Source: Gammaproteobacteria bacterium
GTDB lineage: Bacteria > Pseudomonadota > Gammaproteobacteria > Steroidobacterales > Steroidobacteraceae
Direction of reading: 5' to 3'
Length of the DNA stretch: 33,919 nt
Assembly (NCBI GenBank): GCA_021773365.1
Contig: JAJFKF010000104.1
Location: 1-33,919 of the forward strand
Shown piece by piece: positions 1 to 33,919 of this stretch. Position 1 is the stretch's first letter. Each line of letters begins with the position of its first letter. The notes below the pieces were generated by a model, which was given only the letters and a program-made list of their open reading frames with translations, was not told the origin of the DNA and ran no database searches. Position numbers and translations under genes: made by a program.

Positions 1-7
1 GATCGTC

Positions 8-27
8 AAAAACCCAGGATGGTTTTT
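8..27. terminator. Hairpin downstream of bioB, probable terminator
   Basis: Seven-base inverted repeat AAAAACC (8-14) and GGTTTTT (21-27) with a six-base loop, about 80 bases beyond the stop of bioB. Read on the minus strand it ends in a T-run, so it fits a small Rho-independent terminator. The A/T ends make it usable from either side. The rest of 1-105 shows no gene. Confidence 0.5.
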
Positions 28-105
28 GCCGAAGCCCCCCATGGACGGGTTCACGGGCGGTCCTGAAAAGCCCTCCCCGATCCACACACCGGCCCGGCAC
101 AGCGT

Positions 106-1089
106 CTATCCCTGCGTACCACATCCCTCCGCCTGAATTCCCAGCCGCTCAAACAACCGCCGATCCTCCTCCACATCCGGATTCCCCGTAGTCAGCAGCT
201 TCTCCCCATAGAAAATCGAATTGGCCCCCGCCAGAAAGCAAAGCGCCTGTAGTTCCTCACTCATCTCCTCGCGCCCGGCAGACAACCGCACATGCGACTT
301 CGGCATCAGAATTCTCGCCACCGCCACCGTGCGCACGAACTCCAGCGGATCGAGTTTCTCGCTGCCGTTCAGCGGCGTGCCTTCAACCTGCACCAGCTGG
401 TTGATCGGCACACTCTCCGGGTGCTCGCTCAACGTCGCCAGCGTATGCAGCAGCTTTGCCCGGTCGATCTGCCCCTCGCCCATGCCAAGAATGCCGCCGC
501 AACAAACTTTCAAACCAGCTGCCCGCACCGTTTGCAGAGTGTCAAGCCGGTCCTGGTAGGTCCGCGTGGTGATGATTTTTTCGTAGAACTCCGACGAGGT
601 ATCCAGGTTGTGGTTGTAGAAATCCAGCCCGGCGTCTTTCAGCTCCTGCGCCTGTTCCGCCGTCAGCATCCCCAGCGTCGCGCAGGTCTCCATCCCCAGT
701 GCGCTGACCTCGCGCACCATGGCGCTGATCTTCTCCATGTCGCGCTTCTTGGGGCTACGGTACGCCGCGCCCATGCAGAAGCGCGTTGCGCCCGCCGCCT
801 TGGCCGCCCGCGCCCGCTCCAGAACCGTCTCGGCGCTCATCAGCTCTTCGCGCTCGAGCCCGGTGTCATAGCGGACGCTTTGCGGGCAGTAGGCGCAATC
901 TTCCGGACAGGCGCCCGTCTTGATGCTGAGCAGCGTGCTCACCTGCACCCGGTTCGGGTCATGGCAGGCGCGGTGCACCTGCTGCGCATGAAAGACAAGG
1001 TCCGCGAAGGGCAGCGCGAACAGCGCGCCCACCTCATCCAGCGTCCAGTCATTGCGGATCTGTATTTCGGTCGGCTTGTGGGGGGGCAT
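106..1089 (-). CDS. bioB: Biotin synthase BioB
   Basis: Radical-SAM, iron-sulfur enzyme that inserts sulfur into dethiobiotin, the last step of biotin synthesis, in the cytoplasm. The predicted 327-residue protein carries the SAM-cluster motif CPEDCAYC with cysteines at 61, 65 and 68. The YNHNLDTS motif typical of the family is also present. Length is normal (E. coli 346). The reading frame is open back to 1161, but that upstream ATG falls inside a TTGACA promoter element and adds a basic, non-homologous leader. The ATG at 1089, which begins [10 protein letters not shown], is therefore preferred. It is divergent from comF, an arrangement common in Gammaproteobacteria. No other biotin genes are visible in the window. 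Confidence 0.96.
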
Positions 1090-1132
1090 TCGCACAGTCT
1101 TTCGGTGTCGCGGGGCGCCGCGGATGCGCGGC

Positions 1133-1161
1133 ATATTCCTGTTCGGCCCCTGAACTGTCAA
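1133..1161 (-). promoter_or_regulatory. Predicted bioB promoter
   Basis: On the minus strand a perfect -35 box TTGACA (1161-1156) is followed by a 17-base spacer and GAATAT (1138-1133). This places the start about 37 bases before the bioB ATG at 1089. The spacer holds an inverted repeat GTTC/GAAC separated by seven bases, which may be an operator. The promoter overlaps the short gap before comF. Confidence 0.55.
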
Positions 1162-1176
1162 CCGGAGGACGCATTC

Positions 1177-1932
1177 ATGGTTAACGGATGGACCGCGGGC
1201 TGGAATGCGCTGGCCAGGCGCACCCAGTGCTGGATTCTGCCGCCGAGCTGCGTGCTCTGCGGCGACAGAGGGCAGTCTCCACTACTGGATATCTGCGCAC
1301 CCTGCGCCGCTGATCTGCCGCTCAATCCCTCAGCCTGCCCCCGATGCGCCCAGCCCCTGCTTCCGGGGTTCGTCGTCCCAGGGGCCTGTGCCCGGTGCCT
1401 GAGTCGTCCGCATCCCTTCGACCGGGCCCTCGCTCCTTTTCTATATGACTATCCTCTCGACCACCTCATCCACGCCTTCAAGTACGGCGCTGTACTGGCC
1501 TACGGCAGGGTGCTGGGCACGCTGCTGGCGCATTACGTCTGTGCACGCGGGGAGCCACAGCCGCAGGCGCTGCTACCGGTGCCGCTGCATCCCAAACGCC
1601 ACCGGGAACGCGGCTTCAATCAGGCGCACGAACTGGCGCGCCCGATGGCGGAGCTGCTGGAAATTCCCATCGACGACACCTTGTGCCGCCGCAGGCGAGC
1701 GACGGAGGATCAGACGGAGCTGAACGCGGCACAGCGCCGCCGCAACGTACGCAATGCGTTCTGCCTGACGCGCAAGCCGCAGTACACACACGTGGCGCTG
1801 ATCGATGATGTCCTCACCACGGGCAGTACCGCCGGGGAAGTGGCGAAGATCCTCAAGCTTCAGGGCGTTGAACGGGTGGAAGTCTGGGCGATCGCGCGTG
1901 CCGCATCGCAGCTGCAGAAGGGGTCGCCATGA
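1177..1932 (+). CDS. comF: ComF-family phosphoribosyltransferase-like protein
   Basis: A 251-residue member of the ComF/GntX family, linked to DNA uptake in competent bacteria but with an unsettled biochemical role. The N-terminal third has a four-cysteine zinc-binding pattern (CVLC, CAPC, CPRC, CARC). The C-terminal half is a PRTase fold ending in the PRPP-binding loop [13 protein letters not shown]. The frame is open far upstream, but ATG 1177 has a good ribosome site (CGGAGGA, 1163-1169) and matches the family start. It is divergent from bioB. The stop at 1932 is followed by the ccdAB palindrome after 29 bases. Confidence 0.93.
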
Positions 1933-1961
1933 ACGTTCGGTTCAAGGCCCATCCCTTGCTC

Positions 1962-2002
1962 CCGGCACCTCCATGCGCATACTATGCGCATGGAGGTGCC
2001 GG
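1962..2002. repeat. 41-bp near-perfect palindrome, putative ccdAB operator
   Basis: Two perfect 20-base arms (1962-1981 and 1983-2002) are separated by a single C. The right arm contains the GGAGG ribosome site (1992-1996) of the ccdA start at 2004. In RNA the arms would form a long hairpin hiding that site. In DNA the palindrome is a natural target for the CcdA/CcdB complex, which autoregulates its operon in known systems. No clear -10/-35 was assigned. Confidence 0.75.
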
Positions 2003-2003
2003 C

Positions 2004-2255
2004 ATGAAACCCGCCTACAACACAGCTGCCCGCAAGCGCCCGGTCAATCTGACCCTGAATGAGGACCTCGTCGTCCGCGCCCGCAAGGTGACCGACAACC
2101 TGTCCGCCGTGGTCGAGTCTCTGCTGGCTGATTTTCTGGAGTCCGAAACACAGCGCCGCGCCGCCCAGGCAGACCTGATCGAGGCCACCGTGGCCACCTG
2201 GAATCGCTTCGCCGAAACGCATGGCGCCTTTGCCGACCAGCATTCGACGCTCTGA
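2004..2255 (+). CDS. ccdA: CcdA-family antitoxin
   Basis: Small antitoxin of a type II toxin-antitoxin pair, predicted to bind and neutralise the CcdB toxin encoded next and to repress the operon. The 83-residue protein has an N-terminal ribbon-helix-helix-like DNA-binding segment (PVNLTLNEDLVVRAR) and a C-terminal toxin-binding tail. That tail, ETHGAFADQHSTL, closely resembles the end of F-plasmid CcdA. The frame is open from 1929, but the ATG at 2004 has GGAGG seven bases upstream and removes a palindrome-encoded leader. The stop overlaps the ccdB start by one base (TGATG at 2253-2257), so the two are translationally coupled. Confidence 0.9.
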   Translation: MKPAYNTAARKRPVNLTLNEDLVVRARKVTDNLSAVVESLLADFLESETQRRAAQADLIEATVATWNRFAETHGAFADQHSTL

Positions 2256-2575
2256 TGGCGCAGTTCGACGTCCATCGCAATACCGGCAAGCACCGGAACA
2301 TCATTCCTTTCGTGGTTGTGGTCCAGTCCTCCTTGTACCAGGGCTACGGACGTCGTGTGGTCGTGCCACTGGTCAAGGTCTCCGCGCTGGGCAGGATTGC
2401 CAACCCGCGCTTCAATCCTGTGTTCCGGATCAGGAAGATTTCCGTAGCGCTTCACCCGCTGGAGATCGTTTCAGTCGCCAGCGATCAGCTGGGCGCACCG
2501 GTCGATTCGCTGGTGCAGGATGGCGACATCATCATTGCCGCGCTGGATGAGCTGATGACGCGAGTGGCCGGGTAA
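2255..2575 (+). CDS. ccdB: CcdB-family toxin
   Basis: The 106-residue toxin of the pair. F-plasmid CcdB poisons DNA gyrase. The family pattern is seen in the N-terminal QFDVHRN strand, the central GRRVVVPL stretch and the conserved SVASDQLGAPV segment near the C-terminal third. It differs from F CcdB in its last residues: F CcdB ends in a Trp-Gly-Ile tail needed for gyrase poisoning, whereas this protein ends LMTRVAG without tryptophan. Gyrase may still be the target, since chromosomal homologues vary here, but activity is not certain. It is encoded immediately after ccdA with a one-base overlap. Confidence 0.9.
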   Translation: MAQFDVHRNTGKHRNIIPFVVVVQSSLYQGYGRRVVVPLVKVSALGRIANPRFNPVFRIRKISVALHPLEIVSVASDQLGAPVDSLVQDGDIIIAALDELMTRVAG

Positions 2576-2617
2576 CACCGGCACCGTGACGGGAGTCTGC
2601 TGAAGGAGCTGCCCGCG

Positions 2618-2647
2618 GGCGAGCAGAAAATCCGATTTCCGCTCGCC
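2618..2647. repeat. Imperfect palindrome between ccdB and the sigma gene
   Basis: Arms GGCGAGC (2618-2624) and GCTCGCC (2641-2647) are perfect. The inner bases GAAAAT and ATTTCC extend the pairing with one mismatch. It could end ccdAB transcription or act as an operator for the sigma gene that starts 28 bases later. There is no T-run after it, so a simple Rho-independent terminator is less likely. Confidence 0.4.
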
Positions 2648-2674
2648 AGCCCTCAACCGATTTATGCTGTAAGC

Positions 2675-3253
2675 ATGAGTCCCGCCTCCGAAAACCCGCC
2701 TGTCCATGTTGCATCGCCCACAGCGGCGCGCGCTGAGGTCATTTCGCAGCTGTTCCGCGAGCACAACCGCGCACTGGTCAACTTTCTGTCGACCCGGCTG
2801 CGCGATGAGCAGGAAGCGAAGGAGGCCGCGCAGGAGGCCTACGTCAAATTGCTGCAGCTCGATCAGCCCGTGGCCAGCAGCATACTGCGCTGGACCCTGT
2901 TCAAGATTGCCCGCTGCATTGCCATCGACCGCCAGCGCCAACATGTGTCGCGCGGACGGGTGGACCGGCTGGAGGTTTTCGACGAGCTCGACGCCGCCAA
3001 CCCCACCGAGGGGCAGGCCATGGCGAGCGATGAGCTGGCGCGATTGCAAAGCGCCCTCGATGAGCTGCCACGCAAATGCCGACGCGCCTTCGAACTGCAG
3101 CGCTTTCACGGCCTGTCCACCGCTCAGATCGCCGCGGAAATGGGTTTGACCGACCGCATGATCCGTCACTATGTCCGTCGTGGGCTGGTCTACTGCCGCT
3201 TCCGCCTGGACGGCGCTTCACGCGCGGACGCGCGCAGGGAGGCACAGCTGTGA
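2675..3253 (+). CDS. ECF sigma factor, FecI type (module A)
   Basis: A 192-residue extracytoplasmic-function RNA polymerase sigma factor. Region 2 lies at about residues 25-100 (LFREHNRALVNFLSTRLRDE through KIARCIAIDRQRQ). Region 4 lies at about 125-180, with the helix-turn-helix LSTAQIAAEMGLTDRMIRHYV. The FecR anti-sigma gene follows with a four-base overlap (GTGA at 3250-3253), and a TonB receptor comes after that. This is the classic cell-surface signalling order. By analogy with FecI it should direct transcription of the receptor gene when the receptor binds its ligand. The start lacks a clear ribosome site and lies inside a small inverted repeat ATGCT-GTA-AGCAT (2664-2676). Confidence 0.92.
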   Translation: MSPASENPPVHVASPTAARAEVISQLFREHNRALVNFLSTRLRDEQEAKEAAQEAYVKLLQLDQPVASSILRWTLFKIARCIAIDRQRQHVSRGRVDRLEVFDELDAANPTEGQAMASDELARLQSALDELPRKCRRAFELQRFHGLSTAQIAAEMGLTDRMIRHYVRRGLVYCRFRLDGASRADARREAQL

Positions 3254-4197
3254 ACATCGCACCGGCTACACGCGCCGATCAGGCGGCGGACTGGTTCCTG
3301 CGCCTGCGCGAGGAGGCCTCGGAAGACGAACTGCGTGACTGGACCCAGTGGTGCTCCGAGGACGCGGAGAATCTGCGTGAGTACGAACGTATCCGCGCCA
3401 CCTGGCAGGGCCTGGGGCAACTTCCCACTGGTGGCGGGCGCAACATTGCGGCAACTTCAGCGCGCTATCGCGCCCTGGCTGCCGCGGCAGCTTGCCTGCT
3501 CATCGGCGGCGCCGCCGGGCTGGCGTGGAAATCCGGCTGGTTCATGCAGGATAAACAGGTACTGTCGACGCAGAAAACCACCAATGAGTCCGCCACGCTT
3601 CCCGACGGATCAACACTGACGCTGGCACCGCGCACCAATGTTGCAGTGGACTTCAGCGGCGCTACCCGCAGCCTTGATCTCTCGCAGGGTGAGGCTTACT
3701 TCACCGTGCATCCGGACAAACTGAAACCCTTTGTGGTGAAAACCGCCGGGCTGCAGGTCACGGCGGTAGGCACCGCCTTCAATATCAGGTCCGTGCCCGA
3801 TCGCGTGGTGGTGACAGTGACGGAGGGAATGGTCGAAGCCGCCAATGGCGCCGAAAGCTGGCGGGTGGCAGCCGGCCATCAGATCGACTACGACCTGCGG
3901 CACCGATCCGCGCGCATTGCCGCGGTCGATCCCGACCGCGAGCTGGGCTGGCGCGAGGGCAGGCTGGAGTACCTCGATAAACCACTGGCCACCGTGGTCG
4001 CAGATGCCAACCGTTACTCGGAACGGCGAATCGAGATCGCCGATCCGCAGCTGGAGGCGCTGACTTACACCGGCACCATTTTTACGCAGTCACTGGATGA
4101 CTGGCTGCAGGCCATGGAAAGTACCTTTGATATTGATGTGGAGACGCGTGGCGAGCGGGTGCTTCTGCGCGTCCGTGACAATGTTGCGGGCAGTTGA
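3250..4197 (+). CDS. FecR-family anti-sigma factor (module A)
   Basis: Inner-membrane regulator predicted to hold the preceding sigma factor and to receive the signal from the receptor's STN domain in the periplasm. The 315-residue protein has a cytoplasmic N-terminal domain (about 8-55, QAADWFLRLREEAS) and one membrane segment (about 74-93). A periplasmic FecR domain (about 103-200) contains LPDGSTLTLAPRTNVAVDF and VGTAFNIR, followed by a C-terminal receptor-contact domain (about 235-305). The GTG start at 3250 overlaps the sigma stop. The longer upstream frame would run inside the sigma gene and is rejected. The receptor gene begins 120 bases downstream. Confidence 0.93.
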   Translation: MNIAPATRADQAADWFLRLREEASEDELRDWTQWCSEDAENLREYERIRATWQGLGQLPTGGGRNIAATSARYRALAAAAACLLIGGAAGLAWKSGWFMQDKQVLSTQKTTNESATLPDGSTLTLAPRTNVAVDFSGATRSLDLSQGEAYFTVHPDKLKPFVVKTAGLQVTAVGTAFNIRSVPDRVVVTVTEGMVEAANGAESWRVAAGHQIDYDLRHRSARIAAVDPDRELGWREGRLEYLDKPLATVVADANRYSERRIEIADPQLEALTYTGTIFTQSLDDWLQAMESTFDIDVETRGERVLLRVRDNVAGS

Positions 4198-4272
4198 TTA
4201 CCTGCAGCAGAGACCGGTGTTGCCGCGAGGGCCGCACGGGAAATTTCCGCTTTGTCCGACTCACCCGGTTTA

Positions 4273-4300
4273 GGAGTTACAGGTACGGACCTGTAACTCC
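4273..4300 (+). promoter_or_regulatory. Perfect 12-bp stem hairpin before the TonB receptor gene
   Basis: Arms GGAGTTACAGGT (4273-4284) and ACCTGTAACTCC (4289-4300) pair perfectly around the four-base loop ACGG, 17 bases before the receptor ATG. It could be a DNA operator, a 5' untranslated RNA stabiliser or a translational control hairpin. The ribosome site (AGGGGAAG) follows directly. A ten-base palindrome GGAAATTTCC lies upstream at 4239-4248 and may be part of a sigma-dependent promoter, but no convincing -10 was found. Confidence 0.6.
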
Positions 4301-4317
4301 AAAATCAGGGGAAGCAC

Positions 4318-7026
4318 ATGCATCGATTCAAGTCATCGTTTCTGGTTCTCGCGGCAACCTTGATCTGCCTGCCATGCTGGGCGCTGGATCTGAGCCGCGA
4401 AGTGAAATTCAGTATTCCCGCCCAGGGGCTGGATGCGGCGCTGGTGGAATTCTCCAAGCAGGCGCAGCTGCAGGTGGTGACCTCCGGTGCGCAGGTGGGC
4501 AAGCTCAAGAGCGCCGGCGTGACCGGCAAGCTCAGCATTGCCGATGCGCTCGACCGGCTACTGCGCGCATCGGGGCTATCATTCAAGCCCGTCGGTGAGA
4601 GCGCCATTTCGATCGGCAGTTTCGAAGTCGATGCCCGCCGCGCTTCGCGGACACATGACATGGCGGTCGACGACAGTCTGCGTCTTGCCCGAACAGGCGA
4701 TGCGACCGCGACCGTGCAGGCAGAGGACGAACGCAAGGCGGAGAAGGCCTCGCGTGAGGCCATGGATGCAGCCCAGGGTGAAGCCCAGGAAATCGTCGTC
4801 ACCGGTACCAACATCAAGGGCGTGGCACCGGTCGGCTCGCCGGTCATCGTCATCGACGAGGAATCCATCCGCCAGAGCGGCTACTCCAGCACCGAGCAGC
4901 TGCTGCAGGCCCTGCCACAGAACTTCCGCGGTGGCCAGGCCGGCGCCGTCGCCGACCTGAACATGAGTACCGGCTCATTGAACCGCGTCAACGGTACGGC
5001 CGGTTCCGGCGTAAACCTGCGCGGCCTGGGCTCTGCCTCCACTCTGATGTTGATCAATGGTCGGCGCATCTCCGCATCCTCCGCAGGGACGTTCACCGAT
5101 ATTTCCATGATCCCCATTGCCGCCATCGAACGCATCGAGATCCTCAGTGACGGCGCCTCCGCCATCTACGGCGCCGACGCGGTGGCCGGCGTGATCAACG
5201 TTATCCTCAAGAAAAACTACGACACCGCCGAAAGCCGTGTGCGCTACGGCTTCACCACGGAAAAAGGACGCGAGGAACTACGCCTGTCGCAGAACTATGG
5301 CACCAGCTGGAACGGCGGTGGTATGACCATGGCCGTGGACTATCTTGATCAGAGTCAGTTGCTGGCCAGCGAGCGGGACTTCACCGCAAATGTGATTCCG
5401 CAGAACTCGATTTTCCCGGCCGATGAACTGATCAGCGGCGTTCTCAGCGCGCGCCAGCAGATCGGGCGCAACTGGATGCTGGAGGCCGACGTGCAGCACT
5501 CCCGCTCCGACCGGCGGCTGATCAGCGCCAGCTCCTTCTCTCGCAGCGAAAGCACGATCAAACCGGAGCGTACCAACGCCGTACTGAGCTTGGGATACGA
5601 GGCCTTTTCCGACTGGAGCTTTTCCCTGAATGGTTCCGTTAGCCAGGAGCACACCAAGGCGTACCTGACCAGCATCAATCCAACCACGGAGGCGGTGAAC
5701 TACACCTATATCCAGACGCAGAACCAGGACCAGCGCAGCGCTGAACTGCAGGGCAATGGATCGCTGTTTGATCTGCCTGCCGGTGCGCTGAAACTGGCCT
5801 TTGGCGGCTCCTATCGCGAGGAGGAATACTTTCGCTTCATCGACCTGTACAACTTCGGGCAGAGCGCGGATCGCGACGTATCTTCGGCGTTCGTCGAACT
5901 GCACATTCCGCTGATTGGCGCAGAAAATATCCGCCCGGGCGCACAGCGGCTCGAACTTTCCATGGCCGCGCGTTATGACGACTACGCCGACTTCGGCAGC
6001 TCCACTAATCCGAAGATCGGTCTGTCCTGGACGCCCTACGACAACCTGACGCTGCGCACCAGCTACAGCACCTCCTTCCGCGCGCCCTCGACCGGGTTCG
6101 AGCTGTACCAGGGTGATCGGGGGGTGACCGGCATCGACCTGCAGGCCTTTTATGCGCCCGACGGCAATGGCTTCGTTCCGGTGGTGCTGCTGTTTGGCTC
6201 AGAGCAGTTACGGCCGGAGGAATCAAAGAACTGGACGTTCGGCTTTACCTGGCAGCCCGATGCCCTGCAGGATCTGACCATCGGCTTCTCCTACTACGAT
6301 ATCTCCTATACCGACCGGATTATCGTGCCGCCCTTTGACTTCGGCGCTCTGGCCAATCCGCAACTGGCCGCATTCCTGGACTTCTACGACAGCCCGGCTG
6401 AAGTCGCGGCCATCGTGAACAGCTACGTGGCGCAGGGCGCGTTCCTGGGCGACTACACCAACGGTATTTTCGGTCCCGACCCGTTGAGCCAGATCACCAC
6501 GATATACAGCTACCTGCAGCAGAACGCCGACAGCGTCGACGTGAAGGGATTCGATGTCACGCTCGACTATCCCTTCAGCGCGGGCGGCAACCTGTTCAAC
6601 GTGGCCTTCAACGCCAACTACATCGACGGCATGGTCAACGTGCCCTCGCCAGGCGCGCTGGCCTACGACCTGGTGGACACCTTCGCCAATCCACCCGATC
6701 TGCGCTTCAGGAGTTCGCTGTCGTGGCTGCGCGGCGGTTTCAATGGCGCAGTCAATCTCAACTACACCGATTCCTACACCGACACCTCGGCTCTTGTCGA
6801 CCGGCGCGTGGAGACTTACGTAACGGTGGATACGACGCTGCGTTACATGTTCGACAATCCCGTCAGCCCCGTGCTGGATGGTTTGTCGCTGTCGCTGTTT
6901 GCGACGAACCTGTTTGACGAGTCGCCGCCTTATGTAGAGCTGTCCGGATCCAACGCCAACTACGACGGCGCCAATGCCAATCCTCTGGGCCGCTTCATCG
7001 GACTGGAGATTGCCAAACGCTGGTGA
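4318..7026 (+). CDS. TonB-dependent outer-membrane receptor with STN domain (module A)
   Basis: A 902-residue outer-membrane transporter/transducer. A signal peptide (about 1-22, ending CWA) is followed by an STN signalling domain (about 30-100; FSIPAQGLDAALVEFSKQAQL and RLLRASGLSF). The TonB-box-like motif EIVVTGTN (about 157) leads into a plug domain (about 165-300) with VNLRGLGSASTLMLINGRR and IERIEILSDGASAIYGADA. The remainder is a beta-barrel ending in an aromatic residue (AKRW). The STN domain should contact FecR, encoded just upstream, so transport and gene control are linked. The ligand is not evident. Upstream lies a strong hairpin. The next gene, a secreted redox fusion, is tightly linked and probably co-transcribed. 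Confidence 0.95.
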   Translation: MHRFKSSFLVLAATLICLPCWALDLSREVKFSIPAQGLDAALVEFSKQAQLQVVTSGAQVGKLKSAGVTGKLSIADALDRLLRASGLSFKPVGESAISIGSFEVDARRASRTHDMAVDDSLRLARTGDATATVQAEDERKAEKASREAMDAAQGEAQEIVVTGTNIKGVAPVGSPVIVIDEESIRQSGYSSTEQLLQALPQNFRGGQAGAVADLNMSTGSLNRVNGTAGSGVNLRGLGSASTLMLINGRRISASSAGTFTDISMIPIAAIERIEILSDGASAIYGADAVAGVINVILKKNYDTAESRVRYGFTTEKGREELRLSQNYGTSWNGGGMTMAVDYLDQSQLLASERDFTANVIPQNSIFPADELISGVLSARQQIGRNWMLEADVQHSRSDRRLISASSFSRSESTIKPERTNAVLSLGYEAFSDWSFSLNGSVSQEHTKAYLTSINPTTEAVNYTYIQTQNQDQRSAELQGNGSLFDLPAGALKLAFGGSYREEEYFRFIDLYNFGQSADRDVSSAFVELHIPLIGAENIRPGAQRLELSMAARYDDYADFGSSTNPKIGLSWTPYDNLTLRTSYSTSFRAPSTGFELYQGDRGVTGIDLQAFYAPDGNGFVPVVLLFGSEQLRPEESKNWTFGFTWQPDALQDLTIGFSYYDISYTDRIIVPPFDFGALANPQLAAFLDFYDSPAEVAAIVNSYVAQGAFLGDYTNGIFGPDPLSQITTIYSYLQQNADSVDVKGFDVTLDYPFSAGGNLFNVAFNANYIDGMVNVPSPGALAYDLVDTFANPPDLRFRSSLSWLRGGFNGAVNLNYTDSYTDTSALVDRRVETYVTVDTTLRYMFDNPVSPVLDGLSLSLFATNLFDESPPYVELSGSNANYDGANANPLGRFIGLEIAKRW

Positions 7027-7046
7027 GGTGCGCGAACATTCGCGGC

Positions 7047-8795
7047 ATGAACAGATTCAAAATTGCAGCTTCGCTTCTTCTCGCTTTCGGCATTGCCGGT
7101 GCACAACAGCCTGAACCGGTGGTCTGGGTTCCCCAGACCACCGCGGTGCAGGTCACGCCTGGCGGCCAGTTCACGGCAGGGCTCACGGCCCGACTGAAGT
7201 TCGGCTGGCACATCTATGCGCTCACCCAGCCACCGGATGAAGGCCCAATGCCCACCGAGATCGGCATAGCGGATGGCCAGCCATTCACGCAGGCTGGCAG
7301 GATTACCGGTGACGAGCCTCATGTGGTATTCGACGAGGGTTTCGGCGTCGAGGTGCAGCAGCACGAGGATGAAGTTGCCTTCAGTATTCCGGTGACCGCT
7401 GCCGCAGACATGGAGGTGGGCTGCACCACGCTTGATGTGACGGTGCGCTATCAGGCCTGTAATGCCTCAGCCTGCCTGCCGCCGGCAACAGAGACGTTGT
7501 CCATTCCGGTGCGTGTGGCTGCGGCCGAGGCAGGCATTGATCCGCAGGCTATCGCACTGCTTGCACGCGTGGAACAGAAGATGCGTGCGGCGACATCAAT
7601 CGAAGTTATTCGCCGCAGCAATCTGCGCCGCCCCGATGGCACCGCCGCTGGATGGCGGACGCTGAAGGTACAGGTCAAGCGGCCGGGAAAGTACCGTATT
7701 GAGGAATTGCAGGCCGACGAGGGCGCGCGCAGCACCTTCAATCATCATTCGCTGCGGGTGACCGATGGGCAGGTCCGTCTCACCGAACGCCAGCGCAACG
7801 GCGAGGTGCAACGGTACATTGAACACACCGCCGATGAAGAGATCTATGTCTGGGACGGCGATGTGCAGGCATTGGCCGGACTGTATGTCATAGACGATGA
7901 GCACCCCGGCATCGGGCATGACTGGCGCGCGCACAAGCTGCACGAGAACAACCTGCGCTGGGTACGGATGGCGGACGCGGAGGAGTGGGACGGGCAGCGC
8001 TACCAGGTGGTCGAGTGGGCCTACGACATTGGTTACTACCTGCCGGAGGAACAGGTCCGATACCGGCAGAAGCTGTACATCGGCGACGACCAGCTCGTAC
8101 ACCGGGTGGTGACGCATACCAGCAAGGAGGTTGTGCTCGAAGACCAGTTCCAGAAGATCGCGCTGGATGTCTCGCTGCCCGAGGCTTTGTTTGTGGTGCC
8201 ACCGTCCGAGGAAGCCGAGCCATTCATGCCGGTCTATCGTTCAAACTTCAAGGTCGGCGACACGTTGCCGGACTTTGAACTGAAAACACCCATGGGTGAA
8301 CCCATCTCGCTATCGGGCAGTCTGGCCGGCAAAAAGGGCGCCATTGTGTGGCTGTGGGGCTTCCGCTGCGGCAGCTGCCACGTCGAGTATCCGCTGCTGC
8401 AGCAGATGTACGAGGAGCTGAAGCCCCAGGGTTTCACTCTCATCGGCCTGGCGGGGCACAGCCCGGTGGAGCCGCTGCGCATCATTCAGCAGACGCACGG
8501 TGCCACGTTGCCGGTGGCGGTGGTTCCCGATGCGCGCGAACCGGACAGCATTTATGGACAGTACGGCTCGGGATGGAAAACGTTCTACGTAGTCGATGCG
8601 AACCGCCGCATCGTGCATATCGGCAGTTACGACGCCAGGAAATTTCGCGCGGCTATCGCTGAGCTGGGAGTCAGTTGGCCGCGGACGACCTCCTTGATAA
8701 ACACCGCGGGTACGCATGGAGTCTTGCGTTCTTCGCATGGAGGTCAATCACCGCCCGCGAATCACGATCTCCGTGCCCAATCGCTCGATCGCTAG
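7047..8795 (+). CDS. Secreted DsbD_N / LolA-like / TlpA thioredoxin fusion protein
   Basis: A 582-residue exported protein with a signal peptide (about 1-19). Residues about 25-157 resemble the N-terminal redox domain of DsbD, with YQACNASACLPP (C138 and C143, CxxxxC). Residues about 163-388 look like a LolA/DUF2092-type lipid-carrier fold (called with less certainty). Residues about 400-542 form a TlpA/redoxin thioredoxin domain with the active site CGSC (C441, C444). The loop where thioredoxins keep a cis-proline reads SGWKTF, with no proline. Residues 543-582 have no evident homology and their codons overlap the convergent fecR. An in-frame GTG at 7023 overlapping the receptor stop is an alternative start. 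Tight linkage to the receptor gene suggests one operon. Confidence 0.85.
   Translation: MNRFKIAASLLLAFGIAGAQQPEPVVWVPQTTAVQVTPGGQFTAGLTARLKFGWHIYALTQPPDEGPMPTEIGIADGQPFTQAGRITGDEPHVVFDEGFGVEVQQHEDEVAFSIPVTAAADMEVGCTTLDVTVRYQACNASACLPPATETLSIPVRVAAAEAGIDPQAIALLARVEQKMRAATSIEVIRRSNLRRPDGTAAGWRTLKVQVKRPGKYRIEELQADEGARSTFNHHSLRVTDGQVRLTERQRNGEVQRYIEHTADEEIYVWDGDVQALAGLYVIDDEHPGIGHDWRAHKLHENNLRWVRMADAEEWDGQRYQVVEWAYDIGYYLPEEQVRYRQKLYIGDDQLVHRVVTHTSKEVVLEDQFQKIALDVSLPEALFVVPPSEEAEPFMPVYRSNFKVGDTLPDFELKTPMGEPISLSGSLAGKKGAIVWLWGFRCGSCHVEYPLLQQMYEELKPQGFTLIGLAGHSPVEPLRIIQQTHGATLPVAVVPDAREPDSIYGQYGSGWKTFYVVDANRRIVHIGSYDARKFRAAIAELGVSWPRTTSLINTAGTHGVLRSSHGGQSPPANHDLRAQSLDR
8713..8742. repeat. Two CGCATGGAG direct repeats 21 bp apart
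   Basis: CGCATGGAG occurs at 8713-8721 and 8734-8742, two helical turns apart, at the 3' end of the fusion gene just before the convergent fecR stop. The second copy continues GT, matching the CGCATGGAGGT core in the arms of the ccdAB palindrome. This may be a scattered repeat or chance. Confidence 0.3.
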
Positions 8796-9785
8796 ATCCT
8801 CATCCACCGACAGTACTTGCGCCAGTGATTCCGGGTCGTACGCATCGAAGATACCGGAGTAGCGGCGCGTGGTGGCATCCGCGCCTTCGATGCGGATGCG
8901 GGGCGCGGCGTTGTAGCGGTTGAACTCGAGCACTATGTCGCCCAGCAGGCGCTCGCGGAACACCAGCCGCCGTTCGCGCCAGGCTACGGCGTTCTGGATA
9001 TCAGTTACCTTCTCTTTGGTGATCTGCCCGTCGCTGGCCACGGTGGCGGCCTGTCCGGCGTCCACCGGTAGCGGCTGCTGGGTGCTCACTCGCCGGTTGC
9101 TCACCTGCACCCGCCCCTTGAGTACGGCGATGGCGGTCTTCGTGCGGTGCCGATAGACGTTGAACTCCGTGCCCACGGCCTGCACGACGGCCACGCTCGT
9201 AGAGACGCGGAAGGGACGCGCGGCATCCGGCGCCACGGTGAACAGCGCCTCGCCCCGCGTTAGACGGATGTCGCGGGCGGCGTCCGAGTAATCCACTTCC
9301 ACGCGCGACTGGGTGTTGAGGTACATCACCGATCCATCCTGTAGTTTGATGATCTGCTGTTCGCCAATGGAAGTGCTGTAGCGATCGGCAGTGCTCCACG
9401 GGAGGAACAGGGCGACTGCCGCCAGCAACACCATGGCCGCGATGCCCGCCATGCCCCAGCGCCAATTCATGGTTCGCGACAGCGGCAGGCGCCGCGGCAG
9501 GTTTGTCGTGGATCGCGACGCGGCTTGCAGCGGCACGACGGCCTCACCGGCAACAGCCTCGGCGGATACCTCCATCGTCAATTCTCGCCGTGGATCGATC
9601 CGCGTGAGCGCTTGGTCGAGCGCGGCCACCAGCAGGTAATTACGTACATGCCGGCGCGACTCCATCAACCAGTCATCGAATGCCGCCCGCCGGTTTAGAT
9701 CGGGAGAGCGCTGCATCAGCAGATGCCACTGCGCGGCCTGCTCGAAGATGAGTTTCTCGTGCGTATGTCCCGGTTGTATGCTCAT
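8748..9785 (-). CDS. FecR-family anti-sigma factor (module B)
   Basis: A 345-residue anti-sigma/signal transducer. It has an N-terminal cytoplasmic part (about 10-65) with FDDWLMESRRHVRNY and a membrane segment (about 110-130). The periplasmic FecR domain (about 135-235) contains LQDGSVMYLNTQSRVEVDY and VGTEFNVY, followed by a C-terminal domain. A linker of about 35 residues before the membrane helix is longer than in the module A homologue. The ATG at 9785 overlaps the sigma stop by four bases (ATGA), which decides the start over an in-frame GTG nine bases upstream. The last 48 bases overlap the 3' end of the convergent redox-fusion gene. Confidence 0.93.
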   Translation of the reverse strand: MSIQPGHTHEKLIFEQAAQWHLLMQRSPDLNRRAAFDDWLMESRRHVRNYLLVAALDQALTRIDPRRELTMEVSAEAVAGEAVVPLQAASRSTTNLPRRLPLSRTMNWRWGMAGIAAMVLLAAVALFLPWSTADRYSTSIGEQQIIKLQDGSVMYLNTQSRVEVDYSDAARDIRLTRGEALFTVAPDAARPFRVSTSVAVVQAVGTEFNVYRHRTKTAIAVLKGRVQVSNRRVSTQQPLPVDAGQAATVASDGQITKEKVTDIQNAVAWRERRLVFRERLLGDIVLEFNRYNAAPRIRIEGADATTRRYSGIFDAYDPESLAQVLSVDEDLAIERLGTEIVIRGR

Positions 9786-10333
9786 CGGTCCCACCCCATC
9801 TGGGCCATCCTGGCCGTGGCCTCGACCACGTAGCGTTCGATGGTATGTACGCTCAGATTAAGTGCCCGCGCGGCCTCTTCGTGAGAAAGACCGTCGCGCT
9901 TGACCAGCAGTAGTACGGCCCGCTGCGTCCGCGGGAGCTTGAGCAGGCCGCGCACCAGCTGCTGCTCGAGGTTCAGCCGGTAGCCCGGCTCCTCGTTGCC
10001 TGCGGTGGGAACGGTCTCCTCGGCCTGCTCCAGTGTTTCCGAGTCAAAGGTCACGTGTTCATGTTCGCGATCCTCCCGCAGGCGGAACTCGCGGATCAGA
10101 TGCGCGGCGATGCTGAAAAGGTATGCCACCGGACGGCGGATCCGCTCCGGCCGCTCCACACGTATCAAGCGCAGAAAGGTCTCCTGCGCCAGATCGTTCG
10201 CATCCTCCGGGTGCGCCAGGCGCCGCGCCAGGTAGCGGTGCAGTTCCGCCGAATACTCGGTGAAGGCTGCACCAGCGAGCGTTGGACACTCCGGCGGGTC
10301 ATCGTTGTCAACCATGTCGGACACGTACTTCAT
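9782..10333 (-). CDS. ECF sigma factor, FecI type (module B)
   Basis: A 183-residue ECF sigma factor. Region 2 is at about residues 25-95 (YLARRLAHPEDANDLAQETFLRL). Region 4 is at about 120-175, with LSHEEAARALNLSVHTIERYV as the DNA-reading helix-turn-helix. The ATG at 10333 has a good ribosome site (AGAGGT). It is co-translated with the FecR gene that overlaps its end and is divergent from the second TonB receptor. An identical TCGTATAG element lies exactly 21 bases upstream of both the sigma and the receptor starts. This suggests both are read from similar promoters, perhaps by this sigma itself (inference). Confidence 0.92.
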   Translation of the reverse strand: MKYVSDMVDNDDPPECPTLAGAAFTEYSAELHRYLARRLAHPEDANDLAQETFLRLIRVERPERIRRPVAYLFSIAAHLIREFRLREDREHEHVTFDSETLEQAEETVPTAGNEEPGYRLNLEQQLVRGLLKLPRTQRAVLLLVKRDGLSHEEAARALNLSVHTIERYVVEATARMAQMGWDR

Positions 10334-10343
10334 ACGGACCTCT

Positions 10344-10361
10344 ACCCTATACGAGTAGGGT
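10344..10361. promoter_or_regulatory. Inverted repeat and TCGTATAG element before sigma gene B
   Basis: Arms ACCCTA (10344-10349) and TAGGGT (10356-10361) flank a six-base spacer. On the minus strand TCGTATAG spans 10354-10347, starting 21 bases before the sigma ATG. This is a candidate promoter or operator for the sigma-fecR pair. Confidence 0.4.
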
Positions 10362-10456
10362 CGCTGATCGAATCCGTACTATTTCTCTTACTGCGGGTTC
10401 TGCCTGCGAAAACACTCGAAGGAGGTGAGGGTCGCCACCGCGGCCACGCCCAAGTA

Positions 10457-10464
10457 TCGTATAG
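10457..10464 (+). promoter_or_regulatory. TCGTATAG element before TonB receptor B
   Basis: The same eight bases as upstream of the divergent sigma gene, again starting 21 bases before the start codon, and followed by a purine-rich ribosome site (AGAAGGGGG). It may be a shared -10 region of a sigma-B-dependent promoter. A matching -35 could not be assigned with confidence. Confidence 0.4.
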
Positions 10465-10477
10465 AAGGGGGACAACC

Positions 10478-13400
10478 ATGAGGCCGATTCGCCGCATTCT
10501 TTGGGGGCTGAGCGCAAGCGTGCTGCTATGCACCGCAACGCAGGCCGAACCGGTGCCCAAGCCCGAGGTGTCCTTCACTATCGAGCGCCAGCCGCTGCAG
10601 GATGCGCTGACGAAGTTCGGCCGGCAGACGGGATTCCAGTTGCTGTTCCTGGCCAAAGTGACGGCAGATGTGATGGCGCCGGAGGTGGTGGGAAAGTACA
10701 CGCCGCAGTCGGCGCTGGACCAGCTGCTGGTCAACAGCGGCCTGAGCTACCAGTTCGTCAACGAGCGCACGGTCGCCATCCGCGCGGCAAAAGGCGAAGG
10801 CAACTCAACCTCAGGCATGAAGCCGGTGGACCAGATGCGGATGGCGATGGTGGAGAAGGAGAACTACCAGCAAAGCTCCGTTTCCGAGGACTCTAAAGCC
10901 GATGTGACTGTCGAAGGCGAGCGCGAGCGACCGAAGCCGTTCAACGCTGCGAACATCGATCTGACGCGCACTGAGGAGGATGTGCTGCCGTTCACGATTT
11001 TCACCGCGCGGGATATCGAACTGTCCGGCGCATCAGACCTGGATGATTTTTTCCGTTCGCGCCTGCCGCAGAACTTCAGCGATGTGCATGCGGAAGAGAT
11101 CAACGGCGATCTGAACGCACCCACAATGTCGGCCAACGAAGTCAATTTTCGCGGTTGGGGTTCGGAGAGCAATGAGGTGGTGATTCTGGTCAATGGACGT
11201 CGCCTGCCGCCCCAGCGCATCACTGTGACCACGGATTTTGAGACGATTTCCGGGAACTTCCGTGGCATACCGCTGGGTTCGATCGAGCGCATTGAAGTCC
11301 TCTCCTCGGCGGGCGGGGCGATCTACGGTGCGGGGGCCACTGGCGGCGTCATCAATATCATTACCCGGGAGGACTACCGGGGCGGCCAGGTCACGCTCAA
11401 CTACGAACGGCCGTGGGAGGGGAGTGCTGCCAAACCGGCGGTGGATTTCCAGTACGGCGCGCCACTGCGTGGGGGCGTGAGTTTGCGCATGAGCGGCGGG
11501 TATAGCAAGACCGTGCCGCTGGAGGTGCGGGAGCGGGCGGAGGTGACCTCTCTGCGCTGGCGTCGGGCGGTGATGGCGTACAACCCGGCCATAATTACCA
11601 GTGATTACTTTCCGCCGCTAGGGGCGACACCGAACGTCAGTTCGATCTTTAACTTTTATCCGCTGTTCGGCGACGGTACGCCCTCGTTCACCTCCGTGCC
11701 GGAGGGTTATACGGGAGGCGGAGGCCTCGCGCCGTTCACGGCGCGGCAGGGCGTCTACAACCTGGATCTGTCCGCGGGGGAGGGCAACTTCCTCAATGCC
11801 TTCAGTGAGCACGCTACGCTGGGCACTGAACGCGAGGATCAGTACTTCAGCGTTGGCGCGGATCGATCCTTCGGGTCGGACTGGCGTTTATCGGTGGACT
11901 ACCGCCGCACCAGGGACGAGATGACCGGGAGCGGCGGGAACCTGCATGTTTACCAGACTGTTCCGGTAGAGGCACCCAGCAATCCGTTCGGTCAGCGTGT
12001 CATGGTGGTTTTTGACGATCCGCGGATGACGCGACCGGAGCTGATCCGGAACATGATCTCCGTCTCTGATCAATTCAGCGCTACATTGCGCGGCCGTTCC
12101 GGGCAGTGGCACGGCCTGATTGATTTCACATACACGCGCGATCGCAACGACTGGCAGCATGTGAACTTCGATTCGCCTCTGGGCGATATGTCTGGACGAT
12201 CCCTCGACCGCTGGCGGGATGCATTCAATGCGGGCCTGTATGACCCCTTCGTGGATATGCGGGTGGTCGCGCCAGCTGCGCCGGCGTTCTACGAGGACTA
12301 TGTACAGTCCCGGGGCATGAGCGGCAGCCGGGCCCGCCACTATCAGGCCACCGCCAAGCTGTCTGGTCCGCTGTTCGAGCTGCCGGCCGGTGCAGTGCAG
12401 TTGACCGCAGGCCTGGAGTGGCTGCGCGAGGACCGGTATGCGGTGTACAACGTCGAGCACCTGGTCAGCAGCCGCACCGGAGCGCTGCTGGCGTTGCCGA
12501 CGGCGAGCTCACAGCCCAACGCGATTTTCCAGTTTGATACCTATGCCGGATACGCCGAAGCGAATGTACCGCTGATAGCACCCCGGCAAGCCGTTCGAGG
12601 GGTGCACAAACTGGAGGTGTTTGGAGCCGGGCGCGTCAGCCATCAAGTTCGCGACGGTTTCAACAGCGCGGGCAAGGCGATCGAATACAAGACTGATCCG
12701 TATCTGTATGTCGCGGGGTTGCGCTACGATGCTATCGAAGGCGTGGCGCTGCGCGCCTCGTGGAGCATCGGCTTCAAACCGCCGGTGCTCGGTCAGGTCG
12801 CGCCCGCCGACCCCAATCGGCCCGATCTTATGGTCAACGTCATCGACCGCAAGCAGAACAACCTGCCGCGCACGTTGCTGTTCGATCAATTCGTCGGGGG
12901 CGGCAATCCCGGCCTTGATCCTGAGTCCACCGACTCGGTCAACTACGGACTGATCCTGCAGCCGCCCGTAATTCCGGGATTGCGATTTTCCGTGGACTAC
13001 GTACAAAGCACGCGTGATGACGCCATCACCGGAGTGACACCGCAGAATGTCCTCGATCTGGAGGATGCGCTGCCCGGGCGCGTGCGGCGTGATGAGGCCG
13101 GACAGATCACCTTCGTGGACGCGCGCGCCGTTAACTTCAATCTCATCCGTTCCAAGAGCATCGATTTTAACCTCAGGCAGCAGATCGACAGTCTGTTCGG
13201 TGGACGGGTGGTGCTGACTGTCGCGGCAACCAAGAACCTCAGCTTCAGGGTGCAGCCTACCGCGAGCAGCCTGCCAACCGAACTGGTGCGCAATCCCTCT
13301 GGCTTCGACCTGTCGCGGCAACTAAAGTGGAACGGCAACGGGCAGTTACAGTGGGAAGGCCAACAGTGGACCTTTGGCTGGAGCGCACGCTATTTCGATC

Positions 13401-13681
13401 TGGTGCTGCCCAATCCATCAACCGCTCTAGTTGTGCCCGGGCACGAACGGGCCGAGCGGGAGATCGAGCATGATGCCTTCGTCAACTACCGCGTTGCGGA
13501 CACCGGCGTCGCAGGCGGGCTTAGTGCGTGGCTTTCGGGTGCCTCGATGACACTGGGTGTGAAGAACGTCTTCGATCGCGAGCCGCGCTTCTGGGCAGCG
13601 AACTACGGTTTTGGCTACGTGGGCTTCGACAGCGTCACCGGCCGCAACGTGTGGCTACAGCTGCGCAAAACCTTCGAGTAA
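10478..13681 (+). CDS. TonB-dependent outer-membrane receptor with STN domain (module B)
   Basis: A 1067-residue receptor, larger than the module A one. A signal peptide (about 1-23, ending TQA) is followed by an STN domain (about 30-110; FTIERQPLQDALTKFGRQTGF and LLVNSGLSYQFV). A linker rich in charged residues precedes the plug (about 145-300), with VNFRGWGSESNEVVILVNGRR and IERIEVLSSAGGAIYGAGA. The beta-barrel ends in LRKTFE, with a C-terminal aromatic near the end. The frame is open far upstream, but ATG 10478 starts the signal peptide and has a strong ribosome site. It is divergent from its sigma/fecR pair. The FG-GAP and DsbD_N genes downstream share its direction and are probably functionally linked. 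The ligand is unknown. Confidence 0.94.
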   Translation: MRPIRRILWGLSASVLLCTATQAEPVPKPEVSFTIERQPLQDALTKFGRQTGFQLLFLAKVTADVMAPEVVGKYTPQSALDQLLVNSGLSYQFVNERTVAIRAAKGEGNSTSGMKPVDQMRMAMVEKENYQQSSVSEDSKADVTVEGERERPKPFNAANIDLTRTEEDVLPFTIFTARDIELSGASDLDDFFRSRLPQNFSDVHAEEINGDLNAPTMSANEVNFRGWGSESNEVVILVNGRRLPPQRITVTTDFETISGNFRGIPLGSIERIEVLSSAGGAIYGAGATGGVINIITREDYRGGQVTLNYERPWEGSAAKPAVDFQYGAPLRGGVSLRMSGGYSKTVPLEVRERAEVTSLRWRRAVMAYNPAIITSDYFPPLGATPNVSSIFNFYPLFGDGTPSFTSVPEGYTGGGGLAPFTARQGVYNLDLSAGEGNFLNAFSEHATLGTEREDQYFSVGADRSFGSDWRLSVDYRRTRDEMTGSGGNLHVYQTVPVEAPSNPFGQRVMVVFDDPRMTRPELIRNMISVSDQFSATLRGRSGQWHGLIDFTYTRDRNDWQHVNFDSPLGDMSGRSLDRWRDAFNAGLYDPFVDMRVVAPAAPAFYEDYVQSRGMSGSRARHYQATAKLSGPLFELPAGAVQLTAGLEWLREDRYAVYNVEHLVSSRTGALLALPTASSQPNAIFQFDTYAGYAEANVPLIAPRQAVRGVHKLEVFGAGRVSHQVRDGFNSAGKAIEYKTDPYLYVAGLRYDAIEGVALRASWSIGFKPPVLGQVAPADPNRPDLMVNVIDRKQNNLPRTLLFDQFVGGGNPGLDPESTDSVNYGLILQPPVIPGLRFSVDYVQSTRDDAITGVTPQNVLDLEDALPGRVRRDEAGQITFVDARAVNFNLIRSKSIDFNLRQQIDSLFGGRVVLTVAATKNLSFRVQPTASSLPTELVRNPSGFDLSRQLKWNGNGQLQWEGQQWTFGWSARYFDLVLPNPSTALVVPGHERAEREIEHDAFVNYRVADTGVAGGLSAWLSGASMTLGVKNVFDREPRFWAANYGFGYVGFDSVTGRNVWLQLRKTFE

Positions 13682-13686
13682 TCGCC

Positions 13687-13806
13687 ATGCCCTATACCTT
13701 AAAAGGCGCGTTTTATGGCGCCCACGCTCTCCTCGTGCCCCTATGCGCGGCGCTGTTCCTGCTCGATCTTCCACCCCTTGACCCTGATGCTTCGTGGAGA
13801 TGCTGA
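13687..13806 (+). CDS. Possible 39-residue small protein
   Basis: An ORF beginning five bases after the receptor stop, encoding MPYTLKGAFYGAH and a hydrophobic stretch (ALLVPLCAALFLLDL) that could be a membrane segment. There is no good ribosome site and no recognised family. It may be translated by coupling to the receptor gene or may be chance. The remainder of the gap to 13911 holds only a short palindrome, TTGCAG-T-CTGCAA (13889-13901), just before the next start. Confidence 0.2.
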   Translation: MPYTLKGAFYGAHALLVPLCAALFLLDLPPLDPDASWRC

Positions 13807-13911
13807 CTCGCGCCGGCATCTAAGATCCCACCGTTCGCCGACAGCGCCCAGCTTGTTCTAGGCACGTTTCTGAAATTCGATGAGTTTTTTGCAGTCTGCA
13901 AGGATAACGTA

Positions 13912-15234
13912 ATGAAATATAGGTACTTGTGTAGTAGGTTCATATTGCTACTGCCACTGATATCCACAATGGCATGCGCAGCTGAACAGACATGGCATCG
14001 GCAGCCCTTTCGCCTGGAGGCGGGCGGAAAAATGATCGATACCAATCCGGCCGATCCTGGCGGCCATGCGGGTCCGTATCTGGCAGATCTGGACGATGAC
14101 GGCCGTCGGGACCTGGTGGTTGGCAGCATAAGCGGACGATTCCAGTTGTTTCGCAACATTGGCCTGGACAGCGAACCGAAGTTCTCGGCCAACCCGACCT
14201 GGTTGATGTCGGGCGAAGCGCCGGCCGCAGTGCCGAACTTCTGCTGCGTAGCCTCCGGCCCTCAGATAGTCGATGTGGACGGTGACCATATTCTGGATCT
14301 AACCTCAGGCAGCTACGCGCCAGGCGCGATCTATTGGTTCAAGGGCTTGGGCGACGGCCGCTACGCCACTCGGCTTATGTTTACCGACTTTCTCGGGTTG
14401 CCCGTATTTGCACATCCCGAGAAGGTGTACGAGTACGACAGTCGTAGCGATTCCTATGCCGCAAACATCGCGTGGATAGACTGGGACAATGACGGTCTGC
14501 AGGATCTGGTCATCGGTGACAGTTCTGGAGAGCTGTTTGTTCGGCTGCAGAAAGAGGCCGACGACAATGATCCGACCCCTCCCCCGATCAAGGGCCAGCC
14601 GATGTTCTGGCCCAAGGACTGGCAGACGCGTTCGGGAAGGATTAACGAAGTTCTGGTCAATGGTGAGAAGACCATTCCTGACTTCCACTCCGCGCCAGCG
14701 GTGGCGGATTGGGACGGCGATGGATTGTTCGACATTCTGGTCGGCAGCTACAGCGGTGCAGTGTACTTGTTACGCAACTCCGGCAAGATCGGTGAACCCA
14801 AATTCAACAACTGTGAGCAACTGATCGGCCCGGGGGTGGCGATGCAGTGGTTAGAGCCGGGCGAGGTGCCGAAACGTGGCCGGCGCAGTCAAGTACACGT
14901 GGCTGACTTCAATAACGATGGTAAGCCGGACCTGCTGGTCGGCGATTGGTTCATGCTGACTCAGCCACGCACAGACCTGACGGCAAAGGAGCGCAAGGAG
15001 ATGCAGGTCATTCATGCGCAGCTGGTAGCGCTGGACGAACAGACCGGTTACGACTTCAGCATTGCACGCTACAAGGCCAAAGCGTACTCGGGCAACGATA
15101 GAAGAGAAGACATGAAGAAGGCGCAGGGGCTGGAGAAACGGCTGCAGCCGTACGTGAAATCCTACCGCTTTGGGAGTAGCCGGGTGTCGACGCAGAGCTA
15201 CCACGGCACCGTGTGGGTGTTTCCGAGTAAATAG
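13912..15234 (+). CDS. Secreted FG-GAP/VCBS repeat protein
   Basis: A 440-residue exported protein with a signal peptide (about 1-23, cut near ACAA). Five FG-GAP-type repeats carry the calcium-loop pattern DxDxDGxxDL: about 59-70 (DLDDDGRRDLVVG), 121-134, 190-203, 266-279 and 332-345 (DFNNDGKPDLLVG). Such repeats build beta-propellers like that of integrin alpha chains and usually bind calcium and partner molecules. Residues 350-440 are helical and charged, with no recognised domain. A vicinal pair Cys111-Cys112 and Cys301 are notable beside a DsbD_N gene. It lies in the same direction as the upstream TonB receptor, 230 bases away, and 21 bases before the DsbD_N gene. No catalytic motif was seen. 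Confidence 0.88.
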   Translation: MKYRYLCSRFILLLPLISTMACAAEQTWHRQPFRLEAGGKMIDTNPADPGGHAGPYLADLDDDGRRDLVVGSISGRFQLFRNIGLDSEPKFSANPTWLMSGEAPAAVPNFCCVASGPQIVDVDGDHILDLTSGSYAPGAIYWFKGLGDGRYATRLMFTDFLGLPVFAHPEKVYEYDSRSDSYAANIAWIDWDNDGLQDLVIGDSSGELFVRLQKEADDNDPTPPPIKGQPMFWPKDWQTRSGRINEVLVNGEKTIPDFHSAPAVADWDGDGLFDILVGSYSGAVYLLRNSGKIGEPKFNNCEQLIGPGVAMQWLEPGEVPKRGRRSQVHVADFNNDGKPDLLVGDWFMLTQPRTDLTAKERKEMQVIHAQLVALDEQTGYDFSIARYKAKAYSGNDRREDMKKAQGLEKRLQPYVKSYRFGSSRVSTQSYHGTVWVFPSK

Positions 15235-15255
15235 TCTGGGAATGAGGACAACCTG

Positions 15256-15717
15256 ATGAACGACCGATCGTCCCTATGCGGAATACTGGCGGTTGCCGGC
15301 ATGCTTTTCTTCTGCTTATTTAGATGTGGCATTGCACATTCGGCTGAGACCCCGGCCGCGTCTGCTTCGTTGCAACTGATTCCCGCCACGGCAGCAGCTG
15401 GCGAGCCGATGGAGCTTCGGTTGGTGCTGACCGTAAATGACCCCTGGTACGTGTACGGCCATATGCCCGGCGATGGCGGTCAGAAGCCTCTGAACCTACG
15501 CCTGAAACTCCCTGCAGGCGTGAAAGCGGTGGATGGATGGCAGTGGCCCGAAAACAATGCCATCCTGAATGCTGGCCAGCATGTATTCAGGCAGAAGCTA
15601 CAGATCGACTCCGTGACAGAGGGCATGCGTGTTACGGTGAGGCTGGCCTACCAGGCTTGCAATGCACAGCTGTGCCTGCCAGTGGAGATGATCGAGCTGA
15701 GCACGAAACTGCGGTGA
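15256..15717 (+). CDS. Free-standing DsbD N-terminal-domain protein
   Basis: A 153-residue protein with a signal peptide or membrane anchor (about 5-30, ending AHSA) and one DsbD_N-like immunoglobulin-fold domain (about 35-152). The redox pair is C135 and C140 in AYQACNAQLCLPVE, the same CxxxxC motif seen in the module A fusion. In DsbD this domain passes electrons from the membrane part to periplasmic thiol proteins. Here no membrane or thioredoxin part is attached or encoded nearby, so the electron source is unclear. ATG 15256 has GAGG about ten bases upstream. It follows the FG-GAP gene by 21 bases and probably shares its transcript. Confidence 0.85.
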   Translation: MNDRSSLCGILAVAGMLFFCLFRCGIAHSAETPAASASLQLIPATAAAGEPMELRLVLTVNDPWYVYGHMPGDGGQKPLNLRLKLPAGVKAVDGWQWPENNAILNAGQHVFRQKLQIDSVTEGMRVTVRLAYQACNAQLCLPVEMIELSTKLR

Positions 15718-15751
15718 AGCGGCAGCTGGGTATCGACAGGGAACACGGGAT

Positions 15752-16711
15752 TCAATGGGGCAGTGAGAAAATGTATTGCAGGACAATGCCCAGGAACACA
15801 AACATCCCGAAGTAGTGCGCCCCATTGAACGCCCGGAAGCACGCCTCCGGCTCCCGCCGCCGTATCACCCACTGCTGCCAGACAAAGTTCGCCGCTCCCA
15901 GCCCCAGTCCCGTCCAGTACCAGCCGCCGAACAGGAGTTCACGCCCGACCAGATACAGCGCTAACAGCACCATGAGCTGCATCACGCCGATGATGAACCG
16001 GTCCGCGTCCGCGAACAGGATGGCCGTGGACTTCACGCCTATCCGCATGTCGTCTTCACGATCCACCATTGCATAGATGGTGTCGTACACCCCCGCCCAC
16101 AGCACCGTGGCGAAGAATATCACCCAGCTGATCTTCGGCAGGGTCTCCATCTGCGCCGCGAAGGACATCGGCACGGCCATGCCGAAGGCCGCACCCAGGT
16201 ACAGCTGCGGCAGTGCAAAGAAGCGCTTGAGGAAGGGATAGGTCACCGTCAGCGCGGCGGCCACCACTGCCAGCAGCCGGGTGAGCGGATTCAATGTCAG
16301 CACCAGCCCCAGCGCGATCAGCGACAGGGCGGTAAACAGCAGCAGGGCCTCCGGCGGCGCCACCCGACCGGCGGCCAGCGGGCGCTCGCGGGTGCGCCGC
16401 ACGTCGGGATCGAAATCGCGGTCAGCGAAGTCGTTGATCACGCAGCCGGCCGAACGGGTGAGGAATACACCGGCCAGAAAGATGATGAAGATGCGTTGAT
16501 CCGGCTGGCCGGCGCCGGCAATCCACAGCGCCCACAGTGTGGGCCACATCAGCAACCACAGGCCGATGGGCCGATGCACGCGCATGAGCAGCACATACTG
16601 CAGCAGCGTCTGTCCTACCACGGACATTGCGTCGCGCACCGTCGATCCGGCAGGCAGCATGCCGCGCATGCGTTGCAGAAAACCTCCCGTGGCTTCAGCC
16701 GATTTTCCCAT
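15752..16711 (-). CDS. ubiA: 4-hydroxybenzoate polyprenyltransferase UbiA
   Basis: Integral-membrane enzyme that attaches the polyprenyl chain to 4-hydroxybenzoate, the first membrane step of ubiquinone synthesis. The 319-residue protein has about eight hydrophobic segments. Both prenyl-diphosphate-binding aspartate motifs are present: NDFADRDFD (93-101) and YDTIYAMVDREDD (209-221). It has about 30 residues more at the N-terminus than E. coli UbiA, so an internal start such as the Met at 29 is possible. The ATG at 16711 overlaps the recG stop by 17 bases, which supports translational coupling. No ubiC (chorismate lyase) is next to it. Confidence 0.95.
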   Translation of the reverse strand: MGKSAEATGGFLQRMRGMLPAGSTVRDAMSVVGQTLLQYVLLMRVHRPIGLWLLMWPTLWALWIAGAGQPDQRIFIIFLAGVFLTRSAGCVINDFADRDFDPDVRRTRERPLAAGRVAPPEALLLFTALSLIALGLVLTLNPLTRLLAVVAAALTVTYPFLKRFFALPQLYLGAAFGMAVPMSFAAQMETLPKISWVIFFATVLWAGVYDTIYAMVDREDDMRIGVKSTAILFADADRFIIGVMQLMVLLALYLVGRELLFGGWYWTGLGLGAANFVWQQWVIRRREPEACFRAFNGAHYFGMFVFLGIVLQYIFSLPH

Positions 16712-18806
16712 ATCGTCCCCCGTGCGTGACCCAGCGGTCGATCAGCGGCCGGATATTTTCGGCGTGAGCCTGCACCATCAATTCAGCACCCTGTTGCACG
16801 CGCGGCAGCAGGTCCGCATCACGCAGCAGGTCTGCGACACGCAATTGCGCCAGTCCAGTCTGCCGGGTGCCCAGCAGTTCGCCCGGACCGCGCAATTCCA
16901 GGTCACGGCGTGCCACCTCGAAGCCGTCATTGGTCTCGCGCAGCACCTGCAGGCGTTCGCGCGCCATCTGCGACAGCGGCGGATGGTATAGCAGCACGCA
17001 GCTGCTGGCATGTTTGCCCCGCCCCACCCGACCGCGCAGCTGGTGCAGCTGCGCCAGACCCATGCGCTCGGCGTTCTCGATCACCATCAGGCTGGCGTTG
17101 GGTACATCCACGCCGACCTCGATTACCGTGGTTGCTACCAGCAGGTCCACCTTGCCGGCCTGGAAGCGCTGCATCATGGTTTCTTTCTGCGCCGCCGGCA
17201 GTCGCCCGTGAATCAGTCCCACGGTCAGATCCGGGAGCGCGGCAGTCAGCTGTGCCGACAACTCTTCCGCCGCCTTATACGGCAGGTCCTCGGTATCCTC
17301 GATGGCCGGACACACCCAGTAGGCCTGCCGCTGCTGCAGGCAGGCTTCATGAATGCGCAGCACCACTTCGTCACGCCGTTTGTCCGGCATGGCCACCGTC
17401 TGCACCGGCGTGCGTCCCGGTGGCAGCTCGTCGATGACCGCGATGTCCAGGTCCGCGTAGGCCGTCATGGCCAGCGTTCGCGGAATGGGAGTGGCCGTCA
17501 TGATGAGCTGGTGCGGATAGCGGCCCTCCAGGGCGCCTTTCTGTCGCAGCTGCATGCGCTGATGCACGCCAAACCGATGCTGCTCATCCACCACCACCAG
17601 TGCCAGCCGCTTGAAACGCACTCCTTCCTGGAACAGGGCATGGGTGCCGATCACCAGCCTGGCCTGGGCGCCGGCTACGGCGTCCAGCGCTGCGGCACGT
17701 TTGCGCCCCTGCAATTTGCCGGTCAGCAGCAGTGGTTTGACGCGCACGCTGCTGAACCAGCCATGGAAGTTGCGCAGATGCTGCTCGGCCAGCAGTTCGG
17801 TGGGCGCCATCACCGCCACCTGGTAGCCGGCTTCTATGGCCTGCGCGGCGGCCAGTGCAGCCACCACTGTCTTGCCGCAACCCACATCGCCCTGAACCAG
17901 CCGCAGCATGGGTTTCTCCAGGCGCAGGTCCGCAGCAATCTGCTCGTGCGCGCGCAGTTGCGCGGCAGTGAGCTTGAACGGGAGTGCAGACAGCACTCGT
18001 TTGATCATGGTGCCGTCACCGGCGAGCTTTGGTGCCGGATCGCGCCGTATCTCGTCGCGCAGTTGGCGCAGGCTGAGCTGGTGCGCCAGCAGCTCCTCGA
18101 AGGCCAGCCGCCGCTGCGCCGGATGCCTGCCGGCCGCCAGCTGCGCCAGGCTGGCGTCTGTCGGCGGGTAGTGCATGTAGTTCAGCGCCGTGCGCAGCGA
18201 GGGGAGTTGCAGCGCATCCAGTGCGGCGCGTGGCAGCAACTCACGCGGGCCGTCCTCGCCCAGCGACTCGAAGGCCAGTTCGACCAGTCGGCGCAGCCGG
18301 CTCTGTTGCACGCCTTCTGTCGATGGGTAGATCGGTGTCAGTGCTTCGGGCAATCCCTCTGTAGCCTGCCCCTTCAGCACCCGATACTCGGGATGGACAA
18401 TCTCCAGCCCCAGCGATCCGCGGCGCACCTCACCGTAACAACGCAGGTGCACACCACGTGCCAACCCGGCCTGCTGCGTGGCGGTGAAATGAAAGAACCG
18501 CAGCGTCAGGTAACCCGAGCGGTCCGTCACCCGGCACAGCAGCTGCCGCCGTCCCCGGAACACCGCCTCGGTCAGTTCCACCTCCGCCTCGATCACTGCA
18601 CGCGCCCCGGCCTGCAATGAGCCGATGGGCACGATGCGGGTGCGGTCCTCGTAGCGCAGCGGCAGCAGGAACAGCAGGTCCTGAACCGTGAACACACCCA
18701 GCCGTGCCAACTTCTCCGCCAGCACCTCACCCACCCCGCGCAAGGCCGTCACCTGCCGGTGCTCCGGCGGTGTGGCCGTCTGTGATGCTGGTGCTGCCGC
18801 TGCCAT
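16695..18806 (-). CDS. recG: ATP-dependent DNA helicase RecG
   Basis: A 703-residue superfamily 2 helicase that remodels stalled replication forks and branch-migrates Holliday junctions. It has an N-terminal wedge/OB-fold domain (about 15-165). The Walker A motif is GDVGCGKT (306-313), the DEQH box is at 407-410, and motif III is MTATPIPRT. Motif VI lies in QLRGRVGRG, and the TRG region follows near the C-terminus. Length is close to E. coli RecG (693). The start lies 13 bases after the ridA stop, and the end overlaps ubiA, consistent with a spoT-ridA-recG-ubiA transcription unit. Confidence 0.97.
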   Translation of the reverse strand: MAAAAPASQTATPPEHRQVTALRGVGEVLAEKLARLGVFTVQDLLFLLPLRYEDRTRIVPIGSLQAGARAVIEAEVELTEAVFRGRRQLLCRVTDRSGYLTLRFFHFTATQQAGLARGVHLRCYGEVRRGSLGLEIVHPEYRVLKGQATEGLPEALTPIYPSTEGVQQSRLRRLVELAFESLGEDGPRELLPRAALDALQLPSLRTALNYMHYPPTDASLAQLAAGRHPAQRRLAFEELLAHQLSLRQLRDEIRRDPAPKLAGDGTMIKRVLSALPFKLTAAQLRAHEQIAADLRLEKPMLRLVQGDVGCGKTVVAALAAAQAIEAGYQVAVMAPTELLAEQHLRNFHGWFSSVRVKPLLLTGKLQGRKRAAALDAVAGAQARLVIGTHALFQEGVRFKRLALVVVDEQHRFGVHQRMQLRQKGALEGRYPHQLIMTATPIPRTLAMTAYADLDIAVIDELPPGRTPVQTVAMPDKRRDEVVLRIHEACLQQRQAYWVCPAIEDTEDLPYKAAEELSAQLTAALPDLTVGLIHGRLPAAQKETMMQRFQAGKVDLLVATTVIEVGVDVPNASLMVIENAERMGLAQLHQLRGRVGRGKHASSCVLLYHPPLSQMARERLQVLRETNDGFEVARRDLELRGPGELLGTRQTGLAQLRVADLLRDADLLPRVQQGAELMVQAHAENIRPLIDRWVTHGGRYGKIG

Positions 18807-18819
18807 CAGTCCGCGTAAC

Positions 18820-19203
18820 TCAGCCCAGCACCAGTACGCAATCCACTTCCACCTGCGAGCCCTTGGGAAGTTGCGCCACGCCTACCGTGGCCCGCGCCGG
18901 ATAGGGCTCGTCGAAGTACTGCGTCATGACTTCGTTTACCTGCGGGAAATGCGAGAAATCGGTGAGGTAGATCGTCAGTTTCACCGCGTTGCCCAGCGTT
19001 CCACCGGCCGCCTCCGCCACTGCCCGCAGGTTCTCAAACACCTGTCGCGCCTGCGCCGCGATATCTCCATTCACCAGCTCCATCGTGCCCGGCACCAGCG
19101 GAATCTGCCCCGAAAGATAAACGGTGCTTCCCGTACGCACGGCCTGCGAATACGGGCCAATCGCCTGTGGCGCCTTGGCGGTCGAAATAATCTCTCTTGT
19201 CAC
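18820..19203 (-). CDS. ridA: RidA family enamine/imine deaminase
   Basis: A 127-residue Rid (YjgF/YER057c/UK114) protein. It hydrolyses reactive enamine/imine intermediates, such as 2-aminoacrylate, formed by PLP enzymes, preventing damage in the cytoplasm. Family features include the start [26 protein letters not shown], the substrate-binding arginine in [13 protein letters not shown], and the final VEVDCVLVL. The start is GTG, with a GAGGAG ribosome site eight bases upstream. It sits between spoT and recG, a common gammaproteobacterial order. Confidence 0.95.
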
Positions 19204-19325
19204 GTCAGCACTCCTCGGTTATCAAAGGTATCTGGGCCGCGTGGTTCATGAACAAAGCTTGAACCCACTCATGCCAGGAGCCCCCGCCTTTCCTCTGTCC
19301 GGACGCGGGGGGATTCAGTACAACT

Positions 19326-21479
19326 TCAAGCGATAGTACGGTAGACCTTCATCACGTCAGGCATCTTGCGTACCGTGCGCACCACGCCCGCCAGTTGTTT
19401 GCGGTTGCGGATCTTCAGCTCCAGGATCAGCGCGGAGGAATTGCCGTCGCGCTCGATCAGCGATACGTGCGAGATATTGGTGTCAGTTTCCGCGATGCTG
19501 GAGGCCACAGCTGCCAGCACGCCCGTCTTGTTCCTGATCTCCAGCCGGATCTCCACGTCGAACAGGCGGTTGATGTTCTTCTGCCAGCTCACCGTCAGCC
19601 ATTTGTCGGGCTGCTTGCGGAAGCCGGCCAGATTGCGGCAGTTCTCGCGGTGGATGATGACCCCGCGGCCGCTGCTGAGGTAGGCCATGATGGGGTCATT
19701 GGGAATGGGGAAACAGCAACGCGCGTAGTTGACGACCAGGCCTTCCGTGCCGGCGATGACCAGCGGCTCCGGCGAGCCATGTTCCGTGGCCTGGGTATCG
19801 GGCAGCAGGCGGCGGGCGATCAGCGGCGCCAGCCGCTCGCCCAGGCCGATTTTCTCGTACAGTTCCTGGGCGGTTTTCAGGTTCAGCTCGGCGAGGATGG
19901 GCGCAATGCGCTCTTCCGGAATCTTTTTCACCGCCAGGGAGAATTCCGTCAGCGCCTTGTTGAGAAGCTTGCGGCCGAGTTCGATGGCCTCGCTGCGTTT
20001 GAGGTTCTTCAGATAGTGGCGAATGGCCGCGCGCGCCTTGGCGCTGATGACGAAATTCACCCAGGCCGGATTCGGGCTTGCATCCTTGTTGGTGATGACT
20101 TCCACCGTTTGTCCATTGCGCAACGGCGTGCGCAGTGGCACCAGTCGCCGGTCTACCTTGGCCGCCACACAGCGATTGCCCACATCGGTGTGTACCGCGT
20201 AGGCGAAGTCCACCGCGGTGGCGCCGCGCGGCAGGCGCAGGATGGCCCCCTTGGGTGTGAACACGTAAACCTGGTCGGGATACAGATCCACCTTTACGCT
20301 TTCGAGGAATTCCTCGGAGTTGCCGCCTTCCTGGATCTGCACCAGCTGGTTCAGCCACTGGCGCGCGCGTTCGTGCTGCGCACCGCCCTCCGGCTTCTCG
20401 CCGGTCTTGTATTTCCAGTGCGCGGCGATGCCTGACTCGGCCACCGTGTGCATGGCGTCGGTGCGGATCTGCACTTCCAGTGGAATGCCATTGGGCCCGA
20501 ACAGGGTAGTGTGCAACGACTGATAGCCGTTTACCCGCGGAATGGCGATGTAGTCCTTGAAGCGCCCGGGCATGGGTTTGTACAGCGAGTGGACTGCGCC
20601 CAGCACCCGATAGCAGGTATCGGGTGTATCGACGATGATGCGGAAGCCGTATACGTCGGCAATCTCGTTGAGCGGTACGCGTTTGCGCCGCATCTTGCGG
20701 TAGACGCTGAACAGATGTTTCTCGCGTCCCTCCACCCGCGCAGTCACGCCCACCTTTCCCAGCTCCGTGCGCAGGGCCGCGGCGATCTTGCCGACAAATT
20801 GCTTCTGATGGCCCCGCGTGCGCTTCAGCTCCCGTTCGATCACACGGTAGCGTTGCGGGTAGAGCGCGTGAAAGCCGAGCTCTTCCAGGTCGAGTTTGAT
20901 GCTGTACAGGCCGAGGCGGTCGGCGATGGGGGCGTAGATGTCGAGTGTTTCGCGAGCGATGGCGCGGCGTTTGGGCAGCGGCATCGACTCCAGCGTGCGC
21001 ATGTTGTGCGTGCGGTCGGCGAGCTTGACCAGGATGACGCGAATGTCGCGCACCATGGCCAGGATCATCTTGCGGAAGGACTCGGCCTGGGCCTCCTCGC
21101 GGCTTTTGAACTGGATCTGGTCGAGCTTGGTGACTCCGTCGACGAGCTCGGCTACAGCCGGCCCGAAAAGTTCGGCTACCTGTTCCTTGACGGTGGGGGT
21201 GTCCTCGATAACGTCATGCAGGATGGCCGCGATGATCGTTTCGGCATCGATATGCAGATCGGCCAGAATGTTGGCCGCCGCCACTGGGTGGGAGATGTAC
21301 GGTTCGCCGGATTTGCGCTTCTGTCCGCGATGCGCCTCGGCACTGAACTCATAGGCCTGCTGCACCCGTTCGACCTGCTCGGGGGGCAGATAGGTCTCAA
21401 GCTTGCTGATCAGCCGGTTGATGCCTACCGCGCGGCGACCGCCCGGGAGGAAGCTCAGTAGTGAAGAGGTGTAATCCAT
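19326..21479 (-). CDS. spoT: Bifunctional (p)ppGpp synthetase/hydrolase
   Basis: A 717-residue RelA/SpoT homologue controlling the stringent-response alarmone. The hydrolase domain has the HD pair at 88-89 in ILHDVIEDT and RTHNMRTLESMP near 156-166. The synthetase domain has YGFRIIVD and GRFKDYIAIPRVNGYQSLHTT. The RFKD form of the synthetase loop (306-309) is the type found in bifunctional enzymes rather than RelA-only ones. A TGS domain (about 395-455) and a C-terminal ACT domain (about 645-717) follow. ATG 21479 has a strong GGAGG site and lies 27 bases from rpoZ. The order gmk-rpoZ-spoT is classic. Confidence 0.96.
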   Translation of the reverse strand: MDYTSSLLSFLPGGRRAVGINRLISKLETYLPPEQVERVQQAYEFSAEAHRGQKRKSGEPYISHPVAAANILADLHIDAETIIAAILHDVIEDTPTVKEQVAELFGPAVAELVDGVTKLDQIQFKSREEAQAESFRKMILAMVRDIRVILVKLADRTHNMRTLESMPLPKRRAIARETLDIYAPIADRLGLYSIKLDLEELGFHALYPQRYRVIERELKRTRGHQKQFVGKIAAALRTELGKVGVTARVEGREKHLFSVYRKMRRKRVPLNEIADVYGFRIIVDTPDTCYRVLGAVHSLYKPMPGRFKDYIAIPRVNGYQSLHTTLFGPNGIPLEVQIRTDAMHTVAESGIAAHWKYKTGEKPEGGAQHERARQWLNQLVQIQEGGNSEEFLESVKVDLYPDQVYVFTPKGAILRLPRGATAVDFAYAVHTDVGNRCVAAKVDRRLVPLRTPLRNGQTVEVITNKDASPNPAWVNFVISAKARAAIRHYLKNLKRSEAIELGRKLLNKALTEFSLAVKKIPEERIAPILAELNLKTAQELYEKIGLGERLAPLIARRLLPDTQATEHGSPEPLVIAGTEGLVVNYARCCFPIPNDPIMAYLSSGRGVIIHRENCRNLAGFRKQPDKWLTVSWQKNINRLFDVEIRLEIRNKTGVLAAVASSIAETDTNISHVSLIERDGNSSALILELKIRNRKQLAGVVRTVRKMPDVMKVYRTIA

Positions 21480-21506
21480 ACACCTCCATTATTCATTATT
21501 CGACGC

Positions 21507-21785
21507 TCATTCCCCCAGTCCGAGCTGCGGTGCCCGCAGGTCCTGCGGCATTTCCAGCTCCGCCGGGGCCTCTTCGGGCTGCGGGTCCGGCTCTTCGAGA
21601 ATCTCCGGCTTGATGTTGCCCGCCGCGATCTCCCGCAGCGCCACTACCGTCGGCTTGTCGTTTTCCCACTCCACCGTGGCCTCGGCCCCGTTGGCGAGGC
21701 GGCGCGCGCGCTTGGACGCCATCAGCACCAGCTGGAAGAGGTTATCGATGTTCTGTAGACAGTCTTCGACCGTGACGCGCGCCAT
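21507..21785 (-). CDS. rpoZ: RNA polymerase omega subunit
   Basis: A 92-residue omega subunit, which helps fold the beta' chain and mediates ppGpp effects on RNA polymerase. The start [20 protein letters not shown] and the core ASKRARRL with [13 protein letters not shown] are diagnostic. The C-terminal tail (about 62-92) is acidic and proline-rich and is variable in this family. The gene is 72 bases from gmk and 27 from spoT, so co-transcription is likely. Confidence 0.96.
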
Positions 21786-21857
21786 ATGAACCTGCCGGAG
21801 GGGATTCGAAAAGGGGGCGGGAGTTTACGGCAAATGCAGGGCCGCATACCAGCTGCT

Positions 21858-22475
21858 TCACAGCAGGGCGGTCACCACCGGCTGCAGTTGCGGCCGGGTG
21901 GCGACCAGCGCCTGGCCCTGTCCGGCCACGATGGCACCCAGATCCGCCAGGGCACGGTCGAAATCGTCATTGACGATGACGTACTGGAACTCCTCCCAGT
22001 GCGACATATCGGCTACCGCGTCGCGCAACCGCCGGGCGATGACCGCAGGCGAATCGGTCTGCCGCCCGCTCAGCCGTTCCTGCAATGCAGCGCGGGAAGG
22101 CGGCAGGATGAAAATGCCAATGGCGCCCGGCATGGCAAGGCGGATCTGACGAGCCCCCTGCCAGTCGATTTCCAGAACCAGATCCCGACCTGCCGCCAGC
22201 GCCTGCTCAACCTGGGCGCGGGGAGTGCCATAGTGATGGTCGAACACCCGCGCATGTTCGAGGAATTCCCCCCGCTCCGCCATGCGCTCGAAGGCTCCGG
22301 ATTCGACGAAAAAATAGTCCCGGCCATGCACCTCGTTGGGCCGCGGCGGTCGCGTGGTGCATGAAATGGAGAATTTCAGCGCCGGCAGCTGCTGCATCAA
22401 TGCGCGCACCAGGCTGGTTTTGCCAGCCCCCGACGGGGCGGCAATGACGTAGAGTTTTCCTGGCGCCGCGGACAT
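21858..22475 (-). CDS. gmk: Guanylate kinase
   Basis: A 205-residue enzyme that phosphorylates GMP to GDP. It has the P-loop APSGAGKT (13-20), the GMP-binding region SISCTTRPPRPNEVHGRDYFFV, and the DWQGARQIR segment. Length matches E. coli (207). The frame is open to 22838 but the family start is MSAAPGKLYVIAAPSG at 22475. There is no clear Shine-Dalgarno sequence. Instead a small palindrome containing a TATAGT hexamer lies three bases upstream. First gene of the gmk-rpoZ-spoT set. Confidence 0.96.
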   Translation of the reverse strand: MSAAPGKLYVIAAPSGAGKTSLVRALMQQLPALKFSISCTTRPPRPNEVHGRDYFFVESGAFERMAERGEFLEHARVFDHHYGTPRAQVEQALAAGRDLVLEIDWQGARQIRLAMPGAIGIFILPPSRAALQERLSGRQTDSPAVIARRLRDAVADMSHWEEFQYVIVNDDFDRALADLGAIVAGQGQALVATRPQLQPVVTALL

Positions 22476-22478
22476 GGC

Positions 22479-22494
22479 TTCACTATAAAGTGAA
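22479..22494. promoter_or_regulatory. Small palindrome next to the gmk start
   Basis: Perfect six-base arms TTCACT and AGTGAA flank ATAA (22479-22494), three bases from the gmk ATG. On the minus strand it contains TATAGT, a good -10 match, but no -35 is visible at the right spacing, partly because of the nine-T run at 22501-22509. It could be an operator or a near-leaderless promoter. Confidence 0.3.
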
Positions 22495-22587
22495 ACGGAA
22501 TTTTTTTTTACCATGGGCGTCTGATGGGGCGGACAGCGCAGGCGCGCCGTGTGCCTGCCATTCAGAACAACAACAAGAGGGTACGCC

Positions 22588-25500
22588 ATGCGCGCTGCAA
22601 AGATCCTGCTTCCGATTCTCCTGGTGCTGGCGGGAGGGGCTTCGCCGGACGCGGGCTTCGCCGCGGACAAGGACAAGGACAAACCCAATCCTCTCGCCGG
22701 CCTGCAGCTGCGCGGCATCGGCCCGGCAGCGACCTCGGGGCGCATCGCTGACCTGGCCTTCGTTCCGGGCCGCAGCCATGAATATTTCGCCGCCGTGGCC
22801 TCCGGTGGTCTGTGGAAGACCACCAATGCTGGTACCACGTGGACGCCGGTATTCGAGAATCAGGGCGCCTACGCCGTCGGCGTGGTACGCATTCACCCGG
22901 CCAATCCGCTGGAAATGTGGGTGGGAACGGGCGAGAACAAGGCCCAGCGCAGCGTGGCCTACGGCGATGGGGTCTACAAGTCCATCGATGGCGGGCGCAC
23001 CTGGAAAAACAAGGGACTGAAGGATTCCGGCCACATCGGTGACATCGCCTTCGATCCGCAGGATCCCAGTGTCATCTACGTGGCCGCGCAAGGTCCGCTT
23101 TGGAGCAAGGGCGGCGACCGCGGCCTGTATCGCAGCGCGGACGGCGGCGAGAGCTGGACGCGCATTCTGGATATCGACCCCTACACCGGCGTCAACAACA
23201 TACTGATCGACCCGCGCAATCCCTCCAACCTGATCGTGTCCAGCTATCAGCGACATCGCCAGGTGTGGACGATGATCAACGGTGGTCCGGGCAGCGCGAT
23301 CTACAAGAGCACCGATGGCGGCGCCAACTGGCGCAAGATCACGGCCGGGCTGCCCGGCGATCACATGGGCCGCATTGGGCTGGCGATCGCGCCGTCGAAT
23401 CCCGACATGGTCTATGCGGTCATCGAGGCCATGCCCGCTGAGCGCGGGGTGTATCGTTCCGAGGACTTCGGTGAGAACTGGAGCAAGCGCTCCGATCGCA
23501 ATTCCAGCGCGCCGATGTACTACCACGAACTGACGGTGGATCCGCACTCAGCAGAGACGGTGTACCTGCTCGATACGGTTACTGCGGTATCCGACGATGG
23601 CGGCCGCAGCTGGACGAGCCTGTCCTCGCAGCACAAGCATGTGGACGATCATGCGCTGTGGATCGACCCGCAGGACAGCGAGCATCTGGTCATCGGCTGC
23701 GATGGCGGCATCTACGAGAGCTGGGACCGTGGCCAGGTGTGGCGGCATGTCAGCAGCCTGCCGGTAACGCAGTTCTACCGTGTAACACCGGACAACGACT
23801 GGCCGTTCTACAACGTCTACGGTGGTACGCAGGACAACAATACGGTGAGTGCCCCTTCGCGTACCACCACGGGCCAGGGCATAGCCAACAGCGACTGGAA
23901 GATGATTCTGGGCGGCGACGGCTTCAAGGCACAGATCGATCCCACCGATCCGGATACCGTCTATGCACAACTTCAATACGGCAATCTGGTCCGGTTTGAC
24001 CGGCGCAGCGGCGAGAGTCTTTTCATCATCCCGCAGCCGGCTGCCGATGAGCCTGCGCTGCGCTGGAACTGGAATTCCCCGCTTCTGATCAGTCCGCACA
24101 ATCCGCAGCGCCTGTACTACGGCGCGCAGAAACTGTTCCGCAGCGACGATCGCGGCGGCAGCTGGCGCGCAATCAGCGGTGATCTGTCCCGCGGCCTGGA
24201 CCGCAACAAACTGGAAGTGATGGAGCGGGTCTGGAGCGTGGATGCCATTGCCAAGAATGCTTCCACCTCGCTGTATGGCAGCCTGATCGCCGTGGACGAA
24301 AGCCCGTTGCAGGAGGGCCTGATCTACGCCGGAACCGACGACGGTCTGGTGAGTGTGACCACTGACAGCGGCGGCAGCTGGCGGCGCATCGAGCGTATTT
24401 CCGGTGTGCCCGAGGGCACGTATGTGAGCGACGTGCTGGCGTCGCGCCATGACGCCGGTGTGGCCTACGCCACCTTCGACAATCACAAGCGCGGCGATTT
24501 CAAGCCCTACCTCATGCGTACGGCCGATCGTGGCCGCAGCTGGACGTCGATTGCCGGAGATCTGCCCGCCCGTGGCAGCGTACATACCCTCGTCGAGGAT
24601 CATGTCGATCCGCGATTGTTGTTTGTCGGTACCGAGTTCGGGTTGTTCTTTACGCAGGATGGCGGCAGGCACTGGGTGCAGATGCGCGCGGGACTGCCGA
24701 CCATTGCGGTACGCGACCTGGAGATCCAGCGTCGCGAGAATGACCTGGTAGTCGCGACCTTTGGCCGCGGCATCTATATCCTCGACGACTACACGCCGCT
24801 GCGTTTCCCGGCCGCGGAAGTGACCGCCAGCGAGGCCATGCTGTTCCCGGTGAAGGATGCCTGGCTGTACATCCCCGACAACATGGCGAGTGGAAGTCTT
24901 GGAGCGGCGCATTTCACCGCGCCAAATCCGCCGTTCGGCGCGGTGATCACCTACTACCTGAAGGAAGGCCCGCAAACGCGGGCGCGGCAGCGTCGCCAGG
25001 AGGAACAGCGCATCGAGAAGGAAGGCGGCGATACACCCTACCCCGATTGGGAAGCCTTGCGCGTGGAGGACCGCGAAGAATCGCCGCAGGTCATCCTCAC
25101 CGTTACCGATGGCGGTGGCGCGGTGGTGCGCCGGATCAGCGTGCCGACCCAGGGCGGGCTGAATCGCGTGGCCTGGGACCTGCGTCTGCATGACACGGAG
25201 CCGGTGCGCGCAGGCCAGGGCGGTGGACAAGGTCGTGGTTCGTCCGGTCCGCTGGTGGTACCCGGAGAGTACAACGTCAGCCTGGCCCGGCGGGTGGACG
25301 GCGTGCTCACGCAACTGACCGGCCCGCTGTCATTCACCGTCAAAGCATTGAATCTCGGCGCCGACGTAGCCGCCGATCCGCGCACGCTGCACGAGTTCCA
25401 GGTCAGCACGGCGCGGTTGCAACGGGCAGTGAGTGGCGCCCTGCGGGCAGCAAGCGAAATGCAAGAACGCATCACGTTGCTCAAGCAGGGCCTGTTCGTG

Positions 25501-25848
25501 ACGCCCGCCGCCACCGAAGCACAGAACCGCAGCCTGCGAGGGATCGAGGAGCGTCTGGCTGACCTGCTGGTCACGCTGGGGGGCGATCAGACGATTGCAT
25601 CGCGCAATGAAGCGGCGCCCATGTCCATCCAGGATCGCGTCAACAGCATCCAGCGCGGCTATCGAGCTTCACGGGCGGAGGTCACGCCGACTTACCGTGA
25701 TGCCTACCGCATCGCGGCTGAGCAGTTCACGGCAGTTCTGGCGGGCCTGAAGCGTATCGAGGCGGACCTGGTGGCCTTCGAGCAGCAGGCAGAGCAGGCA
25801 CTGGTGCCCTGGACACCGGGGCGGCTGCCGGACTGGCAGCCGGAGTAA
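22588..25848 (+). CDS. Secreted BNR/sortilin-like beta-propeller protein
   Basis: A 1086-residue exported protein. A signal peptide (about 1-26) is followed by a charged KDKDKDK stretch and a long region (about 40-760) rich in Asp-box repeats of the SxDxGxxW type. About eleven are visible, including SIDGGRTW, SADGGESW, STDGGANW, SDDRGGSW, TTDSGGSW and TADRGRSW. These form beta-propellers as in VPS10/sortilin and some glycoside hydrolases. The C-terminal quarter has an Ig-like strand region (ILTVTDGGGAVVRRI...RVAWDLR) and a helical end. Database names often call it a glycosyl hydrolase, but no catalytic residues could be identified. ATG 22588 has an AAGAGGG site. It separates gmk from yicC and ends one base from the yicC stop. 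Confidence 0.88.
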   Translation: MRAAKILLPILLVLAGGASPDAGFAADKDKDKPNPLAGLQLRGIGPAATSGRIADLAFVPGRSHEYFAAVASGGLWKTTNAGTTWTPVFENQGAYAVGVVRIHPANPLEMWVGTGENKAQRSVAYGDGVYKSIDGGRTWKNKGLKDSGHIGDIAFDPQDPSVIYVAAQGPLWSKGGDRGLYRSADGGESWTRILDIDPYTGVNNILIDPRNPSNLIVSSYQRHRQVWTMINGGPGSAIYKSTDGGANWRKITAGLPGDHMGRIGLAIAPSNPDMVYAVIEAMPAERGVYRSEDFGENWSKRSDRNSSAPMYYHELTVDPHSAETVYLLDTVTAVSDDGGRSWTSLSSQHKHVDDHALWIDPQDSEHLVIGCDGGIYESWDRGQVWRHVSSLPVTQFYRVTPDNDWPFYNVYGGTQDNNTVSAPSRTTTGQGIANSDWKMILGGDGFKAQIDPTDPDTVYAQLQYGNLVRFDRRSGESLFIIPQPAADEPALRWNWNSPLLISPHNPQRLYYGAQKLFRSDDRGGSWRAISGDLSRGLDRNKLEVMERVWSVDAIAKNASTSLYGSLIAVDESPLQEGLIYAGTDDGLVSVTTDSGGSWRRIERISGVPEGTYVSDVLASRHDAGVAYATFDNHKRGDFKPYLMRTADRGRSWTSIAGDLPARGSVHTLVEDHVDPRLLFVGTEFGLFFTQDGGRHWVQMRAGLPTIAVRDLEIQRRENDLVVATFGRGIYILDDYTPLRFPAAEVTASEAMLFPVKDAWLYIPDNMASGSLGAAHFTAPNPPFGAVITYYLKEGPQTRARQRRQEEQRIEKEGGDTPYPDWEALRVEDREESPQVILTVTDGGGAVVRRISVPTQGGLNRVAWDLRLHDTEPVRAGQGGGQGRGSSGPLVVPGEYNVSLARRVDGVLTQLTGPLSFTVKALNLGADVAADPRTLHEFQVSTARLQRAVSGALRAASEMQERITLLKQGLFVTPAATEAQNRSLRGIEERLADLLVTLGGDQTIASRNEAAPMSIQDRVNSIQRGYRASRAEVTPTYRDAYRIAAEQFTAVLAGLKRIEADLVAFEQQAEQALVPWTPGRLPDWQPE

Positions 25849-25856
25849 GTTACTCC
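25842..25856. repeat. Palindrome holding two convergent stop codons
   Basis: GGAGTAA-G-TTACTCC. The left arm contains the TAA of the BNR gene and the right arm the complement of the yicC TAA. Both genes therefore end in Glu-stop within one 15-base palindrome. It might act as a weak two-way stop, but it lacks a T-run. Confidence 0.4.
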
Positions 25857-26728
25857 ACGTTCTGAATCTGCTCGCGCATCTGGTCGATCAGCACCTTCAT
25901 GTCGACAGCTGCGCGTGTGGTTTCCAGGTCCTGTGACTTGGACGACAGGGTGTTGGCCTCGCGATTCAGTTCCTGCATCAGGAAGTCCAGCCGGCGACCG
26001 GCGGGCTCCGGGCTGTTCAGTGCCTGACGTACCTCGGTGATGTGGCCGCGGAGACGGTCGAGCTCCTCGTCCACGTCCATTTTATTCGTGAGGATAAGCA
26101 GTTCCTGCTCCAGTCGCTCGACGTTCAGGTCCGCCTGCAATTGTGCCAGCCGCTCTGTCAGTTTTGTGCGCATGCGCGCGCGCACTTCCGGCAGACGCGC
26201 GGTGACCGCTTCCACCAGCTGCAGCAGTCCGACGCAGCGCTGCTCTATCAATTCACAGATGCGCTCACCTTCGCGGGCGCGTACCTCACCAAGACTGCTG
26301 AGCGCGGTGGCGAGGGCGGTGCGAGCGGCGGCCAGCAGTGGCGAAAGGTCGCGCTCGGCCTCCTGCACCACGCCGGGCCAGCGCAGCACGTCGACCGGAT
26401 CGAGTGCGCGCAAGTCGGTTTGTGTCTGCTGCGCCAGGGCGGCGATCTCGCGGACGCGCAGCAGCAGATTCTGCGCCAGCTGTGCGTCAACGCGCAGCTC
26501 GCCGGAAGCGGCCGCTGCCGACTTGAAATTGCAGGTGCAGTCCGCCTTGCCGCGCCGCAGAACGCCGGCGATGGCCTGGCGGAACTCGCCCTCGGCGGCG
26601 CGCAATTCCTCCGGCAGGCGGCAGCCGACTTCCAGGTAGCGGTGATTGACGGTGCGCAGTTCCCAGGTGAGCGTTCCCCATGGGCCCGCCTGGTCGCCGC
26701 GGGCAAAGCCGGTCATGCTGCAGATCAT
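25850..26728 (-). CDS. yicC: YicC family endoribonuclease
   Basis: A 292-residue YicC/YloC protein. In E. coli the family is an endoribonuclease linked to RNA decay and stationary-phase fitness. Diagnostic features are the start MICSMTGFARG, WELRTVNHRYLEVGCRLPEELR, and the C-terminal DUF1732 segment with GRRLDFLMQELNREANTLSSKSQD. Length is typical (about 287-293). It usually neighbours gmk directly. Here the large BNR gene lies between them in the opposite direction. It is divergent from the PP2C gene, with an 83-base gap. Confidence 0.95.
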   Translation of the reverse strand: MICSMTGFARGDQAGPWGTLTWELRTVNHRYLEVGCRLPEELRAAEGEFRQAIAGVLRRGKADCTCNFKSAAAASGELRVDAQLAQNLLLRVREIAALAQQTQTDLRALDPVDVLRWPGVVQEAERDLSPLLAAARTALATALSSLGEVRAREGERICELIEQRCVGLLQLVEAVTARLPEVRARMRTKLTERLAQLQADLNVERLEQELLILTNKMDVDEELDRLRGHITEVRQALNSPEPAGRRLDFLMQELNREANTLSSKSQDLETTRAAVDMKVLIDQMREQIQNVE

Positions 26729-26811
26729 GCTGGTTTGATGTTATAAAGCCGCGCCGTTCGCAGCGGCCGACAGTTTAGAGAACCTCCGGGAACAAGTGTA
26801 GAGATTCGCCA

Positions 26812-27567
26812 TTGCGAGTGGAGCATGCAGACTGCAGTCTGGTTGGCCATCGAGAGGACAACCAGGATCGCGTAGCGGTGGCGGTAACCGAGCAGGCCGC
26901 GCTGCTCGTCGTCATCGATGGCATGGGTGGCCATGCCGAGGGTGCACGCGCCGCCGAGGCGGCCGCCAAATCCCTGGTTGAAAGCTTCCGCAATGTGCCC
27001 CACCCGGTATTCGACCCACTGGGCTTCCTGCACCTGGCGCTGGGAAGGGCTCATGACCGCGTGGTGGAACTTGGAGTGGGCCTGAGCGTCGAGACGCGCC
27101 CGCGCGCCACCTGTGCCGTATGTCTGGTACAGCAGGGCAGTGCCTACTGGGCGCACATCGGTGACAGCCGTATTTACCATATCCGGGGCGGCGCGCCGCT
27201 GGAGCGCACCCGGGATCACAGCCACGTGGAGCAACTGCTGCGCGAGGGTTCGATCACCGAGGACGAAGTGCAGGACCATCCCATGAGAAATTTTGTCGAA
27301 TGTTGCCTGGGCGGTGATGCCGTCCTGCCGGAGATGAGCATCGGCCGCCGCCGCGCGCTGGCGCCCAACGACATCGTGCTGCTATGTACCGATGGGGTAT
27401 GGGCCAATCTCAAGGACACCGAGGTGGCCGGTTTCTGCGGGCAGGGCGCTGCCGCCGAGTCGCCCCTGGGCCCCGCGCTTGCCGCGCTGTGCCACAAGGC
27501 CGTCGTGGCCTCCGAACCGTACAGCGACAATGCCACTGCTGCGGCCATCCGCTGGCTGGGCGACTGA
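26812..27567 (+). CDS. PP2C-family protein serine/threonine phosphatase
   Basis: A 251-residue metal-dependent PPM/PP2C phosphatase acting on phosphoserine/threonine, predicted cytoplasmic. Metal and phosphate motifs are present: HREDNQDR (13-20), DGMGGH (36-41), AHIGDSR (114-120), LCTDGVW (191-197) and [11 protein letters not shown] near the C-terminus. There is no ATG. TTG 26812 (site TAGAGA upstream) or GTG 26818 are the only in-frame starts after a stop at 26776. Similar phosphatases are often paired with a Ser/Thr kinase, but none lies in this window. The gene ends one base before the rph start. Confidence 0.93.
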
Positions 27568-27568
27568 T

Positions 27569-28285
27569 ATGCGTCCCAGCGGCCGCAAACCCGACCAGCT
27601 GCGCACTGTGCGCCTCACCCGCGGCTATACGCGCCATGCCGAGGGCTCGGTGCTGGTGGAGTTTGGCGATACCCGTGTGCTGTGCACCGCCAGCGTCGAG
27701 GAGAATGTGCCGCACTTCCTGCGCGGCGCCGGCAAGGGGTGGATCACCGCCGAATACGGCATGCTGCCGCGCGCCACGCACACCCGTTCGGCCCGCGAGG
27801 CAGCGCGCGGCAAGCAAAGTGGTCGCACCCAGGAGATCCAGCGCCTCATCGGCCGTTCCCTGCGTGCCGTGGTGGACCTTTCCGCGCTCGGGGAACGCAC
27901 AATTACCATCGACTGCGATGTGCTGCAGGCCGACGGCGGTACCCGCACCGCCGCCATCACGGGTGCTTACGTCGCCCTCGCCGACGCTGTCGACAAGCTC
28001 ATCGCGCGTCGCGCTCTTGCCGCCAGCCCGCTGCACGGCCAGGTCGCCGCTGTTTCGGTCGGCATCTACCGTGGAACACCAGTGCTCGACCTCGATTATG
28101 CCGAGGACTCCGAGGCGGAGACCGACATGAACGTGGTCATGAACAATGGCGGTGGCTTCATCGAAGTGCAGGGCACTGCCGAAGGCCACGCCTTCCGCCG
28201 CAGCGAACTTGACGACCTCCTGAATCTCGCCGCCACCGGCCTTGCCGACCTCTTCGCCCTGCAGACCCAGTCCCGCACAGACTGA
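27569..28285 (+). CDS. rph: Ribonuclease PH
   Basis: A 238-residue phosphorolytic 3'-5' exoribonuclease that trims tRNA 3' ends and helps turn over structured RNA. Family features are [52 protein letters not shown], the arginine-rich [17 protein letters not shown], and [19 protein letters not shown]. Length equals that of E. coli RNase PH (238). The frame is open further up inside the phosphatase gene, but ATG 27569, one base after that gene's stop, matches the family start. Confidence 0.96.
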
Positions 28286-28348
28286 CCAACCAACAGTACG
28301 TCCCCGTTCTGCCTCACGCATGCGCTGACACTGAGACAGGATCTTCGA

Positions 28349-28933
28349 ATGAAACTGGTCCTGGCCACCTCCAATCCCGGCAAACTCCGCGAACTGCGTG
28401 CCCTGCTCGCCCCTCGCAACATCGAGGTTCTCCCTCAATCGAACTTCGGGCTTGTCTCGGCCGAGGAAACCGGCACGACCTTTGTCGAGAATGCGCTGCT
28501 GAAAGCCCGTCACGCGGCACGGGCCACGGCCCTGCCCGCCATTGCCGATGACTCCGGCCTGGAGGTCGACGCGCTGGACGGACGCCCCGGCGTACATTCA
28601 GCCCGCTACGCCGGCCCGGAGGCCACTGACGGGCAGAACAACACCCGGCTGCTGGAGGAACTGCGCGGCGTGTCGCAGGAGCTGAGAACTGCCCGCTATC
28701 GCTGTGTTCTGGCGATGGTGCGCAGTGGCGATGATCCTGCTCCGCTGATCTGCGAAGGGGTGTGGGAGGGCCGCATCGGCCACAGCCCGCAGGGCGAGGC
28801 CGGGTTCGGCTATGACCCGCTGTTCGTGCTCGATGACAGCCCGGGCACGGCGGCACAGCTGGCGCCCGAGGAGAAAAATCGCATCAGTCATCGCGGGCAG
28901 GCCCTGCAGCTGCTGCTGGCCCGGCTACCTTGA
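28349..28933 (+). CDS. rdgB: XTP/dITP diphosphatase RdgB
   Basis: A 194-residue Ham1/RdgB house-cleaning enzyme that hydrolyses dITP, XTP and ITP so that deaminated purines do not enter nucleic acids. Family motifs are the start LVLATSNPGKLRELRALL, ADDSGLEVDALDGRPGVHSARY, and FGYDPLFV near 150. The ATG has an AGGAT site. It follows rph by 63 bases, and its stop overlaps the likely hemW TTG start. Order rph-rdgB-hemW is common in Gammaproteobacteria. Confidence 0.96.
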   Translation: MKLVLATSNPGKLRELRALLAPRNIEVLPQSNFGLVSAEETGTTFVENALLKARHAARATALPAIADDSGLEVDALDGRPGVHSARYAGPEATDGQNNTRLLEELRGVSQELRTARYRCVLAMVRSGDDPAPLICEGVWEGRIGHSPQGEAGFGYDPLFVLDDSPGTAAQLAPEEKNRISHRGQALQLLLARLP

Positions 28934-30204
28934 TTGATGTTCAGGAAGGCAACGATGAGCGGCACAACAGGCTGGTTGTTCCGCCACTCGCCATTTATGT
29001 GCATCTCCCATGGTGTGTGCGCAAGTGTCCGTACTGTGACTTCAACTCCCATGCCATCAATGGCGAGGTGCCTGAGCAGCGGTACATCGAGGCTCTGATA
29101 CAGGATTTGCAACTGCAGGCGCCTGGCGTTTCAGGGCGCCTGGTTGGCAGCGTCTTCATCGGCGGCGGTACGCCCAGCCTGTTCACGCCCGCCGCCATTG
29201 CGCGGCTGCTCGAGGCGATCCGCGGGCAGCTGGACTGCGGCGGGATGGAAGTGACCATGGAGGCCAATCCCGGCGCCATCGAACATGGCCGGTTTGCCGA
29301 GTATCGTGCCGCGGGCATCAACCGGGTGTCACTGGGAGGGCAATCCTTCAACGCCACTCATCTTCAGGCACTTGGCCGCATTCATCAGGCGGGGGAGACA
29401 GTGAAGGCTGCTGAAGAGCTGCATGCGGCGGGTCTGGAGAACTTCAACATCGACCTGATGTACGGGCTGCCCGGCCAGTCCCCGCAGCAGGCGCTGGATG
29501 ACCTGCGCACCGCCATGACCCTGTCGCCAGCACATCTGTCCCACTACCAGCTGACGCTGGAACCCGGTACGGCATTCTTCCACCGTCCGCCGGCCCTGCC
29601 CGACGACGACATGTGCTGGGACATGCAGCAGCGCTGCCAGGCGTTGCTGGCGGAAAACGGCTATCACCAGTACGAGATATCGGCCTACGCCCCGCCGTCC
29701 CGCCGTTGCCAGCACAACCTCAACTACTGGCAGTTCGGCGACTATGTTGGGTTGGGCGCGGGCGCCCACGGGAAAATAAGCAGCGCGGGCGCCCACGGGG
29801 AAATAACCAGCGCAGGCGCCCGCAGCGATGCCCCGCCGGCTGCCGACAGCCTCCGCATTCAACGCACCACCCATCCACGACTGCCGCGCCGCTACATGGA
29901 AGCGATTGAATCCGGTCAGGGCCAGCCCGAGGTCCGGGTGGTCACCGATCGCGAGCGGCCCTTCGAGTTCATGCTGAACGCCCTGCGCCTGATGCAGGGT
30001 TTTACGGTGGAGCAATTCGAGACCCGTACCGGCCTGCAGGCCCGCGGGATCATCGAACCGATCGAGGCCGCCGTGGCGAAGGGGCTGCTCGAGCCCGCCC
30101 CAGGCCCCGGCTGGCGCCCCACTCCCCTGGGCCACCGCTTCCTCAACGATCTGCAGATGATGTTCCTCGCGCCCCCGCCGGTCGCTGAGCCAAATCCAAA
30201 CTGA
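28930..30204 (+). CDS. hemW: HemW, radical-SAM haem chaperone
   Basis: A 424-residue radical-SAM protein of the HemN-like HemW family, now regarded as a haem-trafficking factor. The iron-sulfur motif is CVRKCPYC (C29, C33, C36), followed by GGGTPS and the family motif NLNYWQFGDYVGLGAGAHG. At residues about 277-303 the conserved AGAHGK site is followed by two more copies of a nine-residue unit (AGAHGKISS, AGAHGEITS, AGARSD), an insertion not expected in the family. The C-terminal HemN domain is intact. The TTG start overlaps the rdgB stop (TTGA). A better ribosome site (AGGAAGG) faces an out-of-frame ATG at 28955. Confidence 0.93.
   Translation: MIDVQEGNDERHNRLVVPPLAIYVHLPWCVRKCPYCDFNSHAINGEVPEQRYIEALIQDLQLQAPGVSGRLVGSVFIGGGTPSLFTPAAIARLLEAIRGQLDCGGMEVTMEANPGAIEHGRFAEYRAAGINRVSLGGQSFNATHLQALGRIHQAGETVKAAEELHAAGLENFNIDLMYGLPGQSPQQALDDLRTAMTLSPAHLSHYQLTLEPGTAFFHRPPALPDDDMCWDMQQRCQALLAENGYHQYEISAYAPPSRRCQHNLNYWQFGDYVGLGAGAHGKISSAGAHGEITSAGARSDAPPAADSLRIQRTTHPRLPRRYMEAIESGQGQPEVRVVTDRERPFEFMLNALRLMQGFTVEQFETRTGLQARGIIEPIEAAVAKGLLEPAPGPGWRPTPLGHRFLNDLQMMFLAPPPVAEPNPN
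29758..29826 (+). repeat. 27-bp tandem repeat inside hemW
   Basis: Two full 27-base units (29758-29784 and 29785-29811) differ at only two positions, and a third unit starts at 29812 and diverges after about 15 bases. The period is nine codons, so the frame is kept. Confidence 0.85.
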
Positions 30205-30544
30205 TCAGTCACTTAACGGTTATGCACAGCGGCGTACCCGGTGTGCGCCAGAGCACATCTGTCCGCCAACAAACGTCGGAAGTCGGCGACGTAGCCTATA
30301 AGCTATTGAAAATAAAGAATAAAAAAGCTGACTATTTTTTGAGCAAAGTAACAGCGCAGCGCACTTTCAGCTGTGGCGCGGGGGTGCGGAGCAAGTCTTC
30401 CACAGAGTTATCCACAGGTTTTGTGGATAAGGAAAAAAAAGATCGACTGGCCATGGCGTAATAAAACCTTAATAAAGTGCGGGGTCATGCATTCGCTGTA
30501 ACACGTTGTTAAATAATCGATTCACTCTTTTGGAGGCGGTAATC
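30205..30544. other. Intergenic region with DnaA boxes and AT-rich DNA
   Basis: About 400 bases between hemW and rpmE have no credible gene. DnaA-box 9-mers (TTATNCACA) occur at 30220-30228 (TTATGCACA, plus), 30408-30416 (TTATCCACA, plus) and 30422-30430 (TTATCCACA on the minus strand). The last two form a facing pair. An AT-rich stretch (30300-30350) lies between the first and second boxes, and a second one (30430-30475) follows the third. The layout resembles a replication origin or a DnaA-binding control site. The downstream part holds the rpmE promoter. Confidence 0.5.
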
Positions 30545-30573
30545 TTGTCTGTTTCAGGCGCTGTCGTTACACT
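30545..30573 (+). promoter_or_regulatory. Predicted rpmE promoter
   Basis: -35 TTGTCT (30545-30550), a 17-base spacer and -10 TACACT (30568-30573), about 30 bases before the rpmE ATG. This is a close match to the sigma-70 consensus at ideal spacing. Confidence 0.6.
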
Positions 30574-30603
30574 GCGCGCCCTTTTTCGCAGGCTACCAGC
30601 GCC

Positions 30604-30813
30604 ATGAAAGCCGCCATCCACCCCGATTACAAAGAAATCACGGTTACCTGCACCTGCGGGAATACCTTCGCCACGCGCTCAACGCTGGGCGAGGATCTGC
30701 AGGTCGAGGTGTGCTCGAATTGCCACCCCTTCTACACCGGCAAGCAGAAGATCGTTGATACCGGCGGACGGGTGGACAAGTTCCGCAAGAAGTATGGCAT
30801 CGAGGCGCGCTGA
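30604..30813 (+). CDS. rpmE: 50S ribosomal protein L31
   Basis: A 69-residue L31 of the zinc-binding (C+) type. The four ligand cysteines are C16 and C18 (TCTCGN) and C37 and C40 ([14 protein letters not shown]). The conserved [11 protein letters not shown] end is present. Length is normal (E. coli 70). No Zur-like operator was recognised upstream. Confidence 0.97.
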
Positions 30814-30881
30814 AGAGGGCGCGCGGCGCGAAAGCGCGGTAAAGTAAAAGCCCGCCACGTCGGCGCTCCCGGAGCAGGCGC

Positions 30882-32357
30882 ATGAACGTTTTCAAGACAT
30901 TTCTCCACCTCCTGACCGGGGTCATCCTCGGGCTGGGCCTGGGCAGTTGTGCCACCAACCCCGTCACCGGAAATCGTGACGTCGCTGTCGTCAGCGAGAA
31001 GGGTGAGATCGAGCAGGGCCGCAAGGCGCACGAGGAAGTCATCAAATTCTACGGCGTCTATGAAGACCAGGCGCTGCAGGACTACGTCAACGAGATCGGC
31101 CAGCGCCTGGCGCGCAACAGCCATCGGCCGGACCTGGAGTGGCACTTCACCGTCGTCGATGCAGACGACATCAATGCCTTCGCCCTGCCCGGCGGTTACA
31201 TCTACATCACCCGCGGCATCATGGCCTATCTCAACTCCGAGGCCGAGCTGGCCGCGGTGATTGGGCACGAGATCGGTCACGTCACCGCGCGCCATTCGGT
31301 GCGACAGCAATCCCAGGGCCTGCTGGCCGGCATTCTGGGCATGGGCGCCGCAATCTTCACCGGCAGTCAGGCCGTGGCGGACCTCGCCAACATTGGCGGA
31401 CAGGCCGTCCTGCGAGGCTACGGCCGCGACATGGAGCTGGAGGCTGACAAACTCGGTGCCGAGTATCTGGCCAAGACCGGCTACAGCCCCCAGGCCATCA
31501 TCGACGTGGTGGGCGTGCTGAAAAACCAGGAAGTGTTCGAGATTGACCTGGCACGTGCGGAGGGGCGCGAGCCTCGTGTCTATCACGGCGTTTTCTCCAC
31601 CCACCCTTCGGCTGACGCCCGCCTGCAGCAGGCGGTGCAGGTGGTCGGTGATCCGGGCAATTCCGGTGCCGGCCGCGTTGGCAGGGAAGACTACTTCCAG
31701 CACATCGAGGGCTTGTCCGTCGGCAGCAGCAAGGCCCAGGGCATTGTGCGCGACAACCGGTTTTATCATTCCAGCCTTGGTATTACCGTGGCGTTCCCTC
31801 GCGACTGGGTGGTGCTCAACCAGCGCAATCGCCTGCTCGCGCATACTCGCGGGCAGGATTCCTTTCTGCAGATCACCATTGCCGATCGTCCCGAGGATCT
31901 CTCGCCGCGCGAGTTTCTGGCCAAGGAACTCGGCCGGGTGCGCCTCTCGGCCGGCGAGGACATGACCGTCGACGGCAAGGAAGGTTATGCGGCCATTGCC
32001 GCCTCAGGATCACCGCTGGACCAGGGCGCAGGTCCAGTGCGCTATGTAGCCATCTATCGCGACAAGAGCGTGTACATGTTCGCGGCGGCCAGCCGCTCCA
32101 GTCATAACGGCGTACCGGCGGCCGACCGGATATTTCTTTCCACGGTACAGACCCTGCGCGGGCTGCGACCGACGGAGTTTCCGCTCACCGAGCCAAACCG
32201 CATCCACATCATGCAGGCCGACGCTTCCACGCGCATGGCCACACTGGCGCGCAGCGCGCCCATTCCGAAGTATCCGGAGCAGATACTGCGGCTGATGAAT
32301 GATCTGTACCCGAACAAAGAGCCGGTGCCCGGGCAGCTGGTGAAAATCGTCCGCTGA
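30882..32357 (+). CDS. M48-family metalloprotease lipoprotein
   Basis: A 491-residue periplasmic zinc protease tethered by a lipid. The signal peptide ends in the lipobox LGSC (Cys23). The zinc site is HEIGH (129-133), with the third ligand in MELEADKLG (Glu187). The BepA/LoiP family to which it is related controls outer-membrane protein quality. The C-terminal region (about 290-491), with GITVAFPRDWVVLNQRNRL and a final helical part, is not the TPR domain of BepA and its role is unknown. ATG 30882 has a GGAG site upstream. It lies 68 bases after rpmE and 145 before gltA. Confidence 0.93.
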   Translation: MNVFKTFLHLLTGVILGLGLGSCATNPVTGNRDVAVVSEKGEIEQGRKAHEEVIKFYGVYEDQALQDYVNEIGQRLARNSHRPDLEWHFTVVDADDINAFALPGGYIYITRGIMAYLNSEAELAAVIGHEIGHVTARHSVRQQSQGLLAGILGMGAAIFTGSQAVADLANIGGQAVLRGYGRDMELEADKLGAEYLAKTGYSPQAIIDVVGVLKNQEVFEIDLARAEGREPRVYHGVFSTHPSADARLQQAVQVVGDPGNSGAGRVGREDYFQHIEGLSVGSSKAQGIVRDNRFYHSSLGITVAFPRDWVVLNQRNRLLAHTRGQDSFLQITIADRPEDLSPREFLAKELGRVRLSAGEDMTVDGKEGYAAIAASGSPLDQGAGPVRYVAIYRDKSVYMFAAASRSSHNGVPAADRIFLSTVQTLRGLRPTEFPLTEPNRIHIMQADASTRMATLARSAPIPKYPEQILRLMNDLYPNKEPVPGQLVKIVR

Positions 32358-32502
32358 GCGGCGACCCGGGCCGGACTGATGCGGGGCAGGTTGCGCGTCC
32401 GTGCCCCCGTGCGCGACCTCGCCAACATCGGGCCGTGATCGTCTTGATTTGATCGCCGGAAGCGTCGAGACTTCCGCCTCTTCCCATGATGGACCCGCGC
32501 CC

Positions 32503-33810
32503 ATGAGCACCCCCTCCTCCGAGCAACGTTACCAGCTGGTCGACAGCAGCACCGGCAAGAAAACTGAAATCAAGGCGCTGGCCGGCACCATGGGCCCGAC
32601 GGTGCTCGATATTTCGGGAATCCCGAAAGATCACGGTGCCTTCACCTTTGATCCCGGATTCATGGCCACGGCCAGCTGCGAGAGTCGCATCACCTTCATT
32701 GACGGTGAAAAGGGCGTACTGCTATATCGCGGATATCCGGTGGAGCAGCTGGCGGAGAACAGTTCGTTTCTCGAAGTAGCCTATCTTCTGCTGCACGGGG
32801 ACCTGCCTAGCCAGCAGCAGCAGGAGGAATTCACCAACTCCATCCGCTACCACACCATGATCAACGAGGCGCTGCTGCGCTTCTTCAACGGTTTTCACTA
32901 CAACGCCCATCCCATGGCGATGGTCTCGGCGGTCGTGGCCTCAATGTCGGCCTTCTATCACGACTCGATGGACATCCATAACGCGCGCCACCGGGAGATC
33001 TTTGCCCACCGCATCATCGCCAAGATTCCCACCATCGCCGCCACTGCCTTCAAGCACTCAGTTGGTCAGCCGGTGATATATCCGCGCAACGATATCGACT
33101 ACTGCGCCAACATGCTGCACATGTTCTTCTCGGTGCCCTGCGAGGCGTACAAGGCAGATCCCGTTGCCGCCCGCGCGCTTGATCTGCTGTTCATCCTGCA
33201 TGCCGATCATGAACAGAACGCCAGTACTTCCACCGTGCGTCTGGCCGGCAGCACCGGCGCCAATCCATACGCGGCCATCTCGGCTGGTATCTCCGCACTC
33301 TGGGGGCCGGCCCACGGCGGCGCCAATGAAGCGGTGCTCACCATGCTCGAGCAGATCGGGCGTGTGGAGAATATTCCGAAATACGTGGAGATGGCCAAGG
33401 ACAAGGACAGCAATTTCCGCCTCATGGGCTTTGGTCATCGTGTGTACAAGAATTTTGATCCGCGGGCGAAGATCATCCGCAAGATGTGCCACGAGGTGCT
33501 GGCGCAGATGGGCCACACCGACAATCCTTTGTTCGAGCTGGCGCTGCGGCTGGAAGAGGTGGCCTTGAAGGATGATTACTTCGTCAGCCGCAAGCTCTAT
33601 CCGAACGTGGATTTTTATTCCGGCATCATCTACAGCGCGCTCGGCATTCCGCGCTCGATGTTCACGGTGATGTTCGCCATCGCGCGCACGGTGGGCTGGG
33701 TGGCGCACTGGCAGGAGATGATTTCTGATCCGGGGATGCGCATTGGCAGGCCGCGGCAGTTGTATACCGGCGCGCAGACGCGCGATTACGTGGGTATCGA
33801 CGAGCGCTGA
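32503..33810 (+). CDS. gltA: Citrate synthase, type II
   Basis: A 435-residue enzyme condensing acetyl-CoA and oxaloacetate, the entry step of the TCA cycle. It is the hexameric Gram-negative type (E. coli 427). Catalytic residues align as His271 ([10 protein letters not shown]), His312 ([15 protein letters not shown]) and Asp370 (YPNVDFYSG). The N-terminal domain found in NADH-sensitive enzymes ([21 protein letters not shown]) is present. The frame is open to 32401, but ATG 32503 fits the family start. The ribosome site is weak. A very large palindrome follows the stop. Confidence 0.97.
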
Positions 33811-33817
33811 ACCAGAA

Positions 33818-33901
33818 GCGCCGTTCCGGGGCCGGAGTTATCCACAATTTAAGGGTGGGGATACCCATAACTTGTGGATAACTCCGGCCCCGGAACGGCG
33901 C
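33818..33901. repeat. 84-bp palindrome after gltA with a DnaA box in each arm
   Basis: Perfect 30-base arms at 33818-33847 and 33872-33901 are separated by 24 bases. These contain further pairing (TTA/TAA and GGGT/ACCC). Each arm carries TTATCCACA (33838-33846 plus, 33873-33881 minus). It starts seven bases after the gltA stop. In RNA it would form an extremely stable hairpin able to end transcription from both sides, although no T-run follows. The facing DnaA boxes also suggest a DnaA-binding site. Confidence 0.8.
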
Positions 33902-33919
33902 AAGATAGGGCTGTAGGCG

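Follow-up and report, generated by a model that had tools for sequence, protein, structure and literature searches.

Two neighboring loci in the 33,919-nucleotide stretch of DNA analyzed here (the window) raise the question of why a receptor and its regulators should be accompanied by a secreted protein with a DsbD_N domain. An earlier note had described each locus as the union of an ECF sigma factor, a FecR anti-sigma factor, an STN-domain TonB-dependent receptor, and such a DsbD_N protein, and Pfam searches found both sets complete. The first locus, module A, spans positions 2675-8795.

2675..3253, + strand: ECF sigma factor of module A, 192 aa; Sigma70_r4_2 at 6.9e-14, TIGR02937 above its cut-off
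3250..4197, + strand: FecR anti-sigma factor of module A, 315 aa from the GTG at 3250; FecR at 7.1e-20, DUF4880
4273..4300, no strand: inverted repeat in the receptor A leader, two perfect 12-bp arms around a 4-base loop
4318..7026, + strand: STN-domain TonB-dependent receptor A, 902 aa; STN, Plug, and barrel (Pfam)
7047..8795, + strand: three-part protein A, 582 aa from the ATG at 7047 (590 from the GTG at 7023); secreted, as judged by inspection
7131..7499, + strand: DsbD_N domain of protein A; CNASAC at 7458-7475
8253..8618, + strand: C-terminal redoxin domain of protein A; CGSC at 8367-8378, within WGFRCGSC

The second locus, module B, spans positions 8748-15717.

8748..9794, - strand: FecR anti-sigma factor of module B, 348 aa; FecR at 2.2e-24
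9782..10333, - strand: ECF sigma factor of module B, 183 aa; Sigma70_r2 at 7.4e-12, r4_2 at 6.3e-11
10478..13681, + strand: STN-domain TonB-dependent receptor B, 1067 aa from the ATG at 10478; STN, Plug, and barrel
13912..15234, + strand: FG-GAP protein, 440 aa; FG-GAP_3 at 1e-23; signal peptide by inspection
15256..15717, + strand: free-standing DsbD_N protein B, 153 aa; DsbD_N at 2.7e-07, above the cut-off; signal peptide by inspection

Two of these features, the C-terminal redoxin of protein A (CGSC) and the FG-GAP gene ahead of the DsbD_N gene of B, had been overlooked in the earlier note.

The STN domains scored 4.1e-08 (A) and 1.6e-07 (B), and the CxxxxC redox pair is intact in both DsbD_N proteins (CNASAC, C138/C143 numbered from the ATG at 7047, in A; CNAQLC at 15658-15675, C135/C140, in B). 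As described before, the DsbD_N domain is fused in A and free-standing in B, the receptors differ in size (902 versus 1067 aa), and the gene orders are unlike: all genes of A are co-directional, whereas the FecR and sigma genes of B point away from the receptor gene. A recent duplication of A into B, which had been thought unlikely, is rejected on the basis of a quick tree built with 42 receptors of the same genome, in which receptors A and B stand apart, with the receptors of B and of a further locus (C49) on long branches and their exact places unsure.

Protein A consists of a DsbD_N domain, a beta-rich middle part, and a TlpA/ResA-type redoxin (Pfam scores of 1.9e-13 for DsbD_N and 2.3e-11 for AhpC-TSA). 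ResA chains were among the PDB matches of the redoxin, which scored 34.2 bits against the NCBIfam ResA model, below its cut-off of 170. AlphaFold modeled the redoxin part confidently (block means of 71-96 over residues 401-540); the model failed outside this domain, and the mean pLDDT of the whole protein was 52. The middle part matched no Pfam family above its cut-off, and calling it LolA-like is a guess. A plasmid search with protein A gave no match.

In module B, the FG-GAP protein sits between the receptor and the DsbD_N gene. It carries a vicinal Cys-Cys (14242-14247) and is 48% identical to its paralogue at C49, with the CC invariant; between module B and C49, this CC is the only conserved cysteine feature besides the DsbD_N pair and the signal peptide. 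The DsbD_N domain of B is 8 residues shorter than its two paralogues, and in a profile alignment the gap maps to the cap loop of Escherichia coli nDsbD, so that the protein resembles the engineered loop deletion of nDsbD described in PMC7347389. Foldseek matched its model to DsbD-alpha (E 4e-05) with poor superposition (rmsd 7.8), and to the loop-deleted form 5nhi with an rmsd of 5.4; adaptin ear domains appeared in the same list with lower rmsd. This DsbD_N protein without a cap loop may be a degenerate relic. For receptor B, a longer frame of 1208 aa extends back into the sigma gene.

Signals of shared regulation were sought upstream of the modules. The sigma and FecR genes of module A share 4 overlapping bases, and the leader of receptor A has a folding energy of -51.3 kcal/mol (z -3.8). 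Its inverted repeat is present in a single copy within the window, and the exact core was not found in 165 fetched loci. In the regions upstream of 62 receptor genes and 67 sigma genes, no shared promoter dyad exceeded shuffled sequences, and a few GC-rich 6-7-mers were slightly above shuffles. Rfam gave no match in the window; no sigma-70-type promoter was found, and terminators were no more numerous than in shuffles.

Both DsbD_N matches exceed the Pfam curated cut-off and the pairing recurs in the genome, so the association of DsbD_N with receptors is more than chance. The setting in which it recurs is crowded. The 3.97-Mb genome encodes at least 150 Plug and at least 150 FecR domains (the best 150 of 180 and of 175 candidates, respectively), and a listed FecR lies within 2.5 kb of 120 of the 150 listed Plugs, that is, there are at least 120 FecR-receptor pairs. 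Elsewhere in the class, the genomes searched had at most 11 FecR matches, among the matches listed, in a comparison that scored 13 of this genome's own candidates and covered mainly genomes with a match; 58 relatives had 6-74 Plug candidates each. The figures that a review gives for predicted TonB receptors, 121 in Bacteroides thetaiotaomicron and 75 in Sphingomonas fuliginis (PMC9249621), are exceeded by at least 150 Plugs in a 4-Mb genome, although counting methods may differ.

The companions of these receptors include redoxins, FG-GAP proteins, erythromycin-esterase-like enzymes, a peptidase, a lasso-peptide cluster, and DsbD_N proteins. Several of 20 sampled loci had no companion whatever; these loci were picked for the absence of a listed redoxin near the receptor, and proportions among them are biased. 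Modules A and B are not a special twin but two members of a very large module family. The idea of a distinct DsbD_N module type is not supported, as DsbD_N is only one of several exchangeable companions and a rarer flavor than the redoxins. Both modules resemble FecIRA-type signaling systems in having an ECF sigma factor, a FecR, and an STN TonB receptor per locus, but differ in that at least 120 FecR-receptor pairs occur in one 4-Mb genome and a secreted thiol protein stands behind many receptors.

One recurring pattern concerns the redoxins. Of 91 AhpC-TSA/redoxin domains in the genome (2 of them below the family cut-off), 38 lie 1.8-4.2 kb downstream of a listed Plug on the same strand, the range in which the next gene begins, so placed behind 38 of the 150 listed Plugs; this count rests on distance and strand rather than on a next-gene check for each. 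Other positions were rare (downstream but on the opposite strand in 3 cases, upstream in 8 on the same strand and in 2 on the opposite one), and the downstream same-strand excess has a binomial P of about 5e-27 against an expected 4.5%. In fetched loci of this genome, which were chosen for redoxins or DsbD_N and hence are biased, and in which genes were called with our own simple script, 30 of 42 receptors longer than 800 aa were followed by a redoxin as the next gene on the same strand. These data bear out the part of the earlier proposal that tied the receptor system to periplasmic thiol chemistry. Such chemistry is not a general need of the receptors, since 112 of the 150 listed Plugs lack a listed redoxin in that position and several loci are companion-less. 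Six relatives contributed 20 regions (sampled from 83 matches, mostly long frames, with a redoxin gene called in 18), none of which showed a redoxin directly behind a receptor; in one region (L135), a redoxin gene lies three genes behind a receptor on the same strand.

Within the fetched loci of this genome, 57 of 60 redoxin domains retain the CxxC motif, most commonly as WATWCGPC (26 domains). Two proteins of the genome combine DUF4369 with a redoxin, one combines a redoxin with DUF3738, and at C94 (L053) the protein behind a receptor joins an FG-GAP part to a redoxin. TlpA, ResA, and CcmG, which serve in cytochrome c or spore maturation, likewise have an AhpC-TSA/redoxin domain with CxxC; here, the domain is fused to DsbD_N, DUF4369, FG-GAP, or unassigned parts and is receptor linked. 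Bacteroidota SusC/SusD loci contain DUF4369 plus AhpC/TSA proteins together with FecI/FecR. The two DUF4369-redoxin proteins and the redoxin-DUF3738 protein resemble those loci, from which the present system differs by its long STN-type receptors in a genome judged, from gene content and the earlier note, to be gammaproteobacterial.

The Pfam family name AhpC/TSA could suggest that these proteins are peroxiredoxins that guard the cell during import of redox-active ligands. We consider peroxide defense very improbable: the peroxiredoxin reading is rejected on the CxxC in 57 of 60 domains, and the top NCBIfam and PDB relatives are mostly ResA, TlpA, and DsbE, even though the NCBIfam scores for these three are far below the cut-offs and weaker peroxiredoxin matches occur in the same lists.

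What, then, is the thiol target? The earlier note had offered cargo, with a metal chelate, a disulfide-containing peptide, or a heme-like ligand as candidates, or receptor assembly, and tight linkage to the receptor gene might be taken to mean that the thiol protein folds or repairs the receptor or FecR as module housekeeping. Cysteine counts speak otherwise. Among redoxin-linked receptors in the fetched loci, 21 of 30 have no Cys after residue 40, and the remainder have one (seven receptors), two (one receptor), or four (one receptor). The window receptors confine theirs to the first 20 residues (residues 17 and 20 only in A, residue 18 only in B), and 42 of 45 FecR periplasmic parts are Cys free. 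On these counts we reject the receptor and FecR as the thiol target; the counts also largely refute housekeeping, to which we give scarcely any credence. Assembly is thus the part of the earlier proposal that became unlikely. With CxxC retained in the redoxins and hardly any Cys in receptors and FecR, the target is more likely to be the cargo or some other periplasmic protein.

DsbD_N itself was found in at least six genes of the genome, four of them in receptor modules; six is a lower bound, as a genome search with PF11412 gave four places and missed B and C45. The receptor nearest to that of A in the tree, on contig C15 (46% identity, support 100), is accompanied by two separate genes, one for DsbD_N upstream of the sigma gene and one for a redoxin behind the receptor. 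Two genes at C15 and one protein in A point to fission or fusion of the DsbD_N-redoxin pair. FG-GAP adjoins DsbD_N both in B and at C49. Of the remaining genes, C18 encodes a DsbD (DsbD_N plus DsbD_TM) cut by the contig end, and the C45 gene has no receptor on its visible side. The window proteins share with the DsbD N-terminal domain (nDsbD/DsbD-alpha) the family, a Y-Q-x-C...C pair, and a fold match, but they have no Pfam match to the DsbD transmembrane domain, and their CxxxxC differs from the C103...C109 spacing in E. coli.

It could be argued that DsbD_N plays no part in the receptor system and has traveled along as a passenger when modules were duplicated. No free-standing relative turned up in 368 other class genomes, 58 relatives, or a contig scan, which favors this, as does loss of the cap-loop region in B's copy. 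In the class search, DsbD_N occurred in 15 of the 368 other genomes, always in frames of 694-835 aa; 9 of the 58 relatives matched, eight in frames of 668-941 aa and the ninth in a 308-aa frame with the match starting at base 602 of its contig. The contig scan with the DsbD_N alignment gave 48 pattern matches and no relative. The same scan with the FG-GAP alignment gave one weak locus, in Aureicoccus marinus (29% identity), where the FG-GAP model matched two long proteins and no receptor was called, and in the class search (369 genomes including this one) FG-GAP matched in 10 others, none over more than 136 of 458 positions. Against a passenger, the redox cysteines are kept in all four module copies and in C45, the FG-GAP plus DsbD_N cassette stands behind two receptors that do not group closely in the tree, and 4 of 5 non-DsbD DsbD_N genes lie inside modules (P of about 0.016, on our very rough estimate that modules make up a quarter of the genome). 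We regard a passenger as quite improbable.

Profile searches against PDB sequences bear on a further alternative. A three-row DsbD_N profile matched nothing at E 0.01, and the C45 protein alone gave chance matches only. The best match of a five-row profile was 6c29 (E 0.0007), the N-terminal domain of ScsB, labeled "putative metal resistance protein," with nDsbD at E 0.02 and weaker. This match would fit reductive metal release, in which imported metal chelates would bring iron or copper to the periplasm and the thiol proteins there would reduce the metal or accept it, and FecI/FecR/STN receptors classically serve iron carriers, according to the same review (PMC9249621). The redoxin domains are, however, TlpA/ResA-like with CxxC, some other receptors have esterase-like proteins or a peptidase as companions, and ferric reductases were not seen among the companions scanned. 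Metal release seems fairly unlikely to us.

The reading that we prefer, at a probability of roughly one half, is receptor-coupled periplasmic disulfide reduction, with DsbD_N providing the wiring to DsbD and with a putative ligand and reaction. By analogy with the FecIRA family, an external ligand would bind the receptor, and the STN domain would signal through FecR to the ECF sigma factor, yielding more receptor and companion. The ligand would enter the periplasm, where the companion may reduce a disulfide in the cargo or in a protein that handles it. In A, electrons from the DsbD system would enter through the DsbD_N domain and pass in cis to the redoxin. Electrons are known to pass from nDsbD to CcmG, which has a thioredoxin fold (PMC7347389), and protein A would join this pair in one chain. 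In B, the cap-less DsbD_N might conceivably act on the cargo or on the vicinal cysteines of its FG-GAP neighbor.

Receptor clusters with a disulfide-reducing protein close behind hint at a strategy of "import it, then reduce it." More tentatively, we speculate that more than 100 FecI-FecR-receptor modules form a program of importing and then chemically opening, in which many modules would have a cargo-unlocking periplasmic enzyme: TlpA-like disulfide reductases, tied directly to DsbD in A by the fused DsbD_N domain, for disulfide-bearing peptides or conjugates, and esterase-like enzymes and peptidases for others.

With its dozens of natural replicates, the recurring receptor-redoxin order makes a testable claim out of the vague notion that TonB import is helped by thiol chemistry. 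Protein A fuses an electron-donor domain to its natural acceptor type and offers a handle for biochemistry, and the DsbD_N protein of B may be a natural equivalent of the nDsbD variant engineered to lack its cap loop. If true, receptor-coupled periplasmic reduction would add a new step to import in Gram-negative bacteria.

The earlier note described two neighboring surface-signaling modules, A and B, each with an ECF sigma factor, a FecR, an STN-domain TonB receptor and a DsbD_N-domain protein. We confirmed this inventory and found both DsbD_N redox cysteine pairs intact; left unmentioned were the redoxin (AhpC-TSA, TlpA/ResA-type) domain of A and the FG-GAP gene of B.

2675-8795, module A: ECF sigma factor, FecR, receptor and DsbD_N-redoxin protein, all four genes co-directional
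8748-15717, module B: FecR and ECF sigma factor on the minus strand, divergent from the receptor, which is followed by the FG-GAP and DsbD_N genes

In module A, the sigma gene shares 4 bases with the FecR gene, the receptor (902 aa) is of the STN-Plug-barrel TonB type, and 20 bases separate its stop codon from the start of the last gene, assuming ATG 7047. The 582-aa product of that gene has a signal peptide (by inspection), an N-terminal DsbD_N domain and a C-terminal AhpC-TSA/redoxin domain. Behind the 1,067-aa STN receptor of module B (ATG 10478) come genes for an FG-GAP protein of 440 aa and a free-standing DsbD_N protein of 153 aa. A very stable hairpin, present once in the window (4261-4312), lies in the leader of receptor A and is possibly an RNA or operator element; its exact core was absent from the loci fetched around redoxin, DsbD_N or receptor matches.

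Modules A and B are not special twins but members of a huge set. The genome that carries them (3.97 Mb, 98.95% complete, 0.74% contamination) encodes at least 150 Plug domains among 180 candidates and at least 150 FecR domains among 175 candidates. A listed FecR was found ≤2.5 kb from 120 of the 150 listed Plugs; it lay upstream of the receptor throughout, in 63 cases in the same orientation and in 57 in the opposite one, so the layouts of A and B are the two common ones. Fifty-eight relatives had 6 to 74 Plug candidates and 0 to 13 FecR matches, and 368 other genomes of the class reached a maximum of 11 FecR matches per genome (14 candidates at most among the genomes listed). A review gives receptor counts of 121 in B. 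thetaiotaomicron and 75 in S. fuliginis (PMC9249621). The receptors are old paralogues, with a median end branch of 0.87 changes per column in a quick tree of 42 from this genome; assembly duplication therefore fails to account for them. By a rough estimate, 150 receptor, FecR and sigma sets of typical length would occupy ~700 kb, or close to 18% of its length.

Many of these receptors are followed by a redoxin. The genome has 91 AhpC-TSA matches (89 above the cut-off), versus 9 to 23 in six relatives. Among frames of ≥300 aa, 60 of 74 AhpC-TSA domains had a listed Plug no more than 5 kb away, as did 5 of 17 in shorter frames. A redoxin domain was located 1.8 to 4.2 kb downstream on the same strand for 38 of the 150 listed Plugs; the counts for opposite-strand downstream, same-strand upstream and opposite-strand upstream placement were 3, 8 and 2. 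No redoxin directly behind a receptor was seen in 20 regions from the six relatives (drawn from 83 matches, mainly long frames; a redoxin gene was called in 18), which, within the sample taken, makes this order appear particular to the lineage of the window. In one of these regions (L135), a same-strand redoxin gene follows a receptor at a distance of three genes. We found no description of receptor-redoxin coupling in the accessible portion of the open-licence literature.

The arrangement resembles Bacteroidota loci that encode DUF4369 plus AhpC/TSA proteins; a domain search found the DUF4369-redoxin architecture in two proteins of this genome. Two or three tandem redoxin domains occur in proteins directly behind receptors at four of its loci, L066 (contig C4), L072 (C48), L083 (C119) and L084 (C135). 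At L051 (C107, 1238-8557, +), a gene for a 2,439-aa protein that matches the redoxin model at its C-terminal end only lies four genes ahead of a sigma-FecR-receptor-redoxin module.

DsbD_N is one flavor among such receptor companions (secreted proteins encoded close behind the receptor). Six DsbD_N genes were found in the genome, those of A and B and four on other contigs:

C49: order sigma-FecR-receptor-FG-GAP-DsbD_N-DUF885
C15: order DsbD_N-sigma-FecR-receptor-redoxin
C45: DsbD_N about 520 bases from the contig end, receptor-free on the visible side
C18: DsbD with DsbD_TM, interrupted by the contig end

The nearest receptor to that of A in the tree is that of C15 (46%, support 100), where DsbD_N and redoxin are separate genes; in A they are fused. 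An FG-GAP and DsbD_N pair stands behind two receptors (B and C49) that the tree does not place close together, each of them on a long branch; at L053, behind a different receptor, FG-GAP and redoxin are joined in one protein. Judged from these arrangements, DsbD_N, redoxin and FG-GAP behave as interchangeable parts of a single kind of companion.

Twenty receptor loci selected because they had no listed redoxin nearby (one of which, L159, contained a redoxin after all) showed other neighbors. Pfam-confirmed Erythro_esteras proteins stood beside TonB receptors in 4 of the 20 and are perhaps a second recurrent companion:

L149 (C66) and L152 (C102): same strand, behind the receptor
L154 (C73) and L158 (C52): opposite strand, convergent

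Further neighbors were an S41 peptidase, BNR-repeat proteins, a cyclophilin and a benenodin-like lasso-peptide cluster; an evident companion was absent in several of the 20 loci (e.g., L147, L148, L150, L157, L163 and L165). These neighbors fit in part with cargo-processing companions for peptides or esters and prove nothing about A and B. Genes of the M16 and M24 peptidase families lie few genes from receptors at L152 (C102, 4-1365, -) and L153 (C10, 7701-9395, +). The lasso-peptide cluster adjoins a TonB receptor, ECF sigma factor and FecR:

L151 (C85, 25700-36000): features at 311-2888 (+), 3025-6015 (+), 6058-6207 (-) and 6399-8004 (+)

It has a B2 protein above the NCBIfam cut-off, an asparagine-synthase-type cyclase and a 49-aa benenodin-like precursor (30.2 bits versus a cut-off of 33) with the C-terminal end GGFIGGPDGGAGMCIC; its two C-terminal cysteines are, to our knowledge, unusual. 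At L062 (C21, 11725-18441, +), a sigma-FecR pair is followed, with no receptor between, by 1,245-aa and 418-aa proteins that are CxxCH-rich by inspection and resemble multiheme cytochromes.

What the thiol reductases might reduce can be narrowed. CxxC is present in 57 of 60 redoxin domains from fetched loci of this genome (most commonly WATWCGPC, 26). After residue 40, 21 of 30 redoxin-linked receptors have no cysteine, seven carry a single one, and the remaining two carry two and four, respectively; the periplasmic part of FecR is cysteine-free in 42 of 45 proteins from these loci. Being nearly cysteine-free, the receptor and the anti-sigma FecR are poor substrate candidates. The FG-GAP protein of module B has a vicinal Cys-Cys, invariant with its C49 paralogue, that is a possible but weak candidate for a thiol target there.

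Gene order, domains, redox pairs and recurrence are the parts of the proposed mechanism that the sequence itself shows. By analogy with the FecIRA family, ligand would trigger sigma release; the DsbD_N domain of A would, as nDsbD biology suggests, feed electrons to its redoxin part; and we speculate that imported cargo might be the final substrate. According to a study of nDsbD (PMC7347389), DsbC, CcmG and DsbG receive its electrons, a cap loop shields its cysteines, and an engineered form with H66-K73 replaced has a nearly unchanged structure. The DsbD_N of B has 8 residues fewer than its paralogues, placed at the E. coli cap-loop region by a weak profile alignment; since the loop shields the cysteines in that account, the cysteine pair of B may be exposed or relaxed.

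The earlier proposal, a receptor system whose cargo or assembly needs thiol reduction, holds in part, and its interesting core is larger than the note made it: the receptor modules have undergone an expansion that appears lineage-specific, with many of them coupled to periplasmic thiol reductases.
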